Origin: Streptomyces sp. NBC_01237
GTDB taxonomy: Bacteria; Actinomycetota; Actinomycetes; Streptomycetales; Streptomycetaceae
NCBI RefSeq assembly: GCF_035917275.1
Contig: NZ_CP108508.1
Location: 3,968,001 to 4,032,000, forward strand
Length of the DNA stretch: 64,000 nucleotides
Direction: 5' to 3'
Shown here piece after piece: positions 1-64,000 of this stretch. The position numbers and the translations under genes are program-made. Within the stretch, counting starts at the first letter, position 1. The number at the start of each line of letters is the position of its first letter. The notes beneath the pieces were generated by a model, which did no database searches, was not told where the DNA came from, and saw only the letters and a list, made by a program, of their open reading frames with translations.

Positions 1-767
1 CACCAGTGCGGCCGCTTCAGGAACGTGGTCGGGCTCATCAGCACGCAGGAGCCGCCCAGCAGCAGCGGCGGCAGCAGGATCGCGAGCAGCCCCATGTCGT
101 GGTACTGCGGGATCCAGGAGCCGAAGCGGGTGGTGCGGTCGAGCCCGAACGCCTCGCTGAGGATCTGCGAGTTGTGCAGCAGGTTTCCCTGGTTGACCAT
201 CACGCCCTTGGGGGTGGAGGTCGACCCTGAGGTGTACTGGAGCAGCGCCAGGCTGTCGTGGTCCGCCTCCGGCATGCGCCAGGCGGCCGCGTGGGCGTCG
301 GTGAACGCGGGACCGTCCGTGACGGCGCAGTCGATACCGGAGGCGGAGTCCGAGCCCGCCCAGTCCAGTACGGAAGGGGCGGCGGCCTCGCTGGTGAGGA
401 TGGCCGCGACGGCGGCGTTCTCCACGATGGAGTCCACCCGGCGCCGCTGGTGGCTGTACTGGCCCGGCAGCGAGGACGGGATGGCGACCATTCCGGCGTA
501 GAGGCACCCGACGAACGCGGCCGCGAACTCCAGGCTCTCCGGGTACAGCAGCAGGACCCGGTCGCCCGGTGCGTACCGCGCCTGGAGCCAGCCCGCCACC
601 TTGCGGGCCTCGTGATCCAGCCGGGCGTAGGACCAGGTCTCGGCGCCGTCGGGGGCGGACGGGTCGCGGACGAAGATCACCGCGGGCTCGTCAGGAGTGG
701 TCAGCGCGTTCTCGCGGATGCGCGCCGTGGCGCTCGGAGCCCGCATGAGCTGGTGGTGCTGGGACAT
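1..767 (-). CDS. Fatty acyl-AMP ligase (FAAL), 3' end outside window
   Basis: N-terminal 255 codons of an adenylate-forming enzyme that should activate a fatty acid as acyl-AMP and load it onto the free carrier protein encoded upstream at 2235-2525. The AMP-binding P-loop reads YTSGSTSTPKGV, and the FAAL hallmark WIPQYHDMG is at residues 218-226; this motif separates FAALs from acyl-CoA ligases and NRPS adenylation domains. The ATG at 767 is the natural start, 61 bp after the condensation-protein gene on the same strand, so it is probably the last visible gene of that operon. The gene runs off position 1, so its C-terminal subdomain cannot be assessed. The chain length of its substrate cannot be read from sequence. 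Confidence 0.9.
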   Translation of the reverse strand, partial: MSQHHQLMRAPSATARIRENALTTPDEPAVIFVRDPSAPDGAETWSYARLDHEARKVAGWLQARYAPGDRVLLLYPESLEFAAAFVGCLYAGMVAIPSSLPGQYSHQRRRVDSIVENAAVAAILTSEAAAPSVLDWAGSDSASGIDCAVTDGPAFTDAHAAAWRMPEADHDSLALLQYTSGSTSTPKGVMVNQGNLLHNSQILSEAFGLDRTTRFGSWIPQYHDMGLLAILLPPLLLGGSCVLMSPTTFLKRPHW

Positions 768-828
768 GGAAACCCCCTGGGTCGGGAAGTGGGCGGGAAT
801 GCGCGGGGACCGGGCGTCACCGGCGGGG

Positions 829-2235
829 TCACCAGTCATCGGCCGCCCCCAGCGCCAGCAGCGCGTCCAGCTCGCCGGTGTCGATCAGCGCGGGCTGCGA
901 CACCGGTGCGCCGGGGTCGGCGACGGCGGCGGTGAGCAGATGCACGTAGTGGTCCAGGAGCCGCCTGACGGTGCCCTCGTCGAACAGGTCCGTGGCGTAG
1001 CGGAACACCGCGGTCAGCGAGGAGGCGCTCTGCCGCATCTCCACCGAGATGTCGAACTGGCCCTCCAGCTGCGGCACATCGACGAGTTCGACGCTGAGAC
1101 CGCCGTACTCCGTGCGCGTGCCGTGCGCCGCCGCCTCGGTGACCTTCTGGAGCAGCGGTTCCAGCCGGCTCGGCGCGACCATCGTGAAGGCCATGCGCAC
1201 CGGCGGGTTCCGGCTGCCGTAGCGGTCCTCCCCGGCGAGCAGGGCGTACGGGTAGCCGATGTGCTTCATCGCCGACATGACCTGGCGCTGTGCCTGGCCC
1301 GCCGCCTCCTCGAAGGTCGTGGTCGCCGTGAAGCGGGCCGGCAGCACCAGGGTGTTCACCAGATAGCCGACGACCTGGCGCATGCCGGGGCCGCTGCGGG
1401 CCGTGGTCGGGCAGCCGATGAGGAAGTCGGTGCGGCCGGTGTAGCGGTGGACGAGGGTCTGGAAGACGCCCAGGAGCAGGGCGAAGCCGGTGACGCCCGA
1501 CCGCCTCGCCGTCTCGCGCAGCTGCGGCAGCAGCGCGTCGGGGATGCGCAGTTCACAGGTGGCCCCGTTGAACACACCGGGCCGGTCCTCGCCGCGCGGG
1601 CGGTCGGGCAGCAGCTCAGCGGCGACCGCGCCCTCGGTGAACTCCCGCCAGAACTCCTGGAGCCGTTCCCGGCGCGGTCCGGCCAGCAGCTCCTGTTCCT
1701 GGGTGACGTAGTCGTCGTATCCGCGCTTCAGCGGGGCCGGTGAGGTGGCGCCGTCCGCCGCGTAGGCGTCCAGCAGCTCCTGGAGCAGCAGCCACTGGGA
1801 GGTGGCGTCGGTGACGATGTGGTGGGTGGAGACCACCAGCACCGCGTCGTCCGGCGCCGACCGCAGCAGCAGTGCCCGGCAGGTGCCCTCTCCGGTCAGG
1901 TCGAACGGGGTGTCCCCGAACTCCCGTACCGCCTTGACGATCCGGCTGTCCTCGGTGACGCCCGGAGCCTCGCGCACCCGGAGGGTGACCGACTCCGGCG
2001 CCCCGACGAGCCGCCGGGGGCCCGCCGGGGTGTCCGCGAAGGTGGAGCGGAGCACATCGTGCCGCTCCACCACGGTGCGCAGGGCCCGGCGGACCCGGTC
2101 CTCGTCGAGCGGACCGCGGATCCGCAGGGCTGCCTGCACGTTGTACGCGGGGCTTTCGGGAGCCATCCAGTACAGGAACCAGAGCGCTTCCTGCCCGACC
2201 GACAGGGCTCTGGCCCCGGGTCCGGTCTCCGCCAT
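829..2235 (-). CDS. Free-standing condensation domain protein (starter C)
   Basis: A single 468-residue C domain with no A or PCP domain. The C1 motif (LSVGQEALWFLYWM) lies near residue 9 and the active-site motif is HHIVTDA, with both His and the Asp kept and the usual Gly replaced by Ala. NRPS-1 of this cluster begins directly with an adenylation domain and has no C domain of its own. The simplest reading is that this protein works in trans, joining the acyl chain on the free ACP to the first amino acid on NRPS-1. Its ATG overlaps the ACP stop codon by one base (TGATG), so the two are translationally coupled. The trans role is inferred from architecture. Confidence 0.88.
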   Translation of the reverse strand: MAETGPGARALSVGQEALWFLYWMAPESPAYNVQAALRIRGPLDEDRVRRALRTVVERHDVLRSTFADTPAGPRRLVGAPESVTLRVREAPGVTEDSRIVKAVREFGDTPFDLTGEGTCRALLLRSAPDDAVLVVSTHHIVTDATSQWLLLQELLDAYAADGATSPAPLKRGYDDYVTQEQELLAGPRRERLQEFWREFTEGAVAAELLPDRPRGEDRPGVFNGATCELRIPDALLPQLRETARRSGVTGFALLLGVFQTLVHRYTGRTDFLIGCPTTARSGPGMRQVVGYLVNTLVLPARFTATTTFEEAAGQAQRQVMSAMKHIGYPYALLAGEDRYGSRNPPVRMAFTMVAPSRLEPLLQKVTEAAAHGTRTEYGGLSVELVDVPQLEGQFDISVEMRQSASSLTAVFRYATDLFDEGTVRRLLDHYVHLLTAAVADPGAPVSQPALIDTGELDALLALGAADDW

Positions 2236-2525
2236 CAGCGGGCGCCGAGCTCGGAGTGGATGTGGGCCGTGAGCGCGTCGATGGTGGGGTGGTCCCAGGC
2301 GAGGGTCGCCTCGACGAGGATGCCGTACTCGTCCTCGACGTCGCCGCACAGCGTCAGGGCGTAGACGGAGTCGAGACCGATCTCGACGAGGAGGTCGTCG
2401 GGGGCGATCTCCTGCGGGGCGATGTCGAGGAAGTACGCCACACGCTCGGTCAGCCAGGTGCGGATGGTCTCGACGGTGGAGCCGGTGCCGAGGTCGGCGC
2501 TGAAGTCGGTGGTCAGATCGGACAT
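2235..2525 (-). CDS. Free-standing acyl carrier protein
   Basis: A 96-residue carrier protein. The phosphopantetheine attachment serine sits in IGLDSVYAL near residue 54, followed by the usual helix with EDEYGI. It lies between the acyl-CoA dehydrogenases and the C-domain and FAAL genes. It should carry the acyl tail as a thioester while it is loaded, probably desaturated, and handed to the first amino acid. The same set (FAAL, ACP, long dehydrogenases) is known from lipopeptide pathways such as ramoplanin and enduracidin. The ATG at 2525 is preceded by an AAGGAG-type ribosome site. Activation would need a phosphopantetheinyl transferase, and one is encoded at 28144-28941. Confidence 0.9.
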   Translation of the reverse strand: MSDLTTDFSADLGTGSTVETIRTWLTERVAYFLDIAPQEIAPDDLLVEIGLDSVYALTLCGDVEDEYGILVEATLAWDHPTIDALTAHIHSELGAR

Positions 2526-2616
2526 GAGAAGGCTCCTTGAGATGTGCAGGGTGTGGAAGTTGGTCGGAAGGGGCTTTTGGTCCGGGTAGGGGTACGGGTT
2601 CGGGTACGCCGTGATG

Positions 2617-4326
2617 TCAGGCGCGCGCCAGCGGCGGACGGCCGAGGTCGAAGCCCTCATGGTTTTCCTCCCTGGAGACGAGTTCCTCGAAGAGCCGTCG
2701 CTCCGTCGAGTCGGGCAGGGCACCCACGTCGTGGCCGAGCCGGGCGGCGATCCGGTGCAGGACACCGGTCAGCCAGTCGGTCCCGCGCAGGAACGCGTCG
2801 TCGCTGTGCTGGTTGTGCTGCTGGACGCCGAGGCAGGCCGCGGCCATGGCGAGCTGGGCGTACCGGTCGGCCAGGGCGAATCCGGCCCGGCCGGCGACCA
2901 CCGAGTGCTCGCCCGGCGGCAGCGCGAGGCAGCGCTCGCGCAGGTCCGCGAGGTCCGCGGCCAGCAGCTCCACCAGGCTCACCGCGGTGTCGGGCAGCAG
3001 GGCCCGGGTGCCCGGGTGGGTGAGCACCGCGGTCAGGTGGTCGGCGCCCCGGGAGGTCAGCTCCAGGGCCCCGTAGTCGATGTCGCCCAGTGGGGCGTCG
3101 AGCTCGAACAGCTCCTTGGGCGGGCGCGGGGCGCTGCCCCAGCTTCTCGCGGCGAGCCGGGGCAGCTGGGGCAGCATCGTGGCCTGGCACACGGAGGCGT
3201 TGGCGTGCGCGAAGGTGATGGCGGGCAGGTCGCGGGCGAACTTCTGGAAGATGCCGTACGTGCCGTCGCGCAGATAGGAGTTGGCGCCGAGCACCGTGCC
3301 GAGCGCGTGCGAAGAGCGGTGCAGCACCTTGGGCACCAGGTACTTGTTGGCCGCTGTCAGGACGCTGGTCTGGCCGGGCAGCACGTGCAGGGCGCGGCAG
3401 GCCACGGTGGACAGGCAGTCACCGGCCAGCAGGTCGAGGAAGGCGCCGGTCAGGGTGGCCCTGGCGTGCGGGAGGTCGGCGACGCGTCGCCCGTACAGCT
3501 TCCGGTCGAGCGCGAAGCGGGTCACGGTGCGCAGCAGGGTGTCGGAGGTGCCGACCATCATGCCGGGGAGGATCGCGCGGGTGGTCTGGAAGGCCCGCAG
3601 CACGGTCTCCATCGCCCCGCCGACGGGGCCGACGGTCGCGTCGCCGGGCACCGGGTAGTCGGTGAACTCGGCGCCCCCGATGAGGCATCCGCGCAGCCCC
3701 ACGGTGGGGTAGCGGACATCGCGGTCGACCCGGTCGGCGGGTCCTGCGGCGAGGTCGACGAAGAGGTGGGAGTGGCTGCGGTTGCCCGGCCCGTCGCCGG
3801 TGCGGGCGAGCAGCAGGACGGCGTCGGCCCGGCCGAGGTTGTTGACGATCTGCTTGCGGCCGTTGATCAGGATGCGGTCGCCGTGGGTGGTGGCGGCGAG
3901 GTCCGTGCGGGTGAAGTCGTTGCCGTGGGCCAGCTCGTTGTACCCGGCCGCGGTCTTGCCGCCGCCGAGCAGGATGTCGGCCATCCGGCGCTGCTGGCTC
4001 TCGTTGCCGGAGGTCCACATCGCGGAGCCGGAGATGTAGTTGGTGAACCCGTAGCCGAGCGCCAGGGTGGGGTCGCGGCGGGAGACCGTACGCATCATGA
4101 GCATCAGGCGCTCGATGCCGACGAGGTGGCCGCCGAGCCGTCGGGGGACGAACTCGGCGTTGAACCCGAAGGCGTCCAGGGCCTTTTCGCCCGCGGGCAG
4201 GATCTCGGCGCGTTCGTCCGCTTCCAGTACCGCCCCGAAACCCAGCGGATTGGTGGGGTCGTCGGCGTCCCCGAGGACCCTTTCGAGGTCGTCCGTGGTG
4301 CACGGGGTGGCGGCTGTCGGATTCAT
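2617..4326 (-). CDS. Acyl-CoA dehydrogenase-like flavoprotein 1
   Basis: A 569-residue acyl-CoA dehydrogenase family protein, about 170 residues longer than typical members (near 380-400). The core includes LALGYGFTNYISGSAMW, a middle beta region with GRKQIVNN, and the helical FAD segment FALDRKLYGRRVADLPHAR. It probably introduces a double bond into the acyl chain bound to the nearby ACP, as proposed for paired dehydrogenases in ramoplanin-type pathways. Where its partner reads IFDGNT, this protein reads FAHANA, so the acidic residue often used as catalytic base is not at that place. Its ATG overlaps the stop of the upstream dehydrogenase (ATGA), giving coupled translation. The family call is sure; the substrate is inferred. 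Confidence 0.85.
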   Translation of the reverse strand: MNPTAATPCTTDDLERVLGDADDPTNPLGFGAVLEADERAEILPAGEKALDAFGFNAEFVPRRLGGHLVGIERLMLMMRTVSRRDPTLALGYGFTNYISGSAMWTSGNESQQRRMADILLGGGKTAAGYNELAHGNDFTRTDLAATTHGDRILINGRKQIVNNLGRADAVLLLARTGDGPGNRSHSHLFVDLAAGPADRVDRDVRYPTVGLRGCLIGGAEFTDYPVPGDATVGPVGGAMETVLRAFQTTRAILPGMMVGTSDTLLRTVTRFALDRKLYGRRVADLPHARATLTGAFLDLLAGDCLSTVACRALHVLPGQTSVLTAANKYLVPKVLHRSSHALGTVLGANSYLRDGTYGIFQKFARDLPAITFAHANASVCQATMLPQLPRLAARSWGSAPRPPKELFELDAPLGDIDYGALELTSRGADHLTAVLTHPGTRALLPDTAVSLVELLAADLADLRERCLALPPGEHSVVAGRAGFALADRYAQLAMAAACLGVQQHNQHSDDAFLRGTDWLTGVLHRIAARLGHDVGALPDSTERRLFEELVSREENHEGFDLGRPPLARA

Positions 4327-6305
4327 GACGTCTCCAGAAGGGGCTGTGCCATGTGCACGGGGCCGGCGTCGGGCGCGGCCAGCGGGAAGGGGAGCAGGGA
4401 GAACATCTGACCCGTCCGGTGCTGGTCCAGGAGCGGTGGCATCAGCCGGTCGAGCACGGCCGTGGGGTCGGCCGTGAGGTCGCCCTTCGCGCCGTCGCCG
4501 TTCGTCGCACCGCCGTCGCCGTAGCCGTTCTCGCCGCCGTCGTCCCGCGCACCGCCCGTGGCCGCCGTCGGCAGCACGCCCGGTGCGAGGCGGCTCACCA
4601 GCCGGCTCAGGCACGCCTCCAGCCACAGGCCGTCCTGCCAGAGCGCGTCGACCGCCGGGGTGTCCCGGGCCACCGTGTCCCGGTTGCGCAGCCAGACCTG
4701 GACGCAGGCGGCCGCGGCCGTGCACAGGGTGTAGCGGTGGGCCAGCGAGAAGGCCCCGGCCGGCACATCGCGCGGGGTGGGCCGGTGGGCCGCCATCCGC
4801 CGGTGCGTCTCGTCGGTGGTCTTCAGCAGGTCCTCCGCCAGGGCCAGCAGCGCCGGGGAGACCTCGCCGTCGGCGGCCAGCCGCCGCAGCTCGGCGACGC
4901 CCGCGGGCAGCGAGGCGGCGAGGCTGTTGCCGGTGCGCGAGGTCAGCACGAGCCGGGCCGGGTCGAAGTCGGGGACCGGTGCGGTCAGGGTCGCGGCGGT
5001 GGTGAGGCCCTCGGCGTCCGTGCGGCCCGCGCGGTAGCCGCGGGCGAGGGAGCCGAACTGGTTGATCAGGGCGTTCAGGTTGACCAGGGTGTTGCCGTCG
5101 AAGATGCCGACGATGCGGTGGTCGCGCTCCAGCTTGGCGAAGGCGCCGTGCGCGAACTCCTCGCTGAGGAAGGACCGCGCCCCGAGGAACTGGCCCATGG
5201 AGGAGACCAGTTCGTCGACCGTGCTCGGCACCAGGTACTTCACCGCGCTCGACGTGACGCTCATCTCCTCGGTGAGCGCGTGGACTCCGCGCCCGGCGAC
5301 GAGGGTGACCGCCTCCATGGCGAGCAGATCGGCATAGGCCTCGGTCAGGCCGCGGTGTGCCTGCGGCAGGTCGATGAGCCGCTTCCCGTACAGCTCGTGC
5401 TCCAGGCCGAATCCCGCGGCGATGCGCAGGGCCCGGTCGGCGGCTCCGAGCGAGAGGGCGGCGCAGATGGTGCGGGTGATCTGGAGGCTGCGCAGGACGA
5501 TCTCGATGCCCTGGCCCTCGGCGCCGATCAGCGCACCGGCCGGGACCCCGGCCCCGTGGAACGCGATGCCGCTGATGTCCGCGCCCCGGATGCCGTGCGT
5601 CCTCGCGGCGGGCAGCGTGCTGTACGTGTCCGGGGCGAGCGCCGTCTTGTCGGCCAGCAGCAGGCTGTAGCCGCGGGTGCCGCCCTCGGGTGCGGTGCGG
5701 GCGAGGACGCAGACCAGATGGGACCGGGTGGCGTTGTTGATCAGCCACTTCTCCCCGTCGAGCCGGTACCCGTCCGGTCCGGGGGTGGCGCTCAGCCCGC
5801 CGGACAGCAGGTCGCTGCCGTGGTCCCGCTCGGTGAGACCCCAGGAGACCACCGCACCGGCCGACACCCGCTCCCCGAGCGCCCGCGCCTGCTCCTCCGT
5901 ACCGCCCACCCAGGTGCTGACCGCGCCGAGATAGGTCTTGGTGTGGGCGATGGCCACTGTCAGATCGCGACGGGCCACCACGCGGACCAGCTGGAGCAGG
6001 TCCTCGTAACTCCGCAGCTCACCGCCGTGCCGTACGGGCACGTAGTACGCGGGCAGTCCCCGCTCGTCGAGCAGCCGGACCGCGTCCTCGGGAAAAGCCT
6101 CCAGCGCGTCGAGTTCACGGAGCCGGCCCGCGAAGAAGGGGAGGTCCCGGCGGTGCGGATCGCCCAGGTCCTGGTCGAATCGGCCGGCCAGGTCGTACGG
6201 CGCGTAGCGCGCCGGCCCGTCCGGTACAAGCTGAGGTTTCGTCACAACTCCACCTGAATCAGAGAACGCGTGAATTCCGGAAGAAGCCCAGTCTTGGGCA
6301 CTCAC
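4323..6305 (-). CDS. Acyl-CoA dehydrogenase-like flavoprotein 2
   Basis: First gene of the leftward arm, up to 660 residues. Recognisable parts are the substrate/FAD region WGLTERDHGSD, GEKWLINNATRSH, the helix FGLEHELYGKRLIDLPQAH, and IFDGNT near residue 405, where the usual catalytic acid sits (Glu in most, Asp here). A C-terminal extension of about 200 residues carries a low-complexity Gly/Asp/Asn stretch near residue 590. Likely role: alpha,beta-desaturation of the ACP-bound tail together with dehydrogenase 1. Start is uncertain: GTG at 6305 gives the longest form, while GTG at about 6242 (VTKPQLVPDG) would start closer to the conserved domain. It faces the SbnA-like gene across a 128-bp divergent promoter region. 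Confidence 0.85.
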   Translation of the reverse strand: MSAQDWASSGIHAFSDSGGVVTKPQLVPDGPARYAPYDLAGRFDQDLGDPHRRDLPFFAGRLRELDALEAFPEDAVRLLDERGLPAYYVPVRHGGELRSYEDLLQLVRVVARRDLTVAIAHTKTYLGAVSTWVGGTEEQARALGERVSAGAVVSWGLTERDHGSDLLSGGLSATPGPDGYRLDGEKWLINNATRSHLVCVLARTAPEGGTRGYSLLLADKTALAPDTYSTLPAARTHGIRGADISGIAFHGAGVPAGALIGAEGQGIEIVLRSLQITRTICAALSLGAADRALRIAAGFGLEHELYGKRLIDLPQAHRGLTEAYADLLAMEAVTLVAGRGVHALTEEMSVTSSAVKYLVPSTVDELVSSMGQFLGARSFLSEEFAHGAFAKLERDHRIVGIFDGNTLVNLNALINQFGSLARGYRAGRTDAEGLTTAATLTAPVPDFDPARLVLTSRTGNSLAASLPAGVAELRRLAADGEVSPALLALAEDLLKTTDETHRRMAAHRPTPRDVPAGAFSLAHRYTLCTAAAACVQVWLRNRDTVARDTPAVDALWQDGLWLEACLSRLVSRLAPGVLPTAATGGARDDGGENGYGDGGATNGDGAKGDLTADPTAVLDRLMPPLLDQHRTGQMFSLLPFPLAAPDAGPVHMAQPLLETS

Positions 6306-6433
6306 CGGAGCGCTGTCCCGGACCCGGGCTGACAGGACCTTGCGGTGGCACTTCCCTGCCAGCGAAGAACCCGTAACCCCGTTTGAGCGGCGGCTACTGT
6401 CTCCATTGCACGCCTACAGGTGAGAGGGAATCC
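6306..6433. promoter_or_regulatory. Divergent promoter region of the NRPS cluster
   Basis: This 128-bp gap separates the leftward lipid-tail operon from the rightward peptide operon, so promoters for both arms are expected here. I cannot point to convincing -35/-10 pairs by eye. A GAGAGGGAA ribosome site lies just before the ATG at 6434. Assignment rests on gene orientation. Confidence 0.5.
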
Positions 6434-7417
6434 ATGCCGAAAAGATCGAATTCGGGGATTCTGGGTACGATCGGCAAGACGCCCCTCGTGAAGCTGGAAA
6501 GAATGTTTCCCGAGGGGCAGTCAGAAGTCTTCGCCAAGATCGAGCGTTTCAACCCAGGTGGCAGTATAAAAGACCGAAGCGGCCTCAATATGATCGTCGA
6601 GGCGCTGCGCAGCGGCGAGATCACGCCGGGGCGTTCGGTGGTCGTGGAGTCGAGTTCGGGAAATCTGGCGGTCGGACTCGCCCAGATATGCAGGTACTTC
6701 GGACTGCGCTTCATCTGTGTGGTCGACGCCAAGACCACGGAGCAGAACCTGGCCATCCTCAAGGCCTACCGGGCCGAGGTCGAGGTGGTCGACGAAAGGG
6801 ACGCCGCTACCGGGGAGTTCCTGCCCGTCAGACTGCGCCGGGTACGCGAACTGCTGGAGACCGTTCCCCACGCGTACTCGCCCAATCAGTATGCGAATCT
6901 GTTCAATCCGAAGGCTCACCAGAGCACGATGCACGAGATAGTCGAGGCCCTCGACGGGCAGCTCGACTTCCTCTTCTGCTCGGTCAGCACCTTCGGCACC
7001 CTGCGCGGCTGCGCGGACTACATCCGCCGGGCCGGTCTGCCGACCACGATCGTGGCGGTCGACGCCGACGGCAGCGCCATCTTCGGCCGCCCCCCGGCCC
7101 GACGGCTGATCCCCGGCCACGGCGCCTCCGTGCGCCCGGCGCTGATGGACCCGGGAGCGGCCGACGACGTGGTGCACGTCTCGGACCTCGACTGCGTCGT
7201 GTACTGCCGGCGGCTGGTGGCGCGCGAAGCGATCCTGGCCGGCGGATCGTCGGGGGCCGTGCTCGCCGCGGTGGACAAGATGCTGCCGCGCATTCCGCCC
7301 GGCTCCGTCTCCGCGCTGATCTTCCCCGACGGGGGAGACCGCTATCTCAAGACCATCTATTCCGACGACTGGGTGCGCGAGAACTTCGGTGAAGTCTCGC
7401 ACCTGTGGAAGGGTTGA
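6434..7417 (+). CDS. SbnA-like PLP synthase (2,3-diaminopropionate pathway)
   Basis: A 327-residue cysteine-synthase fold PLP enzyme, the same length as staphylococcal SbnA. The PLP lysine lies in NPGGSIKDRSG and the phosphate-binding loop in SSSGNLAVG. SbnA joins O-phospho-L-serine and L-glutamate to N-(1-amino-1-carboxy-2-ethyl)-glutamate, which SbnB then oxidises to L-2,3-diaminopropionate. The SbnB-like gene follows 8 bp downstream, so the pair is almost certainly a diaminopropionate module. I chose ATG 6434 because it follows GAGAGGGAA and begins MPKRSNSGILGTIGKTPLVK, typical of the family; the longer in-frame extension upstream has no support. It is the first gene of the rightward arm. 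Related pairs occur in viomycin and zwittermicin clusters. Confidence 0.9.
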   Translation: MPKRSNSGILGTIGKTPLVKLERMFPEGQSEVFAKIERFNPGGSIKDRSGLNMIVEALRSGEITPGRSVVVESSSGNLAVGLAQICRYFGLRFICVVDAKTTEQNLAILKAYRAEVEVVDERDAATGEFLPVRLRRVRELLETVPHAYSPNQYANLFNPKAHQSTMHEIVEALDGQLDFLFCSVSTFGTLRGCADYIRRAGLPTTIVAVDADGSAIFGRPPARRLIPGHGASVRPALMDPGAADDVVHVSDLDCVVYCRRLVAREAILAGGSSGAVLAAVDKMLPRIPPGSVSALIFPDGGDRYLKTIYSDDWVRENFGEVSHLWKG

Positions 7418-7425
7418 TCCGCCTC

Positions 7426-8415
7426 ATGCTGGTAATCCGTCAATCCGATGTGGAGAAGCTCCTCAGCGGAAAGGAACGGGAACACATCGAGACGGTCCGG
7501 GCGACCTACGAACTGCACGAACAGGGCGCCACGACAGTCCCGCACTCCATTTTCCTCCGCTTTCCGGACCAGCCCGCCAACCGGATCATCGGCCTCCCTT
7601 CGTACCGCGGTGGCGACCGGCCCGCCGCCGGAATGAAGTGGATTTCCTCGTTCCCCGGGAACATCCAGTCCGGCATCGCACGCGCCAGTGCGGCGATGCT
7701 CCTCAACTCACTGCGCACCGGCCATCCGGAGGCCCTTCTCGAAGGCTCCCTGATCTCGGCCGCGCGCACCGCGGCCAGTGCCGCACTCGCCGCCGAGATG
7801 CTGACCCGCGACCGCCGCCCCGGCGGGGTTTCCCTCATCGGCTGCGGTGTCATCAACCTGGAGATCCTCCGCTATCTCAAGGCCGCCATCGACGGCCTCG
7901 AAGAAGTGACGATCTACGACAGTTCCACGGCCCGTGCCGAGGAATTCGCCCGCGCCTGCGAGGCCATTCTTCCCGAGGCCCGCATTTCTCTCGCGGCGAG
8001 CATCGACGAGGCGCTGGCCGCACAGTCCCTGATCTCCTTCGCCACCTCGGCGGGCGAGCCCCACACCGATCTGACGGCCGCGGCGCCCGGCACGGTGGTG
8101 CTGCACATCTCGCTGCGCGACATCGACCCCGAGACGCTCGTCCAGGCGCACAACATCGTGGACGACGCGGACCATGTGTGCCGCGAGCGCACCTCGCTCC
8201 ACCTCGCCGAGCGGATGACCGGGGGCCGGGCCTTCATCGACGCGTCCATCGGCCAGCTCATCGCCGGTACGAAGACGTTCACGCCGTCCCCGAAGAAGGT
8301 CACCATCTACTCGCCGTTCGGGCTCGGGGTCCTCGACCTCGCCCTGGCCGTGGATGTGCACGAGAGCGCCCGCGCGCTCGGCCTGGGTGTGGAGATCACG
8401 GACTTCCTGTCCTGA
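7426..8415 (+). CDS. SbnB-like dehydrogenase (diaminopropionate-forming)
   Basis: A 329-residue ornithine cyclodeaminase/mu-crystallin family protein with the NAD-binding loop SLIGCGVINLEILR near residue 140. In SbnB this fold oxidatively cleaves the SbnA product to L-2,3-diaminopropionate plus 2-oxoglutarate. Pairing with the SbnA-like gene directly upstream makes this more likely than ornithine cyclodeaminase activity. The ATG at 7426 (MLVIRQSDVEKLLSG) matches family N-termini; a GTG at 7405 would overlap the preceding stop by 13 bases. The diaminopropionate may be used directly, or be carbamoylated by the enzyme at 24838-25869. Confidence 0.9.
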   Translation: MLVIRQSDVEKLLSGKEREHIETVRATYELHEQGATTVPHSIFLRFPDQPANRIIGLPSYRGGDRPAAGMKWISSFPGNIQSGIARASAAMLLNSLRTGHPEALLEGSLISAARTAASAALAAEMLTRDRRPGGVSLIGCGVINLEILRYLKAAIDGLEEVTIYDSSTARAEEFARACEAILPEARISLAASIDEALAAQSLISFATSAGEPHTDLTAAAPGTVVLHISLRDIDPETLVQAHNIVDDADHVCRERTSLHLAERMTGGRAFIDASIGQLIAGTKTFTPSPKKVTIYSPFGLGVLDLALAVDVHESARALGLGVEITDFLS

Positions 8416-8482
8416 ACCCCGCCCACGAGAACCGCAGTTGTCCGCACCACCGCCCACCCCGCGCACCTCACCGAGGAGAACC

Positions 8483-8704
8483 ATGTCCAGCGAGCTGACC
8501 GACACCACCGTCTACCGCGTCGTCCTCAACGTCGAGGAGCAGTACTCGATCTGGCGTGCCGGGCGCGAGCTGCCCGCCGGCTGGAGCGCCGAGGGCACCG
8601 AGGGCACCCGCGAGGAGTGCCTCGCCCGCATCAACGACGTGTGGAGCGACATGCGCCCGGCGAGTCTGCGCCGCCGCATGGAGAGCCGGAACGCGGCCGC
8701 CTGA
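8483..8704 (+). CDS. MbtH-like protein
   Basis: A 73-residue MbtH family protein with the family signatures [15 protein letters not shown] and the C-terminal [20 protein letters not shown]. MbtH proteins bind NRPS adenylation domains and are often needed for their folding and activity. Its place immediately before the two NRPS genes suggests it serves some or all five adenylation domains here. The ATG at 8483 follows GAGGAGAA with good spacing. It lies 67 bp after the SbnB-like gene and 100 bp before NRPS-1. Confidence 0.96.
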
Positions 8705-8804
8705 TCCGCCGCCCCCGGGGGATGCCCCGTCATCCCCGGCGGGCCCCTCACCACCACCGAGTTCTGAGTCGCATTTGGCGCCAGGTCATTCGAAGGAGCA
8801 CCTG

Positions 8805-11800
8805 TTGAACGCCGCACAGTTGCCGGGGACTTCCCTGAGCGGAACTGTCACTCCCACCCTGCCCGTGCTCGTCGCACAGCAGGCCGCCCGTACGCCCGAC
8901 GCGGCCGCCGTCCTCGACGGGGCCCGCACGCTGACCTACCGGGAGCTCGATCTCGCCGCCGACCGCACGGCGCGCTTTCTGCGCTCGGCCGGCGCAGGCC
9001 CCGGTTCGCTGGTCGGCGTGTGTCTGGGCCGGGGAATCGACCTGGTCGTCACCCTCCTGGGGGTGTGGCGGACGGGGGCCGGATATGTGCCCCTGGACCC
9101 CGGCCACCCCCAGGAGCGGCTGAAGTCCCTCCTGCTCCAGTGCGGCACCGCACTGGTGGTCACCGAGCCGGAACTGACCGGCCCGCTGGCCGCCGGGGGC
9201 ACCCGCACGCTCACCCCGCAGGACATCCGCGACGGGGCCGGCACCCTCGCGGACACCGCCGCCGCCACGGACATCGATCCGCTCGGTGTCGCGTACACGA
9301 TCTTCACCTCGGGTTCGACCGGGCAGCCCAAGGGCGTGCAGGTCACCCACGCGGGCATCGCCAACCGGGTCACCTGGGCCGTGCGGACGCACGAGCTGGG
9401 CGCCGACGACCGCATTCTGTTCAAGACCTCCGTCGGCTTCGACGCGGCGGGCTGGGAGATCTTCGCCCCGCTGATCGGCGGCGGAAGCGTCGTGATCGCC
9501 CCGGACGGCACCGAGCGCGACCCGTCGGCGCTGCTGGCCGCCGTCGCCGACGGCGGCGTCACCGTCCTCCAGGTGGTGCCCTCCGTGCTGCGCCTCCTGG
9601 TCGAGGAGGACGGCTGGGCCCGCTGCCACGCGCTGCGCCTGCTCTTCTCCGCCGGTGAGCCGCTGCACGCCGAACTCGTCGAGCAGGTCCGCGACCGGGC
9701 CGGCCGGACCCTCGGCGTGTGGAACACCTACGGGCCCACCGAGTGCTCCATCGACATCACCGCCCACCGCGTGGCCCCGGAGCAGACGTCCGGCCCGGTG
9801 CCGATCGGCCGTGCGCTGAGCAACATGCGGGTCCTGGTCATGGGCCCCGACGGCACCCCGGTCCCCAAGGGCGTCACCGGCGAGCTGTACGCGGACGGGG
9901 TCGGCCTCGCCCAGGGGTACCTGGGCCGCCCCGACCTGACCGCGGAGCAGTTCGTCCCCAACCCGTACGGCACCCCCGGCTCGCGCCTCTACCGCACCGG
10001 GGACCTGGTCCGCTGGAGCGCCGAGGGCTACCTGGAGTACCAGGGCCGCGCCGACGCCCAGCTCAAGGTCAACGGCGTACGCATCGAGCCCGGTGAGATC
10101 GAGGCCGCCCTCACCTCCCACCCGGACGTCAGCGGCGCGGCCGTCGTCGCGTTCACGGCGGAGGGCGGCGGCAAGCGGATCGGCGCGGCACTCACCACGC
10201 GCACCCCGCTCGGCCCGACGGAGCTGCGCCGGTTCCTGCGGGAGCGGCTGCCCGACAGCCATGTCCCCTCGGTCTTCCACACCGTGGACGCCCTCCCCCT
10301 GACCCCCAACGGCAAGGTGGACCGGGCCGCGCTGGCCGCCACCATGGACGAGACCGGTGCCATGGCCGGGCAGGGCGGCTACATCGCCCCGCGCAACGCC
10401 GCCGAGGAGCAGGTCGCCGAGGTCTGGGCCGCACTGCTGGGCCGGGAGAAGGTCGGCGCGCACGACGACTTCTTCGCCCTGGGCGGTACGTCGCTCCAGC
10501 TCACCCGCCTCGCCGCCAGGCTCCGCGCCTCCGGCGTCGCCATCTCGATGCGCGGCCTGTTCAGCGCCACCACCGTGGAGGCCCAGGCCAGGCTGATCGG
10601 CGCACCGTCCGACAGTGCCCGCCCGATCCCGGTCGTGTCCCGCGCCGGGGCCCTGCCGCTCTCCTCCGGGCAGCGCCGGCTCTGGTTCCTGGACCGGCTG
10701 AACCCGGGCAGCCGCGAGTGGGTCGCGCCACTGATCCTGCGGCTGCCCGCCGACACCTCGGTGGACACCCTCCAGTCCGCGCTGACCGCGCTCGGCGGAC
10801 GCCACGAGGCGCTGCGCACCCGCTACCTGGACGACGGCGGCGAGCCCCGCCAGGTGATCGGCCCGGCGGGGCCGGTGGAGCTCCGGGTCCTCGACACCAC
10901 CCGCGACGGCCTCGCGGCCCGCTTCGAGGAGCAGTTCGCCCGCGGCTTCGACCTCGCGACGGGTCCGCTGTGGCGGGTCCTGCTGGCCCGGGTGCCGGGC
11001 GAGGAGCACGTCCTGCTCGTCACCATGCACCACATCGCCTGTGACGGCTGGTCCACCGTCGTCCTGGAGCGTGAGCTGCGGGAGCTGTGCGCAGCCCGGC
11101 TGTCGGGCCGCGAGCCGGTGCTGCCCGCGACCGGGGTGCAGTACGCCGACTACGCGTCCTGGCAGCACGAGCGGCAGACCGCGGAGTTCACCGCCGGGGA
11201 GCTGGCGCACTGGCGCACCGCGCTGGACGGCATCACCCCGCTGGAGCTGCCCACCGACCGGCCCCGGCCGCCCGAGCGCGATCCGCGCGGCGCGGTCGTC
11301 CCGGTCCGGGTGGAGCCGGAGCTGGCGGCGAAGGTGGAGGAGCTGGGCCGCAGGCACGGCGCCACCCCGTTCATGACGCTGCTCACCGCGTTCGCCTCGG
11401 TGCTGGCCCGGCAGAGCGGCCAGTGGGACGTGCCGGTCGGCACCCCGGTCGCCGGGCGGACCCGTTCCGAGCTGGCCGACACGGTCGGCTTCTTCCTCAA
11501 CTCCCTCGTGGTGCGCTGCTCGTTGGCGGGCGATCTCTCCTTCGCCGAGGCGCTGGGGCGGGTCCGGGCCGCGTCCGTGGCCGCGTTCGCGCACCAGGAG
11601 CTGCCCTTCGACCGGCTCGTCGAGGAGATGCAGCCCGAGCGTGACATGTCCCGTACGCCGCTCTACCAGGTCGCCTTCGACATGCACAGCGAGGGCGTCA
11701 CCAGTGTCGCCACCGACGCGGCGGACCTGCGGGCCTTCGCGGAGGCGTGGACGGTCGCCAAGACGGACCTCTCGGTCTTCATCGGGCGCTCGGCCGACGG

Positions 11801-13835
11801 GTCGCTGGAAGGGGTCTTCGAGTACGCGACCTCGCTCTTCGACGCGGCGACCGTCGTCCGGATCAAGGAGCAGTTCATCCGCTTCCTGACCGGGGTCACG
11901 GCCGACCCGGCCGCCCGGCTCTCCACCGTGTCCCTGCTGCCCGCCGAGGAGACACGGCGGCTGCTGGAGCTGGGGACGGGCGAGCGGGCCGGCTTCGGCG
12001 ACGCGTCGGTGTGCCGGAGCTTCGAGGAGCAGGCGCTGCGCACCCCGGACGCGCCCGCGATCGGCTTCGCCGACGGCACGGTGACGTACCGGCAACTGGA
12101 CGTGCGCGCCAACCAGATGGCCCACCAGCTGCTCGCCTCGGGCGTCGGCCAGGAGTCCGTCGTCGGCGTGCTGCTGGACCGCGGGCCGAACCTCCTCGCG
12201 AGCCTGCTCGGCGTGTGGAAGGCCGGCGCGGCCTATGTGCCGATCGACCCCTCGTACCCGGCCGAGCGCATCGCCGCGATGCTCAGCACCTCGGGCGCCG
12301 TCCTCGCGATCACCGAGGAGGCGTACGCGGACCGCTTCGGCGCCCTCGGCACCGTCCTGGTCGACCGCGACCGGCCCGCGCTGGACGAGCGTCCCCGGAC
12401 CGCGCCGGAGCGTGACGAGGACGCCGATTCGCTGGCGTACACCATCTTCACCTCGGGTTCGACCGGCCGCCCCAAGGGCGTCGGCGTCACCCACCGGGGG
12501 CTCGCCAACCATGTCGGCTGGGCGGCCCGTGAGCTGGCTTCCCGGGGCGGGCGGGGCGCGCCGCTGTTCTCCTCCGTCGCCTTCGACCTCGTCGTCCCCA
12601 ACCTGTGGGCGCCGCTCGTCACCGGGCAGCGCGTCCACACCGTCGCGCAGGACACCGACATCGACGCCCTGGGCGCCGTGCTCGCCGAGGCGGGACCGTA
12701 CAGCTTCATCAAGCTGACGCCGGGACACCTCGACATCCTCGCGGAGCAGCTCACCGCCGAGCAGGCGAGCGCGCTCGCGCCGGTGCTGGTGGTGGCCGGT
12801 GAGGCGTTCACCCGGGCCACGCTGGAGCGCTGGCGCGCGCTGGCGCCCCAGACCGCGCTCATCAACGAGTACGGGCCGACCGAGGCGTCCGTGGGCACCT
12901 GCGTCTACCCGGTCCCGGCCGGGGAGTCGGCCGAGGTGCTGGCCATCGGCCACCCGCTGCCGAACATGACCATGTACGTCCTGGACGAGCACCTCGAACC
13001 CGTTCCGGTCGGTGTGCCCGGTGAGCTGTACGTCGGTGGCACGGGCGTCGCCCGCGGCTACGCGGGCCGCCCCGACCTCACCGCCGAACGCTTCGTCCCC
13101 GACCCCTTCGGCCCTGCGGGAGCCCGGCTCTACCGCACCGGCGACCTCACCCGGACCCGTGCCGACGGCGCCGTGGAGTTCCTGGGCCGACTCGACGATC
13201 AGGTAAAGATCCGTGGCTACCGCATCGAACCCGGAGAGATCCAGACCGTCGTGGCCGAGCACCCCTCGGTCCGTGACGCGGTCGTGGTGGCGCGTGAAAC
13301 GCCGGCTGGTGAGCAGCAGCTCCTCGCGTACTACGTCCCGGCCGACAGCGCCGAGGACCCGGCCGTGACCGCGTCGGACCTGGCCGCGCACTGCGCGACC
13401 CGGCTGCCCGACTACATGCTCCCGCAGGTCTACGTACCGCTGGCCGAGATCCCCCTCAACGCCAACGGCAAGACCGACCGCAAGCGGCTCCCGTCGCCCG
13501 AGGGCACCGGGGCCGAGGGCGCCGCCGGACGTGTCGAGCCGCGCACCGCCACCGAGGAGCGCATCGCCGACATCTGGGCCGAACTGCTCGGGGTGCGGGT
13601 CGGTGTGGAGGACAGCTTCTTCCACTCCGGCGGCAACTCGATCCTCGCCATCCGGCTGATCTCGCGCATCCAGGAGGAGTTCGACATCGACTTCAAGGTG
13701 CGCACCGTTTTCGAGGGCCCCACCGTGGCCCGGCTGGCCGTCGCCACCGAGAACGCCATCCGTGCGGAGATCGCCGCACTTTCCCCAGCAGAGCTGACGA
13801 ACGGCCAGGAACTGGCTAAGGAGTTCACCGCATGA
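8805..13835 (+). CDS. NRPS-1: A-PCP-C-A-PCP (modules 1 and 2)
   Basis: A 1676-residue NRPS subunit. Approximate domains: A1 20-500, PCP1 serine in GGTS near 562, C2 617-1045 (HHIACDGW near 742), A2 1072-1555, PCP2 serine in GGNS near 1610. There is no N-terminal C domain, matching the separate C protein at 829-2235. Read by eye, the A1 pocket is D-A-W-Q-F-A-T-I-D-K, close to the glutamine code DAWQFGLIDK; 3-ureidoalanine would be a near isostere. A2 reads D-L-P-K-V-A-E-V-G-K, two changes from the asparagine code DLTKVGEVGK. No epimerisation domain is present. I chose TTG 8805 because it follows GAAGGAG at good spacing and opens just before A1; the longer in-frame extension overlaps mbtH. The stop overlaps the NRPS-2 start (ATGA). 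Confidence 0.95.
12155..13478 (+). repeat. Near-identical A-domain segment, copy 1 (A2)
   Basis: Most of the A2 coding segment is almost base-for-base the same as the A4 segment at 18682-19999; long runs, including the last 90 or so bases before the end, are identical. Silent sites are also conserved, so this points to recent duplication or gene conversion rather than selection on the protein alone. Confidence 0.85.
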
Positions 13836-16800
13836 GTACCGCCGCGATCACACCCGCCGGTTTCGACGCGGACGGGGCGAGAGAGGAGCTGCTGCGTCAG
13901 CGGCTCGCCGGCCGCCGCAGCGGACGCCGGGCCACCATCCCCCGCGCCGACCGGTCCGCCCCGCTGCGCCTGTCCCCCGGCCAGGAGCAGATGTGGTTCC
14001 TCAGCCGCCTCGACCCGGACAGCACCCAGTACCTCGTCCCGCTGATCGTCCGCCTCACCGGTGAGCTGGACACCGCCGCGCTCGCCGAGTCCTGGCAGCG
14101 GCTGACGGACCGGCACGAGATCCTGCGTACCCGCTACGGCGTGGCGGGGGAGGAGCCCGTCCAGCTGATCTCGCCCGCCGAGCGGGTCACCCTGCCGCTG
14201 GACGACCTCACCGGCCTTCCGGCGTCCGAGCGCGAGGCCCGGGTCGGATCGATCATCGCCGACGACCTGTTCGTCCCGATCGACCTCGCCCGGGACCTCC
14301 CGGTGCGCGCCCGCCTGATCCGTCTCGCGGACGACGAGCACGTCCTCGGCATCGTCTTCCACCACATCGCCTGCGACGCCTGGTCCACCGAGGTCATCGG
14401 CCGGGAACTGAGCGCCCTGTACGCGGCGCTGTCCACCGGCACCGAGCCGGAACTGCCCGCCGTTCCCGTCCAGTACGCCGACTTCGCGGCCTGGCAGCGC
14501 ACCGAACTGTCCGGCGCCGCCCTCGAAGCGCAGCTCGACTACTGGAGGACGACCCTGGCGGGTCTCACCCCCATCGAGCTGCCCACCGACCGGCCGCGCA
14601 GGGCGGTCCGCGACGCGACGGGCGCCTCCGTCGCCTTCGGGGTACCGGACTCCCTCGCGGGCCGGCTGCGGGAGTTCGCGCAGCGCCACGACGCCACCCC
14701 GTTCATGGTGGTGCTCACCGCCTTCCAGAGCCTGCTGGCCCGCTACACCGGCTCCACCGACATCGCGGTCGGCACCGTGGTCTCCGGGCGCGGCCGTCCC
14801 GAGCTCCAGGGCATGGTCGGCTTCGGCATCAACAGCCTGGTGCTGCGCGCCGAATGGAGCGACGACCCGTCGTTCCAGGAGCTGCTGGCCCGCACCAAGG
14901 ACACGGTCCTGGGCGCCTTCGACCACCAGAGCACCCCCTTCGCCCGGCTGATCGACGCGGTCCAGCCGGAGCGCGACCTGTCGCGCACCCCGCTGTTCGA
15001 CGTCGCCCTCACCATGCACGGCGAGCGCACCAGCGCGTTCACCCTGCCGGGGCTGCGCGCCGAGCCGTTCCAGGGCGAGGGCAACGCCGCCAAGTACGAC
15101 CTCGACCTCCAGCTGCGGGAGGCCGCCGACGGCACCCTGCACGGCCATCTGGAGTACGCCGTCGAGCTGTTCGACCGCGAGAGCGCCGAGCGGCTGACCG
15201 CGCACCTGGTGCGGCTCCTGGACGCCGCGGTCACCGCCCCGCACACGAGCGTCGCCGAACTGGACTTCCTCGGGGAGAGCGAGCTGGACCTGCTCACCGC
15301 GGGCGCGGCGCTCTCCGGCGAGGTCACCGGCACCGTGCACCAGGTGTTCGAGGAGCAGGCTCACCGCACCCCGGACGCCGTCGCCGTCCACTTCGACGGC
15401 CACGACCTGACGTACGCCGAACTGAACGCGCGGGCCAACCGGGTCGCGCACCACCTGCGCGGTCTCGGGGTCGGCCCGGAGACGCTCGTGGGGGTCTGCC
15501 TGGAGCGCGGGCTCGACCTGCTGCCCGCCCTGATCGGCGTGCTGAAGGCGGGCGGCGCCTATCTGCCGCTCGACCCCTCGGTCCCCGCCGAGCGGATCGG
15601 CTTCATGCTGGAGGACGCCGCCGTCCCGGTCGTGGTGACCCAGAGCGCGCACCAGGAGATGTTCTCCGGCATCCACACCGGCCCGCTGGTGGTGCTCGAC
15701 CGCGACGCCGAGGCGCTGGCCGGGCAGCCGGACACCGACCCGGCGCCCACCGCCGACGCCGACAGCCTGATCTACGTCATCTACACCTCCGGGTCGACGG
15801 GCCGCCCCAAGGGCGTCTGCCTCACCCACGCCAATGTGCTGCGGCTGTTCACGGTGACGGCGGAACAGACCCGGTTCCCCGCCTCCGACGTGTGGACGCT
15901 GTTCCACTCCTACGCGTTCGACTTCTCCGTCTGGGAGATGTGGGGTGCGCTGCTGCACGGCGGCAGCCTGGTCGTCGTCCCGAAGGACGTGGCGCGCGAC
16001 CCCGACAAGTTCCTCGACCTGCTGGTCGAGCGGCGCGTGACGGTGCTCAACCAGACGCCCTCCGCGTTCCGTTCGCTGGTGAGCGCCGCCCGCGAGGGCG
16101 ACCCCCGCATCGACCGGCTCGCCCTGCGCACCGTGGTGTTCGGCGGCGAGAAGCTGGAGGTCGCGGACCTGCGGCCGTGGGCGGACCGGCTGGGTCTGGC
16201 GGCCCCGACGCTCGTCAACATGTACGGGATCACCGAGACGACCGTCCATGTCACCCACCACGAGCTGGGCGCACAGGACCTCACGGGCACCGGCAGCCCC
16301 GTCGGCGTCCCGCTGGACGACCTCTCGATACGGATCCTGGACCGGCACGGCAACCCGGCGCCGATCGGCGTCCCGGGCGAGATCCATGTCGCGGGGCGCG
16401 GCATCGCCCGCGGCTACCTCGGCCGTCCGGGGCTCACCGCCGAGCGCTTCGTGCCCGACGCGTTCGGGGCGCCCGGCGACCGGCTGTACCGCAGCGGCGA
16501 CGTGGCCCGCCGGCTCGCCGACGGCAGCCTGGAGTTCCTCGGCCGCAACGACGAGCAGGTCAAGATCCGCGGCTTCCGCATCGAGCTGGGCGAGATCAAC
16601 GCCGCCCTCGCCGCCCAGGACGGGGTGCTGGACGCCGTCGTCCTGGTCCGCGAGAGCACACCGGGCGACAAGCAACTCGTCGCCTATGTCGTCCCGGCGG
16701 AGTCGGTGGACACCGCCCCCGACACCGGTGACCTGCGCGCCGCGCTCGCCCGTGATCTGCCCGACTACATGGTCCCGGCCACCTTCGTGGTCCTGGAGCG

Positions 16801-19800
16801 CCTGCCGCTGACGGTCAACGGCAAGCTCGACACCAAGGCGCTGCCCGCCCCCGCCGCGGGCGCCGTGCGCGCCGCGGGCAAGGTCTACGCCGCCCCGCGC
16901 ACCCCGCTGGAGCACCGCGTCGCCGCCATCTGGCGGGACGTGCTCGGCGTCGACCCGATCGGCGTCCACGACAGCTTCTTCGACCTCGGCGGCCACTCGC
17001 TGCGCGCCATCAACCTCGCGGGGCACCTGCGCGAGGCGGGTCTCGACGTGTCCGTACGGGACATCTTCGAGCACCGCACCGTGGCGCTGCTGGCCGAGCG
17101 GCTGGCCGACCGGCCCGAGGTGCGCGCGGCACACGGTGTGCGGCCGTTCGCGCTGGTCACGGCCCCGGACCGGGAGCGGCTCCCGGAGGGCCTGGACGAC
17201 GCGTACCCGATGTCGCAGGTGCAGATCGGCATGGTCGTGGAGATGCTCAGCGACACCGGCCGGCACCCGTACCACAACGTCACCTCCTTCCGGATCCGTG
17301 ACGAGCGGCCCTTCGACGTCGCGGCGCTGCGGGCCTCGGTCCGCTCCGTGATCGACCGGCACGACGTCCTGCGCACCTCTTTCGACCTGAACTCCTACGC
17401 GGTGCCGATGCAGTTGGTGCACAGCGAGGTCGCGGTGCCGGTGACCGAGCGCGATCTGCGCGGGCTCACCGACGACGAAGTACAGCTGTCGCTGCGCGAG
17501 TTCACCCGGCGGGAGCGGGCCGAGCTGATCGGTCTGGACACCCCGCCGCTGCTGCGGCTGATCGGCCACTCCCGCGACGACGGGAGCTGGTGGCTCACGA
17601 TCACCGAGAACCACGCGATCCTGGACGGCTGGAGCCACCACTCGCTGCTCATGGAGATCGTCGAGGGCTACCGCACGGCCCGCGACGGCCGTGCCATCGA
17701 GACGCCCGCCGCCCCCGACGTGCGGTTCGCGGACTTCATCGCGGCCGAGGTCACCTCCCGCGAGGCCGGGGACGACCGGGCGTACTGGAGCGGCATCGTC
17801 CGGGACTACCCGGCCTTCGCCCTCCCCGACGCCTGGTCCGGGGACGGTGAGGCGGGTGCCCCGTACCGCGTCAGGGTGCCCTTCCACGACCTGGAGGACC
17901 GGCTGCGCGCGCTGGCCTCGGCGGCGGGCGCTTCGCTGAAGAGCGTGCTGCACGCGGCACACCTGAAGGTGATGAGCTCGGTCACCGGGGACGAGCGGTT
18001 CTTCACCGGCCTGGTCTGCAACGCCCGGCCCGAGGCGCTCGGCGCCGACGGCGTCTACGGCATGCACCTGAACACGCTGCCGTTCGCGTTCGACGGGGCC
18101 ACCGGCACCTGGCGCGAGCTGGTGGAGCGGGTCTTCGCCCGCGAGGTCGAGCTGTGGCCGCACCGCAGCTTCCCGATGCCGGACATCCAGCGCGAGGCGG
18201 AGGACGGGCAGCGGCTGGTCTCCGTGCGCTTCAGCTACCACGACTTCGACCAGGTCGACCGCGAGCAGGTCGACTACCTGGCGAGCATCGACGACAGCCC
18301 GACCGAGTTCCCGCTGGGCGTCTCGGCGCGGCTGGGCCACCTCTTCCTGACCGGTGGCCGCAAACACCTCGACGAGGTCGCGCTCGACCGGCTCGCGGGC
18401 ACACTGCGCCAGGTCCTGGAAGCGATGGCCGCCGACCCGGAGGGCGACGCCGCGGCCTCGTACCTGCCGGCGGCGGAGCGCGGGCGGCTGCTCGCCGAAG
18501 GCACGGGCGAGCAGGCCGACTTCGCCTCCGCCCCGGTCCTGCGGCGCTTCGAGGAGCAGGTCCTGCGCACCCCGGACGCGCCCGCCGTGGGCTTCGGAGA
18601 GGTCTCGCTGAGCTACGCGGAACTGGACGCGCGGGCCAACCGCCTCGCGCACCGGCTGCTCGCCTCGGGTGCCGGGGCGGGCTCCGTCGTCGGCGTGCTG
18701 CTGGACCGCGGGCCGAACCTCCTCGCGAGCCTGCTCGGCGTGTGGAAGGCGGGCGGGGCCTATGTGCCGATCGACCCGTCGTACCCGGCCGAGCGCATCG
18801 CCGCGATGCTCAGCACCTCGGGCGCCGTCCTCGCGATCACCGAGGAGGCGTACGCGGACCGCTTCGGCGCCCTCGGCACCGTCCTGGTCGACCGCGACCG
18901 GCCCGCGCTGGAGGCACTTCCGGCGACCGCGCCGGAGCGCCACGAGGACGCCGACGCACTCGCGTACACCATCTTCACCTCGGGTTCGACCGGCCGCCCC
19001 AAGGGCGTCGGCGTCACCCACCGGGGACTCGCCAACCATGTCGGCTGGGCCGCGCGCGACCTCGCCCCGCAGGGCACCGGAGGCGCACCGCTGTTCTCCT
19101 CGGTCGCCTTCGACCTCGTCGTCCCCAACCTGTGGGCGCCGCTCGTCACCGGGCAGCAGGTCCACACCGTTCCGCAGGACACGGACATCGCCGACCTGGG
19201 CGGGGTGCTCGCCGAGGCGGGACCGTACAGCTTCATCAAGCTGACCCCCGGCCATCTGGACGTCCTGGCCGAGCAGTTGACCGCCGGGCAGGCGAGTGCG
19301 CTCGCGCCGGTGCTGGTGGTGGCCGGTGAGGCGTTCACCCGGGCGACCCTGGACCGCTGGCGCGCGCTGGCGCCCGGCACACGGCTCATCAACGAGTACG
19401 GGCCGACCGAGGCGTCCGTCGGCACCTGCGTCTACCCGGTGCCCGAGGACGAGTCGGCGGAGGTGCTGGCCATCGGCCACCCGCTGCCGAACATGACCAT
19501 GTACGTCCTGGACGCGGGGCTCTCCCCGGTGTCCGTCGGTGTGCCCGGTGAGCTGTACGTCGGCGGCACGGGCGTCGCACGCGGCTACGCGGGCCGCCCC
19601 GACCTCACCGCCGAACGCTTCGTCCCCGACCCCTTCGGACCGGCCGGTGCCCGCCTCTACCGCACCGGCGACCTGGCCCGGACCCGTGCCGACGGCGCCG
19701 TGGAGTTCCTGGGACGGCTGGACGACCAGGTCAAGATCCGTGGATACCGGATCGAGCCCGGAGAGATCCAGAGCGTCGTCGCCGAGCACCCCTCGGTCCG

Positions 19801-22800
19801 TGACGCCGTCGTCGTCCCCCTGGAGGGCCCGTCCACCGGCGATCTGCGGCTGGTCGCCTACTACGTGCCGGCGGACGGTACGGAGGTGACCTCGGCGGAC
19901 CTGGCCGCGCACTGCGCGACCCGGCTGCCCGACTACATGCTCCCGCAGGTCTACGTACCGCTGGCCGAGATCCCCCTCAACGCCAACGGCAAGACCGACA
20001 AGCGCGCGCTGCCCGCCCCCGAAGCGGAGGAACTGGACGGCGGCACCCCCTACGTCGCCCCGCGCACCCTCACCGAGGCGCGGGTCGCCGAGATCTGGTG
20101 CACGGTCCTCGAACGGGACCGGGTCGGCGTCGACGACGGCTTCTTCGACCTCGGCGGTCACTCGATCCGCGCGGTCGCCCTGGTCGGCGCGCTGCGCGCG
20201 GCGGGCTTCGACGTCGGCGTACGGGAGGTCTTCGAGTACCGCACGGTGGCCGAGCTGAGCCAGTTCCTCACCGGACGCCCGGCCCCCGCCGAGCCGGCCC
20301 CGCCGGTGGAGCCCTTCGCGCTGCTGGCCGAGGAGGACCGGGTACGGCTGCCCGAGGGTGTGGTCGACGCGTACCCGATGTCCCAGGTGCAGCTCGGCAT
20401 GCTCGTGGAGATGCTGGCCGACCAGGAGAAGCGGGCCTATCTCAACGTCGCCTCGTTCCGCATCACGGACGGCACACCGTTCGACGGGGCCGCGCTGCGC
20501 CGGGCCCTGGACGTGGTCACCGGCCGGCACGAGATGCTGCGCACCTCCTTCCACCTCGACTCCTTCACCACCCCGCTCCAGCTCGTCGCCGCGGACACCG
20601 TGATTCCGCTGACGGTCGAGGATCTGCGCGGAGCGCAGGACCGCGAGCAGCGGGTGGCCGGCATCATGGCCGAGGAGCGCTCCATCCCCTTCGACCTGGC
20701 CACGGCTCCGCTGCTGCGGATGACCGCCCAGGTGGAGGACGAGGGCTCCTGGCGGCTCGTGGTGACGGTCTGCCACGCGATCACCGAGGGGTGGAGCCAC
20801 CGCGCCCTGCTCATGGAACTGCTCGACGTCTACCGCGAGCTGCGCGACGGCACGGCCCCGGCCGCGTTCACCGCTCCCCCGGTGCGTTACGCCGACTTCA
20901 TCGCGGCGGAGCTCGCCTCCCTGGAGTCCGCGGACGACCGGGCGTACTGGAGGCACGTCATCGGCCGGTACGCGCCGTTCGCGCTGCCGCCCGTGTGGGA
21001 GGGCGACACCTCCGCGCCGCGCGAGAAGTACCGGGTCGCCGTGCCCGTGCACGATCTGGAGCCGCGCCTGCGCGCCCTGGCCACCTCGGCCCAGGTGTCG
21101 TTCAAGAGCGTGCTGCTGGCCGCGCACCTGAAGGTGATGAGCATGGTCACCGAGGAGGACGCCTTCTTCAGCGGCCTGGTGTGCAGCGCACGGCCCGAGT
21201 CGCCGGGCGCCGAGCGGGTCTACGGCATGTACCTCAACACGCTGCCCTTCGCCTTCGACCGGGCGAGCGGCAGCTGGAGCGACCTGGTGCGCCAGGTCTT
21301 CGCCCGCGAGGCGGAGGTCTGGGACCGCCGCAGGTTCCCGATGCCCGTCATCCAGCGCGATGCGGACCTCGGCCGGCTGCTCCATGTCCGGTTCAGCTAC
21401 CAGGACTTCGACCATGTCGACACCAAGCTGGTCGACGCGGAGGCGAGCAGCGGCGAGGGCGGCACGGAGTTCGCGCTCGCGGTCTCGGCCGTCTCCGGTC
21501 ACCTGCTGCTGACCACGCACACCCACGCCCTGGGCCGAGGCCACGCGGACCGGCTCACCGGTCTGTACCGGCAGGTCCTGGAGGCGATGGCCGCCGATCC
21601 CGGCGGCAGCGCCGAGGCGACGTTCCTCCCCGAGGGCGAGCACGCGTGGCTGCGGGAACAGAACGCGACCGGACGGGAGTTCCCGGAGCGGACCGTGCTC
21701 CGCCGCTTCGAGGAGCAGGCGGCCCGCACCCCGCACGCCGTGGCCGTGAGCCACCGGGGCGAGGAGGTCGCCTACGCGGAGCTGGACGCCCGTGCCGACC
21801 GCGTCGCGCACCGGCTGGTCGCCGCGGGCATCGGTGCGGAGAGCGCCGTCGCGGTGCTCCTGGACCGGAGCCCGGGGCTGATCGCCACGCTGCTCGGGGT
21901 GTGGAAGGCGGGCGGCGCCTATGTGCCGATCGACCCGTCGTACCCGGCCGAGCGCATCGCGAGCATGTGCGAGAGCGCGGGCGTCGTCGCCGCGGTGACG
22001 GAGCCCCCGTACGCGGACGGCTTCCCCACCGGCGTTCCGGTGCTGCTGCTGGAGGACCTGGAGCGGGCGGGCACCGACGACGGCACGGGCACGGCGCCCG
22101 CCCGGAGCGAGGACCCGGACCGCCTCGCGTACGTCATCTTCACCTCCGGCTCCACGGGCCGGCCCAAGGGCGTCCAGATCCCGCACCGCGGGCTGGCCAA
22201 CCACGTCGCCTGGGCGGCCGAGGACCTGGCCTCCCGGGGCACGGGCGGGGCGCCGCTGTTCTCCTCGGTGGCCTTCGACCTGGTGGTGCCCAACCTGTGG
22301 GGACCGCTGGTGACCGGGCAGGCCGTGCATGTGGTGGCGCAGGACACGGCTCCGGCCGACCTGTCCGCCGCGCTGCTCGCGTCGGGCCCGTACAGCTTCG
22401 TCAAGCTGACCCCCGGCCACCTGGACATCCTGACCGAGCAGCTCACCACCGAGCAGGTGGAGCGGCTCAGCCAGGTGTACGTGGTGGCGGGCGAGGCACT
22501 GCCCGGCGAGACGGCCAACCGCTCGCTGGAGGTGCTCGGCGAGGGGCGGATGATCAATGAGTACGGGCCGACGGAGGCATCGGTCGGCTCCACGATCCAC
22601 CCGGTGACCGGCCATGTCGCCCTCGACGTGGTGCCGATCGGCCGCCCGCTGCCGAACATGACGGCGTATGTGCTGGACGCGTCGATGCGGCCGGTGCCGG
22701 CGGGTGTGCTGGGCGAGCTGTACGTCGGCGGTACGGGAGTGGCGCGCGGCTACGCGGGCCGCCCGGACCTGACGGCGGAGCGCTTCGTACCGGACCCGTT

Positions 22801-24841
22801 CGGGCCCGCCGGAGCGCGGCTGTACCGCACGGGTGACCGGGCGCGGCTGCTGGCCGACGGGAACGTGGAGTTCCTGGGACGGCTGGACGACCAGATCAAG
22901 ATCCGCGGCTACCGGATCGAGCTGGGCGAGGTGCAGGCGGTCGTGACCGCCCACCCGGCCGTGCGCGACGCGGTGGTCACGGTGCACGAGCCCACCCCGG
23001 GCGACAGGCGCCTGGTGGCGTACTGCGTGCCGGTCGCGGGCCAGGAGCTGCCGAGCGCCGCGGTGCTGGCCGACGACTGTGCCCGTCACCTGCCGGAGTA
23101 CATGGTCCCCTCCGCCTTCGTGGCGCTGGAGAGCATCCCGCTCAACGCCAACGGCAAGGTGGACCGGCGGGCGCTGGCCGCGCCGGACCGCGCGTCGATG
23201 CGCTCCGAGGACGCCTATGTGGCGCCGAGGACGGCGACGGAGCGGATGCTCGCCAAGATCTGGTCCGAGGTCCTGGGCGTCGACCAGATCGGCATCCACG
23301 ACAAGTTCTTCGAGCTGGGCGGGCACTCGATCCTGATGATTCAGGTGCTGGCCGCGGCCCGCCGCGAGGGGCTGGCCGTCTCGGTCTGGCGCATGTACCA
23401 GCACGGGACGCTGATCGACCTCGCCGCGGCGATCGACGAGGACGCGGAGGCGGCCCGCCGGGCGGCGGAGCCGGAGCCGGAGCCCGTCGTGGAGGAGGCG
23501 AAGCCCGCCGATGTGGTGATGTCGGCGGAGCTGCTCGCGACGCTGCTGGAACAGGCGTCGGGCGGCGACCGGAGCCGGCTGGCCGAGGGCCCGCTGGCAG
23601 AGGTCGCGGCGCTGCTGGGGCTGGCCGCCACGGCAACTCCCCAGGTGGATCGGGCGGATCGGACGACTGCGGCTGACCGGGCGGCTACGGCTGACCGGGC
23701 GGCTTCGGCCGCCTTCCCGCTGGACGATCTGCGCGCGCTCATGGCCGAGCACCAGGTGCCCGGCGTGAGCATCGCCGTACTCGGCGCCGACGGCTCGACC
23801 GAGCTGCACGGGGCCGGGGTGCTGTCCACCGGCGGCGACGAACCGGTCACCCCGGACACGCTGTTCCAGGTCGGCTCGATCAGCAAGCACGTCACGGCAC
23901 TGGCCGCCCTGCGGCTGGTGGCGGAGGGCCGCATCGCCCTGGACGACCCGATCGGGAAGCACCTGACCTCCTGGCGGCTCCCGGACCTCGCCACCGCCCC
24001 CGGAGAGGTCACCGTCCGCCATCTCCTGGGCCACACGGCGGGGCTGGCCCGGCACCGCAGCGTCGGGTTCCCGCCCGGCGAGGAGGTGCCCACGCTGCTG
24101 GACCTGCTGTCGGGCACCGGCCCGGTCACCACCCCGCAGGTGAAGCGGCAGCTCGTCCCCGGCTCCACGTTCCGCAAGAGCAGCACCCACTACTGGGTGC
24201 TCCAGCAGCTGCTGGAGGACGTCACCGGGGAGTCGTTCCAGGAGCTGATGGACCGGCTCGTGTTCACCCCGCTGGAGATGACGGGCAGCAGCTTCGACCA
24301 GGAGTTCCCGCTCACCGCCGGTCGCCCGGTGGCGCTCGGGCACCACGCCAAGGGCGTCGCGCTCGACGGCGGCTGGCGCAACCGCGCCCATCTCGCCGCC
24401 GCCGGACTGTGGACGACGGCCGAGGACATCGCCAGGGTCGCCCGCCAGGCGCGCGCCTCGCTGCTCGGCCTGCCGGGCGGGCTGCTGCCCACCGAGGTCG
24501 CCGGGGAGCTGCTCACCGGACACCCCGGGAGCTTCTACGGCCTCGGCACCATCGTCGACGACACCGGTGACGACGCCGAGTTCGGGCACGGCGGCGAACC
24601 CGCCGGCTACTGGAACCTCTCCCTCAGCCACCTCAGCACCGGCGTCGGACTGGTCGCCCTGACCAACTCCGACAGCGGCAAGGGCGTCGTCAAGCATCTG
24701 ACCGCCACCCTCAGCCGCCGCGAACAGAGCTTCGGCCGGGGCACGTTGATGGCCGACTGGGCGGCGGCGGGCACCGGCGACCGGGCACCGGCGAACCATC
24801 CGCTGCTGAGCGCGGTGGTCACCGAGGAGGACCGCGCATGA
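13832..24841 (+). CDS. NRPS-2: (C-A-PCP)x3 with C-terminal beta-lactamase-fold domain
   Basis: A 3669-residue subunit holding modules 3-5. Approximate domains: C3 47-490 (HHIACDAW), A3 501-1000, PCP3 GGHS near 1052; C4 1125-1545 (ENHAILDGW), A4 1570-2055, PCP4 GGHS near 2108; C5 2180-2600 (VCHAITEGW), A5 2624-3110, PCP5 GGHS near 3162; an Ala/Glu/Asp-rich linker; a serine hydrolase domain 3294-3669. Pockets read by eye: A3 D-F-W-N-V-G-M-V-H-K (threonine); A4 and A5 both D-L-P-K-V-A-E-V-G-K, as in A2. The last domain has the SxxK motif SISK and HGG, typical of class C beta-lactamases and DD-peptidases, in place of an ordinary thioesterase. It presumably releases or cyclises the chain. No E domain is present. 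Confidence 0.95.
18682..19999 (+). repeat. Near-identical A-domain segment, copy 2 (A4)
   Basis: Partner of the A2 segment at 12155-13478. The similarity falls away in the flanking C and PCP coding parts, so the exchanged unit is the adenylation domain. Both copies have the same pocket residues. Confidence 0.85.
23713..24838 (+). other. Serine beta-lactamase/PBP-fold release domain within NRPS-2
   Basis: Residues about 3294-3669 of NRPS-2 match the class C beta-lactamase/esterase family: nucleophile motif [22 protein letters not shown], the family-typical helix LLEDVTG, and [11 protein letters not shown] (the KTG-equivalent HGG). The tyrosine motif YxN normally found before the helix reads KSS here ([15 protein letters not shown]), so the general base differs from standard members. 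Stand-alone PBP-type thioesterases such as SurE cyclise peptides; fusion at the end of an NRPS is less usual. A conventional GxSxG thioesterase domain is absent from the protein. Confidence 0.85.
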
Positions 24842-25869
24842 CAGGACGAGCACACCCGACCCCGCGCCGGCAGACCGATCCGGAGGACACCGTGCAGGAC
24901 TCATCCGTACGCCACCTGATATCCATCGACGACCTCACCGACCAGGACATCGACACCATCGTCGCCGACGGCTGCGCGTTCGCCTCCGACGGCGTCCGCG
25001 GCGAACGGCCGCTGACCGACGAGGTGGTGGGCGTCTACTTCAGCAAGACGTCCACCCGGACCCGTACCGCGTTCTCCAGCGGCGCGCTGCGGCTCGGCGC
25101 CTCGCTGCTCACCTACGGGCCCGGCGACCTCCAGCTCAACACCGGGGAGACCAGCGAGGACACCGGGGCCGTGCTGTCCCGGATGCTCGATGTGCTGGTC
25201 GCCCGGACCGCGGGCGACCCGGCGGAGATGCGGGCCTGGGCCCGGCAGGACCGCATGTCCGTCATCAACGCGATGAGCGCCGACGAACACCCCACCCAGG
25301 CGCTCACCGACCTCACCACGCTCCGGATGACGTTCGGCCGCCTCACCGGCCTGCGCGTCCTGTACGTCGGCGAGGGCAACAACTCCGCCGCCGCCCTGGC
25401 CCTCGCGCTCACCCGCTTCGAGGGCACCGAGCTGGAGCTGCGCACCCCGCCCGGCTACGGGCTCGACCCGGCGACGCTCCGACGGGCCGAGCGGAACGCG
25501 GGCGTCTCGGGCGCGCGCATCCGCGAACGCCACGACATGGCGGACCTGCCCGAAGGGTTCGACGCCATCTACACCACCCGCTGGCAGACCACCGGCACGG
25601 CGAAGGCCGATCCCGACTGGCGCACGGTCTTCGCCCCCTTCCAGGTGTCCGAAGCGCTCTGGGACACCAGCCCCAAGGCGGTCTTCCTGCACGACCTGCC
25701 CGCGCACCGGGGCGACGAGGTCACCGGCGGGGTGCTGGACGGGCCCCGGAGCATCGCCTTCGAGCAGGCCGAGAACAAGATGCACAGCGCGATGGCGGTA
25801 CTGAAGTGGTGCCGCGCGGGGGCCTCGGGCACCCCGGCGGCCTCCACGGGCGCCGCGCAGCGCGGATGA
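24838..25869 (+). CDS. Ornithine/aspartate carbamoyltransferase-family enzyme
   Basis: A 343-residue carbamoyltransferase. The carbamoyl-phosphate motif is STRTR (in KTSTRTRTAF, near residue 70), with a second conserved motif DEHPTQAL near 147. The ornithine-binding HCLP motif reads HDLP (HDLPAHRGDEV, near 284) and the SMG loop reads TTG (TRWQTTGTA), so the amino acceptor is probably not ornithine. With SbnA/SbnB homologues in the operon, the best candidate is diaminopropionate, giving 3-ureidoalanine, in free or carrier-bound form. Viomycin and zwittermicin pathways use related enzymes for ureido groups. The ATG at 24838 overlaps the NRPS-2 stop (ATGA); a GTG at 24892 after GGAGG is an alternative start and would give 325 residues. 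Confidence 0.88.
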   Translation: MTGRAHPTPRRQTDPEDTVQDSSVRHLISIDDLTDQDIDTIVADGCAFASDGVRGERPLTDEVVGVYFSKTSTRTRTAFSSGALRLGASLLTYGPGDLQLNTGETSEDTGAVLSRMLDVLVARTAGDPAEMRAWARQDRMSVINAMSADEHPTQALTDLTTLRMTFGRLTGLRVLYVGEGNNSAAALALALTRFEGTELELRTPPGYGLDPATLRRAERNAGVSGARIRERHDMADLPEGFDAIYTTRWQTTGTAKADPDWRTVFAPFQVSEALWDTSPKAVFLHDLPAHRGDEVTGGVLDGPRSIAFEQAENKMHSAMAVLKWCRAGASGTPAASTGAAQRG

Positions 25870-27200
25870 GCATCACCGGCGAAGCGGCGCCGCCGGTGGC
25901 GGACGCGGCGGGACCCTCCCCGGTCCCGCTGCGCCGCAACCGCGACTTCCTGCTGCTGTGGAGCGGCGCGGGGCTCACCCTCCTCGGCTCCCGCGCCTCC
26001 TCCGTGGCCTACCCGCTGCTGCTGCTCTGGTCCACCGGATCGGCGTCGGCGGCGGCCGTGGCGGGGTTCGCCGCGCAACTGCCGCAGCTGCTCATCCAGT
26101 TGCCGGCCGGTGCGCTGGTGGACCGCTGGGACCGCAAACGGATGATGATCCTGTGCAGCGCGGGGTGCGCCCTGAGCGCGGTCGGTGTCGTCGTCGCGGT
26201 GGCCCTCGGGCGGGTGTGGCTGCCGCATCTGGCCGCCGCCGCGTTCGTCGAGGGCACCCTGATGGTCTGCTACCGGCTGGCCGAGCGGGCCGGCGTACGC
26301 CATGTGGTCCCGGCGTCGCAGCTGACGGCGGCGCTCGCCGGGAACGAGGCGCGGGGACGGGCCGCCGGGCTCATCGGGCAGCCCGCCGGAAGCGTCGCGT
26401 TCGCGGCGGTCAGGTGGTCGCCGTTCCTGCTGGCCGGAGTGGCGCACCTGCTCTCGCTGGCCGCGGTCCTGCTGATCAGGAAGCCGTTCCAGCAGCCCCG
26501 GAGGTCGGCCGCGCGGCGCAGGATCGGCCCCGAGATCGCCGAAGGGGTGCGGTGGCTGTGGCAGCGCCGCTTCCTGCGGCGGATCACGCTGCTGATCTCC
26601 GGCAGCAACGTGGTCTTCCAGGCGCTCGCGCTGCTGCCCGCCTTCGTCCTGTACGAGGACGGCCTCTCGGCCGGGACGGTGGGCGTGATCGCCGCGATCA
26701 GCGGGGCCGGCGGGGCCTGCGGGGCGCTCACCGGGGGCTGGACCACGCGCCGGCTCGGGCTGCCCGTGCTGGTCTGCGCGGCCCTGGCGGCCTGGGCCCT
26801 CCTGGTCCCGGCCCTGGCCCTGACCAGGTCCCCCGTCGTGCTCGGGGCGCTGTTCGCCGGGATGAGCTTCGTCGGCGGGGTGGTCAACGTCGCCGGGGGG
26901 ATCTACCAGGTCGAGATCACGCCCGACCCGCTCCAGGGACGCGTCAACAGCGTGCTCCAGCTGTTCGGTTCGGGGGCCAACTCGCTCGGCGTCCTGGCCG
27001 GCGGGCTGCTCCTGGACGCCTTCGGCGCCGCGGTCACCGCCGCCGCCCTCGGCGCGGTGATGGCCCTGCTGGCGCTCACCGCCGCCCTGTCCAAGCTCTC
27101 CCGGCTCCACCGGCTCACTCACGCATCACCCGCACCATCCACCACACCGTCCGACACACCACCCGACGCACCGTCCGACAAACAAGGAGAAACCGCATGA
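25866..27200 (+). CDS. MFS exporter, EntS-like
   Basis: A 444-residue membrane protein with about 10-12 hydrophobic segments and the MFS loop signature GALVDRWDRKRMM between the second and third. It belongs to the MFS_3/EntS-like group, which includes exporters of siderophores and other peptides. Its location inside the biosynthetic operon, overlapping the carbamoyltransferase stop (ATGA) and followed by a dioxygenase gene with the same overlap, suggests export of the product or self-protection. The C-terminus ends in a short Ser/Thr/Pro/Asp-rich tail. Substrate is inferred from context only. Confidence 0.87.
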   Translation: MSITGEAAPPVADAAGPSPVPLRRNRDFLLLWSGAGLTLLGSRASSVAYPLLLLWSTGSASAAAVAGFAAQLPQLLIQLPAGALVDRWDRKRMMILCSAGCALSAVGVVVAVALGRVWLPHLAAAAFVEGTLMVCYRLAERAGVRHVVPASQLTAALAGNEARGRAAGLIGQPAGSVAFAAVRWSPFLLAGVAHLLSLAAVLLIRKPFQQPRRSAARRRIGPEIAEGVRWLWQRRFLRRITLLISGSNVVFQALALLPAFVLYEDGLSAGTVGVIAAISGAGGACGALTGGWTTRRLGLPVLVCAALAAWALLVPALALTRSPVVLGALFAGMSFVGGVVNVAGGIYQVEITPDPLQGRVNSVLQLFGSGANSLGVLAGGLLLDAFGAAVTAAALGAVMALLALTAALSKLSRLHRLTHASPAPSTTPSDTPPDAPSDKQGETA

Positions 27201-28138
27201 ACGCGTCCACCAGCTGGGTTCCGCTCGTCATCACTCCCGAGAACGCCGGGGTGGAGGCATCGAGCGCGGGTCTGTTCGAGGTGGTGAGCGACACCTCGGC
27301 CATCTCCGACCAGCTCGTCAAGGAGAAGGCCCTGATCTTCCGCGGCTTCGGTGTCACCGAGGACGAGCTCGAAAAGATCATGAACGAGCTGCTGCCCAAC
27401 CGGCTGGCCTATGTGCACGGCAACTCGCCCCGTACGAAGGTCGGCAAGAACGTCTACACCTCCACGGAGTACCCGCAGGAGTTCACCATCTCGATGCACA
27501 ACGAGATGTCGTACGCCCACCAGTGGCCGGCCCGGCTGCTGTTCTTCTGCCAGCAGGCCGCCGAGACCGGCGGGGCGACCCCGGTCACGGACTCCGCGCT
27601 GTGGCTGGAGTCCCTGGACCCCGAGGTCCGCGAGGCGTTCAGGGGCGGCGTGCGCTACCAGCAGAACCTCCATGACGGCTTCGGCCTCGGCAAGAGCTGG
27701 CAGGACACCTTCGAGACGAAGGACCGGGCCGAGGTCGAGACCTTCCTCGGCAACACCGGCGCCACCTGGGAGTGGAAGCCCGACGGCTCGCTGCGCGTCA
27801 GCCAGGTGCGCCCGTCCACCGCGATCCACCCGGTGACCGGCGCGGAGGTCTGGTTCAACCAGTCCGACCAGTGGCACCCGGCGGGCCTCGGCGACGACAC
27901 CGCCGCCGCGCTGGCGGCGATCCTCCCGGCGGACGAGCTGCCCCAGTCGGTGACGTTCGCCGACGGCTCGCCGATCCCGGACGACTACGTCATCCAGGTC
28001 CGCGACCGGGGCCTGGCGGCGGCGCAGAACTGCGACTGGCGCACCGGTGACCTGATGCTCATCGACAACATGCTCGTGTCGCACGGCCGCCGCCCGTTCA
28101 CGGGTGCGCGCCGCGTGCTCGTGGCGATGTCCGACTGA
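27197..28138 (+). CDS. SyrP/TauD-family Fe(II)/2-oxoglutarate dioxygenase 1
   Basis: A 313-residue TauD/TfdA family protein closest in pattern to SyrP. The iron site is HxE rather than the commoner HxD (SMHNEMSYAHQWP, near residue 100), with the distal His in DNMLVSHGRRPF near 296 and the 2-oxoglutarate arginine shortly after (GARRVLVAM). SyrP hydroxylates the beta carbon of a carrier-bound aspartyl residue, so this enzyme may beta-hydroxylate one of the Asn-like residues loaded by A2, A4 or A5. The ATG overlaps the MFS stop (ATGA). Which residue is modified, and whether free or carrier-bound, cannot be told from sequence. Confidence 0.88.
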   Translation: MNASTSWVPLVITPENAGVEASSAGLFEVVSDTSAISDQLVKEKALIFRGFGVTEDELEKIMNELLPNRLAYVHGNSPRTKVGKNVYTSTEYPQEFTISMHNEMSYAHQWPARLLFFCQQAAETGGATPVTDSALWLESLDPEVREAFRGGVRYQQNLHDGFGLGKSWQDTFETKDRAEVETFLGNTGATWEWKPDGSLRVSQVRPSTAIHPVTGAEVWFNQSDQWHPAGLGDDTAAALAAILPADELPQSVTFADGSPIPDDYVIQVRDRGLAAAQNCDWRTGDLMLIDNMLVSHGRRPFTGARRVLVAMSD

Positions 28139-28143
28139 GCCGG

Positions 28144-28941
28144 GTGAGCACCACCGAGCGCGAGTACCGCGCACTGTGGGACAGCGGCGGCACGCACGTC
28201 TGGCAGGGCACCACCCACGGTGCCCCGCCCGGCGCCGACCTGCGGCTCCTCTCCGCCGCCGAGCGCACGGTGATGCGCCGCAGACCGCCAGCCGAGGGGC
28301 AGCGGTACGCGGGCGCGCACATCGCCGTACGCCGGGTCCTGGCCCGGTACCTGGAGGTACCTCCGGCCGGAATCCGGTTCGGCACGAAGCCCTGTCCCTG
28401 GTGCGCGGACCCCGATCACGGCAGACCGGTCGTGATCGGGCCGCCCACCGCCCTCGACTTCAACCTCTCCCACGCGGGGCCGCACTGGGCCCTCGCGGTG
28501 ACCACCTCGGGACAGGTCGGCGTCGATGTGGAGGACGGCAGGTCGGGAAACCCGGCCGGCGCCGCCTCCCTGGTCATGTCCCCATCCGAACTGGCCCATC
28601 TGGACGGCCTGCTGGACGACGGCGCACGACAGGCCGCCTTCCTGCGGTGCTGGACCCGCAAGGAGGCGGTTGTGAAGGCGATCGGCACCGGTATCACCGC
28701 GGACCTCAAGGCCCTGGAGGTCCGCCCCGAGCACCCGGGCCCCCTGGTCGTGCACGGCGGCGAACCGTCGGGCGGCGACGACTGGCTGGTCCAGGACCTG
28801 CCCAGCGAGCGCGGCCTGTTCGTGGCACTCGCCCGCCCGGCCGGCTCCACCGGACCGGTGCTCCTGCGCGATCCGCACGCCCCGGACGCCGCGGCCCGGC
28901 AGCCGGGCTCCCACTCCGTCCTCGAACCCTTCCGCTCCTGA
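28144..28941 (+). CDS. Sfp-type 4'-phosphopantetheinyl transferase
   Basis: A 265-residue Sfp-family transferase that should move phosphopantetheine from CoA to the serines of the five PCP domains and the free ACP. Diagnostic motifs are FNLSHAG, VGVDVED near residue 125 (metal-binding Asp and Glu) and WTRKEAVVKAIGTG near 170. The GTG start lies five bases after the preceding stop, so it belongs to the same operon. A cluster-borne transferase implies the pathway can activate its own carriers. Confidence 0.95.
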   Translation: MSTTEREYRALWDSGGTHVWQGTTHGAPPGADLRLLSAAERTVMRRRPPAEGQRYAGAHIAVRRVLARYLEVPPAGIRFGTKPCPWCADPDHGRPVVIGPPTALDFNLSHAGPHWALAVTTSGQVGVDVEDGRSGNPAGAASLVMSPSELAHLDGLLDDGARQAAFLRCWTRKEAVVKAIGTGITADLKALEVRPEHPGPLVVHGGEPSGGDDWLVQDLPSERGLFVALARPAGSTGPVLLRDPHAPDAAARQPGSHSVLEPFRS

Positions 28942-28956
28942 AGGAGCCGACACCTC

Positions 28957-29928
28957 ATGACGACATCAGCGATCACCCTGCCCACCGGCACCGACCTGCC
29001 CGGACATCTGCCCCGCGTCTTCCTGGCGCCCGGCCCCGACACCGAGGTCAGCGCCTTCATCACCCGCAACAGACCGGAGCTGCGCGCCGCCCTCACCGAG
29101 CGGGGAGCCGTGCTGCTGCGCGGCTTCCGGGTCGAGGGCGTGGACGGCTTCAACGGGTCCGTGCACGCCCTGTCCGGGATGCCGCCCCTGACGTACGCGG
29201 AGCGCTCCTCGCCGCGCAGCACCATCAAGGGGCAGGTGTACACCTCGACCGACTATCCGGCGGACGAGGAGATCTTCCTGCACAACGAGAACTCCTACCA
29301 GGCGGTCTGGCCCCACGCGCTGTACTTCTTCTGCATCGAGCCGGCGATCACCCTGGGCGCCACCCCGCTCGCGGACATCCGCAAGGTGTACGCGGCCATC
29401 GACCCGGACGTACGGGAGGAGTTCACCCGGCGCCGCTGGCGTGTGGTGCGCAACTTCCACCAGGACTTCGGGGTCCCGTGGCAGCAGGCGTTCAACACCG
29501 ACGACCGGGACGCGGTCGCCGCGTACTGCCGTGACAAGGGCATCGGCGTGGAGTTCACCGAGGGCGGCATGCGGACCACCGCGATCCGCGACGCGGTGCA
29601 CAGCCACCCGGTGACGGGCGAGCCGGTGTGGTTCAACCACATCACGTTCTTCCACGTCAGCACGCTGGGAGCGGACGTCAGGGAGGGCCTGGAGGAGATC
29701 TTCGCGCCCGAGGACCTGCCGACCAACTCGTACTACGGGGACGGCGCGCCGATCCCGGACGACGTGGTGGCGCATCTGCGCCAGTGCTACCGGGACGCCA
29801 GTACCCGGTTCGACTGGGAGCGCCACGACATCCTGGTGGTGGACAACATGCTCGCCGCGCACGCCCGCGAGCCGTTCACCGGTCCGCGCAGGATCGCGGT
29901 GGCGATGGCGGAGCCGTCCGCGGGCTGA
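28957..29928 (+). CDS. SyrP/TauD-family Fe(II)/2-oxoglutarate dioxygenase 2
   Basis: A 323-residue relative of the dioxygenase at 27197-28138, with the same layout: HxE in FLHNENSYQAVWP near residue 109, distal His in DNMLAAHAREPF near 303, then GPRRIAVAM. The two are clearly homologous but well diverged, so they probably act on different residues or positions rather than being redundant. Last gene of the rightward operon; GAAGGAG lies before the ATG and a strong hairpin lies 26 bp after the stop. Role by inference: beta-hydroxylation of an Asn/Asp-like residue or of diaminopropionate-derived material. Confidence 0.88.
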   Translation: MTTSAITLPTGTDLPGHLPRVFLAPGPDTEVSAFITRNRPELRAALTERGAVLLRGFRVEGVDGFNGSVHALSGMPPLTYAERSSPRSTIKGQVYTSTDYPADEEIFLHNENSYQAVWPHALYFFCIEPAITLGATPLADIRKVYAAIDPDVREEFTRRRWRVVRNFHQDFGVPWQQAFNTDDRDAVAAYCRDKGIGVEFTEGGMRTTAIRDAVHSHPVTGEPVWFNHITFFHVSTLGADVREGLEEIFAPEDLPTNSYYGDGAPIPDDVVAHLRQCYRDASTRFDWERHDILVVDNMLAAHAREPFTGPRRIAVAMAEPSAG

Positions 29929-29954
29929 CGTACCAGGAGACACGCACCGGCACC

Positions 29955-29999
29955 ACTGAGTCCGCCGCCGCACCGAAGAGGTGCGGCGGCGGACTCAGT
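29955..29999. terminator. Bidirectional hairpin terminator
   Basis: A perfect 20-bp inverted repeat (arms 29955-29974 and 29980-29999) with a five-base GAAGA loop. It sits between the convergent dioxygenase and methyltransferase genes, so it can stop transcription from both sides. There is no T-run, as is usual in Streptomyces. Confidence 0.9.
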
Positions 30000-30035
30000 C
30001 GCGGGGCCGGTACCGCGCCGGGGCGGGGCACGGGG

Positions 30036-30704
30036 TCAGCAGTGCCCCGTGCCGCCCGTGGCCACGCATGTGCCGCCCGTGGCCACGCATGTGCAGCCGT
30101 GCCCCTCCGGCCCGTACAGCCGGCGGATCGGCTTGATGTCGCGCGGCCGCCTGCTGTGGTAGACGAACGCGGGCGGCAGGTTGCCCCACACGGTGCGGCC
30201 CGCCACCACCTCCTCGAAGTTCACGCCGAGCATCCGGCGGAACCGCCTGGCCGGCGCGAGCCGCATCGCGTGGACGTATCCGAAGGTCGTGAACGCCCCG
30301 TCCACCGGAAGCACATCGCGGACGGCGCACAGCGTCTCGTGCTGCACATGTCCGGGCAGCGACACCCACGGCAGACCGCTGATGACGACGTCCGCCGTGC
30401 CGTGGCCGCACTCGGCCAGCAGCCGCGGCAGCCGGGAGGCGTCGGCGGTGAGCACCTCGACCCGTGGGAAGCGTCTGCGCAGGGAGTCGGCCAGCCGGGG
30501 GTTGATCTCCACGGCCACGTGGTGACCGCGGCCGCCCAGCAGCTCCTGGATCATTCCGGTGAACGCGCCGGTACCCGGTCCGAGTTCGACGACCACGGGG
30601 TCACCGGCCTCGGGTACGGGGGCCGTTACCGCCGCAGCGAGCCTGCGCGAGCTCGGCGCCACCGCGCCGACCTGCAAGGGGGACCGCAGAAACTCATGGA
30701 GCAT
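30036..30704 (-). CDS. Class I SAM-dependent methyltransferase (PmtA/rRNA-methylase-like)
   Basis: A 222-residue methyltransferase. The SAM-binding motif VELGPGTGAFTG is followed by AVEINPR, a DASRL segment and GLPWVSLP at the place of the NPPY-like motif. This pattern occurs in phospholipid N-methyltransferases and in proteins annotated as rRNA adenine dimethylase-like. It could methylate lipid, rRNA or the product; sequence does not decide. The start at 30704 (MLHEFLRSPLQVGAVAPSS) fits the family; a TTG about 24 bp upstream is possible. The C-terminus ends in a Cys/Gly/Thr-rich tail with two copies of CVATGGT, encoded by a 21-bp tandem repeat. Confidence 0.75.
   Translation of the reverse strand: MLHEFLRSPLQVGAVAPSSRRLAAAVTAPVPEAGDPVVVELGPGTGAFTGMIQELLGGRGHHVAVEINPRLADSLRRRFPRVEVLTADASRLPRLLAECGHGTADVVISGLPWVSLPGHVQHETLCAVRDVLPVDGAFTTFGYVHAMRLAPARRFRRMLGVNFEEVVAGRTVWGNLPPAFVYHSRRPRDIKPIRRLYGPEGHGCTCVATGGTCVATGGTGHC
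30050..30091. repeat. Two tandem 21-bp repeats
   Basis: Two identical adjacent copies (30050-30070 and 30071-30091) near the 3' end of the methyltransferase gene. Each adds seven residues, CVATGGT, to the protein tail without shifting the frame. The tail also contains further Cys residues and a final His-Cys. Confidence 0.85.
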
Positions 30705-30837
30705 CACCCCGGTGTCGCTCGTCAACGTGCTCTGCCTCTCAGGTTCGTATGGTGATGGCCGCTCGCCGTCCCGGGCCGCGGACGGCCCGGGGCCGCCGTC
30801 GGCCCCGGACCGCTCCGGGCCCCTGCCGGAGCCCGGA

Positions 30838-33333
30838 CTACTCGCGCATGCCGGCCAGTTCGACCGGCCGGATGCGCAGTGCGAAGGAGGCGGGCAGGAC
30901 GGCGGACACGGTGGCCAGTACGGCGCTGGCCGCGACGACCGCGCCGACGGTCCCCCAGGGCACGACGACCGCCGACCACACGTCCAGCAGTCCCAGCGCG
31001 CCCCACACCCCGAGCAGATTGAGCCCGGCGACGGCACCGCCGATCACGGCCCCGACCGCGACCACCACCAGCGCCTCCACCGCGACCAGGCGCAGGACCT
31101 GCGCCTTGGTGGCGCCGGAGAGGCGGAGCACCGCGAGGTCACGGACCCGGTCCGAGGTGGCCATCACCAGGGTGTTGGCCAGGGCGATGCCCGTGTAGAC
31201 GAGGGCGATGCCCAGGATCATCAGCAGGCCGAGCCGGGTGTTCTCGCTGGAGCGCGGGTAGTGCTCGTCCACCCATTCGCTCTTCGTGAGCACCTCGGTC
31301 CCGGTGGCCGCACCCGCCTCGCGCAGGGCCGCGGCGACGGCCGCCCGGTCGGCGCCGTCCTTCACCTTGACGTCGATCCGGTCGATGCCCGCGCCCGCGG
31401 CGTTGCGGGGGGTCAGATACACCCCGTTGCTGCCGGTGCCCGTGCCGAGGACGGCGGCGACCCTGAGCGAGACCTTGCGGCCGTCGCCCAGCCAGACGGA
31501 GACCCGCTGCCCCACGGTCGTGGTCAGCCACTCCTCGTTGACGACGATGCTGCGGTCGTCGAGGTCGGTGAGCCGGCCCGCCACCACCGGCAGGTCGGAC
31601 ACGGCGGCCAGACCGGCCGGAGTGACCGCCCTTGCCTCGGACTTGACGAGCGCCGTGCCCTCTTCGAGCACGGTCACCCCGGTGGAGCGCGACGCGCTGA
31701 CCGTGGCGCCCTCGATGTTCCGGGTGCGCTGGACGAACCGCGGCGCGATCGCCCGGCCTTCGCCCTCGGAGACCACGACGAAGTCGGCGACGGTGTGGTT
31801 GCGCGCCTCGGTGGCCTTGGCCTCGTTGATGGTGGCCGTCGTCCCCATGAGCGAGGCGGCGAGGGCGACGGTGATGATGACGGGGGCGGCCACGGCCGCG
31901 GTCCTGCGCACTCCGGCGGCTGCGTTCTCCCTGGCCAGTACGCCGGTGGCGCCGGGCAGCTGGGCGGGCAGCCAGGTCAGCAGCCGGGTCAGCGGACGCA
32001 CCAGGACCGGGGCGAACAGGGCGAACCCGACGATCAGCAGCATCGGCTGGGTGATGTAGGTCTTGCGCTTGAGTACGTCCCCGGGGTCGTTGACCAGCGC
32101 CATGCCCAGCAGCCCCAGTCCGGTCAGCAGCACGAGCGTGGCCATCAGCCAGCGGCTCACCGGCATCGCCCGGCTGTCGACGGCCGATTCGCGCAGCGCC
32201 TCGGTGGGGCCGACCTTCCCGGCCCGGTAGGAGGAGACCAGTACCCCGGCCATCGCCACGAACAGTCCGGTCCAGAAGGCGGTGTGCAGCGGCCAGGTCT
32301 GGTCACCGATGGCGAACCAGTGCGGCGCGATCTTCACATCGACCATCCAGGAGGCCAGCCGCGGCGCTCCGGCGGCCCCCAGCCAGCAGCCCGCGGCCGA
32401 GGCCAGGACGCCGATGACGACGGCTTCCGCGTACACCATCCGGCGCACCTGGTTGGGGGTCGCGCCCGCCGTGCGCAGCAGGCCGAACTCGCGCCTGCGC
32501 TGGGCCACGGCGAAGGAGAACGTCGAGGCGACGACGAAGACGGAGACGAAGCCGGTGATGGCCGCCGCGGTGCCCAGCAGCGCGTTGACGGAGACCAGGG
32601 CCTCGTCGTCACGGTCCGGGTCGGGGTCGGCGCGGCGCCGGTCGTCGCCGGTGAGGACGGTCAGGCCGGTCTTCTCGCCGGCCACCTCCCGTACCTTGCC
32701 GGCGGCCGCGTGCACCACCACGGCGTCGATGGCCGGGGAGATCCTGGCGGCCTCGGCGTCGGTGAAGAACACGGCGGTCTCGAAGCCCGCGGCCGCCACG
32801 GTGCCGACCACGGTCCTGGTGCCGGTGCCGGCCGGGGTGGCGACCCGGATCCGGTCCCCGGTCCGCACATCGGCGCCGGGCCCGGCCGTGACGACGACCT
32901 CGCCGGGCGCCGAGGGGGTGCGTCCGCCGGAGAGTCGGTACGGAGTGGAGCCCGCGACCGACCAGGGGTGGCCGACCGTCGCCTCGACATCGCCGTCCAG
33001 GTTCGCGTCCTCGACGGTGACCGGGAAGGTCCGGTCCTGGACCGTGCGGCCGAGTCCGGCCAGTTCGGCGGCCAGCTTCGCGGGCACCGGGCGGGGGTTG
33101 TCGAGCGGCTGGGTACGGATGCCGATCGGAGTGTCCACGCGGAGCCGGTCGGACGCCTGGACGACGACGGGGGCCTGGGCGAACCGTTCGGGGCCCCGGT
33201 CGGGGGCGCTGAAGGTGGCCGCGAGCGCGAGCCCGGTGGTCGCGATGAGCCCGACGCCCAGGGCCAGCGCGATGAAGGAGCCGACGAAGGTGACCCAGCG
33301 GGTCTTCATGCCCTGCAGTGCGAGGCTCAGCAC
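30838..33333 (-). CDS. ABC transporter permease, MacB/FtsX type
   Basis: An 831-residue permease with an N-terminal transmembrane segment (WVTFVGSFIALALGVGLI), a long extracytoplasmic region, and two FtsX-like membrane blocks (about residues 255-400 and 690-825). It should form a membrane complex with the ATPase encoded immediately upstream. The GTG start overlaps the ATPase stop. MacB-type pairs in actinomycetes often export peptides or give resistance to them, and this one lies beside a lipopeptide cluster and a two-component system. The role in export or immunity is inferred. Confidence 0.9.
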   Translation of the reverse strand: MLSLALQGMKTRWVTFVGSFIALALGVGLIATTGLALAATFSAPDRGPERFAQAPVVVQASDRLRVDTPIGIRTQPLDNPRPVPAKLAAELAGLGRTVQDRTFPVTVEDANLDGDVEATVGHPWSVAGSTPYRLSGGRTPSAPGEVVVTAGPGADVRTGDRIRVATPAGTGTRTVVGTVAAAGFETAVFFTDAEAARISPAIDAVVVHAAAGKVREVAGEKTGLTVLTGDDRRRADPDPDRDDEALVSVNALLGTAAAITGFVSVFVVASTFSFAVAQRRREFGLLRTAGATPNQVRRMVYAEAVVIGVLASAAGCWLGAAGAPRLASWMVDVKIAPHWFAIGDQTWPLHTAFWTGLFVAMAGVLVSSYRAGKVGPTEALRESAVDSRAMPVSRWLMATLVLLTGLGLLGMALVNDPGDVLKRKTYITQPMLLIVGFALFAPVLVRPLTRLLTWLPAQLPGATGVLARENAAAGVRRTAAVAAPVIITVALAASLMGTTATINEAKATEARNHTVADFVVVSEGEGRAIAPRFVQRTRNIEGATVSASRSTGVTVLEEGTALVKSEARAVTPAGLAAVSDLPVVAGRLTDLDDRSIVVNEEWLTTTVGQRVSVWLGDGRKVSLRVAAVLGTGTGSNGVYLTPRNAAGAGIDRIDVKVKDGADRAAVAAALREAGAATGTEVLTKSEWVDEHYPRSSENTRLGLLMILGIALVYTGIALANTLVMATSDRVRDLAVLRLSGATKAQVLRLVAVEALVVVAVGAVIGGAVAGLNLLGVWGALGLLDVWSAVVVPWGTVGAVVAASAVLATVSAVLPASFALRIRPVELAGMRE

Positions 33334-34061
33334 GGGACCGCCGCCAGCTTCGTCATGCGCGCGGCGACCTGCTCGGCGGAGGGCGAGTACAGCTCGTCCT
33401 GCACCACGCCGTCGGCGAGGAACAGCACCCGGTCCGCGTAGGAGGCGGCGACCGGGTCGTGCGTCACCATGATCACGGTCTGGCCGCGGTCCACCATCGA
33501 GCGGAGCATGGACAGCACCTCCCGGCTGGTGGTGGAATCCAGGGCACCGGTCGGCTCGTCCCCGAAGAGCACCTCGGGGCGGGTCACCAGGGCGCGGGCC
33601 AGGGCCACGCGCTGCTGCTGGCCGCCGGACATCTCACTGGGCCGGTGCCCGGCCCGCTCGCGCAGCCCCACCTGCTCCAGCACCTCCAGCACCTGGGCCC
33701 GCTTGGGACGGCGCCCGGCCAGTCGCAGCGGGAGCGCCACGTTCTGCTCGGCGGTCAGCGAGGGCAGCAGGTTGAACGCCTGGAAGACGAACCCGATGCG
33801 CTTGCGGCGCAGCAGCGTCAGCTTCTTCTCGCTGAGCCGGGTCAGGTCCGTGTCACCCAGGAACACCTGGCCGCTGGTGGGCCGGTCCAGTCCCGCGGTG
33901 CACTGGAGCAGAGTCGACTTGCCGGAGCCCGACGGGCCCATGATGGCGGTGAAGGTGCCCTGGGGAATGTCCAGGCTGACCCGGTCCAGCGCGGTGACCG
34001 CGCTGGCGTCCTTGCCGTAGGACCGGGTGACCGAACTGAGCCGGACGGCTGCTTGATTCAT
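33327..34061 (-). CDS. ABC transporter ATP-binding protein, MacB/LolD type
   Basis: A 244-residue ATPase with Walker A GPSGSGKST near residue 40, the Q-loop in FVFQAFNLLPSLT, signature SGGQQQR near 145, and Walker B VLFGDEPTGALD near 163. The FQAFNLLP pattern is typical of the MacB/LolD exporter group. It is the first gene of a two-gene operon with the FtsX-type permease. The start MNQAAVRLSSV at 34061 is preferred to a GTG nine bases upstream. A short inverted repeat about 60 bp upstream (34120-34137) may control the operon. Confidence 0.93.
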   Translation of the reverse strand: MNQAAVRLSSVTRSYGKDASAVTALDRVSLDIPQGTFTAIMGPSGSGKSTLLQCTAGLDRPTSGQVFLGDTDLTRLSEKKLTLLRRKRIGFVFQAFNLLPSLTAEQNVALPLRLAGRRPKRAQVLEVLEQVGLRERAGHRPSEMSGGQQQRVALARALVTRPEVLFGDEPTGALDSTTSREVLSMLRSMVDRGQTVIMVTHDPVAASYADRVLFLADGVVQDELYSPSAEQVAARMTKLAAVPC

Positions 34062-34119
34062 GGTGTCCACTCAATAGGGCCCGCGCTTCCGACACATCGG
34101 AGCGGAGCGGAATCTTGGT

Positions 34120-34137
34120 GGTGGAGTTAGCTCCACC
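34120..34137. promoter_or_regulatory. Candidate operator upstream of the ABC exporter
   Basis: A 7-bp inverted repeat around a 4-base centre (GGTGGAG-TTAG-CTCCACC), 59 bp before the ATPase start codon. The first 13 bases recur with one change at 35813-35825, ahead of the histidine kinase gene, which suggests a shared regulator, possibly the response regulator encoded at 37150-37794. Confidence 0.45.
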
Positions 34138-34303
34138 TTTCTGTGCACGATGGCTGCACCGGTGCCGAAAAGGCAGCGAACCGGAAGGCAGGAAGCTGCG
34201 CCGACAGGACCCTGCACGCCCGAGGACGTCCGTCGGCCACTTCGAGGCCGGATCATGACGTGCACGAGTGGGGCCGGCCGAGGCCCCGAAGGGGTGGATT
34301 CGC

Positions 34304-35065
34304 GTGGCGGTCATCGACGCCGAAAATGGGAACCAGTGGTTCCGGACGTACCGGAGGGCCGGGAAGGTCAGGGCCAGGATGGTCTGCTTCCCGCACGCGG
34401 GCGGCACGGCGACCCTGTTCCACCGCTGGCCGGGACGTCTGCCCGCCGATGTGGAACTGCTCGCCACCCAGTACCCCGGCAGGCAGGAGCGGTTCGCCGA
34501 ACCCTGCGTCGAGACCATGGCCGAGCTGGCCGACCGCATCACCGACGCGCTGGAACCCGTGGTCACCGGCGCACGGAAGCTGCCGGTCGTCCTGTTCGGC
34601 CACAGCCTCGGCTCCGCGGTCGCCTACGAGGTCGCGCGCCGCCTCGACGAACGGCACGGCGTCGTCCCCGCCCGCGTCATCGTGTCGGGACGCGGCGCGC
34701 CGCACACCGAGCGCGGCGGCACCCTGCACACCCTGGACGACGAGCGGCTCATCGCCTCGGCACGGCGCCTGGGCGACATGGCCTCGTCCGTGTACGACGA
34801 CCCCGATCTGCGCCCGCTGCTGCTGCCGTCCCTGCGGGGCGACTTCCGGCTGATCGAGTCCTACCGGCCCCGCGACACCACCCCGCTCCGGGCACCGGTC
34901 ACCGCGGTGGGCGGGGACCGCGATCCGGGCTGCCAGGTCACGGAACTGGAATCCTGGTCATCGCTCACCACGGCCGGATTCGAGAGCCGGGTCTTCCCCG
35001 GCGACCACTTCTACTTGGTGCCGAAGGAGGCGGAACTGCTGACGTTCATCGGCGACCGCCTCTGA
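34304..35065 (+). CDS. Type II thioesterase
   Basis: A 253-residue alpha/beta hydrolase of the external thioesterase family that removes wrong or stalled acyl groups from carrier proteins. The N-terminus has CFPHAGGTATLFHRW; the nucleophile is in GHSLGS near residue 100 and the catalytic His in GDHFYL near 234. Its presence outside the main operon but close to an NRPS cluster is common. I prefer GTG 34304, preceded by AAGGGG, over GTG 34268. The 3' end overlaps the convergent DedA gene by 55 bp. Confidence 0.9.
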   Translation: MAVIDAENGNQWFRTYRRAGKVRARMVCFPHAGGTATLFHRWPGRLPADVELLATQYPGRQERFAEPCVETMAELADRITDALEPVVTGARKLPVVLFGHSLGSAVAYEVARRLDERHGVVPARVIVSGRGAPHTERGGTLHTLDDERLIASARRLGDMASSVYDDPDLRPLLLPSLRGDFRLIESYRPRDTTPLRAPVTAVGGDRDPGCQVTELESWSSLTTAGFESRVFPGDHFYLVPKEAELLTFIGDRL

Positions 35066-35670
35066 ACCGTCCCGCCGCGCCGCAGCGACAGGAGCGCCGG
35101 GAGCGAGGTGGTGACGAGCAGCAGCACCGAGGCGCCGGCCAGTACGCCGGAGCCGCCCCACTGCTGCCACGAACTGCCCGCCAGGAGCCCCATCACCACA
35201 CACGCCGGGGCCCACAGCAGGCTGCCCACGACCGACCACAGCAGATACCGCGACCAGGGCACCCGCACGGTGCCGCTCATGACCGGAACCATCGTGCGCA
35301 GCGCCACATTGAACCGCCCGAGCAGCACCGCCCGGCCGCTGTACGTACTGACCGCGCTCAACGCGGCCCGGTACTTGCGCGATTGCGTGACCCGGGCGGG
35401 CAGCCCGGCGGCGATCCTGGCCCCCCACACCCGTCCGACGAGATGACCGAGCACATTGCCCGCCACCGCACCGAGCACCGCGACGGTGAGCGCACCGGCC
35501 AGCGGAAGCGTGCCGTGGTGCGCGAGCACCCCGCTCACCACCAGAGCGGTCTGGGAAGGAAGCAGCATGCCCAACACCGGAAGCACCGGTTCCATCGTGG
35601 GTAGCAGGAACACGATCACCAGCGTCAGCCAGACAGGCACGGCTGACAACTGGGTCTGGAGCCAGTCCAT
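35011..35670 (-). CDS. DedA family membrane protein
   Basis: A 219-residue integral membrane protein of the DedA/VTT family with four to five hydrophobic segments and the family pattern EPVLPVLGMLLPSQTALVVSG and LGRFNVALRTMVPVMSGT. DedA proteins act as lipid (undecaprenyl phosphate or phospholipid) flippases or transporters and influence sensitivity to cationic peptides. GAGGGGACTTCC precedes the ATG. It converges with the thioesterase gene. A function tied to the lipopeptide cluster is possible but not shown. Confidence 0.88.
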   Translation of the reverse strand: MDWLQTQLSAVPVWLTLVIVFLLPTMEPVLPVLGMLLPSQTALVVSGVLAHHGTLPLAGALTVAVLGAVAGNVLGHLVGRVWGARIAAGLPARVTQSRKYRAALSAVSTYSGRAVLLGRFNVALRTMVPVMSGTVRVPWSRYLLWSVVGSLLWAPACVVMGLLAGSSWQQWGGSGVLAGASVLLLVTTSLPALLSLRRGGTVQRRSPMNVSSSASFGTK

Positions 35671-35812
35671 GGAAGTCCCCTCGATGTGGCACGGCCCCGA
35701 AGTGCGGGGCGGGAGCAGTCGGCTGCCCACTGCCTCAAGGAGACCCGAGCGGGCGGGTCCGGCACATTGCAACTGGGAGGACTCTTCCGGGAGAGGCAGT
35801 GCCCACCCCAAG

Positions 35813-35825
35813 GGTGGAGCTAGCT
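35813..35825. promoter_or_regulatory. Candidate operator upstream of the histidine kinase gene
   Basis: GGTGGAGCTAGCT, differing by one base from 13 bases of the inverted repeat at 34120-34137 ahead of the ABC exporter. It lies 38 bp before the kinase ATG. Autoregulation plus control of the exporter by the same response regulator would explain the match. Confidence 0.4.
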
Positions 35826-35863
35826 GGGTGGTCCGCCCGCACGGCGTCTCATAGCGTGCCCTC

Positions 35864-37150
35864 ATGCACTCCCCCAGCCTCTGGCAGGCACTCCAGCAGC
35901 GCCGCTATGTCCTCAGCAGTTGGCCGTGGCGCTCGGCGCTCTATCTGCTGACCAGCGTGCCGCTCGGTATCGCCACGCTGGCCACCCTGCTGCTGCTCGC
36001 GCTCGCCGGCAGCGTGCTCACCGTGGTCCTGATCGGTGTGCCCCTGCTCCTCACGCTCGTCCTCACCGGCATCCCGCTGGCCGCCCTGGAACGCCGCAGG
36101 CTCCGGCTCCTGGACCGCGACCCGATCCCCGGCCCGCACCGCGAGCCGCAGAGCACGGGGCTGTACTCCTGGCTGCGTACGCGGCTCCAGGAGCGGGCCA
36201 CCTGGCGGGAGTTGGGGTACGCGCTGCTGTTCGCCTGCCTGCTGTGGCCCCTTGAGGGGCTGGCCGTCGGGACCGTCCTGACCGTGTGCGGGGGTCTGAT
36301 CGCCACGCCCGCGATGATGGCCGCGGGCGGCGACGAGGAGGCCCGCGTACTCAAGCTCTGGATCGCCGACTCCTACCCGGAGGCGTTCGCCGCCCTGGTC
36401 GCCGGTGTCCTTCTTCTCCCGCTGCTCGCCTATCCGTTGGGTGTGCTGGCCGCCGGCCGCGCCGTACTGACCCGGCAGTTGCTCACCATCCCGGAATCCG
36501 GGCTCGACTCCCGCATCCAGGAGCTGGGCCGCTCCCGGATGCGTCTGGTGGACGCCTTCGAGGCGGAACGCCGCCGTATCGAACGCGACCTGCACGACGG
36601 GGCGCAGCAGCGGCTCGTCGCCCTCTCCATGACGCTGGGCCTGGCCAGGCTGGAGAACCCCGCCGAGCCGCTCGGCAGCCTGCTGACCAAGGCGCACGAG
36701 GAGGCGGGGGTGGCCCTGGTGGAGATCCGGGAGCTGATCCGGGGCATCCACCCCCAAGTCCTCACCGACCGGGGCCTGGAGGCCGCCGTGGAGGACATCG
36801 CCGACCGTTCCGCGGTGCCGGTGGACGTGAGCTTCGACCTGCCCGGCCGGATGCTCGAAGCCATCGAGACCGCCGTCTACTTCGCGATCTGCGAGGCCCT
36901 GGCGAACGTGGCCAAACACAGCCGCGCGACCCGGGCGAAAGTCACCGGCCGGGCCGAGAAGGGCCGGCTGACGGTGGAGGTCGAGGACAACGGGATCGGC
37001 GGCGCCGACACGGTCGACGGCACGGGGCTCCAGGGCGTCGCCGATCGCATCTCGGTGCTCGGCGGCCACCTGCTAGTGTCCAGTCCGCCCGGGGGTCCCA
37101 CGGTGTTCCGTCTTCAAGTCCCCTGCTCACCCGCCCGATCGAGGACTTGA
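35864..37150 (+). CDS. Sensor histidine kinase, DesK/HisKA_3 type
   Basis: A 428-residue membrane kinase. The first 210 residues hold about four hydrophobic segments in two pairs, with no large external domain, so it may sense membrane stress or an amphiphilic ligand. The dimerisation box ERRRIERDLHDGAQQRLVAL puts the phosphorylated His near residue 245. The ATPase region has ALANVAKHS, VEDNGIGG and GTGLQGVADR. It shares one base with the downstream response regulator start, so they form a coupled pair. Location between the exporter and cluster regulator suggests control of exporter or immunity genes; this is inference. Confidence 0.93.
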   Translation: MHSPSLWQALQQRRYVLSSWPWRSALYLLTSVPLGIATLATLLLLALAGSVLTVVLIGVPLLLTLVLTGIPLAALERRRLRLLDRDPIPGPHREPQSTGLYSWLRTRLQERATWRELGYALLFACLLWPLEGLAVGTVLTVCGGLIATPAMMAAGGDEEARVLKLWIADSYPEAFAALVAGVLLLPLLAYPLGVLAAGRAVLTRQLLTIPESGLDSRIQELGRSRMRLVDAFEAERRRIERDLHDGAQQRLVALSMTLGLARLENPAEPLGSLLTKAHEEAGVALVEIRELIRGIHPQVLTDRGLEAAVEDIADRSAVPVDVSFDLPGRMLEAIETAVYFAICEALANVAKHSRATRAKVTGRAEKGRLTVEVEDNGIGGADTVDGTGLQGVADRISVLGGHLLVSSPPGGPTVFRLQVPCSPARSRT

Positions 37151-37794
37151 TGTTGCGCATCGTACTGGCCGAGGACAGCGTGCTCCTGCGGGAAGGCCTG
37201 GTCGGTCTCCTGGAGCGGTTCGGCCATCAGGTGGTCGCCGGAGCGGGCACGGCCGAGGAGCTGACCGCGGCGGTGCTCGAACACCGCCCGGACATCGTGG
37301 TGACCGACGTACGGATGCCGCCCGGCTTCTCCGACGAGGGTCTGCGAGCCGCGGTCGAGCTGCGCAGGAAGCAGCCGGACCTGCCCGTCCTGGTGCTCAG
37401 CCAGTACGTCCAGCGCGCCTACGCCGAGGATCTGCTGGACTCATCGGACGGCACCGGCGTCGGCTATCTGCTCAAGGAACGCATCGGCAACGTCGAGGAG
37501 TTCATCGACGCCCTGCACCGGGTGGCCGAGGGCGCCACGGTGGTCGACCCGGAAGTCGTCAGGCAGCTGATCCGGCACCGCCGCGACCCCATGTCGAGGC
37601 TGACGGCCCGTGAGCAGGAGGTGCTGGCCCTCATGGCGGAGGGCAAGTCCAACGCCTCCATCGCCGCGGCCCTGACCGTCAGCGAAGGCACGGTCAGCAA
37701 GCACTTCGGCTCGATCCTCACCAAGCTCGACCTCAGCCTGTCCGACTCCACCAACCGCCGGGTCCTCGCCGTACTGGCCTACCTGCGCGGCTGA
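37150..37794 (+). CDS. Response regulator, NarL/FixJ type
   Basis: A 214-residue regulator. The receiver domain has the acidic pair ED near residues 8-9, the phospho-acceptor Asp in VVTDVRMPP near 53, and Lys in LLKERI near 108. A C-terminal LuxR-type helix-turn-helix follows (LTAREQEVLALMAEGKS... VSEGTVSKHFGSILTKL, residues about 150-195). ATG 37150 overlaps the kinase stop by one base (TGATG). Possible targets carry the GGTGGAGYTAGCT-like site seen ahead of the kinase operon and the ABC exporter. Confidence 0.95.
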   Translation: MLRIVLAEDSVLLREGLVGLLERFGHQVVAGAGTAEELTAAVLEHRPDIVVTDVRMPPGFSDEGLRAAVELRRKQPDLPVLVLSQYVQRAYAEDLLDSSDGTGVGYLLKERIGNVEEFIDALHRVAEGATVVDPEVVRQLIRHRRDPMSRLTAREQEVLALMAEGKSNASIAAALTVSEGTVSKHFGSILTKLDLSLSDSTNRRVLAVLAYLRG

Positions 37795-37894
37795 CCACAC
37801 CGCCCACAGGCACCCCCCGACCGCCCACACCCACCAGAACGTCACCCGGTCGCCCCGCCCCGCCACGCCGCCCGCCGCGCCCGCGCCGCTCCGC

Positions 37895-38899
37895 TCATCC
37901 CGCGAGCCAGCCGCGCTGCGCCGCCAGCGCGCCCAGCTGGAACCGGCTGCGCGCTCCCAGTCGGCTCATCAGCTCGGCGGTGATCCGGCGGCTGGTGCGT
38001 ACGGAGACACCGAGCTTGCGGGCGATGACCTCGTCGGTGAGCCCGGCGGCGAGCAGCCCCAGCACGGCGGCCTCCTGATCGGCCGGGGCACCGTCGGAAT
38101 TGCGGCAGCGATCACGGTCGCGCTCCTCACCGAAGCGTGAACCCATCTGCCAGACCTGCTCGAACAGTGCCTGGAGGGCCGCGACCGGCCCCGGGCTCGA
38201 CAACAGGAACGCGCCCCGGTCCGGATCATGGGGATCCACCGGTACGAGCGCCACCCGCCGGTCCCAGATGATCATCCGCAGCGGCAGCTGGGGAACCGTC
38301 CGCACCTGCCCGCCCTGCTCGCCGAGCCACTGGGCGTACTCGCTGGTCGGCCGGTCGTTGCGGATGCTGTCCAAGTAGACGCATCTGACCCGCACCGAAC
38401 GCTCCAGCAGCATGAGATCCAGCGGCCGGGACTCCTTCAGGCTCACCGCCGGCTGTGCGCCGCCCGGCAGGAACACCTCGACCTCGTCGCGGCATTCATG
38501 GCTGACCTTCTCGATGCAGGACTGGATCGCGTCCGGTCCGCTCGCCAGCTTGACCGTGCTCGGGGCGAACCGGTCCTCCTCGTCCCGGTAGTCGGCGATC
38601 AGCCGTGCCACCGCGAGCTTGCTCTCCGAAAGCGTCTGCTGGAGTTTCAGCAGTTCCATTTCCTGGGACTGGATCAGCATTTTCAGTCCGAGTTCGGGAT
38701 CCACCAGCCGCGAACTTCCGCGGTTCTCCCAGGACGGTCGCACGAGCGAAAGATCGGAAAGCTCGGCGAGCGCGGAAGAAACCCGGTCGACGGACCAGCC
38801 GAACTGTTCCGCCAGCACCTGCACCTCTGCTGTCGGTTCTTTCAACAGGGTGCGATAGGCGTATTCCGCATCCTGGCCGAGCCCGATCTCCTTGAGCAT
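37895..38899 (-). CDS. TrmB/LuxR-type transcriptional regulator
   Basis: A 334-residue regulator with an N-terminal winged-helix (AYRTLLKEPTAEVQVLAEQF... VDRVSSALAEL), a central ligand-like region and a C-terminal LuxR helix-turn-helix (LLAAGLTDEVIARKLGVSVRTSRRI). This double-HTH layout is common among Streptomyces regulators in or near biosynthetic clusters. GGAGGGGGAG lies before the ATG at 38899. The gene is divergent from the small secreted protein at 39169, with a 269-bp gap between. It is the best candidate for a pathway-specific regulator in the window, but its targets are not visible. Confidence 0.85.
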   Translation of the reverse strand: MLKEIGLGQDAEYAYRTLLKEPTAEVQVLAEQFGWSVDRVSSALAELSDLSLVRPSWENRGSSRLVDPELGLKMLIQSQEMELLKLQQTLSESKLAVARLIADYRDEEDRFAPSTVKLASGPDAIQSCIEKVSHECRDEVEVFLPGGAQPAVSLKESRPLDLMLLERSVRVRCVYLDSIRNDRPTSEYAQWLGEQGGQVRTVPQLPLRMIIWDRRVALVPVDPHDPDRGAFLLSSPGPVAALQALFEQVWQMGSRFGEERDRDRCRNSDGAPADQEAAVLGLLAAGLTDEVIARKLGVSVRTSRRITAELMSRLGARSRFQLGALAAQRGWLAG

Positions 38900-39089
38900 G
38901 CCACTCCCCCTCCGTGCCACGGCGTTCCCCCACACCACACAAGGAACGAACCGTTTCCCTGATGCCCACGTCACTGCCGAAGCAGGCGGCACCGGAGGGA
39001 ATTCAACCCCATCCCACCGGCTTCTCGGGGGGAGCTTAGCCGCACACGGTTTCGGCACATTTTTGCGTGGATTCCCCAGCAGGAAATCG

Positions 39090-39168
39090 CGGAAAAATGT
39101 AGTTAAAAATTGGGTGGGGTACGGTTTGACCAGAACGAACGAAGCAGCAATCGAGGGGGATCTCAAGA
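39090..39168 (+). promoter_or_regulatory. Promoter region of the DLPWT-repeat protein gene
   Basis: Contains an A/T-rich patch (39095-39113) that stands out in this high-GC window, followed by GAGGGGGAT as ribosome site before ATG 39169. It probably holds the promoter of the small secreted protein. No clean -35/-10 pair is assigned. Confidence 0.4.
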
Positions 39169-39480
39169 ATGCGTAAGAACAGAACTTTCTTCGCGGCGGT
39201 CATCGGTGCGGCCTGCCTGAACGTCCTGCTCTTCGCCGGCACGGCGAACGCCGGAACCGACGAGGACCTGCCCTGGACGAAGGCGGCCCCGACGGCCGGC
39301 GCGTCGCTCACCCCGACGGCCGGCACGGACGACGATCTGCCCTGGACCGGCCCCACCCCCTCGCCGGCCCCGCCGTCGCTCCTCGCCGCGGTCACCGTCG
39401 GCACCACGTCCGGTGACCCCGAGCCGGGCACCGGCACCGACACGGATGAGCCGGACCCGGACCTGCCCTGGACCCGATAA
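39169..39480 (+). CDS. Small secreted protein with three DLPWT motifs
   Basis: A 103-residue protein I do not recognise. A standard Sec signal peptide (MRKNRTFFAAVIGAACLNVL...) ends at ANA near residue 28. The mature part is about 75 residues, acidic and Pro/Thr/Gly-rich, with EDLPWT, DDLPWT and PDLPWT; the last is followed by a single Arg and the stop. No Cys is present in the mature part. The regular repeats look like binding or processing sites, but I cannot name a function. It is divergent from the TrmB/LuxR regulator and is followed by a terminator hairpin. Confidence 0.75.
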   Translation: MRKNRTFFAAVIGAACLNVLLFAGTANAGTDEDLPWTKAAPTAGASLTPTAGTDDDLPWTGPTPSPAPPSLLAAVTVGTTSGDPEPGTGTDTDEPDPDLPWTR

Positions 39481-39495
39481 CCGGGCAGCCACCAC

Positions 39496-39548
39496 GCGAG
39501 GCGTCGGCCGAGAAGGTACCCAGGGGGGTTCCTCGGCCGGCGCCTCGC
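39496..39548 (+). terminator. Hairpin terminator after the DLPWT-repeat gene
   Basis: A 17-bp inverted repeat with one mismatch (arms 39496-39512 and 39532-39548) and a 19-base loop, starting 16 bp after the stop codon. It separates this gene from the following ABC-transporter operon. Confidence 0.8.
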
Positions 39549-39581
39549 GCGTTGTCCGCACACCCCCCGCCACGACCCGCC

Positions 39582-39634
39582 TTGACACCCGCTCACCCCT
39601 CAGACAATGATTCCATTAGTTGACTAGTGGAATC
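39582..39634 (+). promoter_or_regulatory. Promoter and palindromic operator of the YtrA-type ABC operon
   Basis: TTGACA at 39582-39587 and AATGAT at 39606-39611 (18-base spacer) resemble a housekeeping promoter. A 26-bp near-perfect palindrome at 39609-39634 (half sites GATTCCA-TAGT and ACTA-TGGAATC) covers the -10 and start region. It is a likely binding site for the GntR/YtrA repressor encoded at 41611-42006. Confidence 0.65.
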
Positions 39635-39646
39635 GAGGCGAGGCGC

Positions 39647-40591
39647 GTGGCGGACACGAGCACCCCGAACGGGACTTCGGGCACGTGGGCACTGGAGGCC
39701 CGCGGTCTGAGCAAGCGTTACCGGCGCGGCTGGGCCCTGCGCGACTGCTCCTTCCGGCTCCCGGCCGGCCGGATCTGCGGTCTCGTCGGCCCCAACGGCG
39801 CGGGCAAGAGCACCCTGCTCGGACTGGCCACCCGTCAGGTGGAGGCGACCGAGGGCGAACTGCACGTCTTCGGCGTGCCGGTGGACGACCCCGCGGTGAT
39901 GCCCAGATTCGCGTTCCTCGGACAGGACAAGCCCCTGTTCAAGCGGTTCACCGTGGCCGAGACCCTGCGCATGGGCAGCGAGCTCAACCCCGGCTGGGAC
40001 ATGGCGGCGGCCGAGCGCATCGTCCGCTCGGGCCAGGTAGCGATGCACGCCCGGGTCGGCACGCTCTCCGGCGGTCAGCGCACCCGCGTCGCCTTCGCGC
40101 TCGCCTTCGGCAAGCGGCCCGATCTGCTGCTGCTCGACGAGCCGATGTCGGACCTGGACCCGCTGGCGCGCGACGAGATGAGCACGCTGCTGATGGCGGA
40201 GGCCGTCGAGCGCGGCACCACCGTGGTGATGTCCTCACACATGCTGACGGAGCTGGAGGACATGTGCGACTACCTGCTGGTCGTCGCCGGAGGCCGGATC
40301 AGGATGGCCGGTGACGCCGACGCGCTGGTTCCGGCGCACGCCCTGGTCACCGGGGTGACCGAGGACGGGGCGCTGCCCGCCGCACTCGCCGCCCACACGC
40401 TGATCGAGGCCCGGATCCAGGGCCGCCAGTTCCACGCGATGGTGCGGCCGCAGGGCCCGCTGGGCGGTCCCTGGCAGATCACCGAGCCCAGCCTCGAAGA
40501 AGTGCTGCTCGCCCACCTCCGCTCGCCGGACGCACCCGCGCTGTACACACCCGGCGCCCGTATCGAGGCCGAAGGGACCAGGACCGCATGA
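39647..40591 (+). CDS. ABC transporter ATP-binding protein
   Basis: A 314-residue ATPase with Walker A GPNGAGKST, signature LSGGQRTRVAFA, Walker B LLLLDEPMSDLDPL and the His switch MSSHMLTEL. About 80 C-terminal residues extend past the ATPase core. It is the first gene of an operon with a permease (ATGA overlap) and a YtrA-type GntR regulator, a layout known from cell-envelope-stress and antibiotic-response transporters. GTG 39647 is preferred; a TTG at 39620 would lie inside the operator palindrome. Confidence 0.92.
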   Translation: MADTSTPNGTSGTWALEARGLSKRYRRGWALRDCSFRLPAGRICGLVGPNGAGKSTLLGLATRQVEATEGELHVFGVPVDDPAVMPRFAFLGQDKPLFKRFTVAETLRMGSELNPGWDMAAAERIVRSGQVAMHARVGTLSGGQRTRVAFALAFGKRPDLLLLDEPMSDLDPLARDEMSTLLMAEAVERGTTVVMSSHMLTELEDMCDYLLVVAGGRIRMAGDADALVPAHALVTGVTEDGALPAALAAHTLIEARIQGRQFHAMVRPQGPLGGPWQITEPSLEEVLLAHLRSPDAPALYTPGARIEAEGTRTA

Positions 40592-41556
40592 GCACCACCC
40601 TGACCGAACCCCGCACCGGGAAGACCTCCCGGCCCCGGATGCTGCGCGGCCTGAACTGGCTGTTCGTACGCCAGCACCGCGCCACGCTGGGCGGCGTTCT
40701 CGCCCTGGTGGTGTTCGGCGCCGCCTGGATCCTGTACCAGCGCGCCGACCTGATCCAGACGCTCGACGCGGTGGGCTGGCCCGAGAAGGAGGCGCCACAG
40801 GATCCCCTGGGGCAGCAGTTCGGCCATCTCTCCACCCTGCTGAACGCCATCCCGGTCGTCCTCGGCGTCTTCCTCGGCGCCCCGCTGATCGCGGCCGACC
40901 AGGAGAACGGCACCGCCCAGCTGGCCACCACCCAGTCCGTGACGCGCCGCCGCTGGCTGGCCGCGAAGTGCGCCTGGGGCCTCGGCATCGCCCTGCTGGC
41001 CGGGACAGTGCTCTCCGTGTGCTTCACCTGGTGGTGGGAGCCCTACCGCTCGGTGTTCCCGTACACCTGGATGGAAGGCACCATCTTCGACAACACCGGC
41101 CCCATGCTCCCGGCCCTGTGTCTCTTCCTCACGGCAGCGGGCATCACCATCGGCGTACTGCTGCGCCGTGTGCTGGCCTCCATGGTGGTGACCTTCGTCT
41201 TCTCCACCGTCGTCACGGTCGCCTGGGGCGAGTTCCGGGCGAGCCTGGCTCCGTCCCGCACGTTCACCTATCCCCTGGACGAGGAACTCCCGGCCCGGCT
41301 GTCCGAGACGTACGAACTGGACCGGTGGATCGGCAGCGCCGACGGACATCTCTACGGCTGGGGGTCCTGCAGCGAGGCGACCGAGAAGGCGTCGAACGCG
41401 TGCATCAAGGACAGGGGCATCGTCAACAATGTCATCGAGTACCTCGGCTACGACCAGATGGCGGCCATGCAGTGGACCGGCGCCGGCATCCTGCTCGCCG
41501 GAACGGCACTGCTGACGGCGTTCACCCTGTGGCAGGTCCCCCGGCGTCCCCTGTAG
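40588..41556 (+). CDS. ABC transporter permease
   Basis: A 322-residue membrane protein with about six hydrophobic segments, including LGGVLALVVFGAAWILY near the start and GILLAGTALLTAF near the end. It includes the cytoplasmic loop AADQENGTAQLATTQSVTRR, typical of ABC-2-type permeases. A roughly 100-residue hydrophilic region lies before the last helix. It pairs with the ATPase just upstream. Substrate unknown. Confidence 0.88.
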   Translation: MSTTLTEPRTGKTSRPRMLRGLNWLFVRQHRATLGGVLALVVFGAAWILYQRADLIQTLDAVGWPEKEAPQDPLGQQFGHLSTLLNAIPVVLGVFLGAPLIAADQENGTAQLATTQSVTRRRWLAAKCAWGLGIALLAGTVLSVCFTWWWEPYRSVFPYTWMEGTIFDNTGPMLPALCLFLTAAGITIGVLLRRVLASMVVTFVFSTVVTVAWGEFRASLAPSRTFTYPLDEELPARLSETYELDRWIGSADGHLYGWGSCSEATEKASNACIKDRGIVNNVIEYLGYDQMAAMQWTGAGILLAGTALLTAFTLWQVPRRPL

Positions 41557-41610
41557 GGCGCGCCCCCTCGTTCTACGTAAAGTGTCGGCATCGAGCGGAA
41601 GGTGAAGTCC

Positions 41611-42006
41611 GTGGTCGTATTCCGCATCGACCGGCGCAGCGGAGTCGCAACGTATCTCCAGATCGTCCACCAGGTCGAACAGGCCCTGCGGATGGGCGCC
41701 CTGGAGGAGGGTGACCGGCTGCCCACGGCAGCCCAGGTCGCGGCGACCACCAAGGTCAACCCGAACACCACCCTCAAGGCGTACCGCGAGCTGGAGCGCG
41801 CGGGCCTCGCCGAGGTCCGCCAGGGAGCGGGCACCTTCATCACCCGCTCCCTCGCGCAGCCCCTGACGGGCCCCGACTCCCCGCTGCACAGCGCGCTGTC
41901 CGAATGGATACGCCAGGCACACGCCGAAGGGCTCAGCGGCCAGGACGTCACCGCCCTCTTCCGGGCCGCGTTCGAAGCCACGTACCCCTCCGACACGAAC
42001 GCCTGA
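41611..42006 (+). CDS. GntR-family regulator, YtrA subfamily
   Basis: A 131-residue regulator with an N-terminal winged helix (PTAAQVAATTKVNPNTTLKAYRELERAGL) followed by EVRQGAGTFI and a short C-terminal helical tail. The small effector region and its linkage to an ABC transporter are typical of YtrA-type repressors, which respond to envelope-active compounds. GTG 41611 follows GGAAGG with good spacing; GTG 41602 is an alternative. It probably binds the palindrome at 39609-39634 and represses the transporter genes. Confidence 0.88.
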   Translation: MVVFRIDRRSGVATYLQIVHQVEQALRMGALEEGDRLPTAAQVAATTKVNPNTTLKAYRELERAGLAEVRQGAGTFITRSLAQPLTGPDSPLHSALSEWIRQAHAEGLSGQDVTALFRAAFEATYPSDTNA

Positions 42007-42127
42007 CCCACCGGCACGTCCCGGTCCGGCTCCGCCGGCCGTCCGATACGTTCCCACTCGCAGACCGATCCACCGCCGGATCCGCTCCGGACCGGTGGAG
42101 GAGACACCAGCGAGAAGGGCCGGTCAT

Positions 42128-42202
42128 ATGACCGACAGGGAGTCGTACCGGACGGCCGGCGGAGATCTTCCGTTCCCCGGCCAGGAAGGCGTGCCGAAGT
42201 GA
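42128..42202 (+). CDS. Possible 24-residue leader peptide before the photolyase
   Basis: A short reading frame (begins MTDRESYRTAGG) with GAGAAGGG upstream of its ATG. It ends by overlapping the photolyase GTG start (GTGA), an arrangement that would couple translation of the two. No homologue is known to me. It may be a true leader or a chance frame; the overlap and ribosome site are the only evidence. Confidence 0.35.
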   Translation: MTDRESYRTAGGDLPFPGQEGVPK

Positions 42203-43563
42203 GCGTGTCCATCTGTCTGTTCACCGCCGATCTGCGGCTGCGCGACAACCCGGTCCTGACCGCCGCGCTGCGGGACAGCGAGCGGGTGGTGCCGCTGTTC
42301 GTCCTCGACGAGGGTGTGCGCGCGGCCGGGTTCGACGCACCCAACCGGATGGCGTTCCTCGCCGACTGTCTGGCCGATCTGGACGCCGGGCTGCGCGAAC
42401 GCGGCGGACGGCTGGTGCTGCGTTCCGGCGGGGTGGTCGAGGAGGTCTGCTCGGTCGCCGCCCGGTCCGGCGCCCGCGAGGTGCACGTGGCCGGGGGCGC
42501 CAGTGCCTACGCGCGGCGGCGCGAGGAACAGCTGCACACGGCCCTCGCCGGACAGGGCCGCACGCTCCGGGTCCACGACGCGGTGGTCACGGTCGTCCCC
42601 CCGGGGGCACACGTCCCGCACCAGAAGGACCACTTCGCCGTGTTCACCCCCTACCTCCGGCGCTGGCGGGAGACGGCGGTCCGAAAACCCCTGGGCGCCC
42701 CGCGGTCCGTACCGGTTCCCGAGCACATCGCCTCCCTGGACCTGCCCGAACGCCGGGCCGTCACCGGGGTGTCGCCGGGCCTCGCGAAGGGCGGCGAGCG
42801 GGAGGCCCGCGGACGCGTCACGTCCTGGCTGCGCGGCTCCCTGGACGCCTACGCCGACCGGAACTCCGACCTCGCGGCCGACGCCACCTCCCGGCTCTCC
42901 CCCCATCTGCACTTCGGCACCCTGTCCGCCACCGAACTGGTGCACCGGGCCGACCACCCCACCAACCCCGGCGCCGACGCCTTCGTACGCCAGCTGGCCT
43001 GGCGCGACTTCCACCACCAGGTCCTCGCGGCCCGGCCGGACGCGGCCCACACCGACTACCGCCCCCGGCACGACCACTGGCGCCACGCCGAGGCCGAGGC
43101 ACAGGCCTGGCGGGACGGCCTGACCGGCTATCCGGTGATCGACGCGGCGATGCGCCAGCTGAGTCACGAGGGCTGGATGCCGGGCCGGGCACGCATGCTG
43201 ACCGCGAGCTTCCTCACCAAGACGCTCTACCTGGACTGGCGCCTGGGCGCCCGGCACTTCCTGGACCTGCTGGTCGACGGGGACGTGGCCAACAACCAGC
43301 TCAACTGGCAGTGGATGGCGGGCACCGGCACCGACACCCGCCCCAACCGGGTCCTCAACCCCCTCACCCAGGCCAAACGCCACGACCCGCAGGGCGACTA
43401 CGTGCGCCGCTGGGTACCCGAGCTCTCCGGCCTGGAAGGCGCCACGATCCACCAGCCCTGGAAACTCCCACCCCCGGAACGAGCCCGCTACGCCTACCCG
43501 GCCCCCCTGGTGGAACTCCCCGACGCCCTGGCCAGATTCAAACGGGCCCGCGACCAGCGGTGA
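42199..43563 (+). CDS. Deoxyribodipyrimidine photolyase
   Basis: A 454-residue cryptochrome/photolyase family protein that should repair UV pyrimidine dimers using blue light and FAD. The N-terminal antenna domain opens with SICLFTADLRLRDNP. FAD-domain motifs include RLSPHLHFGTLS, QLAWRDFHHQ, TGYPVIDAAMRQL, LYLDWRLGARHF and NNQLNWQWMAGTGTDTRPNRVLNP region with the expected Trp, Asn and Asp residues. The GTG start lies at the overlap with a possible leader frame. A hairpin terminator follows 35 bp after the stop. Confidence 0.95.
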   Translation: MSVSICLFTADLRLRDNPVLTAALRDSERVVPLFVLDEGVRAAGFDAPNRMAFLADCLADLDAGLRERGGRLVLRSGGVVEEVCSVAARSGAREVHVAGGASAYARRREEQLHTALAGQGRTLRVHDAVVTVVPPGAHVPHQKDHFAVFTPYLRRWRETAVRKPLGAPRSVPVPEHIASLDLPERRAVTGVSPGLAKGGEREARGRVTSWLRGSLDAYADRNSDLAADATSRLSPHLHFGTLSATELVHRADHPTNPGADAFVRQLAWRDFHHQVLAARPDAAHTDYRPRHDHWRHAEAEAQAWRDGLTGYPVIDAAMRQLSHEGWMPGRARMLTASFLTKTLYLDWRLGARHFLDLLVDGDVANNQLNWQWMAGTGTDTRPNRVLNPLTQAKRHDPQGDYVRRWVPELSGLEGATIHQPWKLPPPERARYAYPAPLVELPDALARFKRARDQR

Positions 43564-43597
43564 CACGGCATACCCCCGCCGTACCCCGGAAACCGGA

Positions 43598-43631
43598 AAA
43601 CCCCAGGTCAGAAATGTCCGACCTGGGGTTT
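43598..43631. terminator. Bidirectional hairpin terminator
   Basis: A perfect 12-bp inverted repeat (arms 43598-43609 and 43620-43631, 10-base loop) ending in three T on each strand. It lies between the photolyase gene and the convergent tRNA-Thr gene and can serve both. Confidence 0.88.
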
Positions 43632-43637
43632 CTCCGA

Positions 43638-43710
43638 GCCGCCTTCGGGATTCGAACCCGAGACCTACGCATTACGAGTGCGTTGCTCTGGCCAACTGAG
43701 CTAAGGCGGC
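43638..43710 (-). tRNA. tRNA-Thr (anticodon CGT)
   Basis: A complete 73-base cloverleaf on the minus strand: 7-bp acceptor stem GCCGCCT/AGGCGGC, D-arm with AGCTCAGTTGG, anticodon stem ACGCA/TGCGT around loop CTCGTAA (anticodon CGT, reads ACG), and T-arm GGTTCGAATCC. The 3' CCA is not encoded. It lies at the edge between accessory and housekeeping genes. Confidence 0.97.
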
Positions 43711-43826
43711 GCGCCCTGTCGCACCATGGTGCGATCAGCAGCGACGCCAAGTCTACACAGTTTCGGCAGGTGCTCCGTACCGGGCACCCCCGGGGCCATC
43801 AGCGCAGGTCAGACGGATCGGGCGGG

Positions 43827-45356
43827 TCAGGTGCACTTCTTGCCGTCGGTGGGCGGGGTGCCCTCCAGGAGGTAGGTGTTGATCGCCGTGTCGATGCAGT
43901 CGCTGCCGCGGCCGTACGCCGTGTGGCCGTCACCCTCGTAGGTGAGGAGGGTGCCGGAGGAGAGCTGGCCGGCGAGGGACCGCGCCCACTTGTAGGGGGT
44001 GGCCGGGTCGCGGGTGGTGCCGACCACGACGATCGGGTCGGCGCCCTTCGCCTCGGTGCGGTGCGGGGAGCCCGTGGCCTTCGTCGGCCAGTAGGCGCAG
44101 TTCAGGGACGCCCAGGCGAAGCCGCGGCCGAAGACCGGGGACGCCTTCTCGAAGCTGGGGACGGCCTCGCGCACCGCGTCCGGACCGTCGAAGGCGGGCG
44201 GCAGATCGAGACAGTTCACGGCGGCGTTGGCGTACATCAGGTTGGCGTACTCACCGTTCGGCTCGCGCTCGTAGTAGCTGTCGGCGAGCGCCAGGAGCCC
44301 GGCGCCGTCGCCGCGCCGGGCCCCCGCCAGGGCCTCGCGGAGCTGCGGCCAGGCCGTCTCGTCGTACATGGCGGCGATCACACCGGTGGTGGCCAGGGAC
44401 TCACCCAGGTCGCGGCTCTCCCCCGTCGGGACCGGCTCGGCGTCCAGGTCCGTGAAGAGCTTCTTGAGGGCGGTGGCCGCGTCCGCGGTGGACGTGGTGC
44501 CCAGCGGGCAGTCCGTCTTCTTCACGCAGTCGGCGGCGAACGACTGGAACGCCCCCTCGAACCCGGCCGTCTGGTCGCGGTTCATGTCGATGGCCTCAAG
44601 AGACGGGTCCATCGCACCGTCCAGGACCAGGCGGCCCGCGCGGGTGGGGAACAGGTCCGCGTACGTCGCACCCAGGAAGGTGCCGTACGAGGCCCCGACG
44701 TAGTGCAGCTTCTCGTCGCCGAGCAGGGCGCGCAGCACATCCATGTCGCGGGCCGTCTCGACCGTGGAGACATGCGGAAGGATCTTGCCCGAACGCTTCT
44801 CGCAGCCGCCCGCGAACTTCTCGAAGGCGCCGCTGAGCCTGGTGGCCTCGCCGTCGTCGTCGGGCGTCTGGTCGACCTGGGTGAAGGCGTCCATCTCCTT
44901 GCCGGTGAGGCATTCGACGGGCTCGCTCCGGGCCACACCGCGCGGGTCGATGGCCACCATGTCGTACCGGGCGCGGACCTGGGCGGGGTAGCCGATCGCC
45001 GCGTACCCCTGGAGGTAGCCGACCGCCGAACCGCCGGGGCCGCCCGGATTCACCAGGAGGGAGCCGATCCGCTTGCCCGGGCCGGTGGCCTTCTTGCGGG
45101 AGACCGCCAGCTTGATGTCCCCGTCGTCCGGCTTCCCGTAGTCCAGCGGTGCCTTCATCGACGTGCACTGGAAACCCTCGACACCGCAGTCGCGCCAGCT
45201 CAGCTTCTGCGTGTAGTACGACGTGAGGCCCTTGGGGGCGGCCGTACCGGTGGCCGAAGCGCTGGAGGTCGAACTGCCGCTGCTACAGCCTGAGACGAGC
45301 AGGCCGGCAGTGCCGAGACCGGTGGCGAGGGTGCGGAGCAGGCGCCTGGTGTTCAT
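43827..45356 (-). CDS. Secreted lipoprotein alpha/beta-hydrolase (tripeptidyl aminopeptidase-like)
   Basis: A 509-residue S33-family peptidase resembling Streptomyces SlpD/SlpE and tripeptidyl aminopeptidases. A signal peptide ends in the lipobox LVSGC, so it should be anchored outside the membrane. The oxyanion segment NPGGPGGSA is followed by the nucleophile in GASYGTFLG; the acid is probably in TRDPATPYKWA and the His in GDGHTAYG near the end. A TAP-like C-terminal domain is present. It likely cleaves short N-terminal peptides from extracellular proteins. Confidence 0.9.
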   Translation of the reverse strand: MNTRRLLRTLATGLGTAGLLVSGCSSGSSTSSASATGTAAPKGLTSYYTQKLSWRDCGVEGFQCTSMKAPLDYGKPDDGDIKLAVSRKKATGPGKRIGSLLVNPGGPGGSAVGYLQGYAAIGYPAQVRARYDMVAIDPRGVARSEPVECLTGKEMDAFTQVDQTPDDDGEATRLSGAFEKFAGGCEKRSGKILPHVSTVETARDMDVLRALLGDEKLHYVGASYGTFLGATYADLFPTRAGRLVLDGAMDPSLEAIDMNRDQTAGFEGAFQSFAADCVKKTDCPLGTTSTADAATALKKLFTDLDAEPVPTGESRDLGESLATTGVIAAMYDETAWPQLREALAGARRGDGAGLLALADSYYEREPNGEYANLMYANAAVNCLDLPPAFDGPDAVREAVPSFEKASPVFGRGFAWASLNCAYWPTKATGSPHRTEAKGADPIVVVGTTRDPATPYKWARSLAGQLSSGTLLTYEGDGHTAYGRGSDCIDTAINTYLLEGTPPTDGKKCT

Positions 45357-45451
45357 CCTGGGAGCGTAGTCGCCGGGTGACGACTCGTCCGATTCCCTGC
45401 TCAATCGGGTGAACGGTTGCGAAGGCCCCGGACCGGAGCCGCACATGCGCC

Positions 45452-46657
45452 TCAGCCCGCCCGCAGCGACATCGTCATCGCCTCCACCGCGAGCAGCGGC
45501 GCCACATTGCGGTCCAGCGCCCTGCGGCAGGCGATCACCGCCTCGATCCTGCGCAGCGTGTGCGCCGGGGCCGACGACTCCGCGATCCGGTCGAGGCTGT
45601 CGCGTACATCGGCGTTGGCGATGGCGATCTGTGAGCCGAGCTGGAGCGCCAGCACATCGCGGTAGAACCCGGTCAGTTCGGTGAGCGCCAGATCCAGGCT
45701 GTCGCGCTGCGTACGCGTCTTGCGGCGCTTCTGCTTGTCCTCCAGGTCCTTCATCACGCCCGCGGTACCGCGCGGCATCCGGCCCCCGGCGACCGCGCCG
45801 AGCGCCGCCTTCATGTCCTCGGTCTCCTTGACGTCGACCTCCTCCGCCATCTGCTTGGCGTCGTCGGTGGCCGTGTCGATCAGCTCCTGGGCCGCCTTGA
45901 GACAGCCGCCGACGTCGGCGACCCGCAGCGGCACCTTGAGCACGGCGGCACGCCGCGCGCGGGCCCGCTCGTCCGTGGCCAGGCGGCGCGCCCGGCCGAT
46001 GTGCCCCTGGGTGGCGCGGGCCGCCGCATGGGCCCGCTCCGGGTCGATGCCGTCCCGCCGGATCAGTACGTCGGCGACGGCCTCGACCGGCGGCGTGCGC
46101 AGGGTGAGGTGGCGGCAGCGGGACCGGATCGTGGGCAGGACGTCTTCGAGGGAGGGCGCGCACAGCATCCAGACCGTGCGGGGCGCGGGCTCCTCGACCG
46201 CCTTCAGCAGCACGTTCCCCGCCCCCTCGGTGAGGCGGTCGGCGTCCTCCATGACGATGACCTGCCACCGGCCCACGGCCGGGGAGAGCTGGGCCCGGCG
46301 GACCAGCTCGCGGGTGTCCTTCACGCCGATGGAGAGCAGGTCCGTACGGATGACTTCGACATCGGCGTGCGTACCGATCAGGCTGGTGTGGCAGCCGTCG
46401 CAGAAACCGCAGCCGGGCTCCCCGCCCAGGGCCCGGTCCGGGCTGGTGCACTGGAGCGCGGCGGCGAAGGCGCGGGCGGCGGTGGACCGCCCGGAGCCCG
46501 GCGGTCCGGTGAACAGCCAGGCGTGGGTCATCTTCGAACCCGGGGGCACGGGCTGACCCGCGGAATGGGCGGTGACCAGCGCATCGGCGTCCTTGGCGGC
46601 GGCACCGAGCTGTTCCTGCACTCGGTCCTGTCCGACCAGGTCGTCCCATACGGTCAT
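45452..46657 (-). CDS. holB: DNA polymerase III subunit delta prime
   Basis: A 401-residue AAA+ clamp-loader subunit. It has the P-loop GPPGSGRST, a zinc-binding cluster with CGFCDGC, VIVMEDADRL in the Walker B position and SRCRHLTL as sensor region. In the replisome it helps load the sliding clamp with the tau/gamma and delta subunits. The gene lies downstream of tmk on the same strand, the usual order in Streptomyces. ATG 46657 starts MTVWDDLVGQDRV, as expected for the family. Confidence 0.94.
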   Translation of the reverse strand: MTVWDDLVGQDRVQEQLGAAAKDADALVTAHSAGQPVPPGSKMTHAWLFTGPPGSGRSTAARAFAAALQCTSPDRALGGEPGCGFCDGCHTSLIGTHADVEVIRTDLLSIGVKDTRELVRRAQLSPAVGRWQVIVMEDADRLTEGAGNVLLKAVEEPAPRTVWMLCAPSLEDVLPTIRSRCRHLTLRTPPVEAVADVLIRRDGIDPERAHAAARATQGHIGRARRLATDERARARRAAVLKVPLRVADVGGCLKAAQELIDTATDDAKQMAEEVDVKETEDMKAALGAVAGGRMPRGTAGVMKDLEDKQKRRKTRTQRDSLDLALTELTGFYRDVLALQLGSQIAIANADVRDSLDRIAESSAPAHTLRRIEAVIACRRALDRNVAPLLAVEAMTMSLRAG

Positions 46658-46844
46658 GGGTCACCGCCCTTCCGGTGGTGTCGTGCGGTGGTGTCGTGCG
46701 GGGTGGCGGGGCCGCGGCGCCATCATGCGGCGCCGCGGGAGGCGTCCCGTCCCTTCCCATTGTGGGGGAAGGGACCGACAGTCCGGCCCGCCCGACGGCC
46801 GACGGGCGGGCCCGCCCCGTCAGCCGACGGTCCCGCCCGCCCCG

Positions 46845-49800
46845 TCAGCCGCGCGGCCGACGGCCCCGGCGCGACGTGCCCGGGTCCTCTTCGTGCTCGC
46901 CGAGCAGTTCGTCGGCGAGGGAGGGCAGATCGTCCAGCGGGGTCTCCTCCGCCCAGTCCGGCCGGGGCCGGTTGCGCCGGCCCTGTTCCGGCTGGTCGCG
47001 GGCGGCCTGCGGGTCGTCGCTGATCTGCGGCAGTTCGCGGGTGCGTTCGTTCTCGCTCTCCGCCGCGGACGGGCGCTCGTCCCGGAAGATGCCCGGCGGC
47101 ACCCGGTCGGCGGGCTCCTCGCCGCGGACGGGCGGAAGGACAGCCGTCTCCTCCGCGTCCCGCACCGGACGGTGGCCGGAACGCCCCGCGGCCGGGTCGG
47201 TGACCCTGGGCAGCATGGCCGTCTCCTCGTTGTCCGAGGCCGGGCGGTCGGACCGGGCCCGGCCGGACGACGAGCCGCCGTCGGCCGGGCGGTCGGTCGG
47301 CTGCGCCTTCGGGACCGGCTGCGTCACCTCGTTCGGGTTCACGATCGGCGTCGGCACCGTCAGCTCGTTGTCCGGTACGGACGGGGTCGCAGGGGCCTCG
47401 GCACGGGAAGCAGCCTCGGCACGGGAAGCCTCCTCCGCCCGTGAAGCCTCCTCCGCCCGCGAAGCCGCCTCGGCCCGCGAAGCGGCTGCGGCCCGCGCGG
47501 CCTCGGCACGTGCGGCTTCGGCACGCGCCACCTCCATGCGTTCGGCCTCGGCGCGCGCCGCCTCCGTACGGACCGCGGCGGCGGCCTCCGCCTGGCGCCG
47601 GGCCTCCTCGGCCCGCATCAGCGCCTCTTCCGCCTTGCGCTGCTTCTCCAGGCGCCGCTCCTCCGCCTCCTTGCGCAGCCGGGCCTCTTCCGCGGCCTGC
47701 CTGCGGAGGCGTTCCTGCTCGGCCTCGCGCGCCTTCTCCTCGGCTTCGAGCCGCAGCCGGTCCTCCTCGGCGCGACGGCGGGCCTCCTCGGCGCGCTGCC
47801 GGGCCTCCTCGGCCTGGCGTTCGGCCTCGCGCTGCCGGGCCTCCTCCAGCTCGCGGCGCTTGCGCTCCTCCTCCTCGGCACGGAGCTTGGCGAGCTGCTC
47901 TTGGCGCTCGCGCTCCAGCCGCTCCTCCTCCGCCTTGCGGGCAGCCTCTTCCTCGGCCTTGCGCCGGGCCTCTTCCTCGGCCTCGCGGCGGGCCTTCGCC
48001 TGCGCCTCGATCTCGGCCTCGGAGAGCGGAAGGAGCTGGTCGAGCCGGTGGCGTACGACCGTGGTGATCGCTTCCGGCTCCTGGCCGGCGTCCACCACCA
48101 GATAGCGGGACGGGTCGGCCGCCGCGAGGGTGAGGAAGCCGGAACGCACCCGGGCGTGGAACTCCGGCGGCTCGGACTCCAGCCGGTCCGGAGCCTCGGT
48201 GAAGCGTTCCCGCGCGGTCTCCGGGTCGACGTCCAGCAGCACGGTCAGATGCGGTACGAGGCCGCTCGTCGCCCACCGGGAGATCCGGGCGATCTCGGTC
48301 GGGGCCAGATCGCGGCCCGCACCCTGGTAGGCGACGGACGAGTCGATGTAGCGGTCGGAGAGGACGATCGCGCCCCGCTCCAGCGCCGGACGGACGACGG
48401 AGTCGACGTGCTCGGCCCGGTCGGCGGCGTACAGCAGCGCCTCGGCCCGGTTGGAGAGCCCGGCGGAGGACACGTCGAGCAGGATCGAACGCAGCCGCTT
48501 GCCGACCGGGGTGGCGCCCGGCTCACGGGTCACGACGACCTCGTGGCCCTTGGCCCGGATCCACTCGGCGAGCGCCTCCACCTGGGTGGACTTTCCGGCC
48601 CCGTCGCCGCCCTCCAGGGCGAGGAAGAAGCCGGTGGCCGCGGGCGCGACCGCCGGGTCGCCCCCGCGCAGCGCCTCCCGCAGGTCGCGGCGGAGCGGTA
48701 CGCCCGCACGGTCGTCCGTCCTGGCCAGGACGATCGCGGCGACGGGCAGCAGCAGCGCGCCGAACAGCATCAGGACGAAGGCCGCTCCGCCATGGGCGAA
48801 GACGAAGTCGCCGGAGCCCAGGCGGTGCCGGCCGATGGCGGCGGCGAGCAGCGGTCCCCCGACGGCGCCGAGGGCGACGAGCACCCGGACGACGGCCTGG
48901 AGGTGCTCGGTGGTCCTGGCGCGCCGGGGCTCCTCGGTCTCCTGGTCCACCAGTGCGTGGCCGGTGTTCGCGGCGACTCCGGCGGTGTAGCCGGCGAGCA
49001 GCGCGATCATCAGCCCGGTCGCGGTGTCGGGCACCAGTCCGAGCGCGAGGAGCGCGATGCCGGTGACGGCGGTGGCGAGGGCCAGCAGCCGGCGCCGCGA
49101 CAGGGTGGGCAGCACCTTCTGCGCGGTACGGATACCGAGTGCGGTGCCGCCGGTCAGCGCGAGGATCAGCAGCGCGAACGTGGCGGGTCCGCCACCCAGG
49201 TCGGCCGCGTGCAGCACGGAGACGGCGGCGGCCGCGGCGATCGCCCCGGCGACGGCGGCGCAGGCGCCGACGACCAGCGGGAGGGACCCGGTGCGGCCCT
49301 TTTCGGGGCCGTTGCCATAGGTCGGCCTGCGCAGACCCTCCAGCGGCGAGCGCGGGCGGGGCGTCGGGGTGGCGGGCAGTTCGAGGAAGTACAGCGTGGA
49401 GATCGAGGCGGAGAAGAGCCCGGCCGCGATGTACGAGCCGAGGGCCGCCTGGTGGAAGGAGAACCACTCAAGGCCGGAGCCGAGCAGATTGCCGATCAGC
49501 GTGGCGACCAGCAGGACCACCGCGGCGGCGGGTACGGCCAGGAAGTTCGTCCGCAGGGAGAGCCGGCGCAGCGCGTCGAGGCGGTCGGGCAGCGGACGTA
49601 CGGCGGCGCCTTCGAGCGGCGGGGCGGGCAGCAGCGCGGGGGCCGCGCTCTCCTTGGCCACCGTCCACAGCCGCTCGGCGACACCGGTCACGAAGACGGT
49701 GATCAGGATCATCAGGAGCGCCTGGTCGGGTGCCCAGTCGATCCACAGCGGGGCGACGACCAGCAGCGCGAGCCGCAGCCCGTCCGTCCCGATCATCAGC

Positions 49801-50150
49801 CAGCGCCGGTCCAGCGGCCCGCCGGGCGCCGTGAGCGACGTCAACGGCCCCAGGAGTACGGCTCCGAAGAGCAGGGTGGAAATAATCCGGGCACCGAACA
49901 CGGCGGCGACGGCAAAGGCCGCCCCGCGGTATCCGGCTCCGAATGAGCCCTCCAGGACCGCCGCTTGCAGCGACAACAACACCAGCACGAGAAGGGCGAG
50001 TGCATCGCCGATACTTCCGACGAGCTGGGCGCTCCACAACCGCTTCAGCGGAGGAATACGCAACAGGGCTCGTACGGCGCGCTCGCGTGAGTCTGCGGCA
50101 AGTGTGTCGGAGGTGGGGCTCACGACCGTTGGCTGCTCGGCTCGCGTCAT
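46845..50150 (-). CDS. tmk: MFS-like membrane protein fused to thymidylate kinase
   Basis: A 1101-residue multidomain protein. Residues about 25-490 form an MFS-type membrane domain with 10-12 hydrophobic segments. Residues about 510-715 are thymidylate kinase, which phosphorylates dTMP to dTDP: P-loop EGGDGAGKSTQ near 517, REPGATPVGKRLR, and DRYIDSSVAYQGAGRDL. Residues about 710-920 are a long Glu/Arg/Ala-rich coiled coil, and the rest is acidic and disordered-looking. Classical thymidylate kinase is only about 210 residues; this fusion is known from Streptomyces and relatives. It probably tethers dTTP synthesis to the membrane, though the role of the MFS part is unclear. Confidence 0.93.
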   Translation of the reverse strand: MTRAEQPTVVSPTSDTLAADSRERAVRALLRIPPLKRLWSAQLVGSIGDALALLVLVLLSLQAAVLEGSFGAGYRGAAFAVAAVFGARIISTLLFGAVLLGPLTSLTAPGGPLDRRWLMIGTDGLRLALLVVAPLWIDWAPDQALLMILITVFVTGVAERLWTVAKESAAPALLPAPPLEGAAVRPLPDRLDALRRLSLRTNFLAVPAAAVVLLVATLIGNLLGSGLEWFSFHQAALGSYIAAGLFSASISTLYFLELPATPTPRPRSPLEGLRRPTYGNGPEKGRTGSLPLVVGACAAVAGAIAAAAAVSVLHAADLGGGPATFALLILALTGGTALGIRTAQKVLPTLSRRRLLALATAVTGIALLALGLVPDTATGLMIALLAGYTAGVAANTGHALVDQETEEPRRARTTEHLQAVVRVLVALGAVGGPLLAAAIGRHRLGSGDFVFAHGGAAFVLMLFGALLLPVAAIVLARTDDRAGVPLRRDLREALRGGDPAVAPAATGFFLALEGGDGAGKSTQVEALAEWIRAKGHEVVVTREPGATPVGKRLRSILLDVSSAGLSNRAEALLYAADRAEHVDSVVRPALERGAIVLSDRYIDSSVAYQGAGRDLAPTEIARISRWATSGLVPHLTVLLDVDPETARERFTEAPDRLESEPPEFHARVRSGFLTLAAADPSRYLVVDAGQEPEAITTVVRHRLDQLLPLSEAEIEAQAKARREAEEEARRKAEEEAARKAEEERLERERQEQLAKLRAEEEERKRRELEEARQREAERQAEEARQRAEEARRRAEEDRLRLEAEEKAREAEQERLRRQAAEEARLRKEAEERRLEKQRKAEEALMRAEEARRQAEAAAAVRTEAARAEAERMEVARAEAARAEAARAAAASRAEAASRAEEASRAEEASRAEAASRAEAPATPSVPDNELTVPTPIVNPNEVTQPVPKAQPTDRPADGGSSSGRARSDRPASDNEETAMLPRVTDPAAGRSGHRPVRDAEETAVLPPVRGEEPADRVPPGIFRDERPSAAESENERTRELPQISDDPQAARDQPEQGRRNRPRPDWAEETPLDDLPSLADELLGEHEEDPGTSRRGRRPRG

Positions 50151-50506
50151 CCGCCCAGCCTATCGGCAGCGGCACGGTGGCCGTCGGCCCCGTCCGAACA
50201 TATGGTCGCCGAGCGCGCGGCGGCGGACGTGCGGCCACCGAAGAGCCGCCGCCGAGCAGCGGGACAGGACGGGTCAAGCCGGGACATGACTCCGCCCGGT
50301 GCCTGGAGAGGCACCGGGCGTGAGCCGACGGTCCGCGCGCCCGCACAAGGCATCCGACCTCGACGGGCAGAACGTTCGGCGTATCAGTCCCCGACCGGTA
50401 AGTCTCCCCACCGGTCAGCCCCCGACCGGTCAGTCCCCCAACCGGTCGAACCCCGCCCGGCCGAACCCTGACGGGTGGGACCCCCGACGGGTGGGCCCCC
50501 GACGGG
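50151..50506. other. Repeat-bearing spacer between topA and tmk
   Basis: No gene is seen in these 356 bp. The half next to tmk should hold its promoter. From about 50385 to 50512 short imperfect direct repeats related to CCCGACCGGTCAG and CCGACGGGTGGG follow each other, reaching the topA stop codon. These could fold into hairpins that end topA transcription. Confidence 0.6.
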
Positions 50507-53392
50507 TCAGTCCTTGACAGTCGAACCGGAAGCGGCGGTCTTCTTCGCCGCCGTCTTCGTGGTCGTGGCCTTCTTGGCCGTCGTGGTCTTCTTCGCGGCG
50601 GTCTTCTTGGCTGTCGTGGTCTTGGCCGCCGTGGTCTTCGCGGCCGTCTTCTTGGCCGTCGCCTTCTTGGCCGGGGCCTTCTTCGCAGGGGCCTTCTTCG
50701 CCGTCTTCTTCTTGGCGGGTCCCTTGGCGCGCTTCTCGGCGAGGAGCTCGTAGCCGCGCTCCGGCGTGATGTCCTCGACGCTGTCGTCGGTCCGCAGCGT
50801 CGCGTTCGTCTCGCCGTCGGTGACGTACGCGCCGAAGCGGCCGTCCTTCACGACCACCGGCGCCCCGCTCACCGGGTCCGTGCCCAGTTCCTTCAGCGGC
50901 GGCTTGGCCGCGGCGCGGCCCCGCTGCTTGGGCTGGGCGTAGATCGCGAGGGCCTCGTCGAGCGTGATGTCGAACAGCTGGTCCTCGGAGGTCAGCGAAC
51001 GCGAGTCCGTGCCCTTCTTCAGATACGGACCGTAGCGGCCGTTCTGCGCGGTGATCTCGACGCCCTCGGCGTCCTCGCCGACGACGCGCGGCAGCGACAT
51101 CAGCTTGAGCGCGTCGGCCAGCGTCACCGTGTCCAGCGACATGGACTTGAAGAGCGAGGCGGTCCGCGGCTTCACCGCGTTCTTCCCGGTCTTCGGCGTG
51201 CCCTCGGGCAGTACCTCGGTGACGTACGGGCCGTAGCGCCCGTCCTTGGCGATGATCTGGTTCCCGCTCACCGGGTCCGCGCCGAGCTCGAAGTCGCCGC
51301 TGGGCTTGGCCAGCAGCTCCTCCGCCAGCTCCACGGTCAGCTCGTCGGGTGCCAGGTCCTCGGGCACGTCGGCGCGCTGGTGGCCCTCGGAGTCCTTCTC
51401 GCCGCGCTCGATGTACGGGCCGTACCGGCCGACCCGGAGCTTGATGTCGTTGCCGACCGGGAACGAGGAGATCTCCCGGGCGTCGATGGCGCCGAGGTCG
51501 GTGACCAGTTCCTTCAGGCCGCCGAGGTGGTCGCCGTCGCCGTTGCCCGCGTCGGACGCCGCACCGGCACCGGCCGTGTCATCACCGGGGACCGCGCCGA
51601 AGTAGAAACGCTTCAGCCACGGCACGGACTGGGCCTCGCCCCGCGCGATGCGGTCGAGGTCGTCCTCCATGCGGGCGGTGAAGTCGTAGTCGACGAGCCG
51701 GCCGAAGTGCTTCTCCAGCAGGTTGACCACGGCGAAGGAGAGGAAGGACGGGACGAGCGCCGTGCCCTTCTTGAAGACGTAGCCGCGGTCGAGGATCGTC
51801 CCGATGATCGAGGCGTACGTCGACGGACGGCCGATCTCGCGCTCTTCGAGCTCCTTGACCAGCGAGGCCTCGGTGTAACGGGCCGGGGGCTTCGTGGCGT
51901 GACCGTCGACCGAGATCTCCTCGGCGGACAGCGCGTCGCCCTCGCCGACCTGCGGCAGGCGCCGCTCACGGTCGTCGAGCTCGGCGTTCGGGTCGTCGGC
52001 GCCTTCGACGTACGCCTTCATGAAGCCGTGGAAGGTGATCGTCTTGCCGGAGGCGGAGAACTCGGCGTCCCGGCCGTCGCTCGCCCGGCCGCCGATCTTG
52101 ACGGTGACGGAGTTGCCGACCGCGTCCTTCATCTGGGAGGCGACGGTCCGCTTCCAGATCAGCTCGTAGAGCCGGAACTGGTCGCCGGTGAGCCCGGTCT
52201 CGGCGGGCGTACGGAAGCGATCGCCGGAGGGGCGGATCGCCTCGTGCGCCTCCTGCGCGTTCTTGACCTTGCCGGCGTACGTACGCGGCTTGTCGGGCAG
52301 GTAGCTCGCCCCGTACAGCTGCGTGACCTGGGCGCGGGCCGCGGAGATCGCGGTCTCCGAGAGCGTCGTGGAGTCGGTACGCATGTAGGTGATGAAGCCG
52401 TTCTCGTACAGCTTCTGCGCGACCTGCATGGTGGCCTTGGCCCCGAAGCCCAGCTTGCGGCTCGCCTCCTGCTGGAGGGTCGTCGTACGGAAGGGCGCGT
52501 ACGGGGAGCGGCGGTACGGCTTCGACTCGACGGACCGGACCGCGAACGTGGAGTCGGCGAGCGCGGCGGCCAGGGCGCGGGCGTTCGTCTCGTCCAGGTG
52601 CAGCGTCTGGCCGGAGGCGGACTTGAGCTGCCCGTCCGGACCGAAGTCGCGGCCCTGGGCGATCCGGCGGCCGTCGACCGCGCTGAGCCGGGCGGTGAGG
52701 GTCGACGGGTCGGACGCGTCACCGGCTCGGCCGGTGGAGAAGGTGCCGGTCAGGTCCCAGTACTCGGCGGAGCGGAAGGCGATGCGCTCGCGCTCCCGCT
52801 CGACGACGAGGCGGGTGGCGACCGACTGGACACGGCCCGCCGAGAGCTTCGGCATGACCTTCTTCCACAGGACCGGCGAGACCTCGTAGCCGTAGAGGCG
52901 GTCGAGGATACGGCGGGTCTCCTGGGCGTCGACCATGCGCTGATTGAGCTCGCGCGGGTTGGCGACGGCGGCCCGGATCGCGTCCTTGGTGATCTCGTGG
53001 AAGACCATCCGGTGGACCGGGACCTTGGGCTTCAGGACTTCCTGGAGGTGCCACGCGATGGCTTCGCCCTCGCGGTCCTCATCGGTGGCGAGGAAGAGTT
53101 CGTCGGACTCGGCAAGAAGCTGCTTCAGCTTCCTGACCTGGGCCTTCTTGTCGGCATTGACAACATAGATGGGCTGGAAGTCGTTCTCGACATCCACGCC
53201 GAGACGACGCACCTCGCCGGTGTACTCGTCCGGCACCTCGGCGGCGCCGTTCGGCAGGTCACGGATGTGCCCGACGCTCGCCTCGACGACGTATCCGGGG
53301 CCGAGATAGCCCTTGATCGTCTTCGCCTTGGCAGGCGACTCGACGATGACGAGTCGGCGGCCGCCCTGTGCGGTCTCGCTGGTCGGGGACAA
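50507..53392 (-). CDS. topA: DNA topoisomerase I (type IA)
   Basis: A 961-residue topoisomerase that relaxes negative supercoils. The Toprim domain opens [19 protein letters not shown] and carries the acidic cluster [15 protein letters not shown]. The catalytic Tyr is in [13 protein letters not shown] near residue 335. The C-terminal third has repeated topoisomerase C-terminal modules (several copies of a GRYGPY motif), and the last 70 residues are a Lys/Ala/Thr tail, as in other Streptomyces TopA proteins, where it helps processivity. Zinc-finger Cys clusters are absent. I chose TTG 53392 because it follows a GAAGAGCGAAG ribosome region and precedes [15 protein letters not shown]; longer starts add unconserved sequence. 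Confidence 0.96.
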
Positions 53393-53673
53393 CTTCGCTC
53401 TTCTCTCCGGTCGACACTCGGTGGGCATCCGGGCAGCGCCGTGACGCTGCCCGCGGTGCTGTCGCTGCGGAGTGTGACGGTACAACCCGCCCCCGTGTCA
53501 AACGGCAAAAGCCCGCAACGGCCACTCGAACGGTAACCCGACTTCCGCCATTCCTGCCGCCCGGACCGTCCGGTCCGCGCCGTCATGGCCTGCGGCCTGC
53601 GGATTTCCGGATGCCCTCGGGCCGCCCGTGGGCGGCGGGCCCACCGGGTGTCCGGCCCTGCGGGGAACGAGGA

Positions 53674-53871
53674 TCAGATGAGCGCGAAACACCACAGGCC
53701 GAGGCCGAGGAAAACCACGCCGAAGAGTGTGGCGAGGGCGGTGGAAGCGACGGGGCTCACACCGTGCGCCACCGGCGCGCGGTGAAGAGCACGCGCCCCC
53801 GTCCAGACCAGAAGGGCAGTGCCGAACAGTGCGAAGGCCGCACCGGCGAAGACCGCTGAGACGCTCTCCAT
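53674..53871 (-). CDS. Small membrane protein, two TM helices
   Basis: A 65-residue hydrophobic protein. Two predicted membrane segments (AVFAGAAFALFGTALLVW and TALATLFGVVFLGLGLWCFA) flank a short basic/polar loop. GAGGGGTACGAC precedes the ATG at 53871; a longer frame upstream is not supported. It has no motif I recognise. It lies about 280 bp from the topA start on the same strand. Confidence 0.75.
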   Translation of the reverse strand: MESVSAVFAGAAFALFGTALLVWTGARALHRAPVAHGVSPVASTALATLFGVVFLGLGLWCFALI

Positions 53872-54485
53872 GTCGTACCCCTCAACCCGTCGCGAACCTG
53901 TGGTGATGAACCCGTCCGGCAGTGACCGCCCGGCAGGGGGAGGCTGCCACGCCGGGGCATCGCCGACACGAACCCCGGGTGAACAGCACTCCCCCGGCGG
54001 CAACGGCCGCGTCGGCCCCCTGCCCGATGCCCGCCCGATGCCCGCGCGGGGCTCCTGCGGAGGCCCCCGGAAGGGCCGGGACCGGAATCAGCGGACCGAG
54101 CGGGAGAAAGGCGGTGGCGCGTGTGAAGAGGCTGGTGAGAAGGCCGTTGCGTACGTAGGGCGGGGCCGGGCCATGCCGGAGCGGAGCCCAGCGGCGGGGA
54201 ACGGCGGCCGGGACAACGGCGGGCCGCCCACGGGTGCGGCAGCGGGTCCTGCAACGGGTCCGGTCACGGGTCCGGCAAGTCCGGCCGCCGGTCCGGTCAC
54301 GGGTCCGGTCACGGGTCCGGCCGCCCGTCCGGTCACAGGTCCGGTCACAGGTCCGGTCACAGATCCGGCCACGGGTGCCCGGAAGGGTCGGGGTACCGGG
54401 ATCCGGGCCCCGGCAACAGCCCTCGCCCGCCCGCCCGGTGGTCGGCGTCGTCCGGCCTCGGGCCCCGCCACCCGGCCTCACGCCG
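53872..54485. other. Gene-free spacer with a minisatellite
   Basis: About 614 bp with no convincing gene between the methyltransferase stop and the small membrane protein. Open frames here on both strands arise from a 12-base repeat (separate entry) and lack good starts. The part just before 53871 should contain the promoter of the small membrane protein. Confidence 0.6.
54253..54372. repeat. 12-bp minisatellite
   Basis: About ten head-to-tail, imperfect copies of a 12-base unit (consensus GGGTCCGGTCAC). Because 12 is a multiple of three, the repeat stays open in several frames and encodes runs such as GPVT in one of them. No ribosome site supports translation. Confidence 0.85.
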
Positions 54486-56003
54486 TCACCCGGCCGAGGG
54501 CATCACCGGCTCCAGGAAGCCCTCCTCGACCAGCAGCCGGATCGCCTGCGGGGTCCGGTCGCGCAGCAGCACCGGGTCCTCGGACATCAACTGGGCGATG
54601 GCGTCCAGAATCCGGCCCGCGGGCAGCGAACCGTCGCACACGCCCGCGAACCCCGCGGCGACCGCGTCCACCTTCGTCGCCCGCATCATCCCTCGGTGCT
54701 GGCGCAGCACCACATGCTCGGGGTCCTCGGCGCCGGGCATCCCGACCTGCTCCTGCACGACCTCCGCGGCCAGGGTGAAGTGCCCGGCCAGCAGGGCCGC
54801 GTCGTCCTGCTCCCGGAGGTAGTCCTGACGGGCGAAGTGGTCCAGGACGGCCGGTCCGAGCGGCTGCTCCACCGCGTGCGGCCACTCCTCGACCACGATC
54901 GACGGATTCCCGGCGACGGCCGCGGCGGACTTCCGCAGGGTGATCCAGCCGAAGCCGACGGCCCGGGTCCGGCGGGCCTCGAACTCGTCCAGCCACGCCT
55001 CGTAACGGGCGGCGTACTCGGCCGGGTCCGTGCGGTGGTCGCCGCTGTCGCGCAGCCACAGCTCCGCGTACTGCGTGACGTCCTGCACCTCACGCTGCAC
55101 GATCCAGGCATCGCAGCCCTGCGGCACCCAGGAACGCAGCCGGTCCTGCCACTCCTCGCCTTCCACGTGCTGCCAGTTGGCGAGGAACTGGGCGTAGCCG
55201 CCCTCGTTCAGCCGGTCGCCGGAATCGCGCACCAGGGTCCGGCACAGGTCGTCGCCGCCCATGCCGCCGTCGCGGTAGGTGAGGCGGGCGCCGGGGGAGA
55301 TGACGAACGGCGGGTTGGAGACGATCAGGTCGAAGGTCTCGGTGCCGACCGGCTCGAACAGGGAGCCCTCGCGCAGGTCGGCCGGGGCGGCACCGGACAG
55401 GGCGAGGGTGAGCCGGGTGAAGTCGAGGGCGCGCGGGTTGAGGTCGGTGGCGGTGACCCGGGTGGCGTGCTGGGCGGCGTGCAGCGCCTGGATACCGGAG
55501 CCCGTACCGAGGTCGAGGGCGGTGGCGACCGGCGTACGGACGGTGATCCCGGCGAGCGTGGTGGACGCTCCGCCGACGCCCAGGACGACCCCCTCCTCGT
55601 GCGAGCCGATGCCGCCCGCGCCGCCGACCGCGCAGCCGAGATCGGAGACGATGAACCAGTCCTGGCCATCGGGCCCGCTGTACGGCCGGATGTCGACGGT
55701 GGCCCGGACCAGGCCGTCCTGTCGCCTCAGCCAGCCGTCCTCGACGCACTCCTCCAGGGGAAGCGCGGCACGGGCCCGCTCGTGCGGGACGGAGTGCTGA
55801 AGAAGAAACAGCCGCACCAGCGTGTCGAGCGGTGTTTCGCCCCGGGTGGCCCGCAGGGCGGGGACCGTCTCGCTGCGGGCGAGCGCGGCGTACGCGGGCG
55901 CACCGAGCAGTTCGAGGAGCCCGTCGGCGGTGAACGCGGCGGCGAGCAGGGCCTCACGGAGGCCGGGGATACGGTCGGGCGCGGGAAGGCTGGTCGTACT
56001 CAC
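54486..56003 (-). CDS. Class I SAM-dependent methyltransferase with NPPF motif
   Basis: A 505-residue protein. A central methyltransferase domain has ALDLGTGSGIQALHAAQ, DLNPRAL and SNPPFVISPG; the NPPF motif is shared by N-methyltransferases acting on glutamine, adenine or guanine (PrmC/RsmC-like). It is flanked by an N-terminal domain of about 150 residues and a C-terminal domain of about 180, both of types usual in actinobacterial members. Substrate is not known to me. The GTG at 56003 starts VSTTSLPAPDRIPGLREAL. It belongs to the conserved housekeeping block. Confidence 0.87.
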   Translation of the reverse strand: MSTTSLPAPDRIPGLREALLAAAFTADGLLELLGAPAYAALARSETVPALRATRGETPLDTLVRLFLLQHSVPHERARAALPLEECVEDGWLRRQDGLVRATVDIRPYSGPDGQDWFIVSDLGCAVGGAGGIGSHEEGVVLGVGGASTTLAGITVRTPVATALDLGTGSGIQALHAAQHATRVTATDLNPRALDFTRLTLALSGAAPADLREGSLFEPVGTETFDLIVSNPPFVISPGARLTYRDGGMGGDDLCRTLVRDSGDRLNEGGYAQFLANWQHVEGEEWQDRLRSWVPQGCDAWIVQREVQDVTQYAELWLRDSGDHRTDPAEYAARYEAWLDEFEARRTRAVGFGWITLRKSAAAVAGNPSIVVEEWPHAVEQPLGPAVLDHFARQDYLREQDDAALLAGHFTLAAEVVQEQVGMPGAEDPEHVVLRQHRGMMRATKVDAVAAGFAGVCDGSLPAGRILDAIAQLMSEDPVLLRDRTPQAIRLLVEEGFLEPVMPSAG

Positions 56004-56088
56004 CCGCCCATTGTGTCCGCTCCCACCGACAACGGCAGCGGCCCGGCCACCCGCAGGGGGCGTCCGGGCCGTACCGTGCGACCTCGGG

Positions 56089-56709
56089 TCAGGCCTTCTT
56101 GCTGGCCGAGGGGGTGGGCGACGCGGGCTCGGACGCCGGGGGAGCCGCGGCCGGCGGCGCCGAAGCCGTCGGCTTCTGGCAGCCCTTCTGCTTGGCCATC
56201 GCGGTGCCGACATCGCCGGACTGAAGCTTCTTCAGTGCCTGGTCACCGTTGGTGCTGATCTTGTTCAGCTCGTCGGCGATGCCCTTCAGACCGTCGGCGA
56301 ACTTCGCCTGGTCCTTCGTGTCGAGGGCATCGACCTTGGTCTTCAGGCCGGCGTAGGCCACGGAGGAGGCGTTGAGCTCCTTCACGGCCTCCTTCTGCGT
56401 GGTCTCGCCGTCGTCGACCGGCGGCGCGCCTGCCGAGTCCACGGCCGTGCCCAGCGCCTTGTACGCCTGCGAGATCTGCTGGAAGGCGGCGGAGTCGGTC
56501 TTCTGGACATCCGCGGGCTTGCTGTTGTCCGCGGTCTGCTGCTGGATGGCCGCGTTGGCGTTCGCGATCTTCTGCAGCTGGGGCTGCACCTGGTCGCAGA
56601 CGTCCTTGGCCCAGTCGTTCACCTTGTTGTCGCTGTCGTCGCTGCAGCCCGACAGCGTCAGTACGAGTACCGCACCGCCGGACAGTGCGGCAGCAAGCTT
56701 CTTGTTCAC
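56089..56709 (-). CDS. Secreted small lipoprotein
   Basis: A 206-residue predicted lipoprotein: signal peptide, then the lipobox TLSGC and a mature helical region (many Lys, Asp, Ala, Gln). A second Cys pair (VCDQ and GCQK) could form a disulfide. The C-terminal 30 residues are Pro/Ala/Ser-rich. GTG 56709, preceded by GAAGGGAC, is the best start. No enzymatic motif is present; function unknown. Confidence 0.82.
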   Translation of the reverse strand: MNKKLAAALSGGAVLVLTLSGCSDDSDNKVNDWAKDVCDQVQPQLQKIANANAAIQQQTADNSKPADVQKTDSAAFQQISQAYKALGTAVDSAGAPPVDDGETTQKEAVKELNASSVAYAGLKTKVDALDTKDQAKFADGLKGIADELNKISTNGDQALKKLQSGDVGTAMAKQKGCQKPTASAPPAAAPPASEPASPTPSASKKA

Positions 56710-57127
56710 CGGATTGGTCCCTTCCAAGGCTCTCGGCCCCGGAACTTACACGCCAAGTGGGCGACATCCGGGTGCCGGGCATCCGATGTACATGCTTTTG
56801 CAGCCATTTGCACCAAGGGAAATGAGGGAGATACAACTCACCTACGCGCTCGGCCACTCGTACGGACACTCACCCGGCCGACTGACCCTGCGGCTTCCGG
56901 CCGACCCGAGATCACGGCCCCAAGACCCCACGGGCAAACGGGCACACGGGCACACAGGCACACGGGCGCGAAGACGGACAGGGGCGGACATCGGGACGGG
57001 CCTGGGGGGTGGACGCGGAGACGGACGGCACATCAGAACGCGCCGCCCGTCCACCCCTTGACCGTGTTCTACCGCGTATCGATCGGACAGGATCCGCGAG
57101 ATCCCGTGGTCCGCCCGGCCGAACCGG
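56710..57127. other. Spacer between the lipoprotein and hppA genes
   Basis: 418 bp without a supported gene. The side near 56710 is less GC-rich and should hold the lipoprotein promoter. A short run of GGGCACAC-like direct repeats lies at about 56933-56972. The side near 57127 follows the hppA stop codon; I see no strong hairpin there. Confidence 0.5.
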
Positions 57128-59560
57128 TCATGAAGCCGCTGCGGGATCGGGCGACTTGGCCGGCTGACCGCCCTCGCCCCCGGAGCCGTCGTCATCACCC
57201 ACGGCGATTCCGCGCCGTTTGGAGATGTAGACGGCACCGACGATGACCGCGAGGGCGAAGACGGCCACCACGGCCCGCACTCCGGCGCTCGCGTCCTGTC
57301 CGTAACTGAACTGCACCACCGCCGGAGCGATGAGCAACGCCACGAGGTTCATCACCTTGAGCAACGGGTTGATCGCCGGGCCCGCCGTGTCCTTGAACGG
57401 GTCTCCGACCGTGTCACCGATGACCGTCGCGGCATGGGCATCGCTGCCCTTGCCGCCGTAGTGCCCGTCCTCGACGAGCTTCTTGGCGTTGTCCCACGCG
57501 CCGCCGGAGTTGGCCAGGAAGACCGCCATCAGGGTGCCCGTACCGATCGCACCCGCGAGATACGAGCCGAGCGCGCCGACCCCGAGGGTGAACCCGACCG
57601 CGATCGGCGCCAGGACCGCGAGCAGCCCGGGGGTGGCCAGCTCACGCAGGGCGTCCTTGGTGCAGATGTCGACCACGCGCCCGTACTCCGGCTTCTCCGT
57701 GTAGTCCATGATCCCGGGATGCTCACGGAACTGCCGCCGCACCTCGTAGACCACGGCCCCGGCCGACCGCGAGACCGCGTTGATGGCGAGCCCGGAGAAG
57801 AGGAAGACGACCGCCGCGCCGAGGATCAGGCCGACCAGGTTGTTGGGCTGCGAGATGTCGAGGCTCAGCCCCATCTCCCCAGCACTGGCCCCCACATCGT
57901 CGACCGCGGTGGCGATGGCGTCGCGGTACGAGCCGAAGAGCGCCGCGGCCGCCAGTACGGCGGTGGCGATGGCGATGCCCTTGGTGATGGCCTTGGTGGT
58001 GTTGCCCACGGCGTCCAGGTCGGTGAGGACCTGAGCACCGGCGCCCGTGACATCGCCGGACATCTCCGCGATGCCCTGGGCGTTGTCGGAGACCGGCCCG
58101 AAGGTGTCCATGGCGACGATGACACCCACGGTGGTGAGCAGCCCGGTTCCGGCGAGAGCCACCGCGAAGAGCGCGAGCATGATCGATGTCCCGCCGAGCA
58201 GGAAGGCCCCGTAGACGCCGAGACCGATCAGCAGCGCGGTGTAGACGGCCGACTCCAGGCCGATGGAGATGCCCGCGAGCACCACCGTCGCCGGCCCGGT
58301 CAGCGAGGACTTCCCGATGTCCTGGACGGGGCGGCGATTGGTCTCGGTGAAGTAGCCGGTGAGCTGCTGGATCAGTGCCGCCAGGACGATGCCGATGGCG
58401 ACGGCGACCAGGGCGAAGACCCGCGGATCCCCACCGTGCGAGGTGATCGAGGCATCGGTGACCCCGTCCAGTTTCGCGTACGAGGACGGGAGGTAGACGA
58501 ACACCGCCACCGCCACCAGGACGAGCGAGATCACCGCGGAGATGAAGAAACCCCGGTTGATCGCGGTCATCCCACTGCGGTCGGCGCGCCTCGGGGCGAC
58601 GGCGAAGATCCCGATCATCGCGGTGAGCACGCCGATCGCCGGAACGATCAGAGGGAAGGCCAGTCCGGCGTCCCCGAAGGCGGCCTTGCCGAGGATGAGC
58701 GCGGCCACGAGGGTCACGGCGTACGACTCGAAGAGGTCGGCGGCCATACCCGCGCAGTCACCGACGTTGTCGCCCACGTTGTCGGCGATGGTGGCGGCAT
58801 TGCGCGGGTCGTCCTCCGGGATGCCCTGCTCCACCTTGCCGACGAGGTCGGCGCCCACATCGGCGGCCTTGGTGAAGATGCCGCCCCCGACCCTCATGAA
58901 CATGGCGATCAGCGCGGCTCCGAGGCCGAAGCCCTCCAGCACCTTGGGCGCGTCGGCGGCGTAGACGAGGACCACGCAGGAGGCGCCGAGCAGGCCGAGA
59001 CCCACCGTGATCATGCCGACCACACCACCGGTGCGAAAGGCGATCTTCATTGCTTTGTGCGAGACGGAGGTGAGATCTTTCTCCGGTTCACCTTCTGCCG
59101 GAGTCGCCTCACGCGCAGCAGCCGCCACACGCACATTACTGCGCACCGCGAGTCGCATACCGATGTATCCGGTGGCCGCCGAGAAAAGCGCACCCACCAG
59201 GAAGAACAACGAACGTCCCGCGCGCTGCGACCAGTTGTCGGCCGGCAACAACAGAAGCAGGAAGAATACGACGACGGCAAAGACACCGACCGTACGCAGC
59301 TGCCTGGCCAGATAGGCATTCGCGCCTTCCTGGACGGCCGCCGCGATCTCCTTCATGCGCTCGGTTCCCTCACCGGCGGCCAGCACCTGGCGCACCAGCA
59401 ACCGGGCGACGACCAGCGCGGCGACGGCGACGACCGCGATGACGACGACGATCAGCCGGTTGCCGTCGGTGAGTTCCGCCGCCGCGAGTGAGGCGGGACG
59501 GCCGGAAAGTGCGGATTCTTGCGTCAGTACTGCCACGGGTGTGTTGACGAACTCCGCCAT
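57128..59560 (-). CDS. hppA: Membrane-bound proton-translocating pyrophosphatase
   Basis: An 810-residue polytopic membrane protein (about 16 hydrophobic segments) that hydrolyses pyrophosphate and pumps H+. The active-site block contains ADVGADLVGKVE, DDPRN and ADNVGDNVGDCAGMAADLFES; a second acidic site is near GDTVGDPFKDTAGP. The segment GNTTKAITKG has Lys where K+-dependent enzymes have Ala, so this is the K+-independent type. ATG 59560 follows AAGGAGG. The last 30 residues are a hydrophilic Gly/Asp/Ser tail. Confidence 0.97.
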   Translation of the reverse strand: MAEFVNTPVAVLTQESALSGRPASLAAAELTDGNRLIVVVIAVVAVAALVVARLLVRQVLAAGEGTERMKEIAAAVQEGANAYLARQLRTVGVFAVVVFFLLLLLPADNWSQRAGRSLFFLVGALFSAATGYIGMRLAVRSNVRVAAAAREATPAEGEPEKDLTSVSHKAMKIAFRTGGVVGMITVGLGLLGASCVVLVYAADAPKVLEGFGLGAALIAMFMRVGGGIFTKAADVGADLVGKVEQGIPEDDPRNAATIADNVGDNVGDCAGMAADLFESYAVTLVAALILGKAAFGDAGLAFPLIVPAIGVLTAMIGIFAVAPRRADRSGMTAINRGFFISAVISLVLVAVAVFVYLPSSYAKLDGVTDASITSHGGDPRVFALVAVAIGIVLAALIQQLTGYFTETNRRPVQDIGKSSLTGPATVVLAGISIGLESAVYTALLIGLGVYGAFLLGGTSIMLALFAVALAGTGLLTTVGVIVAMDTFGPVSDNAQGIAEMSGDVTGAGAQVLTDLDAVGNTTKAITKGIAIATAVLAAAALFGSYRDAIATAVDDVGASAGEMGLSLDISQPNNLVGLILGAAVVFLFSGLAINAVSRSAGAVVYEVRRQFREHPGIMDYTEKPEYGRVVDICTKDALRELATPGLLAVLAPIAVGFTLGVGALGSYLAGAIGTGTLMAVFLANSGGAWDNAKKLVEDGHYGGKGSDAHAATVIGDTVGDPFKDTAGPAINPLLKVMNLVALLIAPAVVQFSYGQDASAGVRAVVAVFALAVIVGAVYISKRRGIAVGDDDGSGGEGGQPAKSPDPAAAS

Positions 59561-60109
59561 ACGTCCTCCTTGACGCTCAGCGCTCAAGACGTGGACGGAT
59601 TGTAGGGAGCGGAACCTGATCAAAACAGTGGGCAGGGAACGGAATAGGAAACTCTCCCCCCAACGCCAAAAGATCAGGCCACCAAATCGGCCCGAATGCA
59701 GTAATGGGGCAGGCACATTTGTCCTGGAGATCATTGATCAAGCAAAAGGAAAAAGGGCCCTGCTCAGCAAGGCCCTGAAAATCGAAACAAACGGAAGGAT
59801 CACCGGGCGACCCGGACCACCGAGCGGCGCGGGCTCACGGGGCGGCACAGGATCACCGGACGCACCGGATCGCCGGCCACACGGGATCACCGGAGGCCGC
59901 AGCACCACCAGTCACCACCAGACCACCGGGCGCACCGGACCAATGGGGGCCGCAGCACCACCAGCCCACAACGGGACTACTGGGCAGCGCGCGGGAGGCA
60001 ACCGGGCGTCGCGAGGTCTCACCGGGCGGCGCGGGATCTCACCGGGCGGCCGAGTGATCAAAAACACGGGTCGAGGAGGCCGTGCGGCCGCCCCGGGCAC
60101 CCGCACGTG
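59561..60109. other. Repetitive spacer between hppA and the anti-sigma gene
   Basis: 549 bp with no supported gene. Near hppA it contains the promoter (separate entry) and an unusually A-rich stretch to about 59800. From about 59800 to 60055 it is made of short diverged direct repeats around CACCGGGCGG and GGATCACCGG. Frames found there have no start signals or homology I can see. Confidence 0.6.
59599..59604 (-). promoter_or_regulatory. Candidate -10 box of hppA
   Basis: Reads TACAAT on the minus strand, 38 bases before the ATG, with a weak TGTTTT-type -35 about 17 bases further up. A good match to the housekeeping consensus, but read by eye. Confidence 0.4.
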
Positions 60110-60580
60110 TCAGGAAAGCAGGGTCGCGTGGGTCATGGGCCAGCTCATGCGGATCACTCCGCCGTTGGCGCCCGAGCGGACTTCCATGTCGTCCACCAGC
60201 CCACTGATGACCGCGAGGCCCATTTCGTCCTCGCCCTCACCGTCGGTCTCGGGATCGGGTTCATCGAGGCCCACCTCGGGCGTGGCGCCGGCCGCTCCCG
60301 GTGCGCCGGTGGCGGGGACGCTCCCGGGGCCGGGAACCTCGTCGCCGACCTCGATCGAGAACGTCTTGTCCTCATCGGTCAGCACAACGCTGACCGGAGA
60401 GGTGATGCCATGGCTGCGATGCAGCCCGACGGCGCGGCTGCACGCCTCGCCGACCGCGAGTCTGACCTCGTCGAGCACCGCCTCGTCCACGCCGGCCCTG
60501 CGCGCCACGGCGGCTGCCACGAGGCGGGCCGTCCTGACATGTTCAGGCTGAGCGCTGAAGCGGAGTTCAACGGTGGCCAT
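60110..60580 (-). CDS. Anti-sigma factor (serine-kinase-like ATPase)
   Basis: A 156-residue histidine-kinase-like ATPase of the SpoIIAB/RsbW type. Conserved parts are EVRLAVGEACSRAV (N box), FSIEVGDEVPG, MGLAVISGLVDDMEV (G box) and VIRMSW. An acidic Pro/Glu/Gly insert separates the two ATP-binding boxes. It follows bldG on the same strand; in Streptomyces coelicolor the corresponding gene encodes the partner anti-sigma factor that binds and probably phosphorylates BldG. Together they form a switch that frees sigma factors for development and stress response. GAGGGGGAT precedes the ATG. Confidence 0.9.
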   Translation of the reverse strand: MATVELRFSAQPEHVRTARLVAAAVARRAGVDEAVLDEVRLAVGEACSRAVGLHRSHGITSPVSVVLTDEDKTFSIEVGDEVPGPGSVPATGAPGAAGATPEVGLDEPDPETDGEGEDEMGLAVISGLVDDMEVRSGANGGVIRMSWPMTHATLLS

Positions 60581-60776
60581 GTGATCCCCCTCGAACGTTC
60601 GGGCGTGCGTCTCAGGGGCCCGGGCGTGCCGCCCGGTACCCCTGCTCTCCTCCTCCGGAAGCCGACAAAGCCGACAGCCGACCAAAGGTCGACCGCCTGC
60701 CCGTCACGGCCTGCCTGCTGCCGCTGCCGGTCCGTCACTGCCTGCCTGCCGACCGATTGGCCGGCCTGCGCCGACG

Positions 60777-61130
60777 TCAGTCGGTGGCCGCGACAGCCTC
60801 GTCGACCGTGGTGTGAATCGGGAACACCTTGGTCAGACCTGTGATCCGGAAGATCTTGAGAATGCGCTCCTGGTTGCAGACCAGGCGCAGCGAGCCCTCA
60901 TGGGCTCGGACACGCTTCAAGCCACCCACGAGCACGCCGAGGCCGGTGGAGTCGAGGAAGTCGACACCTTCCATGTCGACAACCAGGTGGTAGCTGCCGT
61001 CATTCACCAACTCGACCAACTGCTCGCGCAGCTTGGGCGCGGTATACACATCAATCTCGCCACCGACCTCGACGACCGTACGGTCGCCACCAGGGCCGGA
61101 CACATTGCGAGTCGACAGGGACAGGTCCAC
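60777..61130 (-). CDS. bldG: Anti-sigma factor antagonist BldG
   Basis: A 117-residue STAS-domain protein nearly identical, as I recall it, to Streptomyces BldG, which is required for aerial growth and antibiotic production. The phosphorylation site is in [14 protein letters not shown] (Ser 61 here; four extra residues, PGG-containing, lie near position 12). When unphosphorylated it sequesters anti-sigma factors. GTG 61130 is the start. The anti-sigma gene follows about 200 bp downstream and a helicase gene is divergent upstream, the conserved order around bldG. Confidence 0.95.
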
Positions 61131-61208
61131 GGATCCTCCAGCACCTTGCTATCGAGCGGTCGCCCCTCGGTCTCCCCGACGGAGCCAGGGGACGGATCGC
61201 CAGCCGCG

Positions 61209-63722
61209 ATGGCATTCAATCACTTACCAGCAGCCATGCACGACGCCTTGGGACCATTGTCCGTCACGCCAGTGACACACTCGGTGCCGATGGCCAAGAA
61301 TCACCGCCCCAGTCGACCACCCGAGAGCGGGGACTTCCGCCCCCCTCCCGCCATGATCCTCGACCGGCTCGCCGCAGGGGCGGGCCGGGCCGCGCGCATC
61401 ACTCATACGGAGCACTTGCCCCCGCGTACGGGAACCCATGCCATCTGGCCGGAACGCATCCGGCCAGAAGTGATCGCGGCGATTCAGAAAATCGGAATCG
61501 ACCATCCGTGGGCGCACCAGGCCGCCGCCGCCGAGCACGCCCTGGACGGTGAATCCGTCGTGATCGCCACCGGCACGGCGTCCGGCAAGTCGCTCGCCTA
61601 CCTGGCCCCGGTACTCAGCACCCTCCTCGACGGCTCCGAGGCCCCCAACGGCAGGGGAGCGACCGCCCTGTACCTGGCCCCCACCAAGGCCCTCGCCGCC
61701 GACCAGCGCCGCTCGGTGAAAGCACTCGCGGCGCCCCTCGGCAACGCGATCAGGCCCGCGGTCTACGACGGGGACACCCCCGTCGAGGAACGCGAATGGG
61801 TGCGCCAGTACGCCAACTACGTCCTGACCAACCCCGACATGCTGCACCGCGGAATCCTCCCGTCCCACCCCCGCTGGGCCTCCTTCCTGCGCGCCCTGCG
61901 CTTCGTCGTCATCGACGAGTGCCACACCTACCGCGGCGTCTTCGGCTCCCATGTCGCCCAGGTCCTGCGCCGTCTGCGCCGCCTGTGTGCCCGCTACGGC
62001 GCGCATCCGGTCTTCCTCCTCGCCTCCGCCACCGCGGCGGAGCCCTCGGTCGCCGCCGGCCGTCTCACCGGCCTGCCGGTCAAGGAGGTCTCCGACGACG
62101 CCTCGCCGCGCGGCGAGATGGTCTTCGCCCTCTGGGAGCCCCCGCTGACCGAGCTGCACGGTGAGAAGGGCGCCCCCGTGCGCCGCACCGCCACGGCCGA
62201 GACCGCGGACCTCCTCACCGACCTGACCGTCCAGGGCGTCCGCTCGGTCGCCTTCGTACGCTCCCGGCGCGGCGCGGAACTCATCTCCGTCATCGCCAAG
62301 GAGCGCCTGGCCGAGGTGGACCGCGCGCTGCCGAAACGGGTCGCCGCCTACCGCGGCGGCTACCTCCCCGAGGAGCGCCGCGCCCTGGAGCGCGCCCTGC
62401 ACTCCGGCGAACTGCTCGGCCTGGCCGCCACCACCGCCCTCGAACTCGGCATCGACGTCTCCGGCCTCGACGCCGTCCTCATCGCCGGCTATCCGGGCAC
62501 CCGGGCCTCCCTCTGGCAGCAGGCGGGCCGCGCGGGGCGCTCCGGGCACGGCGCGCTGGCCATCCTCATCGCCAGGGACGACCCGCTGGACACCTTCCTG
62601 GTGCACCACCCCGAGGCGCTGTTCCAGCAGCCCGTGGAATCGACCGTGCTGGACCCCGACAACCCGTACGTCCTCGCCCCGCACCTGTGCGCCGCAGCGG
62701 CCGAGCTCCCGCTCACCGAACCCGACATCGCGCTCTTCGGGCCCGCCGTGCCCGAGCTGCTGCCGCAGCTGGAAGCCGCGAAGCTGCTGCGCAAGCGGGC
62801 ATCGGGCTGGCACTGGACCCGTCGCGAGCGGGCCGCCGACCTCACCGACATCCGGGGTGAGGGCGGCCGTCCCGTCCAGATCGTCGAGGAGGGCACCGGC
62901 CGGCTGCTGGGCACCGTCGACGAATCGGCCGCTCACACCGCCGTCCACGAAGGCGCGGTCCACCTCCACCAGGGCCGCACCTATCTGGTCCGGCAACTGG
63001 ATCTGGAGGACTCCGTCGCCCTCGTCGAGGAGGCCGTCCCGCCCTACTCCACGACCGCCCGCGACACCACCGCCATCGCCGTCCTGGAGACCGACACCGA
63101 GATCCCCTGGGGCGACGGACGGCTCTGCTACGGCTCCGTGGAGGTCACCAACCAGGTCGTCTCCTTCCTGCGCCGCAAACTGATCACCGGGGAAGTCCTG
63201 GGCGAGACCAAGCTCGACCTGCCTCCCCGCACCCTGCGCACCCGCGCCGTCTGGTGGACGGTCACCGAGGACCAGCTCGACGCCGCCCGGATCAACCCGG
63301 AGATCCTCGGTGGCGCCCTGCACGCCGCCGAACACGCGTCCATCGGGATGCTCCCGCTCTTCGCCACCTGCGACCGCTGGGACATCGGCGGTGTCTCGGT
63401 CCCGCTCCACCCGGACACACTGCTGCCGACGGTCTTCGTGTACGACGGTCATCCCGGCGGGGCGGGATTCGCCGAGCGGGCCTTCCACACCGCCCGTACG
63501 TGGCTGACCGCGACCCGCCAGGCCATCGCGTCCTGCGAGTGCGAGGCGGGCTGCCCCTCCTGCATCCAGTCCCCCAAATGCGGCAACGGCAACGAGCCGC
63601 TCCACAAGCGGGGCGCCGTACGTCTGCTCACCGAACTCCTCAGGGCCGCACCGCCCGACTCCGAAGAACCGAAGGCGGCGGAAGAGCCGGAGCAGCCCAA
63701 CGAGCCAGGGACGGCGGAGTAG
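61209..63722 (+). CDS. DEAD/DEAH-box helicase with DUF1998-type Cys cluster (MrfA/YprA-like)
   Basis: An 837-residue superfamily 2 helicase. Motif I is TGTASGKSLAY near residue 122, motif II DECH, motif III ASAT and motif VI QAGRAGRSG. The C-terminal region has a four-Cys cluster, CECEAGCPSC followed by CGNGN, as in MrfA/YprA helicases, which take part in repair of mitomycin-type DNA damage. The start ATG 61209 (MAFNHLPAAM) puts a rare TTA leucine codon at position 6, which in Streptomyces would make translation depend on bldA tRNA; later ATGs would avoid it. It is divergent from bldG. Confidence 0.93.
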   Translation: MAFNHLPAAMHDALGPLSVTPVTHSVPMAKNHRPSRPPESGDFRPPPAMILDRLAAGAGRAARITHTEHLPPRTGTHAIWPERIRPEVIAAIQKIGIDHPWAHQAAAAEHALDGESVVIATGTASGKSLAYLAPVLSTLLDGSEAPNGRGATALYLAPTKALAADQRRSVKALAAPLGNAIRPAVYDGDTPVEEREWVRQYANYVLTNPDMLHRGILPSHPRWASFLRALRFVVIDECHTYRGVFGSHVAQVLRRLRRLCARYGAHPVFLLASATAAEPSVAAGRLTGLPVKEVSDDASPRGEMVFALWEPPLTELHGEKGAPVRRTATAETADLLTDLTVQGVRSVAFVRSRRGAELISVIAKERLAEVDRALPKRVAAYRGGYLPEERRALERALHSGELLGLAATTALELGIDVSGLDAVLIAGYPGTRASLWQQAGRAGRSGHGALAILIARDDPLDTFLVHHPEALFQQPVESTVLDPDNPYVLAPHLCAAAAELPLTEPDIALFGPAVPELLPQLEAAKLLRKRASGWHWTRRERAADLTDIRGEGGRPVQIVEEGTGRLLGTVDESAAHTAVHEGAVHLHQGRTYLVRQLDLEDSVALVEEAVPPYSTTARDTTAIAVLETDTEIPWGDGRLCYGSVEVTNQVVSFLRRKLITGEVLGETKLDLPPRTLRTRAVWWTVTEDQLDAARINPEILGGALHAAEHASIGMLPLFATCDRWDIGGVSVPLHPDTLLPTVFVYDGHPGGAGFAERAFHTARTWLTATRQAIASCECEAGCPSCIQSPKCGNGNEPLHKRGAVRLLTELLRAAPPDSEEPKAAEEPEQPNEPGTAE

Positions 63723-64000
63723 GCGGAGTGGGCGGCCTGGACAGGGCGACGGGAGGCGGCGTCGACCCGGCAGGGCGCCCAGCACGCCGAGGGGCCGCAG
63801 GACGCCGCGACAACGCGTCGGAGACCGTGGCCGACCTTCGTGACCTCGGAGACGTTCCGGGGGCGGCAGGCAGCCACACAGGCCCCCAGGGCCCGCAAGG
63901 ACCCGCCCAGGGCCGCAGCTCCCGCAGAACCCGCAGGGTCCACCGGGTCCGCGGAGCCCAATGGGTCCACCAGGCTTGCAGGACCTGCGGGCCCGGCCCG
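63723..64000. other. Right-end spacer, no gene recognised
   Basis: Sequence after the helicase stop. It is GC-rich with short CAGG/CCGCAGG-like repeats in the last 120 bases. Reading frames on the minus strand are antisense to the helicase end or lack start signals. Confidence 0.4.

What the first reader, a model, noticed from the sequence alone, without database searches (positions are those of the whole stretch)
24838..25869. Carbamoyltransferase with altered acceptor site: likely 3-ureidoalanine synthesis
The ornithine motif HCLP reads HDLP and the SMG loop reads TTG, while the carbamoyl-phosphate motif is intact. SbnA/SbnB homologues in the same operon make diaminopropionate. The A1 pocket is glutamine-like, and 3-ureidoalanine is an isostere of glutamine. 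The three independent signs converge on a ureidoalanine building block.
Basis: partly seen in the sequence, partly recalled or inferred. Interest (0 to 1): 0.85.

Follow-up and report, generated by a model that had tools for sequence, protein, structure and literature searches.

The report
Diaminopropionate carbamoyltransferase supplying an NRPS
This Streptomyces gene belongs to an already described enzyme family that turns diaminopropionate into the glutamine look-alike 3-ureidoalanine, most likely as the first building block of an unidentified peptide made by the neighbouring peptide synthetase genes.

Summary
ORF 24838-25869 is a transcarbamylase with intact carbamoyl-phosphate motifs, TTRWQTTG where ornithine carbamoyltransferase has DxxxSMG, and HDLP for HCLP. 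SbnA and SbnB pass their curated cut-offs. Among 295 genomes of the genus, SbnA (56% or more) is in 25 of 32 with a close DPTCase and in 11 of 263 others. The newer part is where the ureidoalanine goes. A1 reads DAWQFATID, two of nine positions from the tyrocidine glutamine code. The pocket DA[WL]QxAT[IV]D occurs exactly once in 16 of 18 DPTCase+SbnA clusters fetched, and in 2 of 12 SbnA loci without DPTCase nearby (both in broken assemblies). In two related DPTCase-free clusters the matching domain reads DAWQSGTNE or DAWQAGTVN. So carbamoylation probably precedes loading and A1 activates 3-ureidoalanine. The Asn-like modules (A2, A4, A5) persist without DPTCase and are probably not its target. 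The product is unknown; nothing was tested at the bench. Verdict: new member of a known kind.

The parts
24838..25869 (+). DPTCase-type carbamoyltransferase, 343 aa; STRT 72-75, HPTQ 151-154, T247-R248-W-Q-T-T-G, D286 of HDLP, K314
   Evidence: signature from PMC4581275
6434..7417 (+). SbnA-type PLP enzyme (2,3-diaminopropionate synthesis)
   Evidence: TIGR03945 423 bits, cut-off 350
7405..8415 (+). SbnB-type dehydrogenase (2,3-diaminopropionate synthesis)
   Evidence: TIGR03944 403 bits, cut-off 327
8556..13835 (+). NRPS1: A1-T-C-A2-T; A1 code DAWQFATID (proposed ureidoalanine), A2 DLPKVAEVG
   Evidence: Pfam; sequence and codes. Start codon uncertain (GTG ORF with a low-complexity leader)
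13832..24841 (+). NRPS2: C-A3-T-C-A4-T-C-A5-T plus a C-terminal beta-lactamase-type domain; A3 DFWNVGMVH (Thr-like, recalled), A4 and A5 DLPKVAEVG
   Evidence: Pfam; codes
25869..27200 (+). MFS transporter, probable product exporter (inferred)
   Evidence: PF07690
27197..28138 (+). TauD-type Fe(II)/2-oxoglutarate dioxygenase a
   Evidence: PF02668; relatives of 60% or more in 9 of 9 fetched DPTCase clusters with DLPKVAEVG
28144..28941 (+). 4'-phosphopantetheinyl transferase
   Evidence: PF01648
28957..29928 (+). TauD-type Fe(II)/2-oxoglutarate dioxygenase b
   Evidence: PF02668; a relative lies about 3 kb from a DAWQ-type A domain in G028, G113 and G181:C2

Best explanation
The gene encodes a diaminopropionate transcarbamylase. 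SbnA and SbnB make L-2,3-diaminopropionate. The enzyme transfers the carbamoyl group of carbamoyl phosphate to its beta-amino group, giving 3-ureidoalanine (albizziine). In the usual OTC pocket an Asp of the 240s loop helps bind the acceptor; here that Asp is Thr247, and Asp286 of HDLP plus Arg248 take over, so that a side chain two carbons shorter fits (this binding mode is a published model, not shown here). Free 3-ureidoalanine is then activated by A1, the first NRPS module, whose pocket is glutamine-like, and becomes residue 1 of a pentapeptide predicted as ureidoalanine - Asn-like - Thr - Asn-like - Asn-like. Shown: genes, motifs, pocket codes and co-occurrence. Inferred: acceptor, order of steps, A1 substrate, residue order.
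For: The loop and HDLP match the DPTCase signature of PMC4581275, and the T-to-D (39) and D-to-K (28) spacings equal those implied by its residue table. The protein falls outside ArgF- and PyrB-type rows (branch support 86) and with two proteins from VioD-bearing, tuberactinomycin-type clusters. SbnA and SbnB pass their cut-offs. Co-occurrence over 295 genomes: 25 of 32 against 11 of 263, Fisher 1e-21 without correction for kinship. The A1-type pocket is in 16 of 18 fetched DPTCase+SbnA clusters and in 2 of 12 SbnA loci without DPTCase nearby: 0 of the 10, plus G028 and G113. A genome-wide motif scan kept 30 places in 28 genomes; 26 of the 28 hold a DPTCase, against 59 of 295 overall. Related clusters without DPTCase read DAWQSGTNE (G254, one contig) and DAWQAGTVN (G213).
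Against: No biochemistry. A padanamide-type enzyme that uses diaminobutyrate shares HDLP and TRWQ. Two of 18 DPTCase+SbnA clusters (G181a, G193) show no such pocket in the DNA first fetched, and 4 further DPTCase clusters (G031, G154, G168, G080) do not either; of four more loci G150 has it and G020, G127 and G107 do not. G028 and G113 hold the pocket, SbnA and SbnB, yet no DPTCase was found, in assemblies of about 1300 and 480 contigs; in G113 pocket and SbnA are on different contigs. G159 has a second cluster with this pocket about 90 kb from its DPTCase. A review of viomycin places VioL carbamoylation after peptide assembly (PMC9403184, passage). Shared descent alone would also make these genes co-occur.
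Confidence: 0.75

Rival explanations
1. The enzyme is a DPTCase but acts late, on a Dap residue already in the peptide or on a carrier, as described for VioL in viomycin; A1 or another module loads Dap.
For: A review orders VioL after assembly (PMC9403184, passage), and CmnA-A1 loads L-Dap in capreomycin (PMC12400406, passages). G028 has SbnA, SbnB and a DAWQ-type pocket on one contig with no DPTCase found.
Against: None of the five A domains here has the acidic code D[VI]W[EQ]xTADD seen in 4 of the 7 DPTCase-free SbnA clusters that show A domains; that this code means Dap is my guess, and it also occurs in some DPTCase clusters (G074, G181b, G154). A1 is Gln-like, and this pocket follows DPTCase more than SbnA. 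Five relatives (L160-L164) pair DPTCase with SbnA/SbnB-like genes with no A domain in the 5.5 kb fetched.
Confidence: 0.15
2. 3-Ureidoalanine is loaded by the DLPKVAEVG modules (A2, A4, A5), so that the product has up to three ureidoalanines, and A1 loads glutamine.
For: DLPKVAEVG is the commonest code (34 of 188 A segments) in the DPTCase loci; its Asn-like pocket could hold a ureido group.
Against: DLPKVAEVG domains occur in G254 and G213, where no DPTCase was found, and DPTCase clusters G037 and G156 show no DLPK domain but have DAWQFATID.
Confidence: 0.1
3. The acceptor is L-2,4-diaminobutyrate (padanamide-type DBTCase) or ornithine.
For: DBTCase shares HDLP and TRWQ, and the review says that the two are hard to separate by sequence.
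Against: The loop ends TTG, not SMG; SbnA and SbnB make Dap; no diaminobutyrate pathway gene was seen among the window genes that I annotated, which are not all of them. The genome has a separate ArgF-type protein with HCLP and DVWVSMG.
Confidence: 0.07

Closest known systems
L-2,3-diaminopropionate transcarbamylase (DPTCase) of viomycin, capreomycin and zwittermicin (gene names VioL, CmnL, ZmaT; the last two recalled)
   Same: Same motifs (T/S)RWQTTG and HDLP, same C-terminal residue spacing, same Dap-making partners; proteins from two VioD-bearing clusters are 51-52% identical and fall in the same large branch
   Different: Other cluster and other peptide; here a Gln-like A1 suggests that ureidoalanine is loaded as a free amino acid, whereas VioL is described as acting after assembly
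L-2,4-diaminobutyrate transcarbamylase (DBTCase) of padanamide
   Same: HDLP and TRWQ loop
   Different: Loop ends SMG there, TTG here; acceptor made by another route
Ornithine carbamoyltransferase (ArgF)
   Same: Fold and carbamoyl-phosphate motifs
   Different: DxxxSMG and HCLP replaced; score under the TIGR00658 cut-off
Tyrocidine synthetase Gln A domain (DAWQFGLIDK)
   Same: 7 of the 9 pocket positions compared equal A1
   Different: Gly301 is Ala and Leu322 is Thr in A1

Membership tests
DPTCase | Common motifs SxRT, HPxQ, HxLP | tested here: met
   STRT 72-75, HPTQ 151-154, HDLP 285-288
DPTCase | (T/S)RWQTTG in the 240s loop | tested here: met
   TTRWQTTG at 246-253; 108 of 109 DPTCase-type rows have xRWxTTG
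DPTCase | Asp in HDLP and Lys near the C-terminus, at the published spacing | tested here: met
   T247 to D286 is 39, D286 to K314 is 28, as for T211, D250 and K278 in PMC4581275
DPTCase | Published N-terminal residue numbers (Q76, R100, H128, Q131, N159, T160) at fixed offsets | tested here: inconclusive
   A plain offset from S50 misses most of them in the window and in a probable VioL alike; numbering or a length difference, not resolved
DPTCase | Carbamoylates L-2,3-diaminopropionate | not testable with these tools
   No assay; indirect support from SbnA/SbnB and co-occurrence
DBTCase | TRWQSMG loop | tested here: not met
   Window reads TRWQTTG
Ornithine carbamoyltransferase | DxxxSMG and HCLP; TIGR00658 cut-off | tested here: not met
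   TTRWQTTG and HDLP; 230 of 281 bits
SbnA / SbnB | Score over the curated cut-offs of TIGR03945 / TIGR03944 | tested here: met
   423 over 350; 403 over 327
Gln-type A domain (A1) | DAWQFGLIDK pocket | tested here: inconclusive
   DAWQFATID: 7 of 9 positions the same

The most novel reading that the evidence does not exclude
DA[WL]QxAT[IV]D is a dedicated NRPS pocket for free 3-ureidoalanine, derived from the glutamine pocket mainly by Thr322 and Ala301. It marks a broad actinobacterial group of undescribed peptides in which Dap is carbamoylated before loading, unlike the order described for viomycin.
Probability: 0.6. Interest if true: 0.5.

Novelty: new member of a known kind. Interest (0 to 1): 0.38.

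Why it matters
Many of these genes are labelled ornithine carbamoyltransferase in public records (names). Reading them as DPTCases corrects that, and the linked pocket gives a testable rule for predicting 3-ureidoalanine in unknown peptides. It would also make the order of carbamoylation and loading testable.

Tried and rejected
Co-occurrence with SbnA on one contig only: too strict, because assemblies are broken, and the ~50% identical DPTCase subgroup often sits beside divergent SbnA/SbnB-like genes under my 56% line. The 10 kb flanks were too short: SbnA lies 18-24 kb from DPTCase at 13 of the 19 places where both are within 60 kb. A literature search for six pocket codes found one paper, with the Gln code; a second asked for papers with at least two of six other codes and found none. 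So the Thr, Asn, Ser, Gly and DAQDLGVVDK readings are recalled. Searches for ureidoalanine-bearing products listed no paper that I recognised as describing this cluster; I saw listings with abstract starts (25 of 30 papers) and opened passages of four papers from them (PMC4581275, PMC6022934, PMC9403184, PMC12400406). I rejected ornithine as acceptor (own ArgF; motifs) and chance. Structure prediction was not run: it returns no coordinates from which to measure a pocket. A mapping of the review's residue numbers by plain offset failed beyond STRT.

Full report
What is there. ORF 24838-25869 (+, 343 aa) is a transcarbamylase (both OTCase Pfam domains). It overlaps the NRPS2 stop by 4 bases and sits in a same-strand run: SbnA 6434-7417, SbnB 7405-8415, NRPS1 8556-13835, NRPS2 13832-24841, this gene, MFS 25869-27200, TauD 27197-28138, PPTase 28144-28941, TauD 28957-29928. 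The window lies at G000:C1:3968001-4032000, and the genome has two other relatives of this protein at 30-33%: one reads DVWVSMG and HCLP, like ArgF; the other groups with the PyrB-like rows.

The motif claim. Against solved OTCases, TTRWQTTG stands where they have TDVW(T/A)SMG and HDLP where they have HCLP (three alignments shown). STRT and HPTQ are intact. The protein scores under the curated cut-off of all 16 NCBIfam models listed. A 2015 review (PMC4581275, passages read) already gives (T/S)RWQTTG plus HDLP as the mark of DPTCase, and TRWQSMG plus HDLP for DBTCase. The spacing T247-D286-K314 equals that implied by the review's T211-D250-K278. The N-terminal numbers of the review I could not reproduce: a plain offset from S50 fails beyond STRT.

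Relatives. A protein search gave 3755 hits among 8000 candidates scored; 120 are listed, most of the named ones as ornithine carbamoyltransferase. Named genome loci: the best 80 of 185 were kept. Of 96 records examined for motifs (the window included), 92 gave HDLP, 1 HCLP (own ArgF-type L004) and 3 none (PyrB-like L005, and L029 and L088, whose extracted pieces were 21 and 9 residues). In a tree of 122 distinct proteins, 7 ArgF-type and 6 PyrB-type rows stand apart from 109 DPTCase-type rows, the window among them (support 86, quick method). Of the 109, 108 have xRWxTTG plus HDLP; L205 has RWQTMG plus HDLP. Two of the 109 come from clusters with VioD (capreomycidine synthase, over cut-off) about 14 kb away, so they are probable VioL/CmnL orthologues.

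Dap supply. SbnA at 56% or more is in 25 of these 32 and in 11 of the other 263. Fisher p is 1e-21 without correction for kinship. SbnA is within 60 kb of 19 of the 34 such DPTCase places (18 genomes); in 6 further genomes it is on another contig, and in G080 it is on the same contig but about 1.75 Mb away. SbnB-like matches at E 1e-50 are in 164 of 295 genomes and say little.

Which module. Pocket codes (9 positions, GrsA numbering recalled): A1 DAWQFATID, A2, A4 and A5 DLPKVAEVG, A3 DFWNVGMVH. DAWQFGLIDK is the tyrocidine Gln code (PMC2866473 Table 2, passage), so A1 differs at two of nine positions. I fetched 22 DPTCase clusters and 10 SbnA loci without DPTCase nearby and read their codes. 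Of the 22, 18 also have SbnA at 56% or more; 16 of these 18 have exactly one DA[WL]QxAT[IV]D. G181a shows no A domain and G193 no match in the DNA first fetched; G193 has DAWQTGTID about 30 kb off and G181 has DAWQCATID about 150 kb off. The other 4 of 22 have no such code (G031 no A domain, G154 and G168 other codes, G080 DASQFAHID). Of four further DPTCase loci with flanks, G150 has DAWQSATID, G127 and G107 DASQFAHID, G020 DAQDVGVVN. Of the 10 controls, 0 have the pocket; 7 show A domains, 4 of these with D[VI]W[EQ]xTADD, an acidic pocket that may fit Dap, and 3 with DYYPTTMR[VI]. But two more SbnA+ genomes without a DPTCase hit, not among the 10, do hold it: G028 (DAWQCATID, same contig as SbnA and SbnB) and G113 (DAWQSATID, other contig). 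So the control is 2 of 12. In the named and plasmid loci, with mostly short flanks, 16 of the 72 loci that show A domains, besides the window, hold the pocket.

Genome-wide check. A 33-base pattern for NTYGPTE(C/A)(S/A)(I/V)D, one mismatch allowed, hit 36 places in 34 of 295 genomes. I dropped 6: five with a changed residue 322 or 331, and G082, unlike at residue 328 only, whose pocket proved to be DAWDAGTVD. Of the 30 places left in 28 genomes, 26 genomes hold a DPTCase (59 of 295 do overall), Fisher 9e-19; with G082 kept it would be 26 of 29. The exceptions G028 and G113 have SbnA and SbnB, very broken assemblies and only 31-34% hits, the level of ArgF and PyrB. The pattern covers only part of the pocket (G035 reads DADDVGTVD and G193 DAWQTGTID) and was drawn from DPTCase-linked domains, so it asks only whether such domains occur elsewhere.

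Natural controls. G254 (one contig) and G213 have DLPK-type clusters, and no DPTCase was found in either genome; their A1-like domain reads DAWQSGTNE and DAWQAGTVN. So DLPK domains do not need DPTCase, and in these two the A1 pocket differs where it is missing; G028 and G113 are the counter-cases. G037 and G156 have DPTCase and DAWQFATID but show no DLPK domain.

Order of steps. In viomycin VioL is described as acting after assembly (PMC9403184, passage), and CmnA-A1 loads L-Dap (PMC12400406, passages). In the two VioD-bearing clusters one A domain reads DAQDLA(V/I)VD, near a Gln code (DAQDLGVVDK) that I recall and did not find in the library. Here no acidic Dap-like pocket is present and A1 is Gln-like, so I think free Dap is carbamoylated first. 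That is inference.

Verdict. The enzyme fits DPTCase by its published loop, HDLP and C-terminal spacing; that is a known kind. The link between DPTCase and a Gln-derived pocket looks useful; my paper searches listed nothing on it that I recognised, in an open-licence library only and mostly from listings.

Noticed in passing
window 23729-24682 (NRPS2 C-terminus): NRPS2 ends in a fused beta-lactamase-type domain (residues about 3300-3617), possibly a PBP-type release domain (recalled name); in L001 a serine hydrolase is a separate gene right after an NRPS.
   Followed up: partly
window 27197-29928: Both TauD-type dioxygenases have relatives in 9 of 9 fetched DPTCase clusters with DLPKVAEVG, 0 of 5 with only DLPKI/DLPG codes and 0 of 2 with DLTK, though in these last two the contig ends 1-2 kb past DPTCase. 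They may hydroxylate residues loaded by these modules.
   Followed up: partly
L197, L198, L207: A relative of the second TauD enzyme lies about 3 kb from a DAWQ-type A domain with no DLPK domain in view; it might hydroxylate ureidoalanine.
   Followed up: no
L205 (G035:C18): A DPTCase-like protein with hybrid loop YTARWQTMG plus HDLP, between the DPTCase and DBTCase signatures.
   Followed up: no
L160-L164 (five genomes): DPTCase in tandem with SbnA- and SbnB-like genes (41-45%) and no A domain in the 5.5 kb fetched.
   Followed up: no
G019: A genome of the same species has no DPTCase, SbnA or SbnB hit at the thresholds used: the cluster seems to vary between strains.
   Followed up: no
window 829-2765 (-) and 4323-6305 (-): A condensation domain with a nearby carrier domain and an acyl-CoA dehydrogenase on the opposite strand upstream of SbnA; role unknown.
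   Followed up: no
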